Program-made: the position numbers and the translations under genes
Assembly (NCBI GenBank): GCA_021295965.1
Contig: JAGWBI010000020.1
Location: 34,116 to 93,225 of the forward strand
DNA from: Dehalococcoidia bacterium
GTDB lineage: Bacteria > Chloroflexota > Dehalococcoidia > Lucifugimonadales > UBA3495
Direction: 5' to 3'
Length of the DNA: 59,110 nucleotides
Part shown: positions 1 to 59,110 of the stretch, piece after piece
How the letters are laid out: every line of letters starts with the position of its first letter
How positions within the stretch are numbered: the stretch's first letter is position 1
The notes under the pieces: generated by a model
Database searches by the model: none
What the model was told of the DNA's origin: nothing
Seen by the model: only the letters and a program-made list of their open reading frames with translations

Positions 1-6
1 CCCGCG

Positions 7-35
7 TTGACAGGCCGGGCGTTGACCCGTAGCCT
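7..35 (+). promoter_or_regulatory. possible sigma70-type promoter
   Basis: A perfect -35 hexamer TTGACA lies at 7-12 and is followed after 17 bases by TAGCCT at 30-35, which keeps T1, A2 and T6 of a -10 box. It would transcribe the LLM oxidoreductase gene that begins at 99. The same arrangement (TTGACA, 17 bases, TAACCT) occurs upstream of rpsP at 39995-40023. The -10 match is weak, so this is only a candidate. Confidence 0.3.
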
Positions 36-98
36 TGATGCTCGAACTATCGGCGGTCTGCCCGACCCAGGCCGCGTGTCCAATTTGGAGTGTCAACA

Positions 99-1124
99 AT
101 GAAATTCGGCGTTATGGCGATGCCCCAGCACCCGTCCACGGATTCAGCGACCCAACGTTTCCACGAGACGGTGGAACTTACGAGACTGGCCCGGGACGCC
201 GGGTTCAGCTCCATCGCCTGTGGGCAGCACTTTCTGTCGCCCCCGTACCAGAACCTGCAGAGCATTCCGCTGCTGGCCCGGCTGGCCGCGGACTCCGGCG
301 ACATGCAGCTGGTGTTGTCCATCCTGTTGCTGCCCCTGTACTCGCCGGCCGACGTTGCCGAGACGGTGGCCACGCTGGACGTGATCAGCGAGGGGCGCGT
401 GGTGCTGGGCGTGGGCCTGGGCTACCGGGACATCGAGTACCAGGCGTTCAACGTGGAGCGCCGGCACCGGGTGGGCCGGTTCCTGGAAAGTCTGGAACTG
501 GTGCAGCGGCTGTGGACGGAGGACGAGGTCACCTTCCACGGGAGACACTTTAACCTGGACAACGCCACCTGCGCCATCCACCCCGTGCAGCAGCCGCATC
601 CGCCCATCTGGGTGGCGGCCAACTTCGATACGGTGGTCCGTCGCGCCGGGGAGCTGGGGCTGCCCTGGTTCGTGAACCCCCACGCCACGCTGGAGACGCT
701 GGAACGGCAGACCGCGATATATATGGAGGGCTTGGAGGCCGGCGGCAAGGAGATGCCGCCCGAAATGCCCATCATCAAGGAGATGCACATCGCCCCCACC
801 CACGAGGAGGCGGTGCGCAACGCCCAACCTTACATGGAGGCGAAGTACCAGGCTTACGCCGACTGGGGCCAGGACAAGGCGCTGCCGGGGGACGAGGACT
901 TCCGCATACCCTTTGAGGAACTGGCTCGCGACCGGTTCATACTGGGCAGCAGCGAAGAGGTCATCCAGCAGATTGAGGACCACCGCCAGCGCGTGGGCGC
1001 GAACCACTTCATGTTCCGCATCTGGTATCCGGGCATGGACGCGCGGATGGCGATGCGGGTGGTCGAGCAGATGGGCGACAGTGTCATACCCTACTTTGAG
1101 AGCCGGTACGGTGATGAGGAATAG
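99..1124 (+). CDS. LLM class flavin-dependent oxidoreductase
   Basis: This 341-residue protein belongs to the luciferase-like monooxygenase (bacterial luciferase / F420-dependent reductase) TIM-barrel family. Family signatures are visible: an early T-R-L-A-R-D-A-G-F strand-helix, a V-L-G-V-G-L-G-Y core strand followed by the E-Y-Q-A-F-N segment, and W-T-E-D-E-V-T-F-H-G-R-H-F, which is typical of the class. ATG at 99 was chosen over GTG at 90 because TTGGAG at 85-90 gives normal spacing. Substrate is not predictable; members use reduced FMN or F420 to oxidise small organics. It is one of four LLM paralogues in the window (others near 9.5, 17.4 and 32.2 kb), a pattern reported for SAR202-type Chloroflexota. 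Confidence 0.9.
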   Translation: MKFGVMAMPQHPSTDSATQRFHETVELTRLARDAGFSSIACGQHFLSPPYQNLQSIPLLARLAADSGDMQLVLSILLLPLYSPADVAETVATLDVISEGRVVLGVGLGYRDIEYQAFNVERRHRVGRFLESLELVQRLWTEDEVTFHGRHFNLDNATCAIHPVQQPHPPIWVAANFDTVVRRAGELGLPWFVNPHATLETLERQTAIYMEGLEAGGKEMPPEMPIIKEMHIAPTHEEAVRNAQPYMEAKYQAYADWGQDKALPGDEDFRIPFEELARDRFILGSSEEVIQQIEDHRQRVGANHFMFRIWYPGMDARMAMRVVEQMGDSVIPYFESRYGDEE

Positions 1125-1282
1125 GGCGCGCCGGCCTTGTGAAAATGTCTTCACATCGCCACAGGATCAACCTGGTGATTGTGAGGATACCGTGCCAGCG
1201 TTGCGCCCCAGCCGATGGTCTGCGAAAATAGTCTGACGCCCACGGCGCCCAAGAAGTCTTGTCTCAGTCCGGATCGAAGCCA

Positions 1283-1693
1283 ATGACCACCCAGCACGCC
1301 AACCCCATCCGCGTTCTCGTCGCCAAGCCGGGATTGGATGGTCATGACCGAGGCGCCAAGGTAATCGCCCGCGCTCTGCGCGACGCCGGCATGGAGGTCA
1401 TCTACACGGGCATTCGCCAGACGCCGCAGATGGTGGTTCAGGCGGCCGCACAGGAAGACGTAGCCGTGCTGGGGTTAAGCATTCTCTCGGGAGCGCACAT
1501 GGAGCTCATGCCCGAAATAATGCGGCTGCTGGGCGAACAGGGCATGGAGGATGTTCTGGTGGTGCTGGGCGGAATTGTCCCGGAGGAAGACCGGGAACGC
1601 CTGGCGAACATTGGCGTATCGGCGGTTTTCGGCCCCGGAACTTCCACCAACGACATTATCGAATACATTAACACCAACGTGTCAGACGCTTAG
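1283..1693 (+). CDS. cobalamin-binding protein, methylmalonyl-CoA mutase C-terminal type
   Basis: The 136-residue product is a stand-alone B12-binding Rossmann-like domain of the methylmalonyl-CoA mutase small-subunit type. The D-x-H-x-x-G signature is seen as DGHDRG near residue 22, followed by the conserved G-x-R-x-x-P (GIRQTPQ), the S-x-L strand ([10 protein letters not shown]) and the G-G strand ([11 protein letters not shown]). Length matches the separate C-terminal domain of split mutases. The catalytic large subunit is not in this window, so the partner (methylmalonyl-, isobutyryl- or another acyl-CoA mutase) is unknown. An in-frame GTG-type start at 1259 would add eight residues that are not family-like; ATG 1283 is preferred. 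Confidence 0.88.
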
Positions 1694-1877
1694 AGTTCGC
1701 CGACTCCGCGGGCGCATCCGGTCGTCATCGCCGGAACGCGGGGTGCGTGCTTGGCCTCAAAATATTTATCAAAAATTGCTTAGAAGTGTTTCCGGGTTGT
1801 CTTGCGGTTAACTTGACCCAAGACTATAATCGACGCGCAAAATTGGATTGGATCCGTCGCTGAGGGCGATTCCGGCC

Positions 1878-2399
1878 ATGAAGTATAATGTGGCGCAGTT
1901 GCTGAAAGAAGCCATCGGCTCGCAACGCCAGTTCAGCATCTCGGAAGCCGTGAGTGACGTCGAGCAGTTGATGGATCAAGTCACCGGCGATGCAACGTTC
2001 GTGCGCACTCATCAGGGCATCTGGGTTCAGGCTGATTTGATCGTACGCATATCGCAAGACTGCAGCCGCTGCCTTGCCGATTTCAAGAGGACCCTGGAGC
2101 TGGAGCTGGACGAGGAATATTTTCCTGAGGTCGATGTGAGAACGGGCCACCGACTGTTGCCTCCCGACGATTGGGAGGGACTGTACATTGGCGCGGATCA
2201 TATCCTGGACCTGGACGAAGCCACCCGCCAGTCCGCTCTGGCCACGCTGCCGATGAAGCCCCTCTGCAAACCCGAATGCGAAGGAATCTGCGACCGCTGC
2301 GGCGCCGACCGCAACGTCAATGATTGCGACTGCTATGCGCTGGACATTGATCCCCGGTGGGCAGCCCTGCGCTCACTGATGACCGAACCGCAAACCTGA
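1878..2399 (+). CDS. YceD/DUF177 family protein
   Basis: This 173-residue protein is a DUF177 (YceD-like) member, the gene that precedes rpmF in very many bacteria and in E. coli is linked to 23S rRNA biogenesis. The C-terminal metal-binding-like block is clear: C-x-x-E-C-x-G-x-C-x-x-C-G around residues 132-145, and an earlier C-x-x-C (DCSRC) pair. ATG 1878 gives the usual MKYNVAQLL-type beginning; an upstream TTG at 1848 would add ten unconvincing residues. It is followed 78 bases later by rpmF. The order yceD-rpmF-fabD is the standard lipid/ribosome linkage and supports the call. Confidence 0.88.
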   Translation: MKYNVAQLLKEAIGSQRQFSISEAVSDVEQLMDQVTGDATFVRTHQGIWVQADLIVRISQDCSRCLADFKRTLELELDEEYFPEVDVRTGHRLLPPDDWEGLYIGADHILDLDEATRQSALATLPMKPLCKPECEGICDRCGADRNVNDCDCYALDIDPRWAALRSLMTEPQT

Positions 2400-2477
2400 A
2401 GACAAAGGACGTCGGCCCTACGGCGCTTTCCCGTCAGATTGACCGGGATGGTTGACGCGCCGACGATGGTATTGAAA

Positions 2478-2657
2478 ATGGGCGCACTGCCGAACAAGAA
2501 ATTGACCCGAGCCCGCAAGGGTCGAAGGCTATCGTCACCGGCTTACCGGCTGCGGACGATGCACCCGGCGCGCTGTCCGCGCTGCCGGGCCGCCAAACGA
2601 CCCCATGCCGCGTGCCCGGAATGTGGATACTACCGTGGACGTGCCGTCGCCATATGA
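2478..2657 (+). CDS. rpmF: 50S ribosomal protein L32
   Basis: The 59-residue protein starts MGALPNKKLTRARKGRR, matching the bL32 N-terminus (A-x-P-K-x-x-x-S/T-x-x-R/K). It carries two C-x-x-C zinc knuckles (CPRC and CPEC) as in the zinc-binding form of L32, followed by CGYYRGR near the end. It is a component of the large ribosomal subunit. In-frame ATGs at 2439 and 2448 lie upstream, but ATG 2478 gives the expected mature start. No strong Shine-Dalgarno precedes any of the three, so the exact start is slightly uncertain. Confidence 0.92.
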   Translation: MGALPNKKLTRARKGRRLSSPAYRLRTMHPARCPRCRAAKRPHAACPECGYYRGRAVAI

Positions 2658-2738
2658 CGGCTCAAACTTTTCTCGGGGAACCCATACCCCCTGCCTAACC
2701 CCGACCTATATCTCAAAGTGATGAGGAGAGCGGTGATT

Positions 2739-3689
2739 ATGTCTGACATCGCACGAGCTCCCGTGTATTCGTACATCTTTCCCGGCCAGGGCGCCCAGAA
2801 AGTGGGCATGGGCCGTGATCTTTACGAAACCTCTGCCGCCGCCCGCGATGTTTTCGCGGAGGCGGACGATAGCTTGGGCATCAACCTTTCCGGGCTCATG
2901 TTTGAAGGCCCTGCGGAAGAACTCATGGATACGGCCCACGCCCAGCCGGCCATTATGGCGGTGAGCATCGCCATCTGGCGGGCGTGGCAGGAATTCCTGG
3001 GCAATCAGGCGCCCCGGCCCGCCGCCGTGGCCGGCCACAGCCTTGGCGAATACACCTCCATGGTGGTCGGCGGCGTGATGGAGTTCAGCGACGGCATCCG
3101 GCTGGTTCGCGAGCGCGGCCGGCTGATGCACGAAGCCTCCGAGGCCCGCCCCGGTTCCATGGCCGCCATCATCGGCCTGGACGAGTACACCGTGGCCCAG
3201 GTAGCCCAGGACGCTGGCGTTGAGATGGCCAACATCAACTCCGACGACCAGATTGTCGTCAGCGGCGACAAAATGGCACTGGCCCGCGCCATGGACCTGG
3301 CTTCGGCCCGGGGCGCGAAGAAGGTCGTTCCCCTGGCGGTCAGCGGCGCTTTTCACTCTCGCCTGATGGCGCTCGCCCAGGAGGGGTTGACCGATGCCAT
3401 TGACGGCATCGCCCTGCGGGATCCGACATTTCCGGTGATCGCCAACTCGACGGGTACCGCCATCGTCAACTCCGAACAGGCCCGGCAGGAACTGCTGACC
3501 GGCCTCTGCAACTGCGTAATGTGGAAACATTCGGTTCGCTTCATGGTTGACGCCGGCGTGAACCGATTTGTCGAATTTGGCCCGGCCCGCGTGCTGTCCA
3601 GCCTGGTTCGTCGCATCGACCCCGGCGTCGAAGCCATGACCCTGTCCGACCCGCAGACCATCCGCAAAGGGGCCGCCGACGCATCGTAA
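2739..3689 (+). CDS. fabD: malonyl-CoA:ACP transacylase
   Basis: FabD (316 residues) moves malonyl from CoA to acyl carrier protein to feed fatty-acid elongation. Diagnostic motifs are FPGQGAQKVGMG at the N-terminus, GHSLGEYTS with the nucleophilic Ser near residue 99, and the downstream SGAFHSRLM block that carries the catalytic His. ATG 2739 follows the purine-rich GATGAGGAGAG at good spacing; the ATG at 2718 lies on top of that ribosome binding site and is rejected. It sits in a plus-strand run with rpmF upstream and nusB and acpP downstream, so its substrate carrier is encoded about 0.6 kb away. Confidence 0.95.
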   Translation: MSDIARAPVYSYIFPGQGAQKVGMGRDLYETSAAARDVFAEADDSLGINLSGLMFEGPAEELMDTAHAQPAIMAVSIAIWRAWQEFLGNQAPRPAAVAGHSLGEYTSMVVGGVMEFSDGIRLVRERGRLMHEASEARPGSMAAIIGLDEYTVAQVAQDAGVEMANINSDDQIVVSGDKMALARAMDLASARGAKKVVPLAVSGAFHSRLMALAQEGLTDAIDGIALRDPTFPVIANSTGTAIVNSEQARQELLTGLCNCVMWKHSVRFMVDAGVNRFVEFGPARVLSSLVRRIDPGVEAMTLSDPQTIRKGAADAS

Positions 3690-3767
3690 TCCCCGCCTGT
3701 ACCGGCGTGTCGGCGCTGCGGCGTCAACGTCGGTTCAGGCTGCATCCTCGTCCGGCGACAGTGCGAT

Positions 3768-4235
3768 ATGGCTGCCCGACCTCGCAATCGCAGCCGGCGA
3801 AGAGGCCCGGTGGGACGGCAAGCCCGGATTCTTACGCTGCAATACCTCTACGCCCGCGACATACACGCTTCCGACGACCCCGACGATTTTCTGGAATGGC
3901 TCTGCGATGAATTCCCGGCGGAGCAGTCGGCCCGCCGCACTGCCGCCGCCATGATCACCGCCATCGCCGGGGACGCCACCAACCTGGATAATTCCATACA
4001 ACGGTATGCCCCGGCCCTGCCGGTGAATCTGCTGGCCGTCGTTGACCGCAACATATTGCGTGTGGCAATCTATGAGTTGACCTATCGGGAGCAACTACCG
4101 CGCAACGTCGTCGTCAACGAAGCCGTCGAACTAGCCTCAATGTTCGGCAGCGAAAGCAGCGCCCGTTTCGTCAACGGTGTCCTCGGCTCGGTGTTGAATG
4201 ATTTGCCCCAATCAACGGATAACGACGCTGGATAA
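3768..4235 (+). CDS. nusB: transcription antitermination protein NusB
   Basis: The 155-residue product matches NusB, the all-helical RNA-binding partner of NusE/S10 in rRNA antitermination. Recognisable features are the N-terminal R-x-x-A-R-x-x-x-L-Q-x-L-Y block (residues about 18-28), [12 protein letters not shown] and the C-terminal [10 protein letters not shown]-x-x-F-G-S-E-x-S-x-x-F-V-N-G-V-L. The basic N-terminal extension (RPRNRSRRR) is common in actinobacterial and Chloroflexi forms. It lies 78 bases after fabD and just before acpP. Confidence 0.93.
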
Positions 4236-4303
4236 AGCCGTCGCCACCATTTACACTGCAAAACCAAGGCTATTCCAAGCCACCTTTTCACGGAGATGAA
4301 CCT

Positions 4304-4564
4304 GTGAGTACCGTCCTTGAACGCATTACCGATATCGTGGTGGACAAACTCGGCGTAGATGCCGACGAAGTCAGCGAAGCCTCCTCCTTCCAGGATGACC
4401 TGGGCGCTGATTCCCTGGACCTGGTGGAACTCATCATGGCGTTCGAGGAGGAGTTCAGCACCGACGACAACACCATCGAAATACCCGACGAAGACGCCGG
4501 CGAAATACACACCATCGCCGATGCCGTCAACTATCTCAAAGACAAGGGCGTGGCCGACGAATAA
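4304..4564 (+). CDS. acpP: acyl carrier protein
   Basis: The 86-residue acidic protein is the fatty-acid acyl carrier protein. The phosphopantetheine attachment motif [10 protein letters not shown] is intact, with the modified Ser at about residue 39. It starts with GTG at 4304; CGGAGATG at 4290-4297 supplies the ribosome binding site, and no in-frame ATG is closer to the expected length. Together with fabD 0.6 kb upstream it forms the fatty-acid part of this cluster. An acid-rich insert just before the last helix ([12 protein letters not shown]) is slightly longer than in E. coli AcpP. Confidence 0.95.
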
Positions 4565-4615
4565 GATAATTCTGCGCCACGCGCCACACCCGTCACGTCC
4601 GAATGTTGCCCGACC

Positions 4616-5374
4616 ATGGACACCCTCGCCGACCTGGCCCGCCGGGTGAGCGCATGTACCGACTGCCCGCTCCATACCGGGCGCACCAATGCCGTCCCCG
4701 GCGAAGGTCCCTCCGACGCCGAGATACTCTTCATTGGTGAGGGTCCGGGTTTCCACGAAGACCGGCAAGGTCGTCCCTTCGTTGGCCCCGCCGGAAACTT
4801 TCTCGAAGACCTGCTGCAATCCATAGGCATGACCCGCGAACAGGTCTTCATCGCCAATATGGTCAAATGCCGTCCTCCGGAGAACCGTGACCCCACCCCA
4901 GCCGAAATTTCCGCCTGCAGCAAATACCTGGACCGCCAGATTGAACTCCTTAACCCCCTGCTCATCGTGACCCTGGGACGTTTCTCCACGGCCAAGTTTG
5001 TACCCGGCCAGGCCATCAGCCGAGTTCGGGGACGCTTGCACTCCGTGGGCGGACGCCGCGTTTTCCCGATAATGCACCCCGCCGCCGGCCTCCGCCGCCA
5101 GGAGATGCGAGCCGGCATCGAGGAGGACTTCGCCAAGATTCCCGGTCTTTTGGACGTGCTGCGTATCCAGGCCGATCCAGCTTCGGAGACGGTCCGCCGC
5201 GTCGGTGAGCCGTCGCATCCCTCGTACGAAACCGGACCGCCGGCCCAAACACCGTCCTTGTGGGACATCCCGGAACCCACCGCCGAGAACGCGCCTGTCC
5301 CCCCGGAATCGGATTCCGTGGAACAACCACCGGCTCCGCCAGAACCGCCGCCGGGCCAGCAACGTCTGTTCTGA
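4616..5374 (+). CDS. family 4 uracil-DNA glycosylase
   Basis: This 252-residue protein is a family 4 (UDGa type, [4Fe-4S]) uracil-DNA glycosylase that removes uracil from DNA. Motif A is GEGPGFHEDRQGRPFVGPAG and motif B is I-M-H-P-A-A. Cluster cysteines are visible as C-T-D-C near residue 15 and C-R-P-P-E-N-R-D and C-S-K-Y-L further on. The last 60 residues after the catalytic domain are Pro/Glu-rich and low in complexity, so they are probably disordered. The gene ends 11 bases before the start of the RNase J gene, so the two are likely co-transcribed. Confidence 0.93.
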   Translation: MDTLADLARRVSACTDCPLHTGRTNAVPGEGPSDAEILFIGEGPGFHEDRQGRPFVGPAGNFLEDLLQSIGMTREQVFIANMVKCRPPENRDPTPAEISACSKYLDRQIELLNPLLIVTLGRFSTAKFVPGQAISRVRGRLHSVGGRRVFPIMHPAAGLRRQEMRAGIEEDFAKIPGLLDVLRIQADPASETVRRVGEPSHPSYETGPPAQTPSLWDIPEPTAENAPVPPESDSVEQPPAPPEPPPGQQRLF

Positions 5375-5385
5375 CCCTTGCGCCT

Positions 5386-7068
<1,683 letters not shown>

Positions 7069-7108
7069 CGGCCCGCCGACCGATTGCAGAAGCGCTGATT
7101 CAATTTCC

Positions 7109-7137
7109 ACCGCCGCCTCGTCGCGGCGGTTCTGTTA
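7109..7137 (+). terminator. possible intrinsic terminator after RNase J
   Basis: A perfect 8-bp GC stem, ACCGCCGC at 7109-7116 with GCGGCGGT at 7123-7130 and a six-base loop, follows the RNase J stop by 40 bases. The tail TCTGTTAT is T-rich but has no clean run, so termination may be partial. It separates the housekeeping run from ftsK. Confidence 0.5.
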
Positions 7138-7175
7138 TCTGTCAAGTTGGCGTGCCTGGGCATAGGAGACTTGCC

Positions 7176-9344
7176 ATGTCTGCGGCTACCTTTACCGGCG
7201 ACCCCAGATCCCCTTCGGAATCACTGTCCCCCTTCGACGGAGCCAACTGGCTGCGTGCCGGGGTCTCAGTGGGCATCGTTTTACTGGCTGGCTTGTTGGG
7301 TGTCGTCGCATTTCTGATGATACCGTCCGCCCGGGAGTGGATGGTGACCAGCCTTGGCGTCGGCTGGGCGCCGGTTGGGGCGTTCGCCGCCATCGCGTTC
7401 CTGCTTTTGTTCGTCCGGCCCTCCCTCCTGGTGCGCCGTTGGCGATGGTGGCCCATTGGCGCCATCGGGGCCACGACTGCCGTGATTGCCCTGTCGTTGG
7501 TGCAGGGCAAGAGCGGCGTTTTCTATACCTACGGATTATCCGGGCATTGGGGTTACCTCATCACCGGCGGGAGCGCGGCCCTGGCAATTGTGGAATTGCT
7601 GGCGGCTCTGGTGTTGATCAGCCTGCTGGTGATCCCGAGGGCGGCCCGCGGGTACGCGCTGGGACTGCGGTACGCCGCGATCAGCGTTTGCAACGTGTTG
7701 ATCTTCCTAGGTCTTGGAATGTACAAACTGGGCGCTTGGTCCGGGGCGGCTGTAGCGGTCGTGGGGCGCAGCGTGGGCTCTCGCATCGGCACCCGCGACC
7801 GTGATGACGAAGTCCCGGAGAGGCTGCGCACGTTGCCAAACCCGGTCGTGGATGTTCCGGAGCCAACGCCGCCACCAAGGCCAGCCCCGGCGCCGATGCC
7901 CAATGTCTCCCGTTCCGGCGGCTGGCAGTTGCCGCCCCTGGAAACCCTGGCTCCACCGGAACCGCACCAGATCGACGGCTCGGCCGTAGCCGCCATGTCC
8001 GACGAGATCAAGGATGCGTTGGCCGAGCACGGCGTCTATGTGGATGTTGAGGACGTCAAGGCCGGCCCCCGGGTCATCCGGTTCGGCCTGGTGCCCGGCT
8101 ACGTGCCGCCCCGGTTGGACAAAAACGGTGAGCCGGCCAAGCAGCGCCCCAGCCGGGTCCGCGTGGGCGACATCGCCAAGCGGCAGAAGGACCTGGCGCT
8201 GGCCCTGAAAAGCCCCTACATCCGCATCATCGAGACCCCGGAACCCGGCGAGGGACTGGTGGGGCTGGAAGTGCCCAACCCGTCCCCCGGCAAGGTGCTG
8301 ATGCGCTCCATCGTCGAGGAGCCGGAGTTCAGCAAAATCGTTCAGAAGGGCGGCCTCGCCTTTGCCCTGGGACAGGACGCCGGCGGGCAGTCCCTGGCGC
8401 TGGACCTGGCAGCCATGCCTCACCTGCTCATCGCGGGCGCAACCGGGTCCGGCAAGAGCGTCTGCATCAACTCGCTGGTCGCGTCCCTGCTGATGACCCG
8501 CCCGCCTGACGAGCTGCGGATGATCATGGTTGACCCCAAGCGTGTTGAGCTCACGCCGTTCAACGGCATCCCGCACCTGGTGATGCCCGTGATCGTGGAG
8601 CCGGACGAGGTGCAGCCCGCCCTGCGCGGCCTCATCAACGAGATGACCCGACGCTATAAGCTCATGGAGGAAACCGGCGTCCGCAACATCGCCGGCTACA
8701 ACGCCAAGGCCGCCGAGCCGATGTCCTTCCTGGTGCTGATCGTGGACGAACTGGCCGACCTGATGATGACCGGCGGCCTGGAGGTCGAGCAGCAGCTGGT
8801 GCGCCTGGCCCAGCTGGGCCGCGCCGCCGGCATCCACATGGTGCTGGCCACGCAGCGCCCGTCGGTGAAAGTGGTCACCGGGCTGCTCAAGGCCAACGTG
8901 CCGGCCCGGGTCGCCTTCGCCGTCGCATCCCAGGTGGATTCCCGGGTGATACTGGACGGCGCCGGCGCCGAGGCGCTCATGGGCAAGGGCGACCTGCTGC
9001 TCCAGAACAACGACTTTCCCAAGGCCCGCCGAGGCCAGGGAACCCTGGTGTACGACGATGAGATGGACCGCCTGGTTGATTTCTGGCGCAACCAGATCGG
9101 GCCGCCGCTGCCGCCGATCAACCTTGACGATGATGATGATGACGATACACCCTTCGACCCGGACGAGCCGGAGCGCCCCGATGAACTCTACCAGGGCGAC
9201 ATTCTGGACCAGGCCCGCGATCTGGCTCTGCGCAACCCGCGGCTGACCTCCGCCATGCTGGAACGCCGGTTCAAAGTCCGCAAGTCCATGGCCGATGAGC
9301 TGATCGACGAGCTGCGGGGCGAGGGTTTGGTAATCGGAGGGTGA
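7176..9344 (+). CDS. ftsK: DNA translocase FtsK/SpoIIIE
   Basis: This 722-residue protein is an FtsK/SpoIIIE DNA pump that clears chromosome DNA from the division septum. The N-terminus holds four or five membrane segments (about residues 24-200), then a short Pro-rich linker (PEPTPPPRPAPAPMP), the beta domain, the RecA-like motor with Walker A GATGSGKS and Walker B LVLIVDELADLM, and a C-terminal gamma winged helix (LTSAMLERRFKVRKSMADEL) that reads KOPS sites in relatives. ATG 7176 is preceded by TAGGAGAC and fixes the start. The linker is short compared with proteobacterial FtsK, as in Gram-positive SpoIIIE. An acidic D-rich stretch separates motor and gamma domains. Confidence 0.95.
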   Translation: MSAATFTGDPRSPSESLSPFDGANWLRAGVSVGIVLLAGLLGVVAFLMIPSAREWMVTSLGVGWAPVGAFAAIAFLLLFVRPSLLVRRWRWWPIGAIGATTAVIALSLVQGKSGVFYTYGLSGHWGYLITGGSAALAIVELLAALVLISLLVIPRAARGYALGLRYAAISVCNVLIFLGLGMYKLGAWSGAAVAVVGRSVGSRIGTRDRDDEVPERLRTLPNPVVDVPEPTPPPRPAPAPMPNVSRSGGWQLPPLETLAPPEPHQIDGSAVAAMSDEIKDALAEHGVYVDVEDVKAGPRVIRFGLVPGYVPPRLDKNGEPAKQRPSRVRVGDIAKRQKDLALALKSPYIRIIETPEPGEGLVGLEVPNPSPGKVLMRSIVEEPEFSKIVQKGGLAFALGQDAGGQSLALDLAAMPHLLIAGATGSGKSVCINSLVASLLMTRPPDELRMIMVDPKRVELTPFNGIPHLVMPVIVEPDEVQPALRGLINEMTRRYKLMEETGVRNIAGYNAKAAEPMSFLVLIVDELADLMMTGGLEVEQQLVRLAQLGRAAGIHMVLATQRPSVKVVTGLLKANVPARVAFAVASQVDSRVILDGAGAEALMGKGDLLLQNNDFPKARRGQGTLVYDDEMDRLVDFWRNQIGPPLPPINLDDDDDDDTPFDPDEPERPDELYQGDILDQARDLALRNPRLTSAMLERRFKVRKSMADELIDELRGEGLVIGG

Positions 9345-9365
9345 CGGCCCATTTTGTCCCAGTTT

Positions 9366-9463
9366 GTCATCTCGAGGAGCGAAGCGACGTGGCGATCTCG
9401 TTACCGCAGCGGAGGCCTTGCCTCGACGAGATTGCCATCCGCCAGAGGCGGACTCGCAATGAC
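9366..9463. repeat. family A palindromic repeat (GTCATTGCGAG type), copy 1
   Basis: An intergenic element that begins GTCATCTCGAGGAGCGAAGC and ends GACTCGCAATGAC, so the two ends are imperfect inverted repeats. The right part GCCATCCGCCAGAGGCGG is repeated exactly in the copies at 20652-20767 and 57242-57340. It sits between two converging genes and may form an RNA hairpin from either strand. Confidence 0.8.
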
Positions 9464-9498
9464 AAAGTGGGTGTTCGCGAGGGTTCAGGAGTGGGGTG

Positions 9499-10383
9499 TC
9501 ACTCCATAGCATCCTTCAACCGGCGGATGGCGTCGATGTGAGCGTCGGGAGAAGTCGCGCCGCGCAGGCCGGCGGCCATGTGGGTCGCGCCAATCTCTTC
9601 CCACGACTTCAGCTCGGTGAGCCAGTCCTCGGGGTTGTTATCGGCGGTGATAGTGATGCGGCCTTCGATGCCCACGTCCGAGGGATCCCGCCCGGCGGCC
9701 TCGGCCTGCGCGCGGATGCGGCCCAGGACGGCCCGACCATCGGAGTCGGGAGCGAGCATGGGGAAGTAGCCGTCGGCCAGCCGCCCGATGCGACGGATGG
9801 CAGCGTTGGGCGGCATGGGCGATGCGCCACGCCCGGCGCCGATCCAGATGGGGATGGGCCGCTGCACCGGCAGCGGGTTGATGCCGGCGTGGGTGATGTC
9901 GTGATACTTGCCGTGGAAGTCGATGACGTCCTCGGTCCATAGCTGGCGCAGCACCTCAATCTGCTCGTCGCAGCGGCTGCCGCGGGTGGCAAAGTCCACG
10001 CCCAGCGCCTCGTACTCCACCGAGTTCCAGCCTACGCCGATGCCCAGGCGCAGCCGCCCGCCGGACAGCAGGTCGATCTCCGCCGCCTGTTTGGCCACCA
10101 GCGCCGTCTGCCGTTGGGGCAGGATCAGGATGCCGGTGGTCAGCCCGATCGTCTTGGTGACCGCCGCCAGATACGCCATCAGCGTAAACGGCTCGTGGAT
10201 ATAGGACTCGTGGGTGTAGGGAAACTGCGGAACCTCCGGGTGCTTCTCCGGCACCGCCCCCAGAACGTGGTCAAGTATGCGGACGTGGGCATAACCCAAG
10301 TCCTCGGCGGCCTGGATGTAATCCCGCAGCGCGCCAAAGTCGTCCCCAATCTCAACAATGGGAACCGAAACGCCAATCTCCAT
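9499..10383 (-). CDS. LLM class flavin/F420-dependent oxidoreductase
   Basis: The 294-residue product is a second luciferase-like monooxygenase. Signatures include A-E-D-L-G-Y-A-H-V-R-I-L-D-H near the N-terminus, LGIGVGWNSVEYEALG, the preceding S-G-G-R-L-R stretch, and QRPIPIWIGAG, which is typical of the F420-associated LLM subfamily (TIGR03619-like). The ATG complementary to 10381-10383 is preceded by GGGAGG on the minus strand. The cofactor choice between FMN and F420 cannot be made from sequence reading alone. It is transcribed away from the HicA-like locus region and toward ftsK. Confidence 0.9.
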   Translation of the reverse strand: MEIGVSVPIVEIGDDFGALRDYIQAAEDLGYAHVRILDHVLGAVPEKHPEVPQFPYTHESYIHEPFTLMAYLAAVTKTIGLTTGILILPQRQTALVAKQAAEIDLLSGGRLRLGIGVGWNSVEYEALGVDFATRGSRCDEQIEVLRQLWTEDVIDFHGKYHDITHAGINPLPVQRPIPIWIGAGRGASPMPPNAAIRRIGRLADGYFPMLAPDSDGRAVLGRIRAQAEAAGRDPSDVGIEGRITITADNNPEDWLTELKSWEEIGATHMAAGLRGATSPDAHIDAIRRLKDAME

Positions 10384-10493
10384 GGTGAACCTCCCTGTAA
10401 ATGCAACAGCCCCGCCATCAAGGTGATGATGGACGGAGCCATTATAGCGGGTACGAGTAGGTGGGATTGTTTTGGCCAAGCCAATAACGGTGT

Positions 10494-10754
10494 TTACTGT
10501 CGAAACCATTCCGGTATTCTTCCCCTTCGCCGACGAGCCTCGTCAAACTCGGCGCGGGTCGGGCCAATCTGATCGAGGATGGAACCCATCGTTACCGGGT
10601 CAACGTCGCCGCGATGCCTTGGAACGGTAGTCCGCAAACCTAGCCCGTCGTGACGAAAGGTGGGGTGGTCACCGCCTTCTTCCGCTCTGAAATTGAGCCG
10701 TCTCAATAGTCTGATAACTTCCCGTCTATCAACTCCCGGAATTTATGGCGGCAT
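10494..10754 (-). pseudogene. HicA-like toxin gene interrupted by UAA at codon 4
   Basis: Reading the minus strand from ATG at 10754 gives M-P-P-stop-I-P-G-V-D-R-R-E-V-I-R-L-L and then EGGDHPTFRHDG, VPRHRGDV, SILDQIGPTRAEF. That is the full HicA mRNA-interferase fold, including the GG-x-H catalytic motif, with TAA (10743-10745) where the family commonly has Lys, so a single A-to-T change from AAA would explain it. The frame remains open downstream and could start at TTG 10706, but that would lack the first alpha helix. It follows a 69-residue gene by only 4 bases, as in toxin-antitoxin operons. It is most likely an inactivated toxin, unless the base is an assembly error. Confidence 0.7.
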
Positions 10755-10758
10755 CAAG

Positions 10759-10968
10759 CTATCCTGGGGATACCGGCGGGTTTATCAGCTGCGGAGTCAC
10801 CTCATGAAACTCGTATTCCCAGCCATCTCGCTCGCATTCCGCCACCAGTTCGGCGATTTTGGCTTTTCCCAACTCGCGCAGTTCCTTCCGCCGCGATTCT
10901 TCCTCCATATTGTCCGCCCATTCCGCCGCCAGGGATTCGTCTGCCCGAGTTAGCAGTGCCAGCGCCAT
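10759..10968 (-). CDS. small charged helical protein, putative antitoxin partner
   Basis: A 69-residue protein, Glu/Lys/Arg-rich and predicted helical (EEESRRKELRELGKAKIAEL in the middle), with a Pro-ended tail. I do not recognise the family; it is not an obvious HicB. The gene has a good ribosome binding site (GAGGAGAG before the ATG complementary to 10966-10968) and ends 4 bases before the HicA-like reading frame, so by position it is the likely antitoxin or operon partner. It is complete even though the toxin-like gene is broken, which fits the usual order of decay in toxin-antitoxin pairs. Confidence 0.6.
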   Translation of the reverse strand: MALALLTRADESLAAEWADNMEEESRRKELRELGKAKIAELVAECERDGWEYEFHEVTPQLINPPVSPG

Positions 10969-11009
10969 AATCTCTCCTCGCTTTCGGACAATGATAGCAT
11001 TCGTCTCAA

Positions 11010-11819
11010 TCAGATCATAAAGTTCATCTCACCCACAATCCGCTCCCCCAGCGCTCGGTCACCGGCTATTGCCACCGCGCCGTCAGCCAGCGCCTTTTCC
11101 GCCGTCCACCGGCCGGTGCCCAGCGCGTTGAAGGGTTCCAGGCCCATGGTGAGGTGTACCGTTGGCGATGCCGGCGCGGCGTCCATCCGGTGCGCGCGGC
11201 CGCCGTCCATGTTGAGGACAATGGCGCCGCCCACGTCGCCGGTGATTTCGAACACCACCGTCGTCCCGTCGTCGGGTCGTACCTTGCGGCCCACCACGAA
11301 GGGCATGGCCATTTCGGTGCGCCCGTAGGCGTGCTGGGCTACCGGGCCGCTGAGGTGGCCGGGAATGCCCAGGGTGCGGCGCATATCCTGCTCGTGGACC
11401 CAGGCGTCGTAGATGCGGATGGCCAGCAGGTCGGTGTAAGGGCCGCTGCCGAGGGGGTTGGGCGTCTCGGCGGCGAAATCCTCTTCAGACATGCCCCGCA
11501 GCACGCCCAACCGCTCGGCGGTAATCTCGCGGAACTCGGCCAGCACCTCCGCGCCACTGTACTGCCGGCGATAGTCCACCAGAACCTCGTTACCCTGCCC
11601 CACCTCGTTGCGCACGTGGGCCGTGTCCGACGGTTCGTGAGCCGGCGCCGGGCGGCCCAGCAGCCGGCACTCGCTGCCGACCAAGTGCGACACCTGGTCC
11701 TGCACCGACCAGCCGGGGCACTCGGTGGGCATGGCCCACTGCTGGGGAGACAGATCGGAGCAAAGCCCGTCGATGGACTTCCACACCGCTTCCATGAGGT
11801 CAACCATTTGCTGGGACAT
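11010..11819 (-). CDS. maleylpyruvate isomerase / DinB-like mycothiol-dependent family protein
   Basis: The 269-residue protein fits the mycothiol-dependent maleylpyruvate isomerase family (TIGR03083-like, DinB_2 fold plus C-terminal MDMPI domain). The N-terminal helix carries W-x-x-P-T-E-C-P-G-W-S-V-Q-D-Q-V-S-H with a metal-ligand His, and D-A-W-V-H-E-Q-D-M-R supplies further ligands. The C-terminal third (from about residue 165) is the MDMPI_C-like sterol-carrier-related domain. ATG 11819 has GGAG upstream. Members are thiol-dependent isomerases or S-transferases, and the exact reaction is not predictable. The thiol partner is inferred from the family, not seen. Confidence 0.82.
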   Translation of the reverse strand: MSQQMVDLMEAVWKSIDGLCSDLSPQQWAMPTECPGWSVQDQVSHLVGSECRLLGRPAPAHEPSDTAHVRNEVGQGNEVLVDYRRQYSGAEVLAEFREITAERLGVLRGMSEEDFAAETPNPLGSGPYTDLLAIRIYDAWVHEQDMRRTLGIPGHLSGPVAQHAYGRTEMAMPFVVGRKVRPDDGTTVVFEITGDVGGAIVLNMDGGRAHRMDAAPASPTVHLTMGLEPFNALGTGRWTAEKALADGAVAIAGDRALGERIVGEMNFMI

Positions 11820-11900
11820 CGTTTTTACTCCGTAAAAGAATGTCGCGCCCGAGGCGCGTTGTGCAGAGTGTGTGGCGGCAAAGTGAATCGCCGTCGGCAT

Positions 11901-12140
11901 TCATCTCACCCACCGACATTCCGGCAGATGCCCGCGATACCCCCGGTCCGGGCAGGTACAGTCAATGTCGTCGCGCCGGCGATAGCCCAGAGACTCGAGC
12001 CAACCGTCGAACCCGGGATAGAACCCGTAGCCATCGTCAATTGAACGGTAGCCGGCTCGCAGCGCGGCCAGGATTTCGTCAGGGTTGGGGACCACCGGCC
12101 CACCAACGGAACCGGTATTGCTGGTCAAGGTGTCGGCCAT
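11901..12140 (-). CDS. hypothetical protein, 79 residues
   Basis: I do not recognise this protein. It has a Gly/Ser/Pro N-terminus, an aromatic middle segment (GYGFYPGFDGWLESLGY), and a Cys-containing tail (CTCPDRGYRGHLPEC) with three cysteines, a possible small metal site. It begins 4 bases after the stop of the 67-residue gene upstream, which suggests translational coupling, and precedes the isomerase-like gene by 81 bases. The tight packing and ordinary codon use argue that it is real. Confidence 0.55.
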   Translation of the reverse strand: MADTLTSNTGSVGGPVVPNPDEILAALRAGYRSIDDGYGFYPGFDGWLESLGYRRRDDIDCTCPDRGYRGHLPECRWVR

Positions 12141-12144
12141 GAGG

Positions 12145-12348
12145 CTAGTCGGATACCAGTTCCAGCACGTCCTGGGCGAAAACCATGTCCTCTTCGCCCA
12201 CCTGATCCGGGTCCTCCGGGCTGGTCAGGTAACGGACGAACAGCCATACGCCGTCCTTGGGGTTGGACACAACCTCGGCGGTGGCCTCGCCGTAGAGCCG
12301 TATCTTCTGACCCGGCTCCACTTCAAACAGGTTCACTATGTCAGCCAT
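12145..12348 (-). CDS. hypothetical protein, 67 residues
   Basis: An unrecognised acidic 67-residue protein with alternating hydrophobic strands (KIRLYGEATAEVV, VWLFVRYL) and an Asp/Glu-rich end, suggestive of a small beta-barrel or beta-sandwich. It is followed after 4 bases by the 79-residue gene. Upstream lies a family A repeat that separates it from the Rieske oxygenase genes, so it may have its own promoter or be read through from them. No function can be assigned. Confidence 0.55.
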   Translation of the reverse strand: MADIVNLFEVEPGQKIRLYGEATAEVVSNPKDGVWLFVRYLTSPEDPDQVGEEDMVFAQDVLELVSD

Positions 12349-12372
12349 AAAGCACCATCATTCCGGCCCACG

Positions 12373-12458
12373 GTCATTGCGAGCGAAGCGTCGCAATCTC
12401 GTCGGATTAGCAGTCAGCCTTCACCGGATTGCTACGTCGCTGCGCTCCTCGCAATGAC
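12373..12458. repeat. family A palindromic repeat, copy 2
   Basis: Begins GTCATTGCGAGCGAAGCG and ends CTGCGCTCCTCGCAATGAC, giving near-perfect inverted ends of about 12 bases. The interior differs from copies 1, 3 and 4, and lacks their GCCATCCGCCAGAGG block. It lies between the Rieske beta gene and the small gene at 12348. Confidence 0.8.
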
Positions 12459-12472
12459 AGTAGGCTGTGCCA

Positions 12473-13018
12473 TCAGAAAAAGAAGGTCAGGTTCTTTGCC
12501 AGCAACACGCTCTGATCCAGCAAAACCTTTCGCTGGGCGATGCGCCATTCACCGTCAATCCGGCGCAGCGTGTCCTCCCGCCGGCCCACCAGGATGTCCG
12601 TTTCCGTCTCCACGCGGTTCCGGTAGATGATAAATCGGCAGCGCAGGGAGACCTCCGCGGCGTCCGCAGCCGTGGGCGACGCCTCCAGTATCTCCACGTT
12701 GGTGACCAGATGGGAGATGCGGGACAGCGGTTCCTCGGCCCAGTGGACGCCGGTGAGGATCTGGTTGACCCGCTGGGTCAGCGTCTGTTTGCCTTCGTCG
12801 AACCAGTTGATGTCCTGGCCTTCACGAGTGAACTCCCGCTCCAGCTCGCCGAATTTGACGTTGCGGCGCATGGGGACCCAGTAGCGCACATCGTCGGCGA
12901 GCAAGGCCAGCCAATCTTCGTACCGCCGGTCGTCCAGGAGGTTGGCCTCGTGGTACAGGAAAGCTTCGATGTCCTGCTTCAGCAGGAGCATCGCCAGCGG
13001 GTCATTGGCAACAACCAT
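12473..13018 (-). CDS. aromatic-ring-hydroxylating dioxygenase, beta subunit
   Basis: The 181-residue product is the small (beta) subunit of a Rieske non-heme iron ring-hydroxylating oxygenase, a cystatin/NTF2-like fold with a structural role. Recognisable family stretches are E-A-x-L-L-D-D-R-R-Y-E-D-W-L-A-L-L-A-D-D-V-R-Y-W-V-P near the N-terminus, R-I-S-H-L-V-T-N-V, and G-E-W-R-I-A-Q-R-K-V-L-L-D. The ATG at 13018 lies 8 bases after the alpha-subunit stop, so the two subunits form one operon. Ferredoxin and reductase partners are not present in the window. Confidence 0.9.
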   Translation of the reverse strand: MVVANDPLAMLLLKQDIEAFLYHEANLLDDRRYEDWLALLADDVRYWVPMRRNVKFGELEREFTREGQDINWFDEGKQTLTQRVNQILTGVHWAEEPLSRISHLVTNVEILEASPTAADAAEVSLRCRFIIYRNRVETETDILVGRREDTLRRIDGEWRIAQRKVLLDQSVLLAKNLTFFF

Positions 13019-13026
13019 GATCTCAC

Positions 13027-14403
13027 CTAGCACCTGGCGCCATTGTTGCGCCAAGTAGCCAGCTCATCCCAGTCCCGGGCCGCCATGAATTCCCGCCAGC
13101 GGCTGTAGAAACCGCGCTGGTTCTGCTCGCCGGCGCGGGCCCTGGTGGTGTCCAGGACGGTGCCGTCCAGCTTCAGCCCGCCGTCCTCAAAGTCGGTGAC
13201 TGCATAGCCCATACCCATCTGGTAGTTGTAATGATGGCGGCGAGCCATCGCGCCACGGCTGGCGGAGTGGGCGTAGTTCCAGTTCTCCATGTCGTCCTGC
13301 TCGGTCAGGCCGGCGGGACCGGAGTAGCGGATGTAGTACTGGCGCAGGAATTCCTTGACCTCCGGCGGCGCGGAACTGTCCACCAGGAACCAGCGCCAGA
13401 CCTCAGTCCGGTCCGGCCCTCGCGGATGCCAAACGGCGATGCTGCGGGGCTGCCGGGGCAGGTAGGACATATTGGGGAAGATGGTTCCCGGGCCGGCCAG
13501 TATGCGCCACAACTGGCCCTGCCGCTCCTTGCGCGCGATCTCGCACTGGTAGAAATACTCCGCGACTATGGGGTCGTTCTGGTAGGACGCCACCGGCTGG
13601 GCGTCCTCGGGGCGCAAGAACATGACGGTGCCGTGGCCACGCTCCGGGAAAGATACGTCCAGGGACTTGGCTCCTTCCCGCTCGCTGTTGTCGCGCCGCC
13701 CCTGCCCGGACGGGCCGATGCCCACCAGGTCAACGGAGCGGTGGCTGATGTTGTGGTAGCGGTCGCCGATGAAGTTTTCGGCGGGGAATTTCCAGTTGCT
13801 GGGAACCATCCACTTTTCGATGCCGCCGATGATCTCGGTGCCACCCTCGCTGCCGTCCCAACCATCAAACAGGATGTCCAGGTAGGTGCGGAAGCCGCCG
13901 ATGTACTCCAGGAAGTCGGGCGCGTTTGGATCCCAAGTCGCCCAGATGCCGCCCTTATAGTTGACCATCTTGGGCACGCGGATGAGGCCCCACTGGGACT
14001 TGTCCAGTTCCTCGTGGTAGGCGTCCTTGTAGAAGGGCACGCCTACCAACGCGCCGTCGGTGGCGAAGCTCCAGCCGTGGTAGGGGCAGGTGAAGATGGG
14101 TGTGTTCCCCTCGTCGTAACGGCAGACCTTCATCCCCCGGTGCATACAAGAGTTGAGAAAGACGTGGATCTCGCCCTGCCGGTCGCGGCAGAGTATCACC
14201 GATTCCTCGCCCATGGAGGAGACGAAGAAGTCGCCCGGTTTGGAGACCTGGCTTTCGTGGCCGACGAACAGCCAGGCGCGGGTGAAAATCCGGTCCTGTT
14301 CCTCGGCGTAGATGTCGGGATTGACGAAGATCTCGCGGCTGACCATGCCGTTATCCTGGTCAACCAGACCACTGTAAGCGCTGGGCTGGAACGTAATCGC
14401 CAT
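13027..14403 (-). CDS. Rieske ring-hydroxylating dioxygenase, alpha subunit
   Basis: This 458-residue catalytic subunit inserts O2 into aromatic or related substrates. The [2Fe-2S] Rieske motif is complete, C-M-H-R-G then C-P-Y-H-G-W-S-F, near residues 83-110. The mononuclear iron site is visible as G-D-R-Y-H-N-I-S-H-R with a later Asp (E-Q-D-D-M-E-N-W). ATG 14403 is chosen because GGAGG sits six bases upstream; the ATG at 14409 is too close to it. Length and motif order match toluate/biphenyl-type alpha subunits. Substrate is unknown; SAR202-type genomes are known to carry many such oxygenases. Confidence 0.93.
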   Translation of the reverse strand: MAITFQPSAYSGLVDQDNGMVSREIFVNPDIYAEEQDRIFTRAWLFVGHESQVSKPGDFFVSSMGEESVILCRDRQGEIHVFLNSCMHRGMKVCRYDEGNTPIFTCPYHGWSFATDGALVGVPFYKDAYHEELDKSQWGLIRVPKMVNYKGGIWATWDPNAPDFLEYIGGFRTYLDILFDGWDGSEGGTEIIGGIEKWMVPSNWKFPAENFIGDRYHNISHRSVDLVGIGPSGQGRRDNSEREGAKSLDVSFPERGHGTVMFLRPEDAQPVASYQNDPIVAEYFYQCEIARKERQGQLWRILAGPGTIFPNMSYLPRQPRSIAVWHPRGPDRTEVWRWFLVDSSAPPEVKEFLRQYYIRYSGPAGLTEQDDMENWNYAHSASRGAMARRHHYNYQMGMGYAVTDFEDGGLKLDGTVLDTTRARAGEQNQRGFYSRWREFMAARDWDELATWRNNGARC

Positions 14404-14603
14404 GTTCATCCTCCGGGCGCGGCTCGCCCCGCTGAATGGTATCACAACAAGCTGGGAGGATGTTGTCACGCCGCTTTTTTCGAACACGCCGGCAGTGTCC
14501 AATCGCCAGTTGCGGAATCAGCGGTAATCAGCCGATACCCAAGCAGACTTCCGGCTCTTGTCGCTGATACTCTGCAATAGACTAAACGTGTCAGGCTGGT
14601 AAA

Positions 14604-15008
14604 ATGGAAACGAGGGAGAGCAATCGGTCGTGGTGGAGATTTGTTGACGGCTCGTTGTCGGTGACAGTCAGCATGGCGATTGCGGTGGCGATAAGCACTT
14701 GTCGTTCCTGCTTGGGAGTTTGGGGAATCGGGTTCCTCAGGGGCCTGACAGACAAAGACGACGGTGAAATAATACTGGCGACGCTGCTGTTGTTTCCCAC
14801 CACCGTCGCCCTCTATGGAGTTTTGCAGATGTGGTTCGCAGCCAAAGAAGCCGTTGAGAAAAGGGCTACGGAACGTGGCCGTCGGGAAGGGCGGCGCGAG
14901 GAACGTGAGCGCATCAGTAAAGTACTGGCACAGCACGGCGTCGAATTGCCTCCAGAAGTCGCTGGCATCCTCGCCGGCGAACCCGACGATAATCCGCCGG
15001 CTGGCTAG
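14604..15008 (+). CDS. hypothetical membrane protein with charged C-terminal helix
   Basis: A 134-residue protein of unknown family. It has two predicted membrane segments (about residues 17-35 and 57-80) and then a very charged helix (RATERGRREGRREERERI) that could be a coiled coil or bind nucleic acid. It stands alone on the plus strand between two minus-strand operons, and its stop lies 7 bases from the convergent dehydrogenase gene end. The ribosome binding site is poor, so the start is uncertain. No function is proposed. Confidence 0.5.
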   Translation: METRESNRSWWRFVDGSLSVTVSMAIAVAISTCRSCLGVWGIGFLRGLTDKDDGEIILATLLLFPTTVALYGVLQMWFAAKEAVEKRATERGRREGRREERERISKVLAQHGVELPPEVAGILAGEPDDNPPAG

Positions 15009-15014
15009 AACCCC

Positions 15015-15917
15015 TTACCTGCCGCTCAACTCGACGCCCGCCAACGCTTCCAAGATGCGGGCTACCGTCGGATAACCTTCACCACCCCAGCCGGCTTCCT
15101 GAGCCTGCTTGTACAGGGCGTCCGCCACCGACCCCGTGCCAGCCGGAGCATCAAGGCGTCTCGCAAGTTCGCAGGCCAACGCCACGTCCTTGGCGACAAT
15201 GTCCAGCGTGCCGCCGGCCGCGAAGGAACGGTTGAGTATGCTGTTGGGGATAGCGTTGAAGGCACGGCTGGCGCCGGCGCTCACCGGCACTATCTCCGCC
15301 AACACCGCCGGATCGACCCCGCCCAGGCGTCCGATGAGCATACCCTCGATGGCTGCGATCAGGTTGGTGTAGCCCATGTATTGTGTGGTCAGCTTGGCGG
15401 TGCATCCCGCGCCGGCCGGTCCGACGTAGAATATCTGCGCGGCCACCGCGTCCAACGCCGGACGAACCTGCTCAAACACCGACCGGTCTCCGCCCACCAT
15501 CATCGTCATGGTCGGAGGGCGGCCGCTCACCGGGGCGTCCAGCATGGCCAGGCCCCGGTCGGCGCAGGCGGCGGCCACCCGGCGGGCCACGTCCGGATCG
15601 TTGGTGGTGGTGTCCACCAGCGCCGCGCCATCCGACATCGCCGCCAACACTGCGGCCTCGTCGCCCAGCAGTACCGACTCTACCTGGGCGGGGCCGGGCA
15701 GCGATGTCCAGACCATTTCGCAGCCCGGCACCGCATCCTCCGCGTTGTCGGCCCAACGCGCGCCTCGTTCCAGCAGCGGTTCCACCGCTTCGCGATTGAT
15801 GTCGAAAACGGTGAGGTCAGCGCCGGCGTCCAGCAGACAGCCTGCCATCAGGCTGCCCATGGTGCCAACGCCGATGAAGGAGTGTTTTGGTTTAGAACCA
15901 GATGCTGATAATTGCAT
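15015..15917 (-). CDS. NAD(P)-dependent beta-hydroxyacid dehydrogenase
   Basis: The 300-residue protein belongs to the 3-hydroxyisobutyrate / tartronate-semialdehyde / 6-phosphogluconate dehydrogenase superfamily. The dinucleotide motif reads FIGVGTMGSLMAG, the substrate loop is DAPVSGRPPT, where most relatives have D-A-P-V-S-G-G, and the catalytic Lys is expected in G-A-G-C-T-A-K-L-T-T-Q. Its start overlaps the end of the HELAH peptidase gene by 26 bases, so it is the last gene of that minus-strand run. The substrate cannot be told; SGRPP in place of SGG is a local oddity. Confidence 0.88.
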   Translation of the reverse strand: MQLSASGSKPKHSFIGVGTMGSLMAGCLLDAGADLTVFDINREAVEPLLERGARWADNAEDAVPGCEMVWTSLPGPAQVESVLLGDEAAVLAAMSDGAALVDTTTNDPDVARRVAAACADRGLAMLDAPVSGRPPTMTMMVGGDRSVFEQVRPALDAVAAQIFYVGPAGAGCTAKLTTQYMGYTNLIAAIEGMLIGRLGGVDPAVLAEIVPVSAGASRAFNAIPNSILNRSFAAGGTLDIVAKDVALACELARRLDAPAGTGSVADALYKQAQEAGWGGEGYPTVARILEALAGVELSGR

Positions 15918-16470
15918 AAACCGTACCTGCAGTGACTGCTACCCGCCACAGCGTCCATCCCATCACGCAAAACCTTTCGGTGTAGCCGAGCATATAGAGA
16001 GGCCAAGTAATCAAACGGAATGGGAAATTCCACACCGTCATATCGGTATCGTAGAGATTTTCCAGATCGCGATCGCTGGGCAAACCCGAATAAGTCGCCG
16101 AAATCGCGACCCAGGCGCTCATCCCGAGGATTACCAGTTGCCAAATGGGATTGCCCGAACCGTCGCGAAACAGCCACCACGCGTAAGCCAGTGTGCCGCT
16201 CCAGATCAGCGCTGCCAGGAGCAGCGGGGCAGTGCCAATCAGGAAACTGTGCCAACCGTACGGCGGCCCTTCGTGAACGACGTACCCGGACCGTCCGCCG
16301 CCCGAGTTGAACTCCAGATATCTCACTTCCAGCACGCGATGACCCAGCAGATAGCACATCAGCTGGTGCGCCAGCTCGTGGAAGAATATTCCGGGGATCG
16401 TGATGTAGTGCAGTATAAGCCCCGGCCCCTGAATAGCCCATACCGCCAGCCAAACGACGAAGTTAAACAT
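15892..16470 (-). CDS. M50-like integral membrane zinc metallopeptidase
   Basis: A 192-residue, highly hydrophobic protein with HELAH near residue 31, the H-E-x-x-H zinc motif of M50 site-2-type intramembrane proteases. About five membrane segments are visible. No PDZ domain is present and the length is short for RseP/SpoIVFB, so it is closer to compact M50-like relatives. A second-motif Asp (as in N-x-x-P-x-x-x-L-D-G) is not obvious; G-L-P-S-D-R-D-L may be the equivalent. The proteolytic role is inferred from the HELAH site only. It lies downstream of two lipoprotein genes. Confidence 0.72.
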   Translation of the reverse strand: MFNFVVWLAVWAIQGPGLILHYITIPGIFFHELAHQLMCYLLGHRVLEVRYLEFNSGGGRSGYVVHEGPPYGWHSFLIGTAPLLLAALIWSGTLAYAWWLFRDGSGNPIWQLVILGMSAWVAISATYSGLPSDRDLENLYDTDMTVWNFPFRLITWPLYMLGYTERFCVMGWTLWRVAVTAGTVYAIISIWF

Positions 16471-16548
16471 CAGTGGTGGTCAACCTCCGCGCCGACGGCG
16501 CATCTGACTCGCCGGTCTGGCAATGACGTTCCGTCGGCTCAGCGCGGG

Positions 16549-16980
16549 TCACCCTGCGTACAAGCCGACGCACTCATTCTGGCTGATTGAACGAAATACC
16601 GGGTCCTGATCGAAACGCCGCGCATACTCCTGGGAAATTTCGTCAATGAGCGTCATGCCATCCTCGATGGGCGGCGGCGTGACCAGCATCACCATTTTGG
16701 TGTTCTCGCGTTCAATAACTCGATCCGGCCTTTGCCACTGCCCTTTGACCTCCAGCACGCTCAACCCCTGGGGAAAGCGCGGCGTGATGGTGTCCGCCAG
16801 GAAAGCGTCCCACTCCTCGGGCGAAACTGATCTCCCGTCGGCGTGGTCCAGCCCGAAAAACAACTCGAACCGAACGACTTCCTGCAATCCCTCGGGACAT
16901 TGAAACTCGGTTTCGGTGATGCAGCCCGTGTACACGAGCAGACCAATTATCAACGCGGATAGTGCGACGCTAATTCTCAA
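16549..16980 (-). CDS. DUF3574 lipoprotein (copy 2)
   Basis: The 143-residue protein has a signal peptide with lipobox V-Y-T-G-C (Cys at about 19), then a DUF3574 domain. It shares F-F-G-L-D, S-x-E-E-W-x-x-F-L-A-D-T-I-T-P-R-F-P-Q-G-L-S-V-L-E-x-K-G-Q-W and the F-D-Q-D-P-V-F end with the neighbouring copy at 16996. The two genes are 15 bases apart and are a tandem duplication. The function of DUF3574 is unknown; an extracytoplasmic lipid-anchored location is predicted. Confidence 0.85.
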   Translation of the reverse strand: MRISVALSALIIGLLVYTGCITETEFQCPEGLQEVVRFELFFGLDHADGRSVSPEEWDAFLADTITPRFPQGLSVLEVKGQWQRPDRVIERENTKMVMLVTPPPIEDGMTLIDEISQEYARRFDQDPVFRSISQNECVGLYAG

Positions 16981-16995
16981 GACTGGACTGCTCCG

Positions 16996-17427
16996 TCAGT
17001 ACACTTCCGCGCAGGCCGGCAGGGCCGTGTGAAACACCGCCTGCTGTTCAAAGCGCGCCTTGTATATGTCCGAAATCTCCCGAATTGCGGCCATGCTGGC
17101 GTCAGACGCACCAGCAGGAACCAGCACGTTCAACAATTTGGTGGATTCCCGATACAGGCGGCCCTCGTCGGTGTCGAGCCACTGGCCGCGAGCTTCCAGC
17201 ACGGTCAGCCCGTCGGGGAACCGAGGAGTGACGGTATCCGCGAGGAAGGTTTGCCACGCTTCTTCGCTGACGGTCCCGCCGTCTCCTTTCTCCTGCCCAA
17301 AGTACACATTCAATTCAATGAATGTATCCATCCCGTCAGGGCATTCAAAATCGCCGCCGACCGCGCAGCCCACCGTGAACAGCAGGCACAGCGCGGCGGC
17401 GGCGATTACTGATGCCGACAACCGCAT
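16996..17427 (-). CDS. DUF3574 lipoprotein (copy 1)
   Basis: The 143-residue paralogue of the gene at 16549, with lipobox L-F-T-V-G-C (Cys at about 21) and a DUF3574 core, including ADTVTPRFPDGLTVLEARGQ and the E-Q-Q-A-V-F-H terminal block. It is the same length as its twin, and each has one Cys soon after the lipobox (F-E-C-P and F-Q-C-P) and one near the C-terminus, so a conserved disulfide is likely. It starts 5 bases after the LLM gene stop, so both copies may be read from that gene's promoter. Confidence 0.85.
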   Translation of the reverse strand: MRLSASVIAAAALCLLFTVGCAVGGDFECPDGMDTFIELNVYFGQEKGDGGTVSEEAWQTFLADTVTPRFPDGLTVLEARGQWLDTDEGRLYRESTKLLNVLVPAGASDASMAAIREISDIYKARFEQQAVFHTALPACAEVY

Positions 17428-17432
17428 CGTTT

Positions 17433-18599
17433 CTAGTAGTGGTCCACCAATGGGATCTCGTGCAGCGCCGGTATCACTTCACGGCCAATCAGCTCGATGG
17501 ACCGCATCACGTCCTCGTGGGCCATGGCGCCCTCGTTGCCGTAGATGTGCAGGTAGCCGGGGTTGAGCCGCTCCACGATCATGGACAGCTTTTCCCGCAC
17601 CGTGTCGGGGCTGCCCACGATGATGTTGTTGGCCTCTTGCAGTTCCTCGTAGGTCATCATCCGTCCGAAGCCGCCGGCGCCCGGCAGGGTCCGCTGGATG
17701 TTGACCGCCTCACGGGACTGGTACCCGGGCGGGTCGTTGTGTTCGCGGGGGCCACGGTTGCGATGCTCCTGGGTCCACAGGAACTCGCGGCCAATCTCCT
17801 GGGCTTTCTCGTCAGTGTCGGCGCAGAAAATCCGCAGCAGGTACCCGAAGTGCTCCGGCCCCGGCTCGAACCCGGTTTCTCGTGCCGTGTCGATGTACAC
17901 GTCACGCAGCCGGTGGGTGTGGTCCAGCAGCGATCCCAGGTTCATGTACGGATGCTCGTGTCGCGCCGCCCACACCACGGACTCCGGGCTGCTGAACCCG
18001 GGGAACCAGATGGGCGGATGGGGCTTCTGCATGGGCAGCACCCAGGGGTTCACCTTCCGATAGTGGTAGTACTCGCCCTCGTAACGGAACGGCCCCGGCT
18101 CGGTCCAGCACTTGATGATCAAGTCGTGGGCTTCCTCAAAGCGGTCCCGGTTTTGCGGCGGAGCCACGCCGCCCTGCAGTGTTTCCACCGCGGTGCCCCG
18201 CACGAAACCGGAGATAATCCGCCCGCCGGAGATGCAGTCCAGCATGGCGATTTCCTCGGCCATGCGGATGGGGTCGTTGATGGCGATCACGTTGCCCAGG
18301 ATGGCGATCTTGGTGTTGCGCGTCACCTTGGAGATGACGGCGGCGTCGATGTTGACCGCCGGCTTCATGCACCAGTACGAAGCATGGTGTTCGTTGGACA
18401 TGATGCCGTCGAACCCGTTTTCGTCGGCCCAGGCGTACTGGTCGTGATAGTTGGTGTAGAGGACGTGGGCCTTCTCCGGGTCAAAATGGGAATTGGAGAA
18501 ATCCAGCCGCCCCGAGTCGTACTGCGAAACGTCCTCATCGGTGACATGGCCGTAGGGTTGTTCGGAAAACCAGAAAACTTCCACCTTGTCTTTCGGCAT
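17433..18599 (-). CDS. LLM class flavin-dependent oxidoreductase
   Basis: A 388-residue luciferase-like monooxygenase, third of four in the window. Clear signs are G-F-D-G-I-M-S-N-E-H-H, A-V-I-S-K-V-T-R-N-T-K-I-A-I-L-G-N, R-M-A-E-E-I-A-M-L-D with S-G-G-R, and HPPIWFPGFSSPESVVWAA. The E-H-H motif and length are typical of the LuxA-like alkane/long-chain group. ATG 18599 follows CGAGGAGGCTCCTG, a good ribosome binding site; the open frame further upstream is not family-like. It heads a minus-strand run of six genes down to 15015. Confidence 0.9.
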   Translation of the reverse strand: MPKDKVEVFWFSEQPYGHVTDEDVSQYDSGRLDFSNSHFDPEKAHVLYTNYHDQYAWADENGFDGIMSNEHHASYWCMKPAVNIDAAVISKVTRNTKIAILGNVIAINDPIRMAEEIAMLDCISGGRIISGFVRGTAVETLQGGVAPPQNRDRFEEAHDLIIKCWTEPGPFRYEGEYYHYRKVNPWVLPMQKPHPPIWFPGFSSPESVVWAARHEHPYMNLGSLLDHTHRLRDVYIDTARETGFEPGPEHFGYLLRIFCADTDEKAQEIGREFLWTQEHRNRGPREHNDPPGYQSREAVNIQRTLPGAGGFGRMMTYEELQEANNIIVGSPDTVREKLSMIVERLNPGYLHIYGNEGAMAHEDVMRSIELIGREVIPALHEIPLVDHY

Positions 18600-18771
18600 C
18601 AGGAGCCTCCTCGGTGTGAGCGGACGGCGCTGGACCGTTGGAATCCGGGCCGGTAGTTGATGCCGGCAGTATAGGGGCGGGTGGTGGCGGTTGCAAATGA
18701 GAACGTTATCAACCGTCTCGCGGGCCGACCCGGCAACTTTTCGTAAGGCACGTAACCCGAGGGGGCGCCGT

Positions 18772-19584
18772 TTAGCCGTCAGGGTGCAGGTCAGCCTCGG
18801 ACGTGCCCGTGATTTCGTGGACGCGGGCAACGATGGCGTCTTTGACCTGTTCTACTTGCTCAAAGAACGCTTGGGGTTCTATGGGGATGGGCCCGGGCGG
18901 ATCGTAACGCTTTCCACCATAGAAACCCTCCAGCCACCCCAGGCAGGGTGGGATGTGGAGGCCGTGCCTTTCGCTGAGTTGGTCGAGTTGCGCTTCCAGT
19001 TCCCGGAGGTTGTGGGTGCGGGTGTAGGCCATTCCCAAAGCCGAGATAAGGGCCTTGTAGCAGTGATCCAGAGTTTCCTGAGCGTGTCGGCCCATGTACT
19101 TTTCGGCGCCATCGGCAAAGTCGTGGCGCATTGACCTGAACGAGTCAAGAGCATCCCGAAGGCGTTCGCTGATGTCGGGCCAGTTATCTGGGTAGCCGTC
19201 ATCGTCGTCGGCGTCGGGGTCGATGGCGGAGAAAGGGATTTGCGTCATCGGGATACCGTCTCTGATGATGTCGTAGGCGACGTGATTGACGGCGCGGCGG
19301 CCCCGGCGAAAGCGCGGGTGGTCAATCTGCAAAACGTCCACTTTTACCGAGTGGCCGTACTCCCGCTCGGCGGCGGCGCGGGCGGTACGGGAAGCCGCGA
19401 CCCAGGCATCGTGGCCGCTGGCTTCCCGGTCGGGCACCAGCATCATCAGGTCGATGTCGGAGCGATTATGGTAATCGCCGCGGGCCCGGGAGCCGAACAG
19501 GACGATGACAGCGTCGTTCTGTAATTGCTCCTGCACCGTCTGCGCCACGGTGACGGCTTTGGGGTCGGCTTTTTTGTGTACCAT
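18772..19584 (-). CDS. MNT nucleotidyltransferase-HEPN domain fusion
   Basis: The 270-residue protein joins two toxin-antitoxin-type domains. Residues about 20-110 are a minimal nucleotidyltransferase with FGSRARGDYHNRSDIDLM, the G-S-x(10)-D-x-D signature, and a third acidic residue in V-K-V-D-V. Residues about 145-240 are a HEPN-type helical domain (DSFRSMRHDFADGAEKYMGR, then E-T-L-D-H-C-Y-K-A-L-I-S-A-L). In separate gene pairs the nucleotidyltransferase silences the HEPN toxin by adding AMP; here both are in one chain. An Asp-rich stretch (DPDADDDDGYPDN) links them. ATG 19584 is used. Confidence 0.82.
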   Translation of the reverse strand: MVHKKADPKAVTVAQTVQEQLQNDAVIVLFGSRARGDYHNRSDIDLMMLVPDREASGHDAWVAASRTARAAAEREYGHSVKVDVLQIDHPRFRRGRRAVNHVAYDIIRDGIPMTQIPFSAIDPDADDDDGYPDNWPDISERLRDALDSFRSMRHDFADGAEKYMGRHAQETLDHCYKALISALGMAYTRTHNLRELEAQLDQLSERHGLHIPPCLGWLEGFYGGKRYDPPGPIPIEPQAFFEQVEQVKDAIVARVHEITGTSEADLHPDG

Positions 19585-19617
19585 GGCTGTTTGTCGGCAA
19601 CACCGCGGCAAAAAGCG

Positions 19618-20544
19618 TTAGAAGTTAGGCCGGTCGTTGCTGTCCGGTAGGTCGTAGTTGGGGCTGTCGATGCTGCCGTAGTTGGGGCGGACGTTCATTT
19701 CCCGGAGGCGGCGGACCCGCTCCTCGATGGGTGGGTGGGTGGAGAACAGCCGAGCCATGGAACGCCCGCTGAGGGGGTTGACGATGAACAGATGCGACGC
19801 CGCTTCGTTCACCTTCATGGGCCGGATTTCGGAACCCATTTCCAGCTTTTCCAGAGCGCGGGCCAGGGCCTCCGGGTTGCCGCAGTTGTGCGCCCCGGTC
19901 TGGTCGGCCTGGAACTCCCGGGCCCGGGAGATTGCCATTTTGATTATCGTCGCCGCGATGGGCATGATGATGGCGATGATGAGTAGTGAGACTATGTTGC
20001 CGGCCCCGCCATCGTCGTCATCGTCGTGATGGCCGCCGAAACTGCCGAAAATGGCGGCGAACTGGGCCATGATCGCCAGCATGGAAATGGCGCCGGCGAT
20101 GGTGGCCACGATGGCCATGATGAGGGTGTCCCGGTTGCCCACGTGAGCCATTTCGTGGGCCATCACGCCCGCTAATTCTTCGCGAGTAAGTATGCGGCGG
20201 ATGCCGGTGGTGACAGCGACGGTGGCGTTCTGCGGGTTGCGTCCCGTGGCAAAGGCGTTGGGGGAGTCGGTGTCTATCTCATACACCTTGGGCATGGGCA
20301 TATTGGCCAGTTCAGCCTGCTCCGCCACCAGCCGGAAGAGTTCAGGGTCCTCTTCCTCGGTTATCTGGCGAGCGTGGGCCATGCTGAGGGCGATCTTGTC
20401 GCTGAACCAATAGGCTCCGAAGTTCATCGCCAGCGCAATTATCACGGCGATGATGACGCCGGCCTGACCACCTATCGCCGCGCCGATGAGCAACAATAGC
20501 CCGGTCAGTATCATCAACAGGAAAAACGTCTTGATCGTGTTCAT
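19618..20544 (-). CDS. htpX: M48 family membrane protease HtpX
   Basis: A 308-residue membrane zinc protease of the HtpX family, which degrades misfolded membrane proteins. Two N-terminal membrane helices are followed by SPNAFATGRNPQNA, the zinc motif MAHEMAHVGNRD, two more membrane segments and SRAREFQADQTGA with the third ligand Glu. The C-terminus (FSTHPPIEERVRRLREM) is typical. A D-rich loop (HHDDDDDGG) between membrane helices 3 and 4 is unusual. ATG 20544 has GGGAG at proper spacing, better than ATG 20550. Confidence 0.95.
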   Translation of the reverse strand: MNTIKTFFLLMILTGLLLLIGAAIGGQAGVIIAVIIALAMNFGAYWFSDKIALSMAHARQITEEEDPELFRLVAEQAELANMPMPKVYEIDTDSPNAFATGRNPQNATVAVTTGIRRILTREELAGVMAHEMAHVGNRDTLIMAIVATIAGAISMLAIMAQFAAIFGSFGGHHDDDDDGGAGNIVSLLIIAIIMPIAATIIKMAISRAREFQADQTGAHNCGNPEALARALEKLEMGSEIRPMKVNEAASHLFIVNPLSGRSMARLFSTHPPIEERVRRLREMNVRPNYGSIDSPNYDLPDSNDRPNF

Positions 20545-20651
20545 AGCCATCGCTCCCGAAGGCTGCGTAATTCGGCAAGTCTTTACACCATTCTACCATC
20601 GCCCCCAAGGCGACTGAATCGACGGCGCGGGCCCTGCGGGGTCTTTCAGTT

Positions 20652-20767
20652 GTCATTGCGAGGTGCCCGCGCCGTGCCAATCTTGTCTAGTTGTCAGACG
20701 CTTTTGTCAGGATTGTCCGCATCCTGTGTACGAGATTGCCATCCGCCAGAGGCGGACTCGCAATGAC
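20652..20767. repeat. family A palindromic repeat, copy 3
   Basis: Starts GTCATTGCGAGGTGCCCGCG and ends GGCGGACTCGCAATGAC, giving about 11-base inverted ends. The right third is identical to copies 1 and 4. It lies in the intergenic space upstream of htpX, right next to a family D element. Confidence 0.8.
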
Positions 20768-20826
20768 AAAACCGGAAACCGCCAGGCCCTGACACAGGGC
20801 AATCGCATTTGGACAGGAAGGCATCC

Positions 20827-20899
20827 GTCATTCCCGCGAAAGCGGGAATCCAGTGGCCCAAATAGTAGATTCGTGGACTCCTGCTTCCGCAGGAGTGAC
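20827..20899. repeat. family D palindromic repeat (GTCATTCCCGCGAAAGCGGG type)
   Basis: GTCATTCCCGCGAAAGCGGG forms a stem-loop (CCCGC/GCGGG) at the left end, and CTGCTTCCGCAGGAGTGAC closes the right end with a second stem-loop (CTGC..GCAG). The outer ends GTCAT/GTGAC are roughly inverted. A shorter relative lies at 29113-29137. This two-hairpin type is widespread in bacterial genomes. Confidence 0.75.
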
Positions 20900-20986
20900 G
20901 GGTGAGCCAGTTTGAAATGCGATTGCCCTCGGCCCTGACAGGCATCCGATGCGCCGACAAGAAAAGTATGCTAGGGTAGTTTCGCA

Positions 20987-21751
20987 ATGATATGGCCGCG
21001 CAACCCATTCAGCGTCTGTGAGCGCGAGCCGGGAACGCTCAAATTCTCGTCTTGCGTTTTGCTGGTTCTCATTTTGGCCCTGGGCGTGATCCTGGCCGGC
21101 TGCGCCGCGCCTGCCGAGCGGTCGGCGACGCCGGACTACCGGGCAACCATACAGATTTTGCTGCCCACGGCGGAACCCACGGAACCTCCCGCCCCGACGG
21201 CTATGCCCACGCTCGAGTCGCCCACTGCCACGTCTTCGCCGACCGATACACCTGAGCCGACTGCCACCCTCCGGCCCACCTATACGCCGCGCCCTCTGCC
21301 GGCGCAGGCTGAATCGGGCGGATCGAGCGAGCGAGAGCAGTCCATCCCCTTCAAGGCACCCCTGCTTGATGGAACCGACCTGGTCCTGGCGGACACCATC
21401 GGCACCCCGACCTTGCTGGCCTTCTGGGCGCCCTGGTGACCACACTGCCAACGGGAGTTGCCCGTTGTAGCAGAGCGGTACCGCGAGAAGTTCGAGCCGG
21501 CCGGCATCAACGTCATCGGCGTTTCTCAGTTCAGGACCACAGAGGCCGACACCATCGCTTTCGTGGAACGCAACCAGCTGACCTTTCCCAACATCTACGA
21601 TGAGCATGCCCAATTGGCGTCCGCCTACGGCATACAGGGCGTCCCCAGCTACGTGTTCCTGGACAAAGAGGGCCGCATTGCCCACCGCAGCGCCGGCGCC
21701 CGTGGCGTGGACTTGATCGAAACCTTGCTTGACGACCTGTCGGCCGAGTGA
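20987..21751 (+). CDS. TlpA/thioredoxin-fold lipoprotein with in-frame UGA (putative selenoprotein)
   Basis: Translated through TGA at 21437-21439 this is a 254-residue membrane-anchored thioredoxin-fold protein. It has a signal peptide with lipobox L-A-G-C (Cys 39), a long Thr/Pro-rich linker (about residues 55-105), then a TlpA/AhpC-TSA domain. The redox motif reads F-W-A-P-W-U-P-H-C-Q-R-E-L-P, so UGA replaces the first Cys of C-x-x-C (codon 151) and the resolving Cys 154 is kept. The cis-Pro loop follows as I-Q-G-V-P-S-Y-V-F. Both halves are in one frame with no other stop, and a hairpin begins six bases after the UGA (separate entry). Role: probably extracytoplasmic thiol-disulfide or peroxide chemistry. 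The alternative is a Cys-to-stop mutation. Confidence 0.82.
21437..21473 (+). promoter_or_regulatory. candidate bacterial SECIS element
   Basis: Directly after the UGA (21437-21439) lies a hairpin: lower stem CTGC 21445-21448 with GCAG 21470-21473, an internal bulge, and upper stem AACGGG 21450-21455 with CCCGTT 21461-21466, closing the loop AGTTG (21456-21460). The apical loop starts 17 bases after the UGA and has G at its second position. This fits the published bacterial SECIS pattern of a short upper stem, an early loop G and a spacing of roughly 16-37 bases. GC-rich coding DNA forms hairpins easily, so this is supportive and not proof. Confidence 0.65.
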
Positions 21752-22011
21752 CCGGCCCCGGACCTCCGGCGCCACCAACCGAGGCGTCCCCGAAATGGAG
21801 TGTGATGGCGCTTCAGGACGCCGCTAAAACGCGGTAATAACGAACCTCAATTTACATAAACCCGCACGTGATACAGCGTCATGCCCATTTACTTTGCTGG
21901 TATCATGGAGGCATGGGAGCGGACCACGATATTGGAGCGTTCCTGACGATTGGAGATTTTTGAGCACGTCGCTGACGCGAGGAATGGCGTCGCGGCGTTT
22001 GGAGGTGGGTT

Positions 22012-22362
22012 ATGCCTAGCAAAGGCAAACGGGTGGCTTCCCGCCAGAGCAACCTGCGTCGCCGTCGTGGCAACGCAAACCGCAATACGGGGCCTCGGCC
22101 CAACGCGGCAACGGTTCCGACTGCCACCGCCGTCGCTGATGCGCCAGCAACCAGCGCCGCCCCCGGAGCCCCGGCGGCAACCGCAGCGCCGGCGGATCCG
22201 GCGCCGGCCACTGGCGAGCGCGCTCGGCCAATCAGGCAGCCCCAGGGGCGGCGGTTCCAGCGCCCGGCGGCCTACAATCACGTTGGCTCGGAACTGAGGC
22301 GCATCGGCATCTTTTCCGGCGTCCTGCTGGTGGCCCTGATCGCCGTCTCCTTCGTGCTATAG
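22012..22362 (+). CDS. small tail-anchored, Ala/Pro-rich basic protein
   Basis: A 116-residue protein of unknown family. The first 30 residues are strongly basic (K-R-V-A-S-R-Q-S-N-L-R-R-R-R-G), residues 35-75 are Ala/Pro/Thr-rich and disordered, and a single hydrophobic segment (GIFSGVLLVALIAVSFVL) ends the chain, so it is a C-terminal tail anchor with the basic part in the cytoplasm. TTTGGAGGTGGGTTATG gives a strong ribosome binding site. It precedes uvrC by 26 bases and is probably co-transcribed with it. A nucleic-acid- or membrane-tethering role is possible but not shown. Confidence 0.7.
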   Translation: MPSKGKRVASRQSNLRRRRGNANRNTGPRPNAATVPTATAVADAPATSAAPGAPAATAAPADPAPATGERARPIRQPQGRRFQRPAAYNHVGSELRRIGIFSGVLLVALIAVSFVL

Positions 22363-22388
22363 ACTGACCCGCAAGGGAAGGGGCGGCA

Positions 22389-24245
22389 ATGGCGCGGCAA
22401 GAGTTTGACCATCGCCTGTTGGTGACTCCGGAGCGTCCAGGCGTATATCTGATGAAGAACGCCGGCGGCGCGGTGATTTACGTCGGCAAGGCGGCGGTGC
22501 TCCGCAACCGGCTGCGTTCCTACTTCGGCTCCCCGGCCGGCCTGGACCGCAAGACGCGCCGCATGGTCAGCGAGATGGCTGACTTCGAATATATTGTCAC
22601 CGACACCGAGGCCGAGGCGCTGATCCTGGAGAACACGCTGATCAAGCGCCATCGCCCTTACTTCAACGTCCGCCTCAAGGACGACAAGACCTATCCCTAC
22701 CTGAAGGTTGATCTCAGCGAAGAGTTTCCCCGGGTGTACATCACCCGTGGCGTGCATGACGACGGCGCTCGTTATTTCGGGCCTTTCGCCAGCGCGGGCA
22801 GCGTGCGCCAGTCCATGGACCTGGTGAAAAAGTTGTTTCCCTACCGCTCCTGCACCAAGCGGATCACGGGAACCGACCCACGGCCCTGCCTGGAATACTA
22901 CATCCACCGCTGCGTCGGACCCTGCGCCGGCCTGGCCAGCCGTGATGAATACGACGAGGTTATCAAGCAGGTCATCCTGTTCCTGGAAGGCAATACCGAA
23001 TTGGTAACCGGCCAGTTGCGGGGTAAGATGGAGGAGGCGTCGGAGGCGCTGGAATTCGAGCGCGCCGCCGCCCTGCGCGACCAGATGGCGGCTATTCACA
23101 AGTTCGAGGAGGAACGCACCGTAAAGGTGGATTCGGGGCGGTCAACGGATCTGGACGCCATCGCGCTGTCAGTGGCGGCCAACGAGACCTGGGTTGAAGT
23201 GTTCTTCGTGCGGCGGGGCAAGCTCATCGGCCGCGACCACTTCTTCATGGAAGGGCCACAGGACGACGAGCCAGGAGAGATAATCGCCCAGTTCGTGCAG
23301 CAGTTCTACGCCAACGCCCTGGAGGTGCCACCGCTGGTGATGGTACAGCACGACCCGCCGGCGGAGGGCGCTGATGTCCTGCAACAGTTCCTGCGGAACA
23401 AACGCGGCGGCGCGGTACGTATCTACCGGCCCCAGCGCGGCGAGAACCGCAAGCTCATGCAGGTGGTGGCCGACAATGCCGCCGAGGGTCTGGCCCAGCA
23501 TCGGGTGAAGTGGTTGAACCGGTCCGACGCGATACAGGGGGCGCTTGCCGAGCTGGAAGAGGATCTGAGCCTGCCGGCTGCGCCGCGTCGCATGGAGTGT
23601 TATGACATATCCCACATCCAGGGCAGCAACCTGGTGGGGAGCATGGTGGTCTTTGACGACGGCAAGCCACGCACCCGGGACTATCGTCGTTTCAAGATCA
23701 AGGCGGTGGACGGCGTGGACGACTACGCCAGCATGAAAGAGATGCTAACCCGCCGGTTCAAGCGGCTGAGCGAGGCTATCGCGAATCCCGACCCGGACGG
23801 CAAGGTGGACACCTGGGGCGTGATGCCCGACCTGGTGATCATTGACGGGGGCAAGGGGCACCTCTCAGCGGCGCGGGAGGTGATGCTGCACCTGGGCCTG
23901 GAGCAAATACCATTGTGTTCCCTGGCCAAGGAGAACGAGGAGATTTTCGTTCCCCACACGCCGGAACCCATCATGCTGCCCCGGGATTCCCAGGCCCTCT
24001 ACCTGATGCAGCGGATACGGGACGAAGCGCACCGTTTCGCCATCAGCTTCCACCGCAACCTGCGCTCCAAGAGCAGCCTGAAGTCGCCCATAGATATGGT
24101 CACGGGCATCGGGCCGAAGCGGAAACGGATGTTGCTGCGCCGATTTGGGTCGCTGCAGGGCATCAAGGAAGCCAGCGTTGAGGATATTGCCGCCGTACCC
24201 GGCCTGACCCGTTCGCTGGCGGTGAGATTAAAGCAAACGATTTAG
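22389..24245 (+). CDS. uvrC: UvrABC system protein C
   Basis: The 618-residue UvrC makes both incisions during nucleotide excision repair. Domain order is complete: GIY-YIG nuclease at the N-terminus (GVYLMKNAGGAVIYVGKA), a Cys-containing linker (CLEYYIHRCVGPCAG), the UVR motif near residues 205-240, the RNase H-like endonuclease half with MECYDISHIQGSNLVGSMVV and DLVIIDGGKGHL, and C-terminal helix-hairpin-helix repeats (GIGPKRKRMLLRRFG, AAVPGL). No defects are seen. Confidence 0.97.
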   Translation: MARQEFDHRLLVTPERPGVYLMKNAGGAVIYVGKAAVLRNRLRSYFGSPAGLDRKTRRMVSEMADFEYIVTDTEAEALILENTLIKRHRPYFNVRLKDDKTYPYLKVDLSEEFPRVYITRGVHDDGARYFGPFASAGSVRQSMDLVKKLFPYRSCTKRITGTDPRPCLEYYIHRCVGPCAGLASRDEYDEVIKQVILFLEGNTELVTGQLRGKMEEASEALEFERAAALRDQMAAIHKFEEERTVKVDSGRSTDLDAIALSVAANETWVEVFFVRRGKLIGRDHFFMEGPQDDEPGEIIAQFVQQFYANALEVPPLVMVQHDPPAEGADVLQQFLRNKRGGAVRIYRPQRGENRKLMQVVADNAAEGLAQHRVKWLNRSDAIQGALAELEEDLSLPAAPRRMECYDISHIQGSNLVGSMVVFDDGKPRTRDYRRFKIKAVDGVDDYASMKEMLTRRFKRLSEAIANPDPDGKVDTWGVMPDLVIIDGGKGHLSAAREVMLHLGLEQIPLCSLAKENEEIFVPHTPEPIMLPRDSQALYLMQRIRDEAHRFAISFHRNLRSKSSLKSPIDMVTGIGPKRKRMLLRRFGSLQGIKEASVEDIAAVPGLTRSLAVRLKQTI

Positions 24246-24285
24246 ACCGACCGGCGCAGTGAGTGTCGGTCGCAGGTGAGCCGGA

Positions 24286-25710
24286 ATGAATCGCCAGACC
24301 GACCCTCAATCCACCGGAGACCCGGATGCCGTGTCGTTGCCCCTGGGGGGCGAAGGTAGCCGGGCCAATCCTCATTTCCACGGCCAACGAATCCGGGAAG
24401 CCCTGGGTCGTGACCAGGTGGGGACCGCCGCGGCGCTCCTGCGAGAGATGCTGTCGGCGGACCAAGGCATCCTCCTGCAAGGGATGTCCAGGGAAGAGCG
24501 CCGCCTGCTCGTTGCCCGGCTGCCGCAGCGGGAATTATCGGACATCCTGGATGAGGCTCCCACTCCAGCGGCGGCAGCGATCGTGCGGGAACTTCCGCCG
24601 GATCGCGCCGCGGACCTGTTGGACGACGTTGACAGCCACACGGTGGCCGACGTCCTCCAGGAACTGCCCGACCAACGCGCCGCCGCCATCCTGGAGGAGT
24701 TGGAACGTCCCCAGGACGTGGCGCCGTTGCTCCAGTATCCGCCGGACACCGCCGGCGGCATGATGACGACGGACTTCCCTCGAATCCGCCACGACGTCAC
24801 CGCCGGCAACGCCCTGGATGTGCTCCGCCTTTTCGGGGAAGACGCCGAGGGGTTCGGTTGGGTATGTGTTCTGGACAACCGGCAGCGGTTGATGGGCGCG
24901 GTTAGCATAACTCAGCTGGCGCTGGCCACGCCGGCGCGATTGGTTCGGCACATCACCGAGGAGCATGGGCATCGCCTGGTGTCGGTCGTACCGGCAACGG
25001 ATCAGGAGGAAGTCCATCGCTTGATGACCCGCCACTCGTTCAGCATCGTGCCTGTGGTGGACGAGGAGCAACGGGTATTGGGTGTCATTCGGGCTGAGGA
25101 AGCGATGTACGTCGGAGAGGAGGAAGCAGCGGAAGATATGTTGCGCATTGCCTCAGCGCCGGGCGAGCGGGTATTTGGCCCGCTGCGGTTGTCGGTGGCG
25201 CACCGGCTGCCCTGGCTGGTGGTTAATCTGGGCACCGTCCTTGCGGCTGCGGCAGTGGTGAACCTGTTTGAATCGACCATCGGAGCTATCGCCATGCTGG
25301 CGGTCTTCCTGCCGGTGGTTGCCGGCCAGGGAGGAATCGCCGGGACGCAGACGGTTACGCTGGTAGTGCGCGGCCTGGCGTTGGGAGAGGCGCCGCTTCA
25401 GTCCGGGTGGCGTCTGCTGGGACGAGAAATGCTGCTCGGATTGCTGCATGGCCTCGCGTTGGCGGTGGTGGCCGGCGCGCTGGGCTGGTTGTGGAAGGGC
25501 AGCATTGGCCTGGGGGCGGCGCTGGCCATCGCGATGGCGGGGAACCTGCTGGTTGCCGCGCTCACCGGCGCCGGCGTGCCCCTGCTGCTGCGCCGGCTCA
25601 GCATCGACCCAGCGGTATCGTCCGCGGTATTCGTGACCACTTTCACGGACGTGTTCGGCTTCCTCATTTTCCTGGCGGCCGGCGGGTTTTTGGTGAGCGC
25701 TTTGGGGTGA
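24286..25710 (+). CDS. mgtE: magnesium transporter MgtE
   Basis: The 474-residue protein is a full MgtE Mg2+ channel: an N-terminal helical domain with the R-x-x-L-L-V-A-R-L-P and L-P-P-D-R-A-A-D-L-L-D-D repeats (residues about 55-160), two CBS domains (about 165-290), then five membrane helices containing PVVAGQGGIAGTQTVTLVVR and the V-F-V-T-T-F-T-D-V-F-G-F end. The CBS and N domains sense cytoplasmic Mg2+ and close the pore in characterised relatives. A 7-bp inverted repeat (GACCGAC 24245-24251, GTCGGTC 24265-24271) lies just upstream. Confidence 0.95.
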   Translation: MNRQTDPQSTGDPDAVSLPLGGEGSRANPHFHGQRIREALGRDQVGTAAALLREMLSADQGILLQGMSREERRLLVARLPQRELSDILDEAPTPAAAAIVRELPPDRAADLLDDVDSHTVADVLQELPDQRAAAILEELERPQDVAPLLQYPPDTAGGMMTTDFPRIRHDVTAGNALDVLRLFGEDAEGFGWVCVLDNRQRLMGAVSITQLALATPARLVRHITEEHGHRLVSVVPATDQEEVHRLMTRHSFSIVPVVDEEQRVLGVIRAEEAMYVGEEEAAEDMLRIASAPGERVFGPLRLSVAHRLPWLVVNLGTVLAAAAVVNLFESTIGAIAMLAVFLPVVAGQGGIAGTQTVTLVVRGLALGEAPLQSGWRLLGREMLLGLLHGLALAVVAGALGWLWKGSIGLGAALAIAMAGNLLVAALTGAGVPLLLRRLSIDPAVSSAVFVTTFTDVFGFLIFLAAGGFLVSALG

Positions 25711-25809
25711 CGAGATTGCGGAATTGGCGCGCCAAACTGCCTTGCCAGAAAACGCGACGTTCCTTTACTATTGCGTTAGGGCGCACATCATAATATTGGA
25801 AGACGCAGG

Positions 25810-26526
25810 ATGAACAAGCTCAGCATAACATTGCCACTGGGCGCCCAGGTTTCTATCGAATCCGATGACCCGGAGTTAGTGCGTGAGGTGCTGTATTCCT
25901 TCATGCCCCAGTTGATCGGGTCCAACGGCGAGACGCCCGCGCCGGCGCTGCCAACCGCATCCGGGCCGCCGGTTTCTACCAACGGGCACAGCCATGAAAA
26001 CGGTGTTGCTTACGAGAGACCTGCAGAAAAGGCGCCGGAACCCATGGCCGCAGTTCCTCAAGGCGATATCAGGCCAGCCGTCGTTGTTCAGCAGGTCACC
26101 GCCGCCCCACTCGTCGCGGCTCCCCAGTCGGATGCGCTGAACGGCGGACCCAACGGCGCGAACCCGACAGTAAGAACGACGCCGGACCAGTTGGAGTTCA
26201 TGGCCTTTTGCCAAAGGGTCAACCCACTGGGCGATATGCGGAAGGTCGTGGTGGCTGCGGAAGCAGCGCACCGTTACCTTAACATCGTCAGCGTTGACCC
26301 CGACGAGCTCGAGCGCCTGTTCACCTTGATCGGATGGCCGATACCGCACAGCTTCGTCCAGACCCTGCGCAACGCCGCGCGCACCAAGTTCCGCTGGCTG
26401 GAACGCATACCGGGCAAGTCCGGACACTACAAGGTAACCAACACCGGCCGCAGCATCGTGCTCGGTGAAAACCTCCCGTCGTTAGAAACGGCGCCGTCGC
26501 AATCAGAAGCCGACGGGCAGGACTGA
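25810..26526 (+). CDS. hypothetical protein with possible C-terminal winged helix
   Basis: A 238-residue protein not recognised by family. Residues 1-35 look like a small alpha/beta unit (LSITLPLGAQVSIESDDPEL), residues 40-125 are Pro/Ala/Gly-rich and probably disordered, and residues about 130-220 are helical with a final beta-hairpin (GKSGHYKVTNTGRSIVLG) that resembles a winged-helix DNA-binding end. A CATAAT box at 25789-25794 and TTTACT at 25764-25769 may be a promoter with a long 19-base spacer. The start is supported by AGGA, though close to the ATG. Function unknown. Confidence 0.55.
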   Translation: MNKLSITLPLGAQVSIESDDPELVREVLYSFMPQLIGSNGETPAPALPTASGPPVSTNGHSHENGVAYERPAEKAPEPMAAVPQGDIRPAVVVQQVTAAPLVAAPQSDALNGGPNGANPTVRTTPDQLEFMAFCQRVNPLGDMRKVVVAAEAAHRYLNIVSVDPDELERLFTLIGWPIPHSFVQTLRNAARTKFRWLERIPGKSGHYKVTNTGRSIVLGENLPSLETAPSQSEADGQD

Positions 26527-26616
26527 ATACTTTCGACAGATCGCCTCTGCCATATGAGGCAGGGCGTCTCGGTCCATCCCAAACGGCGGCCCGTGTCTGA
26601 TACCTCGCGTCAATGA

Positions 26617-26644
26617 GGTTCTGCCCACGCAGGGCGGCAGAACC
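26617..26644. promoter_or_regulatory. perfect 9-bp hairpin in leader of methyltransferase gene
   Basis: GGTTCTGCC at 26617-26625 pairs perfectly with GGCAGAACC at 26636-26644 across a ten-base loop. It lies about 40 bases before the methyltransferase ATG and has no T-run after it, so it is more likely a leader hairpin or an operator than a terminator. Confidence 0.4.
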
Positions 26645-26683
26645 CCAATACAACAACGCTTCTCATATCCCGGGGGCATAACT

Positions 26684-27511
26684 ATGACCACAACCATGGA
26701 TATCAATGACGTCGGGATGACGGCTTTCTTCATCGCTCATTTCCGCGACGCGGAGCGTGATCGCGCGGATGGCCTGTTCGACGACCCCTATTCACGGTGG
26801 TTCGTGCCTGATGAGGTCAGAACGTACGCCGAAAAATTCGCCGAACTATGTCCTGAATTCGAGACGCTCATCCGCTGCCGGCTGCTCTTCTTTCGCGAGT
26901 TGGTGCGCGAGCAGATCGAATATGGCGTGAGGCAGGTGGTCTCGGTGGGCGCCGGTTTCGATACCCGGCCGGCCATCTTCCGTACTGAGGGCGTCACTTT
27001 TTTCGATGTTGACCAACCCGCCGTCGTCCAGTACAAGCGCGACGTCCTAGAAGGGCACGGGCTGGAACCTTGGCCGGCGGTCGCCGGCAACTACCTGGAC
27101 GTGAACCTACCCCGGCGACTGCAGGAGGCCGGGTTCGACCCCGATCTGCCGTCCCTTTTCATCTGGGAAGGCAACACCATGTATTTGCCGCGGAACCTGA
27201 TTTTCGGCTTCCTCAATCAGCTGGACGCGGAACTGCCCGCCTTCACCATTGCCTTCGATTACATGTCCACCAGGGTTGTCAATTGTTCCACCGGTGTTGA
27301 CAGCGTGAACGCCGTTTTCGACTACTTTTACGAGCAGTTCACCCCATTCATCACCGGTTTCGATGATCCCGGCGTTTTTGAGCGGGCGACCCCTCTCAAA
27401 ATAGCCGCATCCGGTGGAATGGAGGAGGTATTTCACAGCCGCGCTCCGCAGTATGCCGGCGCCCTGGCGCCTCTGGCAGGGTTGTACAGCTACTGCATAC
27501 TCGTCAAATGA
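26684..27511 (+). CDS. SAM-dependent methyltransferase, leucine carboxyl methyltransferase-like
   Basis: The 275-residue protein fits the LCMT/TIGR00027 class of SAM methyltransferases. The N-terminal T-A-F-F-I-A-H-F-R-D-A-E-R-D-R-A-D-G-L-F-D-D-P-Y-S block, the SAM-binding strand QVVSVGAGFDTRPAIF and the following F-F-D-V-D-Q-P, and the I-W-E-G-N-T-M-Y-L-P motif are all typical. Substrates of bacterial members are mostly unknown and include polyketide and small carboxylate O-methylation. It stands alone with GGGGGC-type purines before the ATG. Confidence 0.85.
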   Translation: MTTTMDINDVGMTAFFIAHFRDAERDRADGLFDDPYSRWFVPDEVRTYAEKFAELCPEFETLIRCRLLFFRELVREQIEYGVRQVVSVGAGFDTRPAIFRTEGVTFFDVDQPAVVQYKRDVLEGHGLEPWPAVAGNYLDVNLPRRLQEAGFDPDLPSLFIWEGNTMYLPRNLIFGFLNQLDAELPAFTIAFDYMSTRVVNCSTGVDSVNAVFDYFYEQFTPFITGFDDPGVFERATPLKIAASGGMEEVFHSRAPQYAGALAPLAGLYSYCILVK

Positions 27512-27705
27512 CGGTTTGGGGAAACCGCCGATCTCCCTGCTGCACCACGCCGCCGGTCGAGGCGCACCCCGAATGTGAAGGATGGGCCACCGTTGCGCCA
27601 TCTGGTTAAAACTCGGGCTGCCGTAGTACAATCTTCGCCACGATACCCAACACAGGCGTCCTGCTTCCTTCCGGCGGCATGGAACCTACATAAGGAGATC
27701 CAGCC

Positions 27706-29101
27706 ATGCGAATGTACATCTGCGGTGAGTGGGTTGACCGCGATGACAAGATGCCCGTTATCAATCCCTTTGACCAGACTGCTTTTGACACCGTGCCGCG
27801 AGGCTCGGCAGCCGACGTGGAGGCGGCCATTGCCAGCGCGGTCCGTGGGGCCGCCGTGATGGGCAAACTGCCCGCCCATCGCCGTTACACGATCCTGAAG
27901 CGCGCCGCCGACCTGATGGACGAACGTGCCGACGACCTGGCCGAGACCATCACCCGGGAAGAGGGCAAGGTAATCGCCGAGGGACGCACCGAGGTGCAGC
28001 GGGCCATCCAGACCATCACCCTGTCAGCAGAGGAGGCCAAGCGCCTGCACGGCGAGACCATCCCACTTGACGCTGCGCCCGGCGTGGTAAGCCAGTTCGG
28101 GTTCACCGTGCGCGTGCCGGTGGGCGTCGTCGCAGCCATCGCGCCGTTCAACTTTCCCCTCAACCTGGTGTGCCACAAGGTTGGTCCCGCGCTGGCCGCC
28201 GGCAACGCCGTGATCCTCAAGCCGGCTGGCGACACGCCGCTTTCGGCCCTGAAACTCACCGAGATACTTTTGGAAGCCGGTCTGCCCGAAGAGGCCATCC
28301 AGACCATCACCGGCTCCGGCGCCGAGATCGGCGATGCCATCACCGGGTCCTCCGATGTCCGCAAGATCACCTTCACCGGCAGCATGGAAGTGGGCGACCG
28401 CATCTGCCGAAACGCCGGCATCAAGAAGGTGACCATGGAGCTGGGTTCCAACAGCCCGCTCATCATCATGTCCGACGCCGACATTGAGAAGGTGGCAGCG
28501 GCCACCGTGTCCAGCAGTTTCTCCAACGCAGGACAGGTGTGCATCTCCACCCAGCGAGTCTTCGCCGCCCGCACCATCTATGCCGACTTGCTGGACGCGC
28601 TGGTCAAGCCGACCCAGGAGTTCAGCGTCGGCAACCCCTTCGACGAGGACGTGAAGATGGGGCCGATGATCCGCCAGAACGACGCCGAGCGCGTCGAGAG
28701 CTGGATCGCCGAAGCCGTGGGACAGGGCGCGCGCGTCATCGCCGGCGGCGACCGGCAGGGCACCCTGCACACCGCCACCGTGATCGCCGACGCCAGACCG
28801 GAGATGCTGATTTCCCGGGAGGAACTCTTCGGCCCGGCCGTTGCCGTCAGCGCCTTTGACGACATCGACGACGCCATCGCCAAGGCCAACGACACCCGAT
28901 TTGGCCTTTCCGCCGGCATCTTCACGCAGAACGTGGACTGGGCCATGCGGTTCGCGCTGGAGGTCCATTCGGGCAACCTGCACATCAACTCGTCGCCCCA
29001 ATGGCGCGCCGACGTGATGCCCTACGGCGGCCTCAAGGACAGCGGCATGGATCGAGGAAATGACCGAGCTAAAGACCGTAGTGTTCCACATGGGCGGTTA
29101 G
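27706..29101 (+). pseudogene. aldehyde dehydrogenase, 3' end frameshifted
   Basis: Residues 1-448 are an NAD(P)+ aldehyde dehydrogenase: A-P-F-N-F-P-L-N motif, F-T-G-S-M-E-V-G, the Glu motif MELGSNSP, and catalytic Cys in S-N-A-G-Q-V-C-I-S. The frame is lost at 29050. After it, the next frame reads I-E-E-M-T-E-L-K-T-V-V-F-H-M-G-G and stops at TAG 29099-29101, which is the family's normal C-terminus. Restoring 23 bases (for G-R-E-G-P-R-Y-A) would rejoin both parts exactly. The lesion removes the last dimer-contact strand. TACAAT at 27627-27632 and AAGGAGATC before the ATG suggest normal expression signals. Confidence 0.8.
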
Positions 29102-29112
29102 TCCAACGCGCC

Positions 29113-29173
29113 GTCATTCCCGGTTTCGCGGGAACCCAGGCCGATGTAGGGGCGAATAATCATTCGCCCCTAC
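29113..29173. repeat. tandem family D and family B repeats
   Basis: GTCATTCCCGGTTTCGCGGG (29113-29132) is a family D stem-loop. It is followed at 29146-29173 by a family B element, GTAGGGGCGAATAATC joined to its inverted half ATTCGCCCCTAC, a perfect palindrome with a tiny loop. Both lie in the 98 bases between the true aldehyde dehydrogenase stop and the PIG-L start. The broken frame reads through them without a stop. Confidence 0.85.
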
Positions 29174-29199
29174 CCATTCCAATACAACGGAGATACAAC

Positions 29200-30012
29200 A
29201 TGACCAGCAGACCGCACGGCATCGACGGATGGGGTTACCCTAATCAGGAGTACGCGCCGGTCCCACGCGTGATGACCCAGGCTCCTCGCAGCGCCGTGGT
29301 GGTCACGCCACATCCCGACGACGCCGAGGGCGGGTGCGGGGCCACCATGGCCAAGTGGATCGCCGAGGCGGGCACCAAGGTGGTCATTCTGATGTGCACC
29401 AACGGAAACAAGGGAACGGGAGACCGTTCCCTTACCCCCGAAGGTCTGGCGGCCACCCGCGAGGTGGAGCAGCAGAACGCCGCCAACGTGTTGGGCGTGT
29501 CCGAGGTGGTCTTTCTGCGCTACGGCGACGGCGAACTGGAGGACACCCACGAATATCGGGGGCAGGTGGTCCGGGAGATCCGCCGGCACAAGCCGGAGGT
29601 TATCTTTGGCATCGATCCGTACCGCGTAACGTCCCACACCCACCGAGACCACCGCCACAGCGGACAGGCCGCGCTGGATGCCGCCTTTTCCTACGCCTGG
29701 AGCTGGCTGGACTTCCCGGAACAAATCAAGGAGGAGGGGCTGGAACCTCACATGGTCCGAGAAGCCCTGCTCTGGGGTTCCGAGCGCCCCGACACCTTCG
29801 TCTCCATCACCGAGGAGCACATTCTCCAGAAAGCCGAAGCCCTCAGCAAGCACGCATCCCAGATCAGCGCCCGCACCAGGTCCCAACGCCTGGACCGGAT
29901 GACCGAAGGCTGCCGCCTGCAGGGCGAACGCTGCGGCGTTCCGTACGCCGAGGGTTTCCGCCGCATCGAGTTCAACCTGGGCAGCGACGAGTGGTGGCTG
30001 CTCAACCGCTAA
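29200..30012 (+). CDS. PIG-L family deacetylase
   Basis: The 270-residue protein is a PIG-L/LmbE zinc deacetylase. The zinc motif is VVVTPHPDDAEGGCGATM (H-P-D-D), and the third ligand lies in HTHRDHRHSGQAALDA. Relatives remove N-acetyl groups from GlcNAc-type substrates, for example MshB and BshB in mycothiol and bacillithiol synthesis. The start ATG 29200 has ACGGAG at 29188-29193, so this is an independent gene even though the frameshifted dehydrogenase frame runs into it. The mycothiol link is suggestive because a mycothiol-dependent family member occurs at 11010, but no other pathway gene is present. Confidence 0.88.
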   Translation: MTSRPHGIDGWGYPNQEYAPVPRVMTQAPRSAVVVTPHPDDAEGGCGATMAKWIAEAGTKVVILMCTNGNKGTGDRSLTPEGLAATREVEQQNAANVLGVSEVVFLRYGDGELEDTHEYRGQVVREIRRHKPEVIFGIDPYRVTSHTHRDHRHSGQAALDAAFSYAWSWLDFPEQIKEEGLEPHMVREALLWGSERPDTFVSITEEHILQKAEALSKHASQISARTRSQRLDRMTEGCRLQGERCGVPYAEGFRRIEFNLGSDEWWLLNR

Positions 30013-30055
30013 ACTTGGTGTACGGCGTATAATGGTTCAGGGCGAGCAGTTTATC

Positions 30056-30781
30056 ATGGTAACCATCAACACTCCCGACGACCTCCTGCGCGTGCTCCGC
30101 GAAAGACCGGAGTGGAAGGAAGCCGTGCGTCGCGAGATCCTCAGCGAGCAATTGATGAACCTGCCGGCCCGGTTCGACCAGTTCGTCGAGGAACAGCAGC
30201 AGTTCAATGAAGAACAGCGTCAATTCAACGAAGAACAGCGTCAAACCAACGAAGAACAGCGCCAATTCAACGAAGAACAACGCCAATTCAACGATAGGGT
30301 GGACGGCTTCATCGAACGAACCAACCAGCGGTTTAGCCGGATTGAGGACGACATCTCGAATATGCGGGGCGAACACGCCCGGAACACCGCCATTGGCGAG
30401 GCTGTGGATATCGCCGAGTATATGGGGTTCCGGATGCTGCGCATATTGAGCGGGGATGACCTGAGGGAGTTGCTCCGTACCTCGGATACATCTGGTATAG
30501 CCACGTCCGAGCTGCAAAGTTTCCGCCGCGCCGATTTGGTAATGGAAGCCACTGACGCGGACGGGAATATTCACTACATTGCCGTAGAAGCTTCCAACAC
30601 GGCGGACGAACGCGATACCCGTCGCGCGATCAGAAACGCCGAATTCCTGTCCCGCTTCACCGGCCAACCTGCCCACCCGGCCGTCGCCAGTGTTCGCAAC
30701 GACCATCGTATTCGCGACATAATCGATAGCGGGCAGGTGTACTGGCACGCATTGGCTAACCGTGAGTCGCGGGCGGAATGA
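30056..30781 (+). CDS. coiled-coil protein with C-terminal nuclease-like domain
   Basis: A 241-residue protein. Residues about 45-80 are five tandem heptads of the type F-N-E-E-Q-R-Q, encoded by near-identical 21-base DNA repeats, forming a parallel coiled coil. The C-terminal part reads A-D-L-V-M-E-A-T-D-A-D-G-N-I-H-Y-I-A-V-E-A-S, which resembles the D...E-x-K core of PD-(D/E)xK nucleases but with A-S in the Lys place, so it may be inactive. TATAAT at 30028-30033 overlaps an earlier ATG at 30032, which supports ATG 30056 as the start. The heptad number is probably variable between strains because of slippage. Similar coiled-coil/nuclease-fold proteins are common in cyanobacteria and Chloroflexota. 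Confidence 0.7.
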   Translation: MVTINTPDDLLRVLRERPEWKEAVRREILSEQLMNLPARFDQFVEEQQQFNEEQRQFNEEQRQTNEEQRQFNEEQRQFNDRVDGFIERTNQRFSRIEDDISNMRGEHARNTAIGEAVDIAEYMGFRMLRILSGDDLRELLRTSDTSGIATSELQSFRRADLVMEATDADGNIHYIAVEASNTADERDTRRAIRNAEFLSRFTGQPAHPAVASVRNDHRIRDIIDSGQVYWHALANRESRAE

Positions 30782-30804
30782 TTCCAGCGTAGTGTTGCAG
30801 AACC

Positions 30805-31410
30805 TTAGCCACCAATCGCCCCAATCACCTCGTCCGCCGTCGCCACCCATGCCATGCGCGGGAAGATGATATCCATGCAAACGTCGTGCTCGGTTGACGT
30901 GCCCGCGGCGCAGCAGTCCCGCACCACGATGCAGTCGTAGTCCTTGTCTCGGGCGTCGCGGAGAGAACCTTCCACCACACCGGTGGTGGAGTAGCCGGTC
31001 AGGATGAGCGTGGTGATGCCGAACCGGCGCAGGTACACCTCGATGTCGGTGGTGTTGAAGGGGCTGGTGGTGTGCTTGATGATGATCGGGTCTTCCGGCC
31101 GGGGCGCCAACTCGGCTACGACTTCGGCGTCGTGGGTGCCGGCGGTGAGCCGCGGGCCGGCATCGGCGGCGCTGGCGGGCGCGCCGAAGGGTGGACGCGG
31201 CGCGTCCCGGCGGTCAGGCCGACGGTTCACGACTACGTAGATGACAGGCATCCCGACGGAACGGGCCTTTTCCAGCAGCCGCACGCTGTTGCCGATGATT
31301 TCCGCGCCGGTCAGGGGCTGCACGGGCATCGCGCCGCCCTTGATCAGTTCGTTCTGCATATCCTGTATCAGCAGCGCGGTGCAATTGGGGTCGATGGTAA
31401 CGTCAGGCAT
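30805..31410 (-). CDS. isochorismatase-like hydrolase
   Basis: The 201-residue protein has the isochorismatase-like hydrolase fold: catalytic Asp in A-L-L-I-Q-D-M-Q-N-E, Lys in I-I-I-K-H-T-T-S-P-F, and the loop L-I-L-T-G-Y-S-T-T-G-V-V-E-G-S. Nicotinamidase/amidase members have Cys in that loop (C-V-x-x-T); here the position is Val after Gly, so it resembles true isochorismatases such as EntB that lack the Cys. ATG 31410 follows GGAGG. The reaction may be ether or ester cleavage and not amide hydrolysis. Neighbours give no pathway. Confidence 0.85.
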   Translation of the reverse strand: MPDVTIDPNCTALLIQDMQNELIKGGAMPVQPLTGAEIIGNSVRLLEKARSVGMPVIYVVVNRRPDRRDAPRPPFGAPASAADAGPRLTAGTHDAEVVAELAPRPEDPIIIKHTTSPFNTTDIEVYLRRFGITTLILTGYSTTGVVEGSLRDARDKDYDCIVVRDCCAAGTSTEHDVCMDIIFPRMAWVATADEVIGAIGG

Positions 31411-31466
31411 GGTTTTCCTCCATGTTAACAAACGGGGCGAATGTAAAACTGAGAAAGTTAACCCTA

Positions 31467-31523
31467 TCCGCTCGTCCTGAGCCCGTCGAAGGACGGTGGT
31501 TCGACAAGCTCACCATGAGCGGA
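31467..31523. repeat. family C palindromic repeat (TCCGCTCGTCCTGAGC type)
   Basis: Ends TCCGCTC and GAGCGGA are perfect inverted arms, with an inner CGTCGAAGGACGG hairpin and a GGTTCGACAAGCTCACCATG right half. This element type is found in many unrelated genomes. Only one copy is seen in the window. It lies between two minus-strand genes. Confidence 0.8.
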
Positions 31524-31525
31524 TG

Positions 31526-32233
31526 TCAGAGAACTTGGCAATCGTCTTCGCGGGGAAATCGCGCTCCCTCGGCGCCGAAGCGGACGCCGTAGGCGCGCAT
31601 CATGGTGGTGGAGTTGGCGCGGGCGATGGCGCGCAGCACGTTGGACACGATGCCGCCGTTCTTGCGTATCGCCTTTTCGGGAGCCGATACCGCCTCGCGT
31701 GGGCCCGGCTCCAGTAGGCCCCATCCCGGCGCCAGGTTCTCCGCAAGCACCACTCCGGCGGGAGCCATGACGTAGTGGTAGTCGGCGATGGCCAGGAAGC
31801 GCGGGTCGTGGAACTTGGTGGAAATGGTGCTCAGCCTCTCCTTCAGCCTTTCCGCTTCTTGCTCCAGCCGGGTGCGGTCTCCGTTGGCCGAGCGATAACC
31901 CGGAGTGTTGGCCAACTCCATGCGTCGGCGCAGGGCGTCCTGGCGCTGGCGGAGACGGGCAATGTCCGCCTCGGTGTGGTTATCGCGGGTGAAATCGGCG
32001 CGGGACGCCTTGACTTCTACCGCGTAGATCACGTTGTTGGGGCCAATGCCCACCACGTCAACGACCGAACCCCAGGGCCCCTGCAGCCGAACTTCCAGCC
32101 CGATACATCGGCACCGAGCCTCGCAGTACAGCCACTCCCACGCCTCCCACTTCAGCCGGTAGGCTCGCTCCGACTCGCTGCCCAGCTTGAACCGCTGGGG
32201 GTTCAGTGTTTGAGTGGCCGCCTCCCCGCCCAT
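31526..32233 (-). CDS. MmcB-like PD-(D/E)xK family protein
   Basis: A 235-residue protein whose first half carries L-E-V-R-L-Q-G-P-W-G-S-V-V-D-V-V-G-I and Y-A-V-E-V-K-A-S-R-A-D-F, the D...E-x-K core of a restriction-endonuclease-like fold of the MmcB DNA-repair type. A Glu/Arg-rich helical segment (about residues 80-125) follows, then a beta-rich half containing FLAIADYHYVMAP and LAENLAPGWGLLE. Both catalytic carboxylates and the Lys are kept, so nuclease activity is plausible. It lies 9 bases downstream of the LLM gene on the same strand. DNA repair is inferred from the fold only. Confidence 0.72.
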   Translation of the reverse strand: MGGEAATQTLNPQRFKLGSESERAYRLKWEAWEWLYCEARCRCIGLEVRLQGPWGSVVDVVGIGPNNVIYAVEVKASRADFTRDNHTEADIARLRQRQDALRRRMELANTPGYRSANGDRTRLEQEAERLKERLSTISTKFHDPRFLAIADYHYVMAPAGVVLAENLAPGWGLLEPGPREAVSAPEKAIRKNGGIVSNVLRAIARANSTTMMRAYGVRFGAEGARFPREDDCQVL

Positions 32234-32242
32234 GTTCCGACG

Positions 32243-33265
32243 CTACTGCTCCTGCAACTCGCGGACGATGCGCCGCAACTGAGCCTCCTCAGCATCGCCG
32301 GAGGTCTCGATGGTGAAGTGCATCTCGTCAACCATACTGCCGTAGCGTTCCTTGAACATACCGGGTATCTCGTCATATTCCCCGATGATGGAGAGGGCAT
32401 TGAGCATCTCGTCGGGAACGAGAGAGGTCATATCGTCCCAGCGGCCCTCGCGGGAAAGCGCGTGCAACTGTTTGCCGATGTCCTCGAAGCCGTGGCACTC
32501 CAGCACCGGGAAGTAGGTGCGGGTGGACGAGTAGAAGGCGATGCGCTTGCGGGTCTCCTCCGCTGCCTCGCGGATGGCGGCCTGATTGGGGCCGGTTACT
32601 ATAAACCCGTTGCCGACTATGGTGACGTCGTCAACGCTGCGTCCGGCGCGGCGCGCGCCCTCGGCCACATTGGGCAGCACCACCTGGCGCACGTACTCCG
32701 GCGACACCAGGCTGTGCAGCATCAGGCCGTCGCTGCACTCGCCGGCCACCAGGCAGTTGTACCCGTTGACGGCGGCGGTGAAGACCTCGGGATGCGGGTA
32801 CTCGCTGGGGCCGGGGCTGAAGAAGGGCGTCATCAGCGAGAACTGGTAGAAGTCGCCGGCGTACTCCAGGTTGCTGCCGGTGTCCCAGCAATTCCAGATG
32901 GCGTGCAGGGACTGGACGTACTCCCGCAGGCGCGGCCCCGGCGAGCCGGTCCAGCGGGTGGCGAACCGCCGCTCGATGTGTCCCTTCACCTGCGTACCCA
33001 GGCCCAGGCGAAAGCGTCCTCCGCTGTTGTCCTGCAAGTCGCGGGCGGTATAGGCCACCACCATGGGCGAGCGCGGGAAGGCGATGGCGACGTGGGTTTC
33101 CAGCGTAACCCGGCTGGTGGAGGTGGCGGCCACGGCCAGCGGCAAAAACGGGTCATGGGCCGTTTCGTTGGTGGAAACGCCGTCGTAACCCATGGACTCG
33201 GCCCAGGCCGCCTCGGCGGCCACGGCGTTCAGGTCGCGGGATCGGAGGGAATAGACAACACGCAT
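32243..33265 (-). CDS. LLM class F420-dependent oxidoreductase
   Basis: The fourth LLM enzyme, 340 residues. Recognisable parts are W-A-E-S-M-G-Y-D-G-V-S-T-N-E-T-A-H-D-P-F, S-T-S-R-V-T-L-E-T-H-V-A-I-A-F-P-R-S-P-M, and G-R-F-R-L-G-L-G-T-Q-V-K-G-H-I-E-R-R-F, characteristic of the TIGR03617 F420-dependent subfamily. The substrate is unknown. A CAGGAG sequence precedes the ATG at 33265. It is followed by the MmcB-like gene only 9 bases downstream. Confidence 0.9.
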   Translation of the reverse strand: MRVVYSLRSRDLNAVAAEAAWAESMGYDGVSTNETAHDPFLPLAVAATSTSRVTLETHVAIAFPRSPMVVAYTARDLQDNSGGRFRLGLGTQVKGHIERRFATRWTGSPGPRLREYVQSLHAIWNCWDTGSNLEYAGDFYQFSLMTPFFSPGPSEYPHPEVFTAAVNGYNCLVAGECSDGLMLHSLVSPEYVRQVVLPNVAEGARRAGRSVDDVTIVGNGFIVTGPNQAAIREAAEETRKRIAFYSSTRTYFPVLECHGFEDIGKQLHALSREGRWDDMTSLVPDEMLNALSIIGEYDEIPGMFKERYGSMVDEMHFTIETSGDAEEAQLRRIVRELQEQ

Positions 33266-33295
33266 GGGGGTGGTCTCCTGATGCAGGTGAGAGGA

Positions 33296-33608
33296 TCAAT
33301 CCTGACGGCGGTAGATATCAACGCCGGATGTGTCGATGTGCCGTTTCGACGGAGGATAAGCGATACTTTTCTAGGCTTGCACGTCGCACTTCTGCGGTAT
33401 GTTCAGATCTTCCAGATTCCAAAGTCAAGCGGCCCAGGCGGTAGTGGTCGGTGATGCCGTGGGTCACCAGGTCGAAATCTGAGCGTGGCGTTGACTTGCC
33501 GGTGGCCCTGGAACCGAACAGGGTTACCGACGTCAATTCGGGGTGGGTCGCAAAAACGCCGTTCATCTTCTCCCATGTTGAGGCGGATATACCGGGCACG
33601 CGCGACAT
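33296..33608 (-). pseudogene. MNT-type nucleotidyltransferase with frameshift and stop
   Basis: The N-terminal two thirds are a minimal nucleotidyltransferase (V-T-L-F-G-S-R-A-T-G-K-S-T-P-R-S-D-F-D-L-V). The frame then diverges at about 33420-33440. The next frame gives L-E-D-L-N-I-P-Q-K-C-D-V-Q-A, which is the family's third-carboxylate block, then TAG at 33371-33373 and finally K-R-H-I-D-T-S-G-V-D-I-Y-R-R before a stop at 33296. One extra T in TTT near 33430 and one nonsense change would explain everything. An intact 96-residue frame to 33318 exists but lacks the catalytic Asp of C-D-V. Confidence 0.7.
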
Positions 33609-33630
33609 CCCGGCACCGAACGATACCGTC

Positions 33631-33996
33631 TTACTCCTCCGCCTCCGCCGGCGCGCGCTCTGCGTAGAGCTGGTCGGTTTTGGCGGCCATGATGAAGTCG
33701 TTGCGGTGCAGGTTGCGGATCTTGTGGGTCCACCAGGTTACGTTGACGCGGCCCCACTCAGTGGTCAGGCGGGGGTGATGTCCTTCCGATTCGGCCAGTT
33801 CGCCCAGGGCGTTGGTGAACTCCAGGGCCTGCACGAAGTTTCTGAATTTGAACTGCCGGTCCAGCTTGGGTATGCCGGCTTCGTCGATCATGGCCCAGTC
33901 GTTGACCACGGGATGCAACTCGGCGATTTCCGAGTCGGTTACGTGGGGCGAATCGCGGCGGCAGGCGGTGCATCGTTCACTGTACAGTTCGGTCAT
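33631..33996 (-). CDS. 4a-hydroxytetrahydrobiopterin dehydratase
   Basis: The 121-residue protein is pterin-4a-carbinolamine dehydratase (PhhB/DCoH family), recycling tetrahydrobiopterin or acting on molybdopterin-like pterins. The active-site motif reads E-S-E-G-H-H-P-R, followed by V-N-V-T-W-W-T-H-K-I-R-N-L-H-R-N-D-F. The N-terminus (C-T-A-C) carries two cysteines that are not usual in the family. GGAGG precedes the ATG at 33996. No phenylalanine hydroxylase gene is in the window, so its pterin substrate is unsettled. Confidence 0.92.
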   Translation of the reverse strand: MTELYSERCTACRRDSPHVTDSEIAELHPVVNDWAMIDEAGIPKLDRQFKFRNFVQALEFTNALGELAESEGHHPRLTTEWGRVNVTWWTHKIRNLHRNDFIMAAKTDQLYAERAPAEAEE

Positions 33997-34202
33997 GGGG
34001 AAGCCTCCGGAGTATCGCCGCGTCATCCCTTCCGCAACGGGGAGCCGGCGGTTCTATGCCGCAATTCTAGCATAAGGCGGCGCGGCGACTGGCCCGGGCT
34101 GCCCTTGCTTGCCGCTCCCGTAGGCCCAATCTATAATCAAACGACGAATTCGTGCGAATACATCCGCTTACACTGGCAGCGATGCCCATTGAGGAGGCCG
34201 CT

Positions 34203-35897
34203 TTGACTACTACCACACGCAGCCCGAAGGCCCTGTTGAAGCACCGCAGCAGCGACATTACCGAGGGGCCGGAACGGGCGCCAGCCCGTTCTTACCTTCG
34301 GGCCATGGGCCTGACTGACGACGACCTGGCTAAGCCCTTCGTCGCCGTGGCCAACCTGGCCAGCGACGTTACGCCCTGCAACGTCCACCTGGACCGCTGG
34401 GCTGCCGCCGCAAAGGAGGGTATCCGCCAGAGTAACGGCACGCCTTTTCAGTTCGGCACCATCACCGTCAGCGACGGCATCTCCATGGGCACCGAAGGCA
34501 TGAAAGCGTCGCTGGTGAGCCGGGAAGTCATCGCTGATTCCATTGAAACGGTGGTCTTCGGGCAGCGGATGGACGGCCTGGTTACCGTGGGGGGCTGCGA
34601 CAAGAATATGCCGGGCTGCATGATGGCCATCGCTCGATTGAACATCCCCAGCGTGTTCATCTATGGCGGCAGCATCCTGCCGGGTCAGTATCGCGGCAAC
34701 GACGTGAACATTCAGGATGTATTTGAGGCGGTTGGGGCCTGGGCCGCCGGACGCATCACCGGCGAAGAACTGACCGAACTGGAGTGCGCGGCCTGCCCCG
34801 GCGAGGGTTCGTGCGGTGGCCTGTTCACCGCCAACACCATGTCCACCGCCATCGAAATCATGGGCCTGTCCCTGCCCGGCGACTCGTCGCTGACGGCGGT
34901 GGATCCCCGCAAGGCTGACGAAGCGCGACAGGCCGGTGAGGCCGTGATGCGGATGCTGGACGAGGGTATCCGGCCCCGGGACATCCTGACCCGGCAGGCT
35001 TTTGAAAACGCGATCACGCTGGTGGCGGCCATGGGCGGCTCCACCAACGCCGTGCTGCACCTGATGGCAATCGCCCGTGAGGCTGAGGTTGATTTGACCC
35101 TGGAGGACTTCGACCGCATCAGCCGCCGCACGCCCTACATCACTGATATGAAGCCCGGCGGCCGTTACGTCATGGCCGACCTGAGCCGGTACGGCGGCGT
35201 GGCCCTCATCGGCAAGCGTCTGCTGGACGCCGGCCTGCTCCACGGCGACGCTCTGTCGGTGAACGGCAAGACGCTGGCGGAAAACCTCAACGAAACCGAC
35301 ACCGTGGACGATCAGCCCGTGGTCTATAACATGGACGCGCCGCGCAGTCCCACGGGCGGCCTGGCCATCCTGCACGGCAATCTGGCCCCCGACGGCGCCG
35401 TCATCAAGGTAGCCGGCCATCAGGAGAAGGTGTACGAAGGTCCGGCCCGGGTGTTCGACCAAGAGGAGCCAGCCTTCCAGTCCATCCAGCGGGGCGAGAT
35501 CAAGGACGGCGACATAGTGGTGATCCGCTACGAGGGTCCGAAGGGTGGGCCGGGCATGCGCGAGATGCTGGCCGTGACCAGCGCACTCATCGGGCAGGGG
35601 CTCGGAGACACAGTGGCCTTGATCACCGACGGCCGGTTCTCCGGCGCGTCCCACGGCCCCATGGTCGGCCACGTCGCGCCCGAGGCCATGGACGGCGGGC
35701 CCATCGGGATGCTGCGCGAGGGCGACATCATCACCCTGGACATCCCCAACCGCCGGCTGGATGCCCGCATCACCGAGGAAGAGATGACCGACCGGCGGGC
35801 CGCCTGGGTTCCCATGGAGCCTAAATACACCACCGGCGTCCTTGCCAAGTACGCCAAGCTGGTGTCTTCCGCCTCAGAGGGAGCGGTAACTCGCTAA
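34203..35897 (+). CDS. ilvD: dihydroxy-acid dehydratase
   Basis: A 564-residue IlvD, which makes 2-oxoacids in valine and isoleucine synthesis. [Fe-S] and Mg2+ residues are in [13 protein letters not shown], the [20 protein letters not shown] block and the GHVAPEA end motif. The start is uncertain: TTG 34203 has the near-perfect GAGGAGG at 34191-34197, whereas ATG 34182 and GTG 34152 have none, so TTG is preferred. No other ilv gene is adjacent; the next gene downstream is an enoyl-CoA hydratase. Confidence 0.95.
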
Positions 35898-35947
35898 TCG
35901 ATTTGCTTCGCTGAGCCGAACAGGTCAACGAACCGGGAGGTGGGAGC

Positions 35948-36757
35948 ATGACCACGACTGACAACCGCATTCAACTGGAACGCAAGGGAACCCTGGCCGT
36001 CATTCGGCTGAACCGCCCGGAGGCGCGAAACGCACTGTCGCCGGAGATGGTGGCCGATTTGGGGCAGGCCATCGCATCCTGCCGGGGCGGAGACATCCGC
36101 GCCGTCCTGCTCACCGGCACCGACGGAGCTTTCTGTTCCGGCGCCGACGTGCGTGACTTCACCGCGCAGCTGGAATCCGGCGGGCCGGTGGGTCTTTCCG
36201 ACCACCTGCGGGAGTTGGCCGATGATCTCCACCGACAGGTGGTAATGGGCATCCGTCGTCTGGACAAGCCGGTGGTCGCCGCCATAAACGGCGTGGCCGC
36301 CGGCGCCGGTTTCAGCCTGGCGTTGGCCTGCGACCTGCGCGTGGCGTCATCCGACGCGCGGTTCCTGCTGGCCTACGCCAACATCGGCTGCACCGCCGAC
36401 GGCGGCTCGACCTATATGCTGCCCCGCATCGTGGGGCAGGGCCGGGCCATGGAAATCTATCTGGCCCGCCAGCCCATCGGAGCGCACTACGCCCTGGATC
36501 TGGGCCTGGTGAGCCAGGTGTTCGAGCCGTCCCACTTCGAGCGTCACGCCATGGAGACCGCCGACCGCCTCGCCCAGGGGCCGACCCGCGCCTACGGCAA
36601 GGTGAAGGCCCTTTTCGACGGCAGCTGGGACTCCGATCTGGCGACGCAACTGGACGCTGAAACCGACGCCATCGCCAACATTGGCCTGACGCGGGACTTC
36701 CAGGAGGGGATACGAGCGTTCTCGCAGAAACGTCAGGCGTGGTTCCAGGGCCAGTAA
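35948..36757 (+). CDS. enoyl-CoA hydratase/isomerase
   Basis: The 269-residue crotonase-fold protein has the oxyanion-hole motifs L-L-T-G-T-D-G-A-F-C-S-G-A-D-V and INGVAAGAGFSLALACDLRV. The residue expected as catalytic Glu near YANIGCTADGGSTYMLPRIV is Ala/Asp-like (C-T-A-D), so a hydratase, isomerase or PaaG-like role cannot be separated. GGGAGGTGGGAGC precedes the ATG. It lies 50 bases after ilvD. Confidence 0.88.
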   Translation: MTTTDNRIQLERKGTLAVIRLNRPEARNALSPEMVADLGQAIASCRGGDIRAVLLTGTDGAFCSGADVRDFTAQLESGGPVGLSDHLRELADDLHRQVVMGIRRLDKPVVAAINGVAAGAGFSLALACDLRVASSDARFLLAYANIGCTADGGSTYMLPRIVGQGRAMEIYLARQPIGAHYALDLGLVSQVFEPSHFERHAMETADRLAQGPTRAYGKVKALFDGSWDSDLATQLDAETDAIANIGLTRDFQEGIRAFSQKRQAWFQGQ

Positions 36758-36797
36758 ACGGGGGGATAAACACACGGCAGTCAGCCAGCTTGTTCCG

Positions 36798-37034
36798 TTA
36801 CCAGCCGAATACGTTGGCGGTGATTGAGTAGTACGCCGTCAGCACCATATCGGTCGCCGCATAATACGCTACCGACGCCGCACCGCAAATGCCCATCGTC
36901 AGTATGTAATAGCCGATGCCGTGCCGTCCTGTAACATTGGCCCACAATAGATAGGCCGACCACACCAGAAACCAAATGACGATGTGGCCGGCGTAAAGGA
37001 CTATGTCCAGTTCCGAGATACCTAAACCTACCGC
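36798..37034 (-). CDS. small two-helix membrane protein, no standard start codon seen
   Basis: On the minus strand, directly after the cyclase stop, 78 sense codons remain open to TAA at 36798-36800 and read like a real membrane protein: L-D-I-V-L-Y-A-G-H-I-V-I-W-F-L-V-W-S-A-Y then G-I-G-Y-Y-I-L-T-M-G-I-C-G-A-A-S-V-A-Y-Y, two membrane helices. There is no ATG, GTG or TTG before the first helix; CTG (in G-I-S-E-L-D) is the only near-start, with GGTAGG upstream. The frame is the same as that of the cyclase gene, separated from it only by TGA (37035-37037), so it might be a readthrough tail, a CTG-started protein or a remnant. Confidence 0.45.
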   Translation of the reverse strand, partial: AVGLGISELDIVLYAGHIVIWFLVWSAYLLWANVTGRHGIGYYILTMGICGAASVAYYAATDMVLTAYYSITANVFGW

Positions 37035-37985
37035 TCAGAAAATCGCGATGGGGTTCACCGGGCTGCCGGTGACGTTGCGGAGTCGCAGCGCGCCGATGGA
37101 CAGCATGAACTCCCAGCGGTCGTGCCGGGCCGCAACCTCGGCCACGTCCTCCAGGTTGGCGTTGTCGATCAGCCACACGCCCAGGTACACCAGGCAGGCG
37201 ATGTGCAGCGGCGATACGATGTTCTCATATTGGTTGGGCCGGATGTCGTTGGAGGTGTCGGTGCCCAGCATGGCGATGCCCCGCTCTTTGAACCAGGGGG
37301 CGCAGGCCACGTGGCAGGCCACGCTGGGCTCGGTGCCCGGCACCGGCCCCTCCACCATGCGCCGGCGGTAGTTGCCCGTCCGCACCAGGAGAATGTCGCC
37401 CTCCTGCACGGTTACCCCGTGGTCCCGCTCGGCGGCGTCCAGGTCTTCCGGCATCACCGGCGCGTCGGGGGGCAGCCAGTCCACGCCGCGCACTCGGGCC
37501 ACGTCCAGCAGCACGCCCCGGCTCACCAGGCCCTGGGCCGTCAGGTCGATGGCGTGGCTCTGCGCCCCTTCCCGTGAGGTGACCGCCGCAGCCGGCACGC
37601 CGTTGTACATCAGCCCGTCGTAGGAGTAGTGGGACAGGGCATCGATGTGGGTGATGGTCTGTCCGTGGAAGACCATGCCGATGAACTCGGCGGCGCCGCG
37701 GCGCGAGTTGCGCCGTTCCAGCGGGTCGGTGTCCCGGCCCTCGCCGCTGTCCACCATGAACCGCTGCACCTGGTTGGTGATGTCCGGAGTGATGTCGGTG
37801 GTGATGGGGCGGGCGCAGCTAACCGTCTCTCCGGTCTGCACCAAGGCCGCCGCCTGGGTCCTTTTGGCGGTGGTGATCAGGTTCAGCGCCCCCAGTTGGT
37901 CCTGCTGTCCCCAGCGTCCCCAGTTATTTTCGTCCTGATACCACGCCAGCACTTCCGTCTCGGTGGGTACTCCTGCAAAAGCCAT
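37035..37985 (-). CDS. cyclase family protein (kynurenine formamidase-like)
   Basis: A 316-residue metal-dependent hydrolase of the cyclase family (PF04199). The metal motif reads H-G-Q-T-I-T-H-I-D-A-L-S-H, a variant of H-x-G-T-H-x-D-x-x-x-H. A later H/E pair of the site is expected in L-H-I-A-C-L-V-Y-L-G-V. Relatives hydrolyse N-formylkynurenine, isatin or cyclic imides. GGAGGGAAC precedes the ATG. Gly replaced by Gln in the motif is a departure from the textbook pattern, but is common in the actinobacterial/Chloroflexi branch. Confidence 0.88.
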   Translation of the reverse strand: MAFAGVPTETEVLAWYQDENNWGRWGQQDQLGALNLITTAKRTQAAALVQTGETVSCARPITTDITPDITNQVQRFMVDSGEGRDTDPLERRNSRRGAAEFIGMVFHGQTITHIDALSHYSYDGLMYNGVPAAAVTSREGAQSHAIDLTAQGLVSRGVLLDVARVRGVDWLPPDAPVMPEDLDAAERDHGVTVQEGDILLVRTGNYRRRMVEGPVPGTEPSVACHVACAPWFKERGIAMLGTDTSNDIRPNQYENIVSPLHIACLVYLGVWLIDNANLEDVAEVAARHDRWEFMLSIGALRLRNVTGSPVNPIAIF

Positions 37986-38305
37986 GTTCCCTCCGTCGCA
38001 ATCCGCCGTTCGTTGCGGGCAATCTTGACGGGCATTCTACACCAACGAAAGCGGCAAGACGGCACGGGAGAATTGACATATCAGTTTTGTAATTTTCCCA
38101 TGTCATTGCGAGCATAGAAAGACGAAAACTCTAAGTGCGGAGTGTGCATTCGGTACTGTAATGGGTAATTTGACATTGTATTCGTAACTGAGAAGGCGGA
38201 TTAAACGAACCGGCCAAACCACTCGCCCCTGTTCAACGTAGTATTAAATGCGGTAAATACAACCTGATAATGTCATAAACATAAAGCGAGGCGGCGCACC
38301 CGGAC
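37986..38305. other. AT-richer intergenic region with half of a family A repeat
   Basis: No convincing gene is present. GTCATTGCGAGCATAG at 38102-38117 is the left arm only of a family A repeat. Farther on, TTGACA at 38170-38175 and TTCAAC with TAAATA 16 bases later (near 38231-38258) could serve as promoter elements for the plus-strand zinc-ribbon gene. The stretch around 38130-38280 is notably richer in A and T than its surroundings. Confidence 0.5.
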
Positions 38306-38460
38306 GGGGTGATACCACCCCCAACGACCGGAGACCTCCTACCAGGGGGCTTCCGTCAGACGGCTCGCCAATTGGCCCAATTACCTGCGGATCCGCGGGG
38401 GACCCGGCATCAATGTCAAGCCGGGCAGTAACCACTTGCAGCTCGATATGCAAAGGGGGA
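38306..38460 (+). promoter_or_regulatory. hairpin-rich 5' leader of the zinc-ribbon gene
   Basis: Successive potential hairpins fill the leader: GGGGTG/CACCCC (38306-38321), CCTCCT/AGGGGG (38335-38349), the palindromes GCCAATTGGC and GCGGATCCGC, CCCGGC/GCCGGG (38403-38425) and TTGCA/TGCAA (38436-38453). The last one ends just before the ribosome binding site GGGGGA (38455-38460), so it could control translation. No known riboswitch core was recognised. It could be a ligand- or protein-binding leader, or GC-rich chance pairing. Confidence 0.4.
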
Positions 38461-38466
38461 TAACCC

Positions 38467-38631
38467 ATGACCGCTCGGTCAGACGAAATCATAATCTACT
38501 GTCCCAGGTGCCAGGCCAACACCCCGTCCCGGGACGTTGAGATCGTCACCATGAGGAACGGCAGACCCGCCACGATAGCCACCTGTCTTCGATGTGGCGG
38601 AAGGAAGTTCGAGACCGGTCCCACTCGTTGA
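38467..38631 (+). CDS. DUF5679-like zinc-ribbon protein, 54 residues
   Basis: A small complete gene. Two C-x-x-C pairs, C12-P-R-C15 and C40-L-R-C43, frame the segment V-T-M-R-N-G-R-P-A-T, which matches the DUF5679 zinc-ribbon pattern of an N-G-R-P-A block before the second knuckle. GGGGGA six bases upstream is a strong ribosome binding site. The domain is often a stand-alone small protein or a module of DNA topoisomerase I C-termini. The product probably binds nucleic acid or protein, but no function is known. It converges with fmt, which ends 29 bases away. Confidence 0.8.
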   Translation: MTARSDEIIIYCPRCQANTPSRDVEIVTMRNGRPATIATCLRCGGRKFETGPTR

Positions 38632-38660
38632 CGGACGCGATGGTCGGGGAGAGAGTTTCT

Positions 38661-39644
38661 TTACCCTAACTTCGCTCCAATGAAATGGGGATATCCGCGA
38701 ACGAAATCCGCCGCGCCGGCGGGCCGTCGGCCCTGCAGTTGCAAACGACGGACGGCCAGCATCCCGTCTCCGCAACCGACGGCGATGGGCTCATCGTCGG
38801 CGCAGGCCACTATTCCGGGGTCAGCGTACCCATCCGATATCGGCGTCACATCCAGCAGTTTGACCTCCTTTCCATCCCAATTGGTGTACAGGCCCGGCCA
38901 CGGCGTGTATGCCCGCTGCTGTCGCCACAGGACTTCCCCCTTCCTGGTCCAGTCTGCCAAGCCGTCCGCCCGTTCCATTTTAGAGGTGTAAGTCGCCCGC
39001 GCGTCATCCTGGGGGATTGCCTCAACCGCTCCGCGCACCCACCCCGGAATTACCTGGCTCAGCAGGTGGGCGCCGTCCTCAAAAAGCTCTGCGGTGAGTG
39101 TCTCAGCGTTGTCCGTCGGCGCGATGGGATGGCGACTTTGCGCGATGATTGGCCCGGTGTCCATGCCAGGATCCAACAGCATCACGGTAACGCCGGTGGT
39201 ATCGTCGCCGTCCAAGATGGCGCCGGCCACCGGCGACGGCCCCCGGTGCCGGGGGAGCAAGGACGGATGCAGGTTCAGGCAGCCGAACCGGGGCAAATCC
39301 AGAACGTCGGCCGGCAACAGCCTGCCGTAGGCCACCACCACCACCAGGTCGGGCGTGTGCTCCGCCAATCGGCGCACCGCATCGGAATTGCGGAGCGTTG
39401 CCGGCTGCTCCACCGGGATGCCCAACTGTTGCGCTCGCTGCTTGACGGGGGAAGGGGCGAGGTTTTGGCCGCGTCCCCGCCGGCGATCGGGTGGAGTGTA
39501 AGCGGCGACCACGGCAACCCCAGGAATTGAACCCAATGCGTCCAGCGCCGGCACTGCGAACTGCGGCGTGCCCATGAAAACCACGCGCAAGGGGTTTTCG
39601 GGTGGAAACGACGCTAGAGAATCGGTTGGGCGATGGGTTGACAA
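38661..39644 (-). CDS. fmt: methionyl-tRNA formyltransferase
   Basis: The 327-residue Fmt formylates initiator Met-tRNA using 10-formyl-THF. The start region V-V-F-M-G-T-P-Q-F-A-V-P-A, the substrate loop R-R-R-G-R-G-Q-N-L-A-P-S-P-V-K, the signature NLHPSLLPRHRGPSPV and the late G-D-G-M-L-A-V end are present. TTG at 39644 has GGGAGG five bases before it and is preferred over TTG 39674. About ten residues before the family's usual beginning remain. Peptide deformylase is not adjacent in this window. Confidence 0.93.
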   Translation of the reverse strand: MSTHRPTDSLASFPPENPLRVVFMGTPQFAVPALDALGSIPGVAVVAAYTPPDRRRGRGQNLAPSPVKQRAQQLGIPVEQPATLRNSDAVRRLAEHTPDLVVVVAYGRLLPADVLDLPRFGCLNLHPSLLPRHRGPSPVAGAILDGDDTTGVTVMLLDPGMDTGPIIAQSRHPIAPTDNAETLTAELFEDGAHLLSQVIPGWVRGAVEAIPQDDARATYTSKMERADGLADWTRKGEVLWRQQRAYTPWPGLYTNWDGKEVKLLDVTPISDGYADPGIVACADDEPIAVGCGDGMLAVRRLQLQGRRPAGAADFVRGYPHFIGAKLG

Positions 39645-39713
39645 GGAGCCTCCCTGGTTGTAAATTGTGCTCAAGCGCTTGCGCGAAATTTTGAGAAAAG
39701 GAGGTGATTGCTA

Positions 39714-39785
39714 ATGGAACACAGTTTAACATGCTGGGGCGATGGTAGGCACCAGTCTGGACACGACGGGGTGAACGCCTCTTAG
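39714..39785 (+). CDS. putative 23-residue leader peptide ORF
   Basis: AAAAGGAGGTGAT (39697-39707), which pairs along its length with the 3' end of 16S rRNA, stands six bases before ATG 39714. The frame encodes M-E-H-S-L-T-C-W-G-D-G-R-H-Q-S-G-H-D-G-V and three more residues, and stops at TAG 39783-39785. Part of it forms the 5' arm of a long hairpin. The peptide has no run of one amino acid, so an amino-acid attenuator is not suggested. A perfect palindrome CAAGCGCTTG (39672-39681) just upstream could be an operator shared with divergent fmt. Confidence 0.45.
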   Translation: MEHSLTCWGDGRHQSGHDGVNAS

Positions 39786-39911
39786 CGTCATCGCTTTTCA
39801 AAAATCGGCATTTAGCCCGTCAGTCGGGCCCAGACCAGTGTCTACCGTCGCCCCAGAGGTTCTGGGAGTTATCGGGCGGCAAGCCAAAGGTCCAGTCTGG
39901 GCCCGATACCC
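39736..39911 (+). ncRNA. candidate structured RNA / rpsP leader with terminator-like end
   Basis: The 25 bases at 39736-39760 pair with 39830-39854 with only two mismatches and two G-U pairs, and GACGGG (39765-39770) with CCCGTC (39816-39821) extends the rod inward. It is followed by CCCAGA/TCTGGG (39852-39866) and by ATCGGGC (39871-39877) with GCCCGAT (39901-39907), then ACCCTTTT, which looks like an intrinsic terminator. TCGGGCCCAGAC (39824-39835) can instead pair perfectly with GTCTGGGCCCGA (39895-39906), so two exclusive folds exist. SRP RNA, RNase P RNA and tmRNA cores were not found. Confidence 0.5.
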
Positions 39912-39994
39912 TTTTAACGATAGTCCCCGCCCTTTGCTGCTTGCGTTTACATTCTCCCTGCGGCGAATCGTGCGTGTCAGGTTGCGCCAATCGT

Positions 39995-40023
39995 TTGACA
40001 AACCTGGCGGAAAACCCTAACCT
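39995..40023 (+). promoter_or_regulatory. promoter for rpsP operon
   Basis: TTGACA at 39995-40000 is a perfect -35 box; TAACCT at 40018-40023 is a plausible -10 box after 17 bases. The start of transcription would fall near 40030, about 38 bases before the rpsP ATG. It lies after the terminator-like hairpin, so rpsP can be transcribed independently of the structured RNA. Confidence 0.55.
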
Positions 40024-40067
40024 GAATTGCAATCATTTATTCCATTCAACAGTGACACGGAGAACAA

Positions 40068-40337
40068 ATGCTACGGATTCGCCTGCGGCGCGTAGGTAAA
40101 AAAGGCCGCCCCTACTACCGAATCGTCGTCACCGAAAAGCGCAACCCCCGGGATGGCGCGTACATTGACGGCATCGGCCACTACGACCCCATGGCGGACC
40201 CGCCGGCCGTAACCCTGGATGAGGCGCGGGCCGTGGATTGGCTGCGCAAAGGCGCTCAACCCTCAGACCCGGTGCGCCGGATTTTCGACCGCAACGACAT
40301 CTTCAGTAAGGTCCATGCGGATGAAAGAGCTGATTGA
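40068..40337 (+). CDS. rpsP: 30S ribosomal protein S16
   Basis: The 89-residue bS16 is complete: M-L-R-I-R-L-R-R-V-G-K-K-G-R-P-Y-Y-R-I-V-V, then I-D-G-I-G-H-Y-D-P, L-D-E-A-R-A-V-D-W-L-R-K-G-A-Q-P-S-D. CACGGAG precedes the ATG. Its end overlaps the KH-domain gene by 17 bases, and the order rpsP-khpA-rimM is the conserved one. Confidence 0.97.
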   Translation: MLRIRLRRVGKKGRPYYRIVVTEKRNPRDGAYIDGIGHYDPMADPPAVTLDEARAVDWLRKGAQPSDPVRRIFDRNDIFSKVHADERAD

Positions 40338-40548
40338 GTTCATCGCTCAGTCGCTGACCTCCAACCCGGAAGCAGTTCGGGTCACGGAGACCGACGAAGG
40401 CGACCAGATAGTAATACGCCTTGAAGTCGCCCCCGAAGACAAAGGCAAAGTGATCGGGCGACAGGGACGAGTGGCCCAAGCAATGCGTGTCCTGCTCCGG
40501 GTGGCCGCTGTCAAGGACGGCACCCGGGCTGTGCTGGAGATTGTCTAG
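40321..40548 (+). CDS. khpA: KH-domain RNA-binding protein KhpA
   Basis: A 75-residue single type II KH protein (YlqC/KhpA family). The start MKELIEFIAQSL and the GxxG loop in K-G-K-V-I-G-R-Q-G-R-V-A-Q-A-M-R are typical. It binds RNA, often with KhpB, and influences cell shape and division in Gram-positives. The start ATG 40321 overlaps the end of rpsP; ATG 40315 two codons upstream is possible. Its stop overlaps the likely rimM start. Confidence 0.93.
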   Translation: MKELIEFIAQSLTSNPEAVRVTETDEGDQIVIRLEVAPEDKGKVIGRQGRVAQAMRVLLRVAAVKDGTRAVLEIV

Positions 40549-41122
40549 CCGTCGTCGCTCCAGGCGGTATTTCAGACCGGCTCCGTCGCGCAGCCGGAGT
40601 ACCCCAAGTGCGGCCCCGAACGTTCCGGACGACGCCATCGTGGTGGGCCGCATCATCCGCGGCCACGGCTTGGACGGCGCCATCAGGATCCGTTCCCATT
40701 CCGACAACCCGACCCGGTTTCAGGCCGGTAGTGAACTCACCATCGCGGGCCAAATCCGCACCGTAGTTTGGTATCGCGACCTGCCCGACGGGGACGCCTT
40801 GCTCCGGTTGGAAGGGCTGGATGATCCCCACGTCGCGCGACGACTGGCCGACGAATGGATCCTCGCGCCCATCGACTCTACGCCCGAACTGCCCCCCGGC
40901 GAGTATTACCACTACCAATTGGTGGGCCTGACCGTCATCACCGACCAGGGCGAGAACCTGGGACAAGTGCGGGAAGTGCTGGAAACCGGCAGCAACGACG
41001 TTTACGTGGCAGTATCGGATACCGGGACTGAGGTGCTGCTGCCGGCAATAGAGCAGGTGGTGAAGGAGATCGACCTGGCGTCAGGCACGATGCTGGTGCA
41101 TCTGATTGACGGCCTGCGTTAA
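40541..41122 (+). CDS. rimM: ribosome maturation factor RimM
   Basis: RimM (about 193 residues from the TTG at 40541) helps 30S maturation and contacts S19. The N-terminal domain reads VVGRIIRGHGLDGAIRIR and the PRC-barrel part reads E-Y-Y-H-Y-Q-L-V-G-L-T-V then S-N-D-V-Y-V-A-V and L-L-P-A-I-E-Q-V-V-K-E-I-D. The start is uncertain: there is no in-frame ATG, TTG 40541 overlaps the khpA stop and has GGAGA near it. The first 30 residues are basic and not conserved, so the true start may be later. Confidence 0.9.
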   Translation: MSSRRRSRRYFRPAPSRSRSTPSAAPNVPDDAIVVGRIIRGHGLDGAIRIRSHSDNPTRFQAGSELTIAGQIRTVVWYRDLPDGDALLRLEGLDDPHVARRLADEWILAPIDSTPELPPGEYYHYQLVGLTVITDQGENLGQVREVLETGSNDVYVAVSDTGTEVLLPAIEQVVKEIDLASGTMLVHLIDGLR

Positions 41123-41128
41123 ATTCGT

Positions 41129-41156
41129 AGGGGCGAGGCATACCTCGCCCTTACTA
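41129..41156. repeat. family B palindrome (GTAGGGGCGAGG type)
   Basis: GTAGGGGCGAGGCATACC followed by its inverted half TCGCCCTTAC, with one mismatch near the end, forms an almost perfect palindrome six bases after the rimM stop. Other copies lie at 29146, 45220, 58383 and 58430. Confidence 0.85.
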
Positions 41157-41180
41157 CCGTTGTAGGCTGCGACCTTCTGC

Positions 41181-41660
41181 CTAATCCCCAACCGCCGCTG
41201 CGTGCCGTTCGGCATGGGCATGGGCGTGCTCAGTCTCGTCGGCGAATTCGTGGTCCTCGCAGGCCACCCACCGGGAGCCGTCGGCGAACCATTCCTTCTT
41301 CCAGATGGGCACGATGGTCTTGATGCGGTTCACCGCCTCGTGGCAAGCTTCAAAGGCCGCCACCCGGTGCGGCGACGCCACGGCCACCACCAGGCTGATG
41401 TGTCCCACATCCACCCGGCCGGTGCGGTGGGCGATGGCGATATCCTCGATGCCGTAGTCGGCGCACAGGCTGTCGCGCACTTCTTCCAGCTTCTTGATGG
41501 CCATCACGTCGTAGGCTTCGTATTCCAGCCGGGTTACGGTCTTGCCGCCGAAGTTGTCCCGGGTGGTGCCCAGGAACGTAACCACCGCGCCGTTGCCGTC
41601 GGCTCGCACCGAGTCGGTGACCGCCACCGGGTCCAGGGGTTCGTCGGTAAGAATGATCAT
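41181..41660 (-). CDS. moaE: molybdopterin synthase catalytic subunit
   Basis: The 159-residue MoaE converts precursor Z to molybdopterin with sulfur carried by MoaD. Family residues: F-L-G-T-T-R-D-N-F-G-G-K-T-V-T-R-L-E-Y-E-A-Y, the H-R-T-G-R-V-D-V-G strand, P-H-R-V-A-A-F-E-A-C and the catalytic Lys pair in P-I-W-K-K-E. A His/Glu-rich tail (T-E-H-A-H-A-H-A-E-R-H-A-A-A) follows the fold and might bind metal. It starts 2 bases after the moaD stop, so the two subunits are coupled. Confidence 0.95.
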   Translation of the reverse strand: MIILTDEPLDPVAVTDSVRADGNGAVVTFLGTTRDNFGGKTVTRLEYEAYDVMAIKKLEEVRDSLCADYGIEDIAIAHRTGRVDVGHISLVVAVASPHRVAAFEACHEAVNRIKTIVPIWKKEWFADGSRWVACEDHEFADETEHAHAHAERHAAAVGD

Positions 41661-41662
41661 CG

Positions 41663-41911
41663 TCAGGAACCTCCGCTAACCGGGGGGATGAGGCACACTT
41701 CGTCGCCGGGCTGCAGCAACAGGTCGTCGTCGGCATATTCGGCATTCACCGCCACCACGATGCGCACCTCCGGCGGCGCCAGCCGGGGGTAATCGGCGCG
41801 CACGGCGGCAGTCAGATCGCCTACGCATGCACCATCGGGCACATCCACCGACACCAGCGAGGAACCGGCGCGCTCCCGGTACAGGGCAAAGAGACGAACA
41901 TCGAAACGCAT
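41663..41911 (-). CDS. moaD: molybdopterin synthase sulfur carrier subunit
   Basis: An 82-residue ubiquitin-like MoaD: F-A-L-Y-R-E-R-A-G, V-A-V-N-A-E-Y-A-D-D-D-L-L-L-Q-P-G-D-E-V-C-L-I-P-P-V-S-G-G. In MoaD the chain must end with Gly-Gly for thiocarboxylation, but here the reading frame adds one Ser after G-G before TGA. That tail would need removal, or the frame is slightly different in nature. The gene is directly followed by moaE. Confidence 0.9.
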   Translation of the reverse strand: MRFDVRLFALYRERAGSSLVSVDVPDGACVGDLTAAVRADYPRLAPPEVRIVVAVNAEYADDDLLLQPGDEVCLIPPVSGGS

Positions 41912-41947
41912 GATGGTTAGGATTATGGGCGGGCGGATGCGGTGGTG

Positions 41948-42619
41948 TCAACGGGCGAAGCGCTGATATTGGGCGAGGAACATCCTGGTAATTCCGCAGT
42001 ATTCTTCTGCTGCATCAACGTAACCGTCAACAATCGTTAGCCACTCTGATTGAGCGTGTTCAGACAGTTCATCTCGGAAGCGTTCAATCCAGCGAATGCG
42101 GCTAAACCGCAGATCGCGCTCATTCAATCCCAAGTCCTCAACGGTATTTCGGGCTTTGTCTTGCGCATCAAAAGGCAGGCCGGGTTTGGGTACTAATTCC
42201 CCCGTGCTGTGGTCGTAGTCAAAGTACCGTTCCGGTCTTTCCGCCATTTCCGACGCGCAGGGGTCAACGTATCCTGACGACGGCCACTTGTCCTGCTTGT
42301 ATTCGACGTTACATTGGCGGCAGCTGAAAATCCAGTTTGTCCATTCGTAAGTAAGCTCTGGATACTGGCTACGAGGCCTGAAATGGTCCACCGTCGGCGA
42401 CCGACTGCCCTGATGCCCTTCCTCATTGCCACACCGTCGCTCGCAATAGCCGCACTTGCCGTGAAACCGCTTGCGCAAGTCGGGTGCAAACGTGGTCCAT
42501 TAGTCGTGCTGGCTAGGGTTGCTGCCGCCTTGCTGGAAATATTGCACCCACAGGTGAGTGTATGTGTTAGCGTAGTAACTTACGCCGGATGGAGCCGGTC
42601 CTCGATCTACCCAACGCAC
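41948..42619 (-). pseudogene. Septu-like HNH endonuclease gene with in-frame UAA
   Basis: From GTG 42619, five bases after the ATPase stop, the frame reads M-R-W-V-D-R-G-P-A-P-S-G through W-V-Q-Y-F-Q-Q-G-G-S-N, then TAA at 42500-42502 (codon 40), then W-T-T-F-A-P-D-L-R-K-R-F-H-G-K-C-G-Y-C-E-R-R-C. The remaining part is a complete HNH/zinc domain (T-V-D-H-F-R-P-R-S, then C-R-Q-C-N), close to the PtuB/TIGR02646 type. Without the stop the protein would be about 223 residues. The part after the stop can restart at TTG 42478. The gene is either inactivated or the stop is a sequencing error. Confidence 0.75.
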
Positions 42620-42624
42620 GGTGG

Positions 42625-44028
42625 CTACGCCCCGTCCTGCGATAAGTCGGACATACGATTGGCCATGAACCGGCGCATCATCTCGTCAAACCGCTCGTCC
42701 TGAGCCTTGAGCCACCCCCCGGCCAGCAAGTCCTCGTTCACCAGCCGCCGCAGTTCCTGCATCCGCGCTTCATCCCCAGGTGTCAGCGAGGCCTTGTTCC
42801 TCAACTCCCGCAATTCCTCAGCGTGCCGGGCCGTCAACTCGTCCGTTGGGTCATCAATCCCCATAAAAGTTCGGTAAATCTCATCCGCCGTCCACCCGAT
42901 GATGTCCTGCTCGTTGCGCGACCAGACCACCCGCCCGGTTTCGTCCCGTTTGAGGAGGTGAACCTGTCCCTTCTTCAATCCGGCCACCATCATCGGCGAG
43001 TGGGTGCTGGCGAAAATCTGTACGTTGGGGAAATGCCGTTGCAGCGTCGGGATGATGCGACGTTGCCACGAGGGGTGCAGGTGGGCGTCGAGTTCGTCGA
43101 TGATGAAGATGCCACGTCGTTTCATCCAATCAGGCGCGCAGCGATAATACAAAGCCATACCCGCCAGGAAACGAACCGTCCACCCAATAACGGATCGTGT
43201 TCCTTGGCTAAATTCGTGCATCTTTACTTCGCCGTCCGCAGTTCGCGAAGTATAGCCAATTGCACCTTGCTTGTAGTCAAAGATCCCTGTCGATATGTCT
43301 ATGTCAAACTCGTATGTAATATGCGATACGACGTGAGCAATGTCTTGGAAAACAGCTCGGTGTTCGGGATAATTGCTGGTTTGCAGCTGTACAAGTATGG
43401 GAACGCTCCAGCCAGCGCCGTTGTCATCATATTCGGACAAATCTTCGTCGTATCCTTCTAAGATATCTGCGATGTCGTATTCTATGCCATCGTGTATGTT
43501 CGCTGTTGAACTATAGATTGTGGTTAGACCATCTCCATCGGCGGATACGGGCACGAAGTATGTTTCGGCATTGGGACGAATCTCAGGGAAGAATGCGGTG
43601 CCCTGATATGCAATATAGCCGTGTTCCTGCATCAGGCTATCCCATTCGGCAAAGTTCATATTCGCGCATGATACATCGCCTAGTCCCAACGTCAGCCAGT
43701 CTCCCTCGTTCAAGTGCTGATAATAGTCCGATGCCAAATACACTGCAGGAAGACTGATTGACCGGAGTACATTTTGGTCATTCTGCCATTCGATGGCAAG
43801 CGAACTGGGTGGAGTGGCCGAGACCATTCTTTCTCCGGAACGCAAGCCGTTATTTTTTGCGGTAAGCAGTTTGATCATCCGCAAAATCGTGGACTTCCCC
43901 ACGTTGTTAGGCCCGATAAGCAGGTTCACGTTGGCATCAAACTCCAGCTTGATGCTGCCGGAGCCGCTGCCGTCGGGCCGGCGTCGGAACGGGCCTACAT
44001 TGGACAGTTCTAACGAATGGATGGGCAT
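42625..44028 (-). CDS. AAA family ATPase, Septu PtuA-like
   Basis: The 467-residue ABC/SMC-type ATPase has Walker A L-L-I-G-P-N-N-V-G-K-S-T at about residue 39, Walker B G-I-F-I-I-D-E-L-D-A-H-L-H-P-S-W and the H-loop A-S-T-H-S-P. The middle 200 residues are divergent, and the C-terminus is a Glu/Arg-rich helical tail after D-D-P-T-D-E-L-T-A-R. It is followed at 5 bases by an HNH gene, the PtuA-PtuB gene order of Septu anti-phage systems. The pair is therefore assigned to Septu-like defence by architecture; the sensing trigger is unknown. Confidence 0.8.
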   Translation of the reverse strand: MPIHSLELSNVGPFRRRPDGSGSGSIKLEFDANVNLLIGPNNVGKSTILRMIKLLTAKNNGLRSGERMVSATPPSSLAIEWQNDQNVLRSISLPAVYLASDYYQHLNEGDWLTLGLGDVSCANMNFAEWDSLMQEHGYIAYQGTAFFPEIRPNAETYFVPVSADGDGLTTIYSSTANIHDGIEYDIADILEGYDEDLSEYDDNGAGWSVPILVQLQTSNYPEHRAVFQDIAHVVSHITYEFDIDISTGIFDYKQGAIGYTSRTADGEVKMHEFSQGTRSVIGWTVRFLAGMALYYRCAPDWMKRRGIFIIDELDAHLHPSWQRRIIPTLQRHFPNVQIFASTHSPMMVAGLKKGQVHLLKRDETGRVVWSRNEQDIIGWTADEIYRTFMGIDDPTDELTARHAEELRELRNKASLTPGDEARMQELRRLVNEDLLAGGWLKAQDERFDEMMRRFMANRMSDLSQDGA

Positions 44029-44112
44029 AGGGGGCCGCCTTTGCCAGCAGTTCGTTCGGGGTCAATCGGCGATATAATCCTACCACACGTACTTTCTGCA
44101 GGAGCCCCACCC

Positions 44113-45216
44113 ATGCCCGACCGACAACGCCTCACCGAAACCCTCATCGACCTCATCAAGATCGACAGCCCCACCGGGGAGGAGGACGCTATCGACGCCC
44201 ACCTTTCCGGCATTCTCGCCTACCTGGGCGGTGTCGTTCGGCACGACGACTACGGCAACCTGGTGGCTACCTTCCCCGGATCCGACGGCAGCGGCAGCCA
44301 GACGCCGGTGATGCTGTCCGCCCACATGGATACCGTGGAGCCGGGCCGGGGTATCAAGCCCACGCTGGACGCCGACGGCGAGACCCTCCGTTCCGACGGA
44401 ACCACCATCCTCGGCGGCGACTGCAAGGCCGGCATCGCCATCGTGCTTGAGGGATTGACCTCGGCCATCGAGGACGGCGCCCCGTTACGCCCCTTGCAGG
44501 TGGTGTTCTCCCGCGCCGAGGAGGGCGGACTCAACGGCGCGCGCAACCTCAACTTCTCGCTGGTCGAGGCCAAAAGCGGCATGGTTTTCGACGGCGAGGG
44601 CGCCGTCAGCCGCGTCTGCGTGGGCGCGCCGGCCCAGAACATCGTCCAGTGCCACATCACGGGAGTCGCCGCCCACGCCGGCCTGGAGCCGGAAAACGGC
44701 GTATCCGCGCTGCTGGTCGCCGCCAATATCCTGACCCGCCTGCCCTTGGGCCGCATCGACCACGAGACCACCAGCAACATCGGCCTGCTGGAGGGAGGCC
44801 TGAAGCGCAACATCATCCCCGAGCGGGCCTACCTGGACGGCGAATTGCGTTCCCGGGATCAGGCCAAGCTGGACAACTATACCGCCGAGTTCCGCCGCGC
44901 CTTTGACCAGGTCGCCGCCATGTACCCCAAGGCGGAGATCGAACTCAATATCTGGAGCCAATACCGGGCTTACAGCGTGCCCGAAAAGGACCCGGCCCTG
45001 GCCGACATATCCCGCGCTGTATCCAGCATCGGCCTCACCCCGACCATGGAGACCACCGGCGGCGGCTCCGACGCCAACGTGTTCTTCGAGCATGGCATCG
45101 TCGCCCTGCCCGTGGGCATCGGCGTCCGCGATTTCCACACCACCCGCGAGACGGCCAACCTCAGCGAAATCTACGACGCCGCCCGCGTTTGCCAGGAGTA
45201 CATCAGCCTGAAGTAA
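44113..45216 (+). CDS. M20 family metallopeptidase (PepT-like)
   Basis: A 367-residue M20 zinc aminopeptidase. Metal motifs: S-A-H-M-D-T-V-E-P-G, D-G-T-T-I-L-G-G-D-C-K-A-G and S-R-A-E-E-G-G-L-N-G-A, then the dimerisation insert and the late G-G-G-S-D-A-N-V-F with V-R-D-F-H-T-T-R-E. It is nearest to tripeptidase T / YqjE-type enzymes. ATG 44113 follows GGAG at 44101-44104. It is divergent from the Septu-like ATPase. Confidence 0.93.
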   Translation: MPDRQRLTETLIDLIKIDSPTGEEDAIDAHLSGILAYLGGVVRHDDYGNLVATFPGSDGSGSQTPVMLSAHMDTVEPGRGIKPTLDADGETLRSDGTTILGGDCKAGIAIVLEGLTSAIEDGAPLRPLQVVFSRAEEGGLNGARNLNFSLVEAKSGMVFDGEGAVSRVCVGAPAQNIVQCHITGVAAHAGLEPENGVSALLVAANILTRLPLGRIDHETTSNIGLLEGGLKRNIIPERAYLDGELRSRDQAKLDNYTAEFRRAFDQVAAMYPKAEIELNIWSQYRAYSVPEKDPALADISRAVSSIGLTPTMETTGGGSDANVFFEHGIVALPVGIGVRDFHTTRETANLSEIYDAARVCQEYISLK

Positions 45217-45219
45217 AGG

Positions 45220-45247
45220 GTAGGGGCGAATAATCATTCGCCCCTAC
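45220..45247. repeat. family B palindrome (GTAGGGGCGAATAATC type)
   Basis: A perfect 28-base palindrome, GTAGGGGCGAATAA joined to TTATTCGCCCCTAC-equivalent inverted half, starting 4 bases after the peptidase stop. It is identical to the copy at 29146-29173. Confidence 0.88.
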
Positions 45248-45276
45248 GATGATCGACGGCAGGTGAGCGACTGTCC

Positions 45277-46125
45277 TTACACGTCCCGCGCGATGGGAGC
45301 GCCGACGATGCTGCCCCACTCGGTCCAGGAGCCGTCGTAGTTGCGCACGTTGTCGTAGCCCAATAGCTGGCTAAGGACAAACCAGGTGTGGGAGGAACGT
45401 TCTCCGATGCGGCAGTAGGCGATGGTCTCCCGGGAACCGTCCACGCCCCGCCCGCCGTAGAGTTCGCTGAGTTCGTCGGCGGACTTGAAGGTGCCGTCCT
45501 CATTTACCGCCTGACCCCAGGGGACGTTGGCCGCGCCGGGGATGTGACCGTTGCGCTGGGAGCCTTCCTGCGGCAGGTTGGGCGGTGCGTTCAGTGCGCC
45601 GGAGAATTCGTCGGGAGAGCGCACGTCCACCAGCGCGTGGCTGCCGCTGTTGACGGCCTGGAGCACGTAATCGCGCAGGGCGCGCAGGTCGCTGTTCTCG
45701 GTGGTGATGCTGTAGTTGGTGGCCGGATACGATGGCACGTCGGTGGTGGTGGGCCGGTTCTCGGCCAGCCACAGCACACGGCCGCCGTTCATGAGGCGCA
45801 CGTCCTGGTGGCCGTAGTAGCGCAGCTGCCAGAAGGCCCAGGCGGCGAACCAGTTGTTGTTGTCGCCATACAGGACGATGGTGGTGTCGGGCGAGATGCC
45901 GCTGCCGCTGAGCAGCCCTTCCATCTCTTGCCGGGAAACGATGTCCCGCGCGACGTTTTGCTGCAACTGGCTCTGCCAGTTCCAGGTGACGGCGCCGGCG
46001 ATGTGGCCCTGCTCGTAGGCGGAGGTGTCAACGTCAACCTCAACCAGGCGCACGTTGGCGTCGCCGCCGTGTTCGGCCACCCAACCAGTTGATACCAGTG
46101 ATTCGGGATGTGCGTATTCAGCCAT
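45277..46125 (-). CDS. thiosulfate/3-mercaptopyruvate sulfurtransferase (tandem rhodanese)
   Basis: The 282-residue protein has two rhodanese domains. The first (residues about 8-125) is inactive and carries Y-G-D-N-N-N-W-F-A-A-W-A where the Cys loop would be. The second (about 150-280) has D-V-R-S-P-D-E-F and the active loop Y-C-R-I-G-E-R-S-S-H-T with catalytic Cys. C-R-x-G-x-R favours thiosulfate over mercaptopyruvate. ACGAGGTGAAATC precedes the ATG. Confidence 0.92.
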   Translation of the reverse strand: MAEYAHPESLVSTGWVAEHGGDANVRLVEVDVDTSAYEQGHIAGAVTWNWQSQLQQNVARDIVSRQEMEGLLSGSGISPDTTIVLYGDNNNWFAAWAFWQLRYYGHQDVRLMNGGRVLWLAENRPTTTDVPSYPATNYSITTENSDLRALRDYVLQAVNSGSHALVDVRSPDEFSGALNAPPNLPQEGSQRNGHIPGAANVPWGQAVNEDGTFKSADELSELYGGRGVDGSRETIAYCRIGERSSHTWFVLSQLLGYDNVRNYDGSWTEWGSIVGAPIARDV

Positions 46126-46516
46126 GATTTCACCTCGTGGTCAGGTATGTATGGGCGGTGCTGTTTCTGTTTCGACGCTGCGTAAGGCCAACGCGGAAGG
46201 CTGCTCATTCCGCCGCCGGCGGCAATATTATACACGGCAATGGCGCCGAGGTTTGGCGCGTTGGCTATCCCTTCGCCCGCCTTGCGCGTAGCAGTTCGTC
46301 GCCGCGAGGAGCGAGGCGACGCGGCGGTCCCGTCACACACGATGACCGGGAGCGGAACGCAGGTACGTACGAGCTTCTCCCGCTACCTGGTCGGTATTGA
46401 TGTAATCCCGACCGCGTCCGTTGGCCTTCCTGATTTTGGTTTCCGAAAACTGTTACCCAAAAGATCGAGTGTGGTGTAAACTGCACATCGGTCAAATAAT
46501 CGTTCAATCTGACTCC
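46126..46516. other. intergenic region, no supported gene
   Basis: Open frames here are out-of-frame noise. A degenerate family A repeat remnant, CCGCGAGGAGCGAGGCGACG, lies near 46299-46320. The right end holds an AT-rich leader for the kinase-like gene with no clear ribosome binding site. Confidence 0.5.
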
Positions 46517-47704
46517 ATGATAGATCGTCCCATACCAGAGATTGCTAGCGATATAACTGTCGACTGGATGCGCATGGCGCTAACCGCAGGCGGCATGCAC
46601 AACCTCCCGCCGCTTCGCGAGATTGCCCTGGAACCCGCCGGACCAGGCGCCGGCATTATGAGCACTGTCGTGCGCTGCCGTCTGACCTATGCCGACGAAG
46701 GCGGGAATGGTCCCAGAAGCGTGGTGGTCAAGCTACCCAGCACGGACCGCAAGAGTGCAAGAATGAACCGGCGACACTCTCTCTACCGACGTGAATACAT
46801 ATATTACAGCCGCCTGGCCAGCGCCTCGCCCATTCGGGGGGCGGAGTTGCTGTACGGGGATTTCCGCGAACCGGACCAGCGATTCGTGCTGGTCATGGAA
46901 GATTTGGGAGAAGAAACGACGGTGGATCAGGTCAAGGGGATCACCGTTGCGGAAACCAGGTCGGCCATTCGGGCAATCGCCCGGTTGCACGCACACTATT
47001 GGAACGAGGTGGACGGCCCGTCCCGGTCCGGGCTGCCCGACGACGGGGACCCCAAGATGAGGGGCTTGATGCAGATAGCGTATCTGGTTTATCTGCCCCG
47101 GGCCATGAAGAACTTCCCCCATCTATTTCCGGACCGAACGCGACGGCTGGCCGAAACGTTCGGCACCAGGCTCGCCGACTACGTGGCCGATGTGGCGGCC
47201 GGTCCGAGGACATTCGTTCACGGCGATTTCCGCGCGGCCAATATGTTTTTTGGCCGCAGGAAAACTGAAGGGTGGGATTTCGCCGTGGTGGATTGGCAAA
47301 TCTGTGGGATCGGCAGCGGCCTCTATGACGTGGCGTGTCTTCTCTGCAGCAGCTTGCCCACTGAGGCCCGTCGGCAGGTAGAAGACGAAGCGCTGCGGGA
47401 GTATCACGAAATCGTGTGCAGCCACGGAGTCCAGGGGTTCAGTTTCGAGGACTGTTGGCGGCTCTACCGCCAGCATGTGCTGGGTCGCCTGCTCATAATG
47501 GTTTTTGTGGGCGGTGGGCTGAACCTGGCCGCCGAGCGTTCCCAGCAAGCGTTTGAGACCAGCGCCAGGCGGTCCATTGCAGCCATCGAGGACCTGGAGG
47601 CCGACGAGTTTTTGCCGGCGCGTCGTTCCCGATTCAGCCGCGCCAATATGTTTTCCACACTTTCCGGCGGCGCCTACCGGGCCTACCGTTTGCTGAGGCG
47701 GTGA
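46517..47704 (+). CDS. aminoglycoside phosphotransferase/EcKL-like kinase fold protein
   Basis: A 395-residue protein of the APH/ecdysteroid-kinase-like fold. The catalytic loop F-V-H-G-D-F-R-A-A-N-M-F-F (H-G-D...N) and metal Asp in A-V-V-D-W-Q-I are intact, and V-V-V-K-L-P provides the Lys strand with E-Y-I-Y-Y as helix C. In bacteria such genes often act on small alcohols or acyl-CoA-linked substrates near fatty-acid or steroid catabolic genes. No resistance role is implied. It is followed after 6 bases by an MFS transporter gene. Confidence 0.85.
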   Translation: MIDRPIPEIASDITVDWMRMALTAGGMHNLPPLREIALEPAGPGAGIMSTVVRCRLTYADEGGNGPRSVVVKLPSTDRKSARMNRRHSLYRREYIYYSRLASASPIRGAELLYGDFREPDQRFVLVMEDLGEETTVDQVKGITVAETRSAIRAIARLHAHYWNEVDGPSRSGLPDDGDPKMRGLMQIAYLVYLPRAMKNFPHLFPDRTRRLAETFGTRLADYVADVAAGPRTFVHGDFRAANMFFGRRKTEGWDFAVVDWQICGIGSGLYDVACLLCSSLPTEARRQVEDEALREYHEIVCSHGVQGFSFEDCWRLYRQHVLGRLLIMVFVGGGLNLAAERSQQAFETSARRSIAAIEDLEADEFLPARRSRFSRANMFSTLSGGAYRAYRLLRR

Positions 47705-47710
47705 AACTCC

Positions 47711-49411
47711 GTGAATCCTGAAGTACAGCGCCCAAGCGGACCCCACGGCGACACCCCGGACGTCGCCGGATTCTCGCCGTTGCCCGGCCGGCAGCTGTTC
47801 CTGGCCTTGGTCGGGATCATGTTGGCCATGTTCACCAGCGCGCTAAGTCAAACCGTCATCGTCACCGCCATGCCGCAGGTCATCGTCGATCTGGGCGGCT
47901 TCGACCGATATACGTGGGGATCGACCGCATATCTGTTGGGGTCCATCATTGCGACTCCCATTGCAGGCCGTCTGAACGACATCTATGGCCCCAGGATATT
48001 TTTCATAGTTGGGGGGGCCGTCTTCATCATTGGTACCATTTTTGGTGGTCTCAGCCAGACGATGGCTCAAGTTATCATCAGCCGCGGCATCCAGGGAGTC
48101 GGCGGCGGCATCATGATGATCAGCTGTTTCGTCGCCATTGCTTACCTTCTTCCGCCTCAACAACGGGCCCGATGGCAGGGTGTGTTGAGCGGGGTGCTTG
48201 CCCTGGCCTGGGTCATTGGTCCGCCCCTGGGCGGTGCGGTCTCGGAGGGTCTGTCGTGGCGCTGGGTATTCTGGCTGAATGTCCCCCTGGGCGTCGCAAT
48301 TCTCATCCTGATAATGGGGACTTTCCCTCGCATTACTTTTGAGGTGAAAGATCGTCGATTGGACTACCCGGGAATGCTCACGCTCACGGCAGCCGTCGGG
48401 CTGTTGGCCCTCGGCCTGTCCCTGGGCGGCGCCTATCACGCCTGGGGCTCGCCACTGATTATCGCCATGTTGGCGCTTGGTGCGGCGATGCTCCTGGCTT
48501 TCGTGGCGATCCAGTTCACTTCCGAAGCGCCCATGATGCCGTTCGAGGTCTATCGGATCCGGATGGTTTCCACCTGTGTCGCGGCGTCTCTGATCACCGG
48601 CTTCGGTCTGTACGCAACGATGATGCTGACCCCGCTTGCTCTCCAGGTAATTTTGCACCTTTCACCGACCGGCGCCGGCGGCCTGTTCACGCCGTTGCTC
48701 ATCAGCCTGATCATGGGGGCTTTCGCGTCCGGTCAGTTGCTGTCCATCACCGGCCCGCGTTATCGTATCCATGCAATTGTCGGCGCTGTCCTCATGGTTG
48801 TTGGCTTGTATTCCATTTCCACCCTGCATACCGAGACGCCCCTCGCACAAGTCGCCGTTTTCGTATCAGTGTACGGGTTCGGAACGGGAGTGATATTGGC
48901 CACCACGACGGTGGCGGTGCAGAACTCTGTCCCCCATTCGGTCCTGGGAGCATCTACGGCCGCGCTCCATTTCTACCGGCAGGTGGGAGGCTTGCTGGGA
49001 TTGTCCTTACTGGGTGCATTGTTGACGCAACGTTTCACAACAAAGCTGGACCTGATGCTTGCCGACGCTGTATCAACCCCCCTGCCGGCCGCGCAACTGG
49101 ACGCGGTCAAAAAGCACCCTCATGCCCTGATCGACCCGGACGCGGGCGGAGTCATGATGCCCATGAACGAAGGCACCGTTGCGGAGCAAGTGCTGCACAC
49201 GGTTCTTCACGATACGTTGTCCATGGCACTGCGGGAGGTGTTCCTGGTCGCAGCCGCAGTGGCGGCCCTGTGCCTCCTGGCCGTGATCTTCATCCACGCT
49301 GGAGGCGGCCGGGCTCCTGCGGGCGACCTGTCAAGTCCGGTTGGCGACGATTCAGGACGGCCGTCTCGCGACAACCGCGTCAGAGCCGCGGCTCCCTCCG
49401 ACACAAGGTAG
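47711..49411 (+). CDS. MFS transporter, DHA2/EmrB-QacA family
   Basis: A 566-residue, 14-helix major facilitator pump of the DHA2 type. Signatures are the T-A-M-P-Q-V-I-V-D-L-G-G-F-D motif in helix 1, motif A G-R-L-N-D-I-Y-G-P-R-I-F-F, and motif C-like G-P-P-L-G-G-A-V-S-E-G-L-S-W-R-W-V-F-W-L-N-V-P. It probably exports a hydrophobic compound or drug. The start is GTG 47711, with no better alternative. It is coupled by position to the kinase-like gene, so the pair may handle one compound. Confidence 0.93.
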   Translation: MNPEVQRPSGPHGDTPDVAGFSPLPGRQLFLALVGIMLAMFTSALSQTVIVTAMPQVIVDLGGFDRYTWGSTAYLLGSIIATPIAGRLNDIYGPRIFFIVGGAVFIIGTIFGGLSQTMAQVIISRGIQGVGGGIMMISCFVAIAYLLPPQQRARWQGVLSGVLALAWVIGPPLGGAVSEGLSWRWVFWLNVPLGVAILILIMGTFPRITFEVKDRRLDYPGMLTLTAAVGLLALGLSLGGAYHAWGSPLIIAMLALGAAMLLAFVAIQFTSEAPMMPFEVYRIRMVSTCVAASLITGFGLYATMMLTPLALQVILHLSPTGAGGLFTPLLISLIMGAFASGQLLSITGPRYRIHAIVGAVLMVVGLYSISTLHTETPLAQVAVFVSVYGFGTGVILATTTVAVQNSVPHSVLGASTAALHFYRQVGGLLGLSLLGALLTQRFTTKLDLMLADAVSTPLPAAQLDAVKKHPHALIDPDAGGVMMPMNEGTVAEQVLHTVLHDTLSMALREVFLVAAAVAALCLLAVIFIHAGGGRAPAGDLSSPVGDDSGRPSRDNRVRAAAPSDTR

Positions 49412-49461
49412 GCGCTCAGCGGAGGCGGCGCGCTGGGCGTCCATGCTCCGCTATTCGGCCA

Positions 49462-49776
49462 CTACAGCAACAAGAAATCTTTCCGCACCCGCGCCAGGAA
49501 CCGGGTGTCAGTCTGCGCCATGTCGTGCAGCTCCACTATGATGGGCAGGTCCGACTCGTCGAAGTCCTCATCCAGGTTGCCCATGACAGACGCCGAAATC
49601 GGCTTCCCACCGTCGTCCAGCATCAGATCCAGGTCGGAGTAGCGGCGGGCGCATCCCTGGGCCCGGGAGCCATATACCCAGACCCTGGCATCGGGGAGCC
49701 GGCGGCGGATGATGTCCAGCACCTGCGCCCGGTGTTCCGTAGTCGGGTCGATGCTGCGGGCCGACTCACCCGCCAT
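49462..49776 (-). CDS. MNT-type nucleotidyltransferase (antitoxin-like)
   Basis: A 104-residue minimal nucleotidyltransferase: V-W-V-Y-G-S-R-A-Q-G-C-A-R-R-Y-S-D-L-D-L-M-L with G-S and D-x-D, and a third acidic residue in I-V-E-L-H-D-M. It overlaps the end of the HEPN gene by 11 bases. In characterised HEPN-MNT (type VII) pairs the MNT protein AMPylates the HEPN toxin. The ATG at 49776 is used; the open frame upstream is a different gene's strand. Confidence 0.82.
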   Translation of the reverse strand: MAGESARSIDPTTEHRAQVLDIIRRRLPDARVWVYGSRAQGCARRYSDLDLMLDDGGKPISASVMGNLDEDFDESDLPIIVELHDMAQTDTRFLARVRKDFLLL

Positions 49777-50224
49777 CGGCGATACCCTGCTCCAATGCGT
49801 TGAGCAACGCCCTGGCGTCGGCGGCAAAGGCGGCCGCATTCGCCGCAATCGCGTCGGCCATCGGTTCACTGTAGGCGTGAACGATCCGGTTGCGGTTTTC
49901 GACAGGCCGCAGCCATGCCTCGCAGTCAGAAATCAGGCCCGGGCGGGCCGCGTGTCGGAACAACTGCCGGGGCGAAAGGACGCGGGCATTGGGGCGGAAG
50001 TACACCGCGTCAAGATACCGCCCCAACGCGGCGGCGGAGGCTTCCAGGGCAATATAGAAACGCAGTAGTACGGCGTCGCGCAGGTATGCGTTCGCCGGGT
50101 CACCACCGCGTTCGAGCACTGCCTCTTCCAACCGGCACAGGGCGTCTTGAAAAGTTTGCAGATCAACGTCTAAAGGTATCAGATAAAGGATAGCATCGAC
50201 GAGAGGGAGGGCAGTTCCGGTCAA
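49766..50224 (-). CDS. HEPN-domain protein (toxin-like, HepT family)
   Basis: A 152-residue all-helical protein with R-N-R-I-V-H-A-Y near residue 112, the R-x(4)-H catalytic motif of HEPN RNases, and an F-Y-I-A-L-E-A-S-A-A-A-L core. It is the nucleotidyltransferase substrate/toxin half of a HEPN-MNT pair and lies first in the operon with an 11-base overlap. The start codon is TTG, not well supported. The overlapped pair looks intact, unlike the other MNT genes of the window. Confidence 0.8.
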   Translation of the reverse strand: MTGTALPLVDAILYLIPLDVDLQTFQDALCRLEEAVLERGGDPANAYLRDAVLLRFYIALEASAAALGRYLDAVYFRPNARVLSPRQLFRHAARPGLISDCEAWLRPVENRNRIVHAYSEPMADAIAANAAAFAADARALLNALEQGIADGG

Positions 50225-50416
50225 CCAAGCCGCTCAAGCGCTTCGGAAAACCGCGAAACAGAAAAGTAACGTTTCCGCAATAATTTTTTAATCGGCTTGC
50301 AACCGCCGGTTAACACACCGAGCCTACGATTTTGGTGGTCACATTCAATAGGGACGCCGGCCACAGTCCACCTACGGCGGACGAGGCGACGCCTCAACAA
50401 TGCACAGGAGGCAAAA

Positions 50417-51778
50417 ATGCTTTCGGCCACGAGATCACTATTCAATCGGGACGTACTGGGGCACGGCGTTGCCGCGATGAAGGAATACCCCTTCTCCCTG
50501 CGGCGGACGCTTTTGGCGTTGGCCGTCGGGCTGCTGGCGGTGGGTCTGCTGGCGTCCTTCAACATCGCCTTCGCGCAGGACGACGGGCCGACCACCGAGT
50601 GGCTCAACGGCTACGCCGACAACATCGTTACGGTGGTCGCCGCCGCGCTGGTCTTTTTCATGCAGGCCGGTTTCGCGTTTCTGGGCGCGGGCCTGATCCG
50701 GTCCAAGAACACCACCAACTACCTTACGAAATCCTTCATGGACTTCGCCATCGCGTCCCTGGGCTTCTGGGCCTTCGGCTTCGCGTTCATGCTGGGCGAC
50801 ACCGCCGGCGGTATCATCGGGCTGACCGGATGGTTCCTGACCAGCGGTGACTACGTGGGCTGGATCTTCCAGATGGTCTTCGCCGCCACCGCCGCCACCA
50901 TCGTGGCCGGCGCCATGGCCGAGCGGACCAAGCTGCAGACCTACCTGGCGTACAGCTTCATCGTCTCCGCGCTGATCTACCCCATCTACGGCCACTGGGT
51001 CTGGGGCGACGGCTGGCTGGGCGCCATGGGCGCGCTGGACTATGCCGGTTCCGGCGTGGTGCACGCGGTGGGCGGATTCGTCGCGCTGGCCGGCGCCGCC
51101 GTGGTCGGTCCACGCATGGGCAAGTTCGTCAACGGACAGCCCCAGGAGCTGCACGCCCACAGCACGCCCTTCGTGGTGGCGGGCACGTTCATCCTCTTCT
51201 TCGGCTGGTTCGGCTTCAACGTGGGCTGGGGCGACGACATCGGCCTCAACGCCGTGAACACGCTGCTGTCCGGCGCCACCGGCGCGGTGGTCGCCATGTA
51301 CATCACCCTGATCGCCAAGGGCAAGGCGGACATCCTGATGGCGTGCAACGGCGCGCTGGCCGGACTGGTGGGCATCACCGCGCCGGTAAACTTCGTGGAT
51401 CCCTGGGCCGCCGTGGTCATCGGCGCCATCGCCGCGCCCGTGATGTATTTCGCCGTGATGTTCGTGGAGCGGGTGCTGAAGATTGACGATCCCGTCGGCG
51501 CCATCAGCGTGCATGGGTTCACCGGCCTGTGGGGCCTGCTGGCCATTGCGATATTCGCCAAGGACGGCGGACTGGTGGGCGGCAGCGCGTCGCTGATCGT
51601 GCCGCAAATCGTCAGCATCGTTGCGGTAGCCGCCTGGTCGCTGATCACCGGGTTCGCCCTGTTCTTCCTGCTGAAGTTCAGCATGGGCGTCCGGGTCAGC
51701 GAAGAGGAAGAGATGACGGGCCTGGACATCTCAGAGCACGGCATCCAGACCTACCCCGAGGCCACGGCCCGGAGCTAG
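50417..51778 (+). CDS. amt: ammonium transporter
   Basis: The 453-residue Amt has an N-terminal signal-like segment and eleven membrane helices. Conserved parts: A-F-M-Q-A-G-F-A-F-L-G-A-G-L-I-R, the A-M-A-E-R-T gate region, pore His in H-A-V-G-G-F-V-A-L and S-V-H-G-F-T-G-L-W-G, and L-F-F-G-W-F-G-F-N. CAGGAGGCAAAA is an ideal ribosome binding site. No glnK/glnB gene is next to it. It moves ammonia/ammonium in for nitrogen supply. Confidence 0.96.
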   Translation: MLSATRSLFNRDVLGHGVAAMKEYPFSLRRTLLALAVGLLAVGLLASFNIAFAQDDGPTTEWLNGYADNIVTVVAAALVFFMQAGFAFLGAGLIRSKNTTNYLTKSFMDFAIASLGFWAFGFAFMLGDTAGGIIGLTGWFLTSGDYVGWIFQMVFAATAATIVAGAMAERTKLQTYLAYSFIVSALIYPIYGHWVWGDGWLGAMGALDYAGSGVVHAVGGFVALAGAAVVGPRMGKFVNGQPQELHAHSTPFVVAGTFILFFGWFGFNVGWGDDIGLNAVNTLLSGATGAVVAMYITLIAKGKADILMACNGALAGLVGITAPVNFVDPWAAVVIGAIAAPVMYFAVMFVERVLKIDDPVGAISVHGFTGLWGLLAIAIFAKDGGLVGGSASLIVPQIVSIVAVAAWSLITGFALFFLLKFSMGVRVSEEEEMTGLDISEHGIQTYPEATARS

Positions 51779-51808
51779 GCGCAAAGCGACATTTTCCTCT
51801 CCTCACAG

Positions 51809-51849
51809 CGAGGGCCGGGGGTTGTGGCCACCCCTGGCTCTCGTTTTTT
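51809..51849 (+). terminator. strong intrinsic terminator after amt
   Basis: CGAG/CTCG, GCC/GGC and GGGGT/ACCCC pair in register (51809-51822 with 51830-51843) with two small mismatches and a seven-base loop, followed by TTTTTT at 51844-51849. It is the clearest intrinsic terminator in the window and isolates amt from the defence-like operon downstream. Confidence 0.88.
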
Positions 51850-52088
51850 GGCGCTAGGGGGCCTGCGGAGGAACCGAGCGATCTCTATAGACCCTTTGGC
51901 AGGCTCGATGAGGTGTTTTTGGGTGCCGACTGGCGTTTATGTAGGCAAGCTGGGGGGTTTCCGGTCGATGTCTCGCGTGTTAGGATTCGTCTCCGATCAA
52001 TTAGCTCTGTCAAAGATTGTGGCCGTTATGGTTCGCGAACCCGGAGCCCCAGTCTGCTGGATCAGCGTACCACTGAGCAAGGAGGCAC
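51850..52088 (+). other. leader of the ParB-like operon with a possible small ORF
   Basis: No known gene. A frame starting at ATG 51968 encodes 43 residues (V-L-G-F-V-S-D-Q-L-A-L-S-K-I-V-A-V-M-V-R in the middle) and stops at 52099, overlapping the start of the ParB-like gene by 11 bases, so it might be a coupled small protein. Support beyond this overlap is weak. The region is less GC-rich than amt. Confidence 0.35.
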
Positions 52089-53174
52089 ATGATGCCTGAT
52101 GAAAAGTACGCGGATCTCCCACTCTGCCGACTCGAGCTCGACCCGGATAACCCCCGACTACCGCGTGATCATGATTGGGCATCGGAATCCGAGAACCGAT
52201 TGCTGCAAGAATTTTTCCAGCGGTACAATCTCATAGATCTTGCACGCTCGATAGCGGATAAGGGCTTCACCCCGCGCAGAGCCGAAGCACTTCTGGCTAT
52301 CGATCATCCTTCCAAAACAAACCGGTATTTGATTGTCGAAGGCAACCGACGGCTCGCTGTCCTGAAGTTGTTGACTAACCCGAGAGCGCGAGCCGTGGTC
52401 GGTGCAACGAGCGGTGAGTGGAGCCAACTGGCTGAAGAAGCGTCCGTCTGGGATTTGAACGATGTCCCAGTGGTTGTGTACCCAGACAAAAGTGCCCTGG
52501 AAGACTATCTCGGTTTCCGGCATATTACGGGTCCTCGACCATGGCGACCCGAAGCAAAGGCTCGGTACATTGCAAGGTTGCTAGGTAATGATAGGACGAT
52601 CGATGATGTAGTCAGGCGGATTGGTAGCAATCACCGGACGGTTCGTCGGTTCGCTGAGGCCCACGCAATTTTTACGCAAGCTACTGAAGAAGGGATACCA
52701 ATGGATCAGGCCGAACTTGGTTTCGGCGTATTTTATAACGCCCTAGATCAAGATGGCGTACGCGAGTTCCTTGGACTGGGTCGCCAGATCGAGATCCGAG
52801 CATTGCCGGTAGATCCGGTTCCCGTTAGCCGCCTAACTGAATTGGCGGAGTTGGTTGGATTGCTGTTCGGCGATCCTTCGAAGGGGACCGACCGCGTCAT
52901 CACAGATTCGCGGCAACTGCGCAAACTCGGTCAAGTTTTGGCGAGTGGACCTGCACGGGCCAATCTCCTTCGCAACAGGGATCTAGAACGTGCTTGGCGC
53001 ATCAGTGGTGGTGGTCGCGATGAGTTGATCGCGACCCTAAGAGAAATTCGCATACAATTGGCTGAGGTCAATGGGCAAGCTCAAGAGTATTCGGATGATG
53101 GGGTAATCAAGGAAGGGGTGTTGCGCATCTACAACCTAGCCAATGAAACTGCGGAACGTTACGGTGTTATCTGA
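52089..53174 (+). CDS. ParB/sulfiredoxin-fold protein of a defence-like operon
   Basis: A 361-residue protein whose N-terminal 120 residues match the ParB N-terminal/Srx fold: L-P-L-C-R-L-E-L-D-P-D-N-P-R-L-P, then L-I-V-E-G-N-R-R-L-A-V-L-K-L-L (the E-G-x-R-R motif). A helix-turn-helix-like part follows (D-D-V-V-R-R-I-G-S-N-H-R-T-V-R-R). The C-terminal 160 residues are not recognised. In ParB the fold binds CTP; in others it is a DNase or ATPase. AAGGAGGCAC precedes ATG 52089. Its stop overlaps the next gene (TGATG), so it is the first gene of a coupled three-gene operon. Confidence 0.78.
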   Translation: MMPDEKYADLPLCRLELDPDNPRLPRDHDWASESENRLLQEFFQRYNLIDLARSIADKGFTPRRAEALLAIDHPSKTNRYLIVEGNRRLAVLKLLTNPRARAVVGATSGEWSQLAEEASVWDLNDVPVVVYPDKSALEDYLGFRHITGPRPWRPEAKARYIARLLGNDRTIDDVVRRIGSNHRTVRRFAEAHAIFTQATEEGIPMDQAELGFGVFYNALDQDGVREFLGLGRQIEIRALPVDPVPVSRLTELAELVGLLFGDPSKGTDRVITDSRQLRKLGQVLASGPARANLLRNRDLERAWRISGGGRDELIATLREIRIQLAEVNGQAQEYSDDGVIKEGVLRIYNLANETAERYGVI

Positions 53175-54169
53175 TGTTCGCTCTGCCGCCTCCTGGTGAT
53201 GACACATCTCAAGACCGTATCCGTCTGGCTGACTGGATTGAGATTAACTTATTGTCCAGAGAAGAGGAAATCATGTCGGTCGACAGCGTAACCGCCGAAT
53301 TATCGGGGGACCCGCCGGATGATGCCGACGATAGCGAATTCAGATCGCCGAGTGAAGACCCCGCCAATCCAAACGGTCAGTTGAGGCCGGGCTTTTGGAT
53401 CGTATCTGAAGACAGCACTGTAGACGCATTTGGTGAACTGTCAAGGAGGGCCGGTTGGCTTAGAGACCAGTATCCGGTTAACGTTGGCCATGACTCAGCC
53501 CAACTGAACGACAGCGCGGCATCGCAAGATATATACCGATTTCTCGTCCTTCTTAGAGCGCGACAACTGTACCCAAATGCGCTCGAGGACGACGGGGAAG
53601 TTTCAGGGCTTCTCTTCGAGGAGCTCACTAAATGGGCTTTTGGAGCGTATGTCGGCGCCCGACCTGATAGTCAGGTGAGGTTTGGGGTAGCTGGGGGTTC
53701 GCGCGGTGATGGTTTGCCCCAACCTTTAGCGCAGGCAGTGCAGGAGTTGGGCAGGCGCACGCGTGAACCAACAGGTCAGGTTCCTACCGCTGGCGTCGGT
53801 GATTACAAGGCAGATGCAGTAGTGTGGAAACCGTTTGGAGACCAAGTTCCGGGGCAACTCGCGTTGATCGGCCAGGCCACAATTACTGAAGGTGACTGGG
53901 AGGAAGAAGAGATTCCTGCACGGTGGACCGACAGAAACCCCAGACAGTCGCGCCTTATCAACTGGAGAGCGCGTCCGGTAACCGCAGTGGCGTTTCCCGA
54001 AACGCTTGATCTCACTCCCCGCGCAAGACTGGAGGGAATGCAAATGCCCGGTATACCGTTCGATCGACTACGTCTTCTGAGCGTGTTGGATGGTCAGATT
54101 TTCCCACCCCAATTGACAGAGCAGATGAGACAGTGGGGAGACGATATGGTCAATCGTATTCCGAAATGA
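53174..54169 (+). CDS. unknown protein, possible restriction-endonuclease fold
   Basis: A 331-residue protein of no sure family. The part around residues 210-250 reads G-D-Y-K-A-D-A-V-V-W-K-P-F-G-D-Q and Q-L-A-L-I-G-Q-A-T-I-T, which resembles the D...Q/E-x-K strand pattern of some PD-(D/E)xK nucleases where Q-C-K would be expected; here it is Q-A-T, so catalysis may be lost or placed elsewhere. A strongly acidic N-terminal region (D-D-A-D-D-S-E) precedes it. It is coupled at both ends (TGATG with the ParB-like gene, ATGA with the methyltransferase), so all three proteins are probably made together. Confidence 0.55.
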   Translation: MFALPPPGDDTSQDRIRLADWIEINLLSREEEIMSVDSVTAELSGDPPDDADDSEFRSPSEDPANPNGQLRPGFWIVSEDSTVDAFGELSRRAGWLRDQYPVNVGHDSAQLNDSAASQDIYRFLVLLRARQLYPNALEDDGEVSGLLFEELTKWAFGAYVGARPDSQVRFGVAGGSRGDGLPQPLAQAVQELGRRTREPTGQVPTAGVGDYKADAVVWKPFGDQVPGQLALIGQATITEGDWEEEEIPARWTDRNPRQSRLINWRARPVTAVAFPETLDLTPRARLEGMQMPGIPFDRLRLLSVLDGQIFPPQLTEQMRQWGDDMVNRIPK

Positions 54170-55596
54170 CCAGCTTCCGAGAAACGCGCAACAGCTGGTT
54201 GCAGACTATGGATTCGTTGCTCACGCTCGAACCGGTCACGCACCTGAAAGCTATTGACTTGTTCTGCGGCGCCGGAGGGTTGTCGCTAGGATTCCGCGCA
54301 TGTGGGTTTGATGTGTCGGGCGTGGATTGGTGTGCTGATGCAGTGGAAACTTACTCGTCTAACGTAGGGAACGCCGAATGTGTCGACTTGTTTGCTAGTC
54401 CCAGTCTGAAAACTGCTGATTTGGTCATCGCGGGTCCCCCGTGTCAGCCTTGGAGCCGCGCGGGCAAACGCAAGGGCGCACAGGATGAGCGCGACGGTCT
54501 TTCGGTGATACTGGAAGCCGTACGCTTCATTCAGCCAGCCGCAGTAGTAGTGGAGAACGTTCCCGATTTAGCCCGCAAGGGCCATCGCGAGTATTTGGAC
54601 GTGTTTGAGAACCAGCTCACGGATCTAGATTACCTTGTCGGGGAACATATTCTGAACGCGGCAGATTTCGGGGTACCACAAAACAGACGACGGATCTTCG
54701 TCACCGGCGTTCGAGGCAACAAAATCCTAAAGGATCCCCAAGCATGGAGCCGCCCGGTGCCCGTGCGTCGCGCCATCCCTGGCACCTTCTGGCGCCAAGT
54801 TCGCGAAGCGCGGCCAGTTTCGCAAAGGATGAGTGCCTACATCGAACGCTACGAACGAGCATCGGGCTGTAGAATCCCCCGAGACCTGCATTTGGACCAG
54901 CCTTCGCGGACTCTTACGGTTCGCAATTTGAGTGGTGCAACTGGTGACATGGTGAGGCTCCGTTTGCCTGATGGCACTAGGAGAACCCTCACGATCCGGG
55001 AGGCGGCCCGGTTACAGTCATTTCCTGACTGGTTCCAATTTAAAGGTTCAAAACGGAGCCAATTCGAACAGGTTGGCAATGCTGTACCTCCTCTCCTGGC
55101 GATGGCCGTCGCTGAGACGTTGCGCGAGGTTATGGAGCATGGTTCGAACTCTATGCGAAATCAATTTGAGAACGGTTATCCGATCCCTTCTAGTGCAGCA
55201 ATATCTGCTACGATGAGGGCCAATAAACGAAAAGACACTTCGCCTGAACGTCGCCTAAGGTCTGCCCTCCATCGTCAAGGTCGCCGATTCCGGGTCGATA
55301 TGCCGTTGAAACTTCCCGGGCGCCGAGTTAGACCAGATATAGTTTTCCCACGCCGCCGCGTTGCCGTTTTCGTTGATGGCTGCTTCTGGCATGCTTGCCC
55401 GGAGCACGGGCAGCAACCACGAAGTAACGTGGCGTATTGGGCACCGAAACTTCAAAGAAACCAAGCGCGTGACAAGGCCGACGACGACGCGCTGCGACAC
55501 GCGGGTTGGATCGTCGTCCGAGTATGGGAACACGACCCTGTCGATCGTGCTTTGACGATCGTTAACGCTGCTCTTGAAAGGGTGGGGAATGAGTGA
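54166..55596 (+). CDS. DNA cytosine-5 methyltransferase fused to Vsr endonuclease
   Basis: A 476-residue fusion. Residues about 25-330 are a C5-cytosine methyltransferase with motif I D-L-F-C-G-A-G-G-L-S-L-G-F, motif IV G-P-P-C-Q-P-W-S-R-A-G with the catalytic Cys, motif VI V-V-E-N-V-P, motif VIII Q-N-R-R-R-I-F-V and motif X G-N-A-V-P-P. Residues about 355-470 are a very-short-patch-repair endonuclease (R-K-D-T-S-P-E, R-V-R-P-D-I-V-F-P-R, F-V-D-G-C-F-W-H-A-C-P-E-H), which nicks T-G mismatches left by deaminated methylcytosine. ATG 54166 overlaps the previous stop as ATGA. Separate vsr genes normally follow dcm; one chain is rarer. Confidence 0.92.
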   Translation: MTSFRETRNSWLQTMDSLLTLEPVTHLKAIDLFCGAGGLSLGFRACGFDVSGVDWCADAVETYSSNVGNAECVDLFASPSLKTADLVIAGPPCQPWSRAGKRKGAQDERDGLSVILEAVRFIQPAAVVVENVPDLARKGHREYLDVFENQLTDLDYLVGEHILNAADFGVPQNRRRIFVTGVRGNKILKDPQAWSRPVPVRRAIPGTFWRQVREARPVSQRMSAYIERYERASGCRIPRDLHLDQPSRTLTVRNLSGATGDMVRLRLPDGTRRTLTIREAARLQSFPDWFQFKGSKRSQFEQVGNAVPPLLAMAVAETLREVMEHGSNSMRNQFENGYPIPSSAAISATMRANKRKDTSPERRLRSALHRQGRRFRVDMPLKLPGRRVRPDIVFPRRRVAVFVDGCFWHACPEHGQQPRSNVAYWAPKLQRNQARDKADDDALRHAGWIVVRVWEHDPVDRALTIVNAALERVGNE

Positions 55597-55859
55597 TTAT
55601 ATGACAAATTTTTGAGGAACCACGGCGAGGTATCAGGTGCCTCGATGTGTCCAAGTAGTTGAATGTAAACGATAATCTAAAACACTTCACTGGACACCAG
55701 TAACCACTAGGGAGATATCGGCATTGTGGACGTTATCGCAGTCCTCGTTTTCATGCGTCACGAGAAGTTTGTTGACCGTCCAATCGTGGCGCCACGATGG
55801 TGGCCGAGAATGTGCCCTTCAACGTTCAAATGGCGGACCCTACCAAATTTAACCCACGG
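55597..55859. other. intergenic region after the defence-like operon
   Basis: No gene is supported; open frames here lack family features. The stretch is AT-richer than the flanking chromosome (for example ATATGACAAATTTTT near 55600), consistent with the operon having arrived with its own DNA. No inverted repeat typical of an insertion sequence was found. Confidence 0.45.
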
Positions 55860-57185
55860 CTACCCCTTCCTCCCCACCGCGCAGTGGAACGGCGTTGAGA
55901 TGAAAAACGTGCCGTCCGCCCGCGCCTGCTCCACCGCCGTCCGCCACTCGGCGGCTTCTTCGGGGTTCAGGGTGGGGAGGATGCCGCCTTCGAGGAATTG
56001 GAGGCGGCCGGGGTCGGAGAAGGTGCTGATGAAGGGGTACATGCGGAGGTCGGTCAGGCCCAGTTGGGCGAACTTCCGGTAGAGGGTGGCGTCGTCGCAG
56101 CCCTGGGGGTGGCCCCGGTCGTCCACCCACGGCGGTGATTCGATCCTCATCTTCAACTCTTGACCCAGGGGCAGGTTCACCCAGCGGTTCATGTCGTGGG
56201 CGTGGCCCAGCACCGCCACCCGTCCGCCGGGCTTGGTGACCCGCACCATCTCCGGCAGCATCAGGTCGGCGTTGACCCGCTGGACCACGGTGCTGGAGAA
56301 GGCCACGTCGAAAGTGGCATCATCGAAGGGCATCTCCTCGGCGCTGCCCTCGTGGAAACTCACCGCGTCCGCCACGCCCTCGCGCCGGGCGATCTCGGCG
56401 CCTTCCCGCAGGAAATAGGTGTTGACGTCCACGCCGGACACCGGGTTGTTGCCGCCCGTCTCCCGGGCCAGCCACCGGCACAGCACGCCGGTGCCGCAGC
56501 CGACCTCGAGGACGCTCTCTCCCGGCTGGATCGCCGCCGACGCGATGAGGCTGCCCACGGCGGACAGGTAGCCGAAGGTGCGGCCCCGTCCCTCCAGGCT
56601 GGCCACCATGCCCAGCGCCGGGCCGAACATGGAGATGACGCAGTAGCGTTCGCTCAAGGCCGCCAGGATCGGGTCCCACTGGACCGGCGCGGCCCCCAGG
56701 GCGGTCAGCGCCAGGGGCGGCCCCGAACCGTGCACCGTGAAATAGACGCCGCCAACCTCGCCCTCCTCGACGGACGGCGACACGCTGGGCAGGCTGCTCC
56801 GGGACCCCAGGAAGTCCAGCATGGCCGGCGCGACGGCTTCTCCCTGCTGAACGGCAATATCGGCGTAGTTGTTGGGATACTCGTAGCCGGACAGGGTGAC
56901 CGTGGACGCCGACGGCAGGCCGGCCATGTTGCGGTTGATGGTGTCCGTCGCGCCGCCGCGGTCGGCGTTGAACACCAGCAGCCGGTCGCCGAGAGGCTCC
57001 AGCGCGGCGGCATCGAAACCCAGGGGGCACACCAGGGTCAGGGAAGCGACGGCTTCGGGATGATTGACCACCAGGCCGCGCCAGTCGCCCAGGTTGCGGG
57101 AGGCGAAGTGGGCCCGCTCGATACCCAGACGTCGCAGCACACCGACGATCTGCTCTTCGACGGGAGCGTCTATCTCAGTTGTCAT
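55860..57185 (-). CDS. alpha/beta-hydrolase-like domain fused to SAM methyltransferase
   Basis: A 441-residue fusion. Residues about 1-130 resemble the C-terminal half of an alpha/beta hydrolase (nucleophile-elbow-like A-S-R-N-L-G-D-W-R-G-L-V-V with no G-x-S-x-G). Residues 150-200 resemble the N-terminal half (T-V-H-G-S-G-P-P-L-A-L then W-D-P-I-L-A-A-L-S-E-R-Y). From about residue 218 there is a class I methyltransferase (S-V-L-E-V-G-C-G-T-G-V-L-C-R-W, then E-E-M-P-F-D-D-A-T-F-D-V-A-F-S and K-P-G-G-R-V-A-V-L-G-H). The hydrolase part therefore looks rearranged and inactive, while the methyltransferase looks intact. Substrate unknown. Confidence 0.75.
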   Translation of the reverse strand: MTTEIDAPVEEQIVGVLRRLGIERAHFASRNLGDWRGLVVNHPEAVASLTLVCPLGFDAAALEPLGDRLLVFNADRGGATDTINRNMAGLPSASTVTLSGYEYPNNYADIAVQQGEAVAPAMLDFLGSRSSLPSVSPSVEEGEVGGVYFTVHGSGPPLALTALGAAPVQWDPILAALSERYCVISMFGPALGMVASLEGRGRTFGYLSAVGSLIASAAIQPGESVLEVGCGTGVLCRWLARETGGNNPVSGVDVNTYFLREGAEIARREGVADAVSFHEGSAEEMPFDDATFDVAFSSTVVQRVNADLMLPEMVRVTKPGGRVAVLGHAHDMNRWVNLPLGQELKMRIESPPWVDDRGHPQGCDDATLYRKFAQLGLTDLRMYPFISTFSDPGRLQFLEGGILPTLNPEEAAEWRTAVEQARADGTFFISTPFHCAVGRKG

Positions 57186-57241
57186 GTTTCCCCCAAGCCT
57201 GGTGAAGCCGTACTTGCTCAGTGTTCACGTCCATCCGGTCT

Positions 57242-57340
57242 GTCATTGCGAGGAGCGCGGCGAGGCGGCAATCTCGTCTCCGACCGGATCATCGCTGCGC
57301 CAACGAGATTGCCATCCGCCAGAGGCGGACTCGCAATGAC
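57242..57340. repeat. family A palindromic repeat, copy 4
   Basis: Starts GTCATTGCGAGGAGCGCGGC and ends GGCGGACTCGCAATGAC, giving an 11-base perfect inverted end pair. The right block GATTGCCATCCGCCAGAGG is the same as in copies 1 and 3. It lies upstream of the hydrolase-methyltransferase gene. Confidence 0.88.
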
Positions 57341-57466
57341 AACACGGAATGCGTAATTTCCGACCGCGCATGAAACATTGGCCCCAACCAAACCTTGCCG
57401 ATCCGGTCGGGACCTTCCCAATCTATATTGCCCACCCGATGCGGGATGGCGTGGCCGTAGCGCAGC

Positions 57467-58351
57467 CTAATTCCGCCCGTACTTGTCCACTGCCCGGTCG
57501 CCCGTCAGCGCGAGGAAGATGTCGCCGTGGGCGTCGCACCAGATGCCGTGGGCGGAGCGACTGTCCCAGCGGGCCAGCACGTTGCCATCCCGGTCGAAGA
57601 TGGCGACGCGCGGCGAATGGGAATCGTCCAGCGGGGCCAGCTGGCTGACCACGAAGTCGCCCTCGGGCGTCTCGGCAATGTCGGTGGGCCGACAGGTGTC
57701 GGTCCACATGGCGATGAAGTCGCCCGACGTGTTGAACACCTGGACGCGGCTGTTCTCCCGGTCGCACACGTACACTCGGTCGTCGCGGGTCACCAGCAGG
57801 CTGTGGGGCAGGTGGAACTCGTAGGGATGCTCCTTGCCCGGCTTGCCCCAGGAATACTTGTGGTTGCCGTCGTTGTCGAAGCGGTGGACGCGGGCGTTGC
57901 GGTAGCCGTCGGCTACGTACAGGTCGCCGCTGGGCGAGGGCACCAGCTCGGCGGGATAGTTGAACGGGCCGGCGGCTCGCGGCACCAGTTGGCCGGCCAC
58001 CTCGGCGCCCGTATCGGAGTGCACCATGTAGCGACCCAGCATCTGGATGAGCTTGCCGTCGAGCGTGTACATCATGCAGGTGGACGTGTCCCGGTCGGTC
58101 AGGTACACGATGTCGTCCTCGATGTAGAAGCCGTGGGCGTACACATAGCCGCCGTTGCCCCAGCCGCTCTTGAATGCGCCGGTGGCGCGGTCGAAGATGG
58201 CGATGGGCGGGTCGGCCCGGTGGAACGCGTAGATGTCGCCGGCAGAGTCGCTGGCCAGGGCGCTCACCGCGCCCAGAGGATGGGCCGCTGGCATTTTGGC
58301 CCAATCGGAGGTGAGGGTGTAGGTGTGTTTGCCGGATCCGACGGTGGTCAT
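57467..58351 (-). CDS. NHL-repeat / six-bladed beta-propeller protein
   Basis: A 294-residue beta-propeller with repeated blade motifs: P-A-E-L-V-P-S-P-S-G-D-L-Y-V-A-D-G-Y-R-N-A-R-V-H-R-F, then P-H-S-L-L-V-T-R-D-D-R-V-Y-V-C-D-R-E-N-S-R-V-Q-V-F, which are NHL repeats of the peptidyl-alpha-hydroxyglycine lyase type. No signal peptide is seen, so it may be cytoplasmic. Related propellers occur next to LLM and dehydrogenase catabolic genes in Chloroflexota. Function is unknown. Confidence 0.85.
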   Translation of the reverse strand: MTTVGSGKHTYTLTSDWAKMPAAHPLGAVSALASDSAGDIYAFHRADPPIAIFDRATGAFKSGWGNGGYVYAHGFYIEDDIVYLTDRDTSTCMMYTLDGKLIQMLGRYMVHSDTGAEVAGQLVPRAAGPFNYPAELVPSPSGDLYVADGYRNARVHRFDNDGNHKYSWGKPGKEHPYEFHLPHSLLVTRDDRVYVCDRENSRVQVFNTSGDFIAMWTDTCRPTDIAETPEGDFVVSQLAPLDDSHSPRVAIFDRDGNVLARWDSRSAHGIWCDAHGDIFLALTGDRAVDKYGRN

Positions 58352-58382
58352 GGTCTTGGCCTCCTGATTGAAGGGTTTGGTG

Positions 58383-58457
58383 GTAGGGGCGAGGCATGCC
58401 TCGCCCCTACGTGGTGCGCCGTTGCGACATGGGGGCGGGTTTGAAACCCGCCCCTAC
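58383..58457. repeat. two family B palindromes in tandem
   Basis: 58383-58410 is a perfect palindrome GTAGGGGCGAGGCA joined to TGCCTCGCCCCTAC. 58430-58457 is a second, GGGGGCGGGTTTGAAACC leading to CGCCCCTAC, with the central GGTTTGAAACC changed. They are separated by 19 bases and lie between the NHL gene and the E1 beta gene. Confidence 0.88.
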
Positions 58458-58471
58458 AATAACCGTTTCGG

Positions 58472-59110
58472 TCAGGACATCAGCCGCCGCGCGGTGGTGA
58501 CCACGCGCTCGGCGTTGGGCAGGTAGATGTTCTCCAGGGCGCGGCTGTAGGGGACCGGCGTGTGAGGCGGCGTGACCCGCGACGGCGGCGCGTCCAGGTA
58601 GTCGAAAGCTTCCTCGGCGACGCGGGCGCAGATGTCCGACGAGATGCTGCACACCGGCGTGTCCTCGTCCACCACCAGCAGCCGGTGGGTGCGCCGGACG
58701 GAATCCAGCACGTGGTCGTAGTCGATGGGCGACACGCTGAGCAGGTCGATGACCTCGGCGTTGACGCCCTCCTTGGCCAGTTCCTCGGCGGCTTCCACGG
58801 CCACCCAGGTCATCTTGCTGATGCCCACCAGGGTGATGTCGGAGCCGGGGCGCACGGTGCGGGCCTTGCCCAGCGGCAGGGTGTACATTTCCTCGGGGAC
58901 GGGGCAGGTGTCGCCGTACAGGCCCTTGTGCTCGAAGAAGATCACCGGGTCGTCGTCGCGGATGGCCGACAGCAGCAGGCCCTTGGCGGTGTAGGCATCG
59001 GATGGGCAGACCCCTTTGAGGCCGGGGATGTGGCTGAACAGGGAGTAGAAGGACTCCGAGTGCTGGGCCGCGCTGCCGAAACCGGCGCCGATGCGGGTCA
59101 GCATGACGAA
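58472..59110 (-). CDS. 2-oxoacid dehydrogenase E1 beta subunit / transketolase-like, partial
   Basis: The window ends inside this gene; the visible 212 residues are the C-terminal part. Features: R-I-G-A-G-F-G-S-A-A-Q-H-S-E-S, V-C-P-S-D-A-Y-T-A-K-G-L-L-L-S-A-I-R-D-D-D-P-V-I-F-F-E-H-K-x-L-Y, then the transketolase C-domain (V-E-A-A-E-E-L, V-I-D-L-L-S-V-S-P-I-D) and F-D-Y-L-D-A-P-P-S-R-V. It is the beta subunit of a pyruvate, branched-chain or acetoin dehydrogenase; the alpha subunit is expected beyond 59110. Confidence 0.92.
   Translation of the reverse strand, partial: FVMLTRIGAGFGSAAQHSESFYSLFSHIPGLKGVCPSDAYTAKGLLLSAIRDDDPVIFFEHKGLYGDTCPVPEEMYTLPLGKARTVRPGSDITLVGISKMTWVAVEAAEELAKEGVNAEVIDLLSVSPIDYDHVLDSVRRTHRLLVVDEDTPVCSISSDICARVAEEAFDYLDAPPSRVTPPHTPVPYSRALENIYLPNAERVVTTARRLMS

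Follow-up and report, generated by a model that had tools for sequence, protein, structure and literature searches.

A probable lipid-anchored, ResA-like selenoprotein with UGA at its active site in a genus of Dehalococcoidia

The gene at 20987-21751 of the window (the whole 59,110-nucleotide stretch of DNA analysed in this study) almost certainly encodes a selenoprotein, as judged from its sequence and that of its relatives. The gene has a single frame interrupted by UGA at the active site, a hairpin that covaries among relatives, purifying selection on the codons that follow the UGA and a predicted thioredoxin-type fold, and its genome codes for the selenocysteine (Sec) machinery. From these data we infer that Sec is inserted at the UGA. 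In the mechanism that we propose, SelB loaded with the Sec-tRNA (anticodon UCA) would bind the hairpin at 21449-21467, and the ribosome would then read the UGA as Sec. A preliminary description of this DNA had put forward a lipid-anchored selenoprotein with a Thr/Pro-rich linker. This main reading is supported by our analysis, the selenoprotein almost certainly and the anchor probably.

A UGA codon conserved within one genus

A single plus-strand frame spans 20987-21751, ends with the TGA stop at 21749-21751 and is broken solely by the TGA at 21437-21439. The two open frames in one reading frame reported previously are therefore confirmed by the sequence and its translation. If the internal TGA is read, the gene encodes 254 residues, with Sec (U) at residue 151 (Table 1). 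The codon lies in the context F-W-A-P-W-U-P-H-C-Q-R-E-L-P, so that UGA replaces the first Cys of a TlpA-type active site, again as first described. The Pfam family PF00578 spans the UGA (residues 121-233, E 4.5e-22, 78.7 bits against a gathering cut-off of 26), and PF13905 also matches. The fold is of the AhpC-TSA/Redoxin/thioredoxin type and includes both the active-site motif and P220, which we take to be the cis-Pro position of the thioredoxin fold. The part 3' of the UGA is ResA-like by itself (E 3.7e-14, NCBIfam), a result that argues against chance, and the part 5' of it matches no NCBIfam model on its own. In a VIA-align structure comparison covering residues ~114-254, the closest solved structures were those of ResA, and CcmG-type proteins were also among the matches. 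At the N-terminus, a lipoprotein-type signal helix is followed by a lipobox Cys. This motif was recognized by eye and is kept in relatives, and the protein is probably lipid-anchored.

Table 1. Features of the gene and of the RNA segment after its UGA codon (window coordinates).
Feature	Position	Strand	Basis
Whole gene	20987..21751	+	Sequence, translation, PF00578
Putative signal peptide and lipobox (LAGC)	20987..21103	+	By eye; Cys39, predicted helix 20-37
Probable lipid-attachment Cys39 codon	21101..21103	+	Invariant in alignment of 4
Thr/Pro-rich low-confidence linker, residues ~45-118	21119..21340	+	Composition; pLDDT block means 44-67
ResA/TlpA-like thioredoxin domain, residues ~119-254	21341..21748	+	Domain match
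In-frame UGA, probably read as Sec (U151)	21437..21439	+	TGA in 21/21 genus genes read
Putative resolving Cys C154 of U-P-H-C	21446..21448	+	TGC (12) or TGT (9) in 21/21
Presumed cis-Pro position P220 in GVPS	21644..21646	+	P220 invariant in alignments
Candidate SECIS core hairpin, 7 bp, loop AGUUG 21456-21460	21449..21467	+	Fold, covariation
Hairpin with outer 4 bp (21445-21448 with 21470-21473)	21445..21473	+	Fold of own gene; outer part not generally kept in relatives

We found TGA at the active-site codon in all 21 homologues read from 14 genomes of the genus. These comprise 16 close genes and five divergent paralogues, and the gene in one genome (G184) is cut by a contig end. The Cys codons TGC or TGT, whose presence in homologues had been considered at the outset, do not occur at this position in any of them, and, as 14 assemblies agree on this TGA, an error in the base itself is very unlikely. 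Every one of the 14 genus genomes, our own and 13 relatives, holds at least one TGA-bearing match. In one relative (L083, G186:C144), two divergent UGA-bearing paralogues lie near each other and differ in the dipeptide between U and C (U-G-Y-C and U-E-R-C).

Outside the genus, homologues carried Cys at every codon read. Some homologue was present in 249 of 250 genomes of the order at E <= 0.001, and among the matches listed every TGA belonged to the window's own genus. Searches of the class (125 of 393 genomes matched at E <= 1e-15) and of the phylum (2 of 400 at E <= 1e-22) each gave our own gene as the sole TGA case among the matches listed, the 13 genus relatives being absent from the listed matches of both draws. 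Public named genomes contributed 27 homologues, 23 with TGC or TGT and four with TGA, from a search in which one of six patterns held the active site with Cys and so favoured Cys genes. The four are all from Chloroflexi or Dehalococcoidia metagenome-assembled genomes, on the same contigs as G186, G182, G192 and G183, and are not independent of the 21 genus genes. When a tree was built from 21 Sec and 44 Cys proteins after masking of the Sec position, a branch with a support of 100/100 separated the Sec genes from the rest. The Cys proteins in this tree, all 44 of which have Cys at this position, are the best loci returned by the order and class searches rather than a random sample.

These data bear directly on the reading of TGA as an ordinary stop or a nonsense mutation, which would leave either a pseudogene or two genes split at 21437. 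TGA is indeed a normal stop in this genome, ending 7 of the 23 Pfam-supported window genes as well as the gene under study. However, a stop is difficult to reconcile with a TGA kept at the same codon throughout the genus, with a downstream part that is ResA-like when the upstream part alone matches nothing in NCBIfam, or with the selection acting beyond the codon. For the codons 3' of the UGA, all 105 pairs among the 15 complete close genes have a lower pN than pS, with a median pN/pS of 0.34; the median for the 33 codons upstream is 0.37. In the six pairs of lowest pS, dN/dS is 0.06-0.14, and it reaches up to 0.28 in the ten pairs listed. Hence, we regard a pseudogene or split genes as very improbable. 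Still less credible is that a suppressor tRNA or an altered genetic code makes TGA specify an amino acid other than Sec. Such decoding is compatible with the open frame, but other genes of this genome end in TGA, the residue aligns with the catalytic Cys of the 23 named-genome Cys homologues (the other four having TGA), and a UCA tRNA-Sec is present together with SelA, SelB, SelD and a covarying hairpin 3' of the UGA. Scarcely conceivable, too, is a real gene on the minus strand (20828-21778, 316 aa): this long frame aligns with the antisense of homologues, as expected if the sense strand is conserved, but it has no Pfam match, its best frame shows 0-5 stops over the compared stretch and is stop-free in only 6 of 21 genes, its own included, and it is the sense strand that carries PF00578. 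Altogether, conservation, machinery, selection and domain evidence led us to reject these three candidates.

The hairpin after the UGA and the selenocysteine machinery

The 41 nucleotides 3' of the UGA fold at -18.0 kcal/mol (z -3.38), and 0 of 200 shuffles fold as low. In our gene, the stem consists of 4 bp (21445-21448 with 21470-21473) followed by 7 bp (21449-21455 with 21461-21467). The stem-loop noted earlier, starting at the sixth base after the UGA and closing a five-base loop with G second, is thus present, with 4 + 7 rather than 4 + 6 bp. In the available text of PMC13188914, the bSECIS model is defined by a loop of 3-9 nt, a stem of 4-16 bp, G in the first two loop positions, a distance of 16-37 nt between UGA and loop and a minimum free energy of -7.5 or lower. 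With its -18.0 kcal/mol, a loop of 5 nt (AGUUG), a stem of 7 bp and a spacing of 16 nt, which is the lower bound, the hairpin agrees with the model.

Covariation was assessed in the 16 close genes, in which the 36 nt from the UGA align gap-free. The seven-pair helix is paired in 92% of cells. Double-sided changes occur in 10 cells (2.8 in shuffles), and the covariation score reaches 0.258, compared with 0.084 for shuffles and 0 to 0.108 for slid structures; none of 500 shuffles equalled the helix in either measure. Two of the five measures are not beyond shuffles, namely the number of pairs changed on both sides (3; 41 of 500 as high) and that of further pair types (6; 34 of 500). Columns 14 and 30 pair as GC in eight genes, AU in five, CG in two and UA in one. 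This agreement is not explained by the coded protein, since column 14 is a second codon position whose changes alter the residue (Gln, Gly, Ala, Leu) and column 30 is the third position of an Ala or Val codon. Four of the seven pairs are invariant, and the outermost is unpaired in 9 of the 16 genes and kept in 7 only.

Codon choice also points to a constraint on the RNA. In the 15 complete close genes, codon identity at equal residues is 100% for the four core codons and averages 0.53 for 120 others; three of these others also reach 1.0, but no second stretch of four codons does so. At the loop codon, 20 of the 21 genes have TTG and one has TTT, and TTG makes up 18.8% of the other Leu codons. 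When codons were randomized for the same peptide, p was 0.052 for our gene and <= 0.05 in 9 of the 21 genes. The hairpin of our gene taken alone is therefore borderline, because the coded R-E-L-P motif favours the stem. All six core pairs form in each of the 16 close Sec genes, 2-4 in the five paralogues and 1-5 in 16 Cys homologues of the order, and it follows that the coded motif alone gives part of the stem. Hairpin energies overlap slightly, ranging from -7.9 to -17.1 in Sec genes and from 0 to -8.9 in Cys genes. The divergent paralogues use a different register, with a stem CGGC-AGUU-GCCG that was recognized by eye and that folding shows for some of them, not all. Searching with a covariance model of the hairpin recovered L080, L081 and L082 among the five but neither L083 paralogue at E <= 5. 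As regards conservation of the hairpin, on which the preliminary description had made its reading depend, the 16 close genes retain the structure, with compensatory changes, and the five paralogues have it only in an altered form.

The window corresponds to G000:C7:34116-93225 of a draft genome of 3.23 Mb in 86 contigs, which is 86.6% complete with 5.9% contamination. The components that Sec decoding was expected to require are all present in this genome, each above its cut-off: SelA (546.5 bits, cut-off 267.9), SelB (356.3 bits, cut-off 242.25), SelD (378.8 bits, cut-off 125) and a tRNA-Sec (69 bits, cut-off 47) with the anticodon UCA according to ARAGORN. SelB lies on the same contig as our gene, ~34 kb away, and for this reason the contamination matters less. 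The tRNA-Sec is on a contig other than that of the window. Consequently, the lack in the window of Rfam matches at gathering scores and of tRNAs by ARAGORN does not bear on the Sec reading. Across the order, a search at E <= 1e-80 detected SelA in 199 of 247 genomes, indicating that the Sec trait is widespread in the group. The selD gene (L014, G000:C8:23659-24582, minus strand) contains an early in-frame TGA itself, in the context HCAG-U-AAK, which fits the UxxK motif given for Sec-containing selenophosphate synthetase in the available text of PMC13188914.

Run over its own genome, the hairpin covariance model matched its own site first (E 1.5e-11) and then G000:C84:144051-144085 on the minus strand (E 1.7e-4). 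The second UGA gene found in this way (L126:1727-2242, minus strand) has 52 codons, UGA and 119 codons, with the context FYRGVW-U-PYCSRQL. PF00578 matches across its UGA at 62.8 bits, and with U-P-Y-C and a similar hairpin it fits the catalogued Prx-like UxxC kind. The hairpin model has thus yielded another probable selenoprotein gene in the same genome, and this discovery supports the view that the hairpin works as a SECIS in this organism, the RNA match being not wholly independent of protein homology, as the coded motif is partly common. Among five weaker matches (E 0.5-4.6), the longest frames around two (L119 and L120) revealed no further candidate.

Genomic surroundings and probable role of the protein

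No operon common to the window and its relatives was found. In flanks of ~0.8-5 kb, the sole shared neighbour is a luciferase-like gene (17433-18830), present in one relative (L053). When ~9 kb on each side were compared in eight relatives, the close L128-L131 had much of their neighbourhood in common, as expected of close relatives, including a gene for methylmalonyl-CoA mutase that was identified on L128. Five of the eight (L125, L127, L128, L130 and L131) have a methyltransferase gene, identified on L125 and L128. Neither these nor the other recurrent neighbours are shared with the window stretch 12001-31000. A promoter scan found none, terminator-like sites number 3 against 1.0 in shuffles, and a near search with the gene found nothing among phage records. 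Upstream of the gene, at ~20829-20855, there is a short palindrome, CATTCCCGCGAAAGCGGGAATCC, that looks by eye like a dispersed intergenic repeat. Elsewhere in the window, three single ORFs combine two domains: an aldehyde dehydrogenase followed by a PIG-L deacetylase (27706-30012, plus strand), a C-5 cytosine methylase followed by a Vsr mismatch endonuclease (54133-55596, plus strand), and a nucleotidyltransferase followed by a HEPN domain (18772-19611, minus strand). The last two domains are usually found as separate partners of a toxin-antitoxin-like pair.

We propose that the protein is exported and would be anchored through Cys39 on the outer surface of the cytoplasmic membrane, where its ResA/TlpA-like thioredoxin domain would sit on a flexible Thr/Pro-rich linker. 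The selenol of U151 would attack a substrate disulfide (or a peroxide or another oxidised group), and C154 would resolve the intermediate as a selenenylsulfide. With slightly better than even confidence, we assign to the protein the role of an extracytoplasmic thiol-disulfide reductase or repair enzyme that is separate from cytochrome c maturation. The separation is suggested by the clustering of the genome's Cys homologue with cytochrome c genes. This TlpA-like protein with a CGPC motif (L123:5613-6320, G000:C11) is encoded in a cluster with CcmH, ~1.9 kb after a PF01578 assembly gene, and is probably the reductase dedicated to cytochrome c maturation. Searches of our genome for DsbD/CcdA and VKOR found neither, and thus no usual redox partner was identified within its 86.6% completeness.

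Two other roles have to be weighed. That the main substrate is a peroxide, as in peroxiredoxin-like enzymes, rather than protein disulfides appears rather doubtful to us. A dedicated role in cytochrome c maturation, like that of ResA or CcmG, is unlikely. It would account for the structures closest to the domain, and cytochrome c assembly proteins are present in the genome. However, the CGPC protein already occupies the CcmH cluster, none of the 30 Pfam-scanned window ORFs is a cytochrome c assembly gene, the six neighbour ORFs identified in relatives include none either, and the partner CcdA/DsbD is among the proteins that we did not find. Returning to an extracytoplasmic reductase or repair enzyme, we tentatively suggest that the genus may have fixed, and repeatedly duplicated, a lipid-tethered and linker-extended ResA-like selenoenzyme for extracytoplasmic redox reactions. 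Under this scenario, the Sec-only clade, within which no Cys form was found, would operate without DsbD/CcdA or VKOR, drawing its electrons by another route or directly from a small-molecule reductant.

Comparison with known selenoproteins and thioredoxins

Several UxxC selenoproteins with related domains have been catalogued. In its available text, PMC13188914 lists PF00578, PF08534, PF13098 and cd02966 UxxC selenoproteins, and its Table 1 gives WP_010940744.1 as the representative of a Prx-like thiol:disulfide oxidoreductase (PF00578 UxxC). Likewise, the text available of PMC9312934 lists Prx-like, PF13098 and thiol-disulfide isomerase-like (pfam13905) kinds, and that of PMC1088965 reports a thiol-disulfide isomerase-like UxxC family with four sequences in Sargasso Sea data. 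With PF00578 above its gathering score and U151-P-H-C154, our protein falls within the Prx-like UxxC kind, sharing both domain and motif with it. It differs in its lipoprotein signal, its long Thr/Pro linker and its ResA-like closest structures, in a comparison with WP_010940744.1 that was made by description only. With the thiol-disulfide isomerase-like kind (cd02966/pfam13905), also compared by description only, it shares UxxC and the match to PF13905, and we take cd02966 to be the TlpA-like family. The descriptions of that kind, as far as their available text goes, do not mention a lipoprotein architecture.

The NCBIfam family NF041054 (ResA-like WAxxUGC) resembles our protein in its ResA-like domain and, by its name, in having Sec in the active site. 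Nevertheless, with 55 bits our protein is far under the 300-bit cut-off and outside this family, the motif being UPHC here and UGC there. ResA of Bacillus and StoA have Cys where our protein would have Sec, and the scores of 78.2 of 170 bits (ResA subfamily NF002854) and 65.2 of 210 bits are below the NCBIfam cut-offs; we call the protein ResA-like and do not file it as ResA. Moreover, no cytochrome c gene was seen beside our gene. Etrx1 and Etrx2 of Streptococcus pneumoniae, according to their structure titles, have a lipid-anchored thioredoxin-type domain, as our protein probably does. They use Cys and have CcdA and MsrAB as partners, of which CcdA was not found in our genome.

The SB066x genomes presumably come from sponges, and the literature searched contained no paper on selenocysteine in sponge Chloroflexota. 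In mostly open-access literature on selenoproteins in connection with Chloroflexota, Dehalococcoidia, TlpA, ResA or lipoproteins, we found no description of a lipid-anchored UxxC selenoprotein of the TlpA/ResA-like type, and the word lipoprotein is absent from the main texts of PMC13188914, PMC9312934 and PMC1088965. The initial impression of a new architecture may hold for the anchored selenoprotein, and it does not extend to the UxxC kinds, already catalogued in the available text of PMC13188914, or to lipoprotein thioredoxins, known from Etrx1 and Etrx2. As Sec-UGA genes are readily split by annotation, the gene is likely misannotated in the genomes of the genus. Our results document, with good support, a UxxC protein of Chloroflexota that is probably membrane-tethered and extracytoplasmic, and the Sec-only clade, with Cys relatives at hand, allows Sec and Cys to be compared in the same fold. 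Set against the PF00578 UxxC and TlpA-like UxxC selenoproteins already described in the texts available, what is unusual here is the probable anchor and the presence of the protein throughout a genus.
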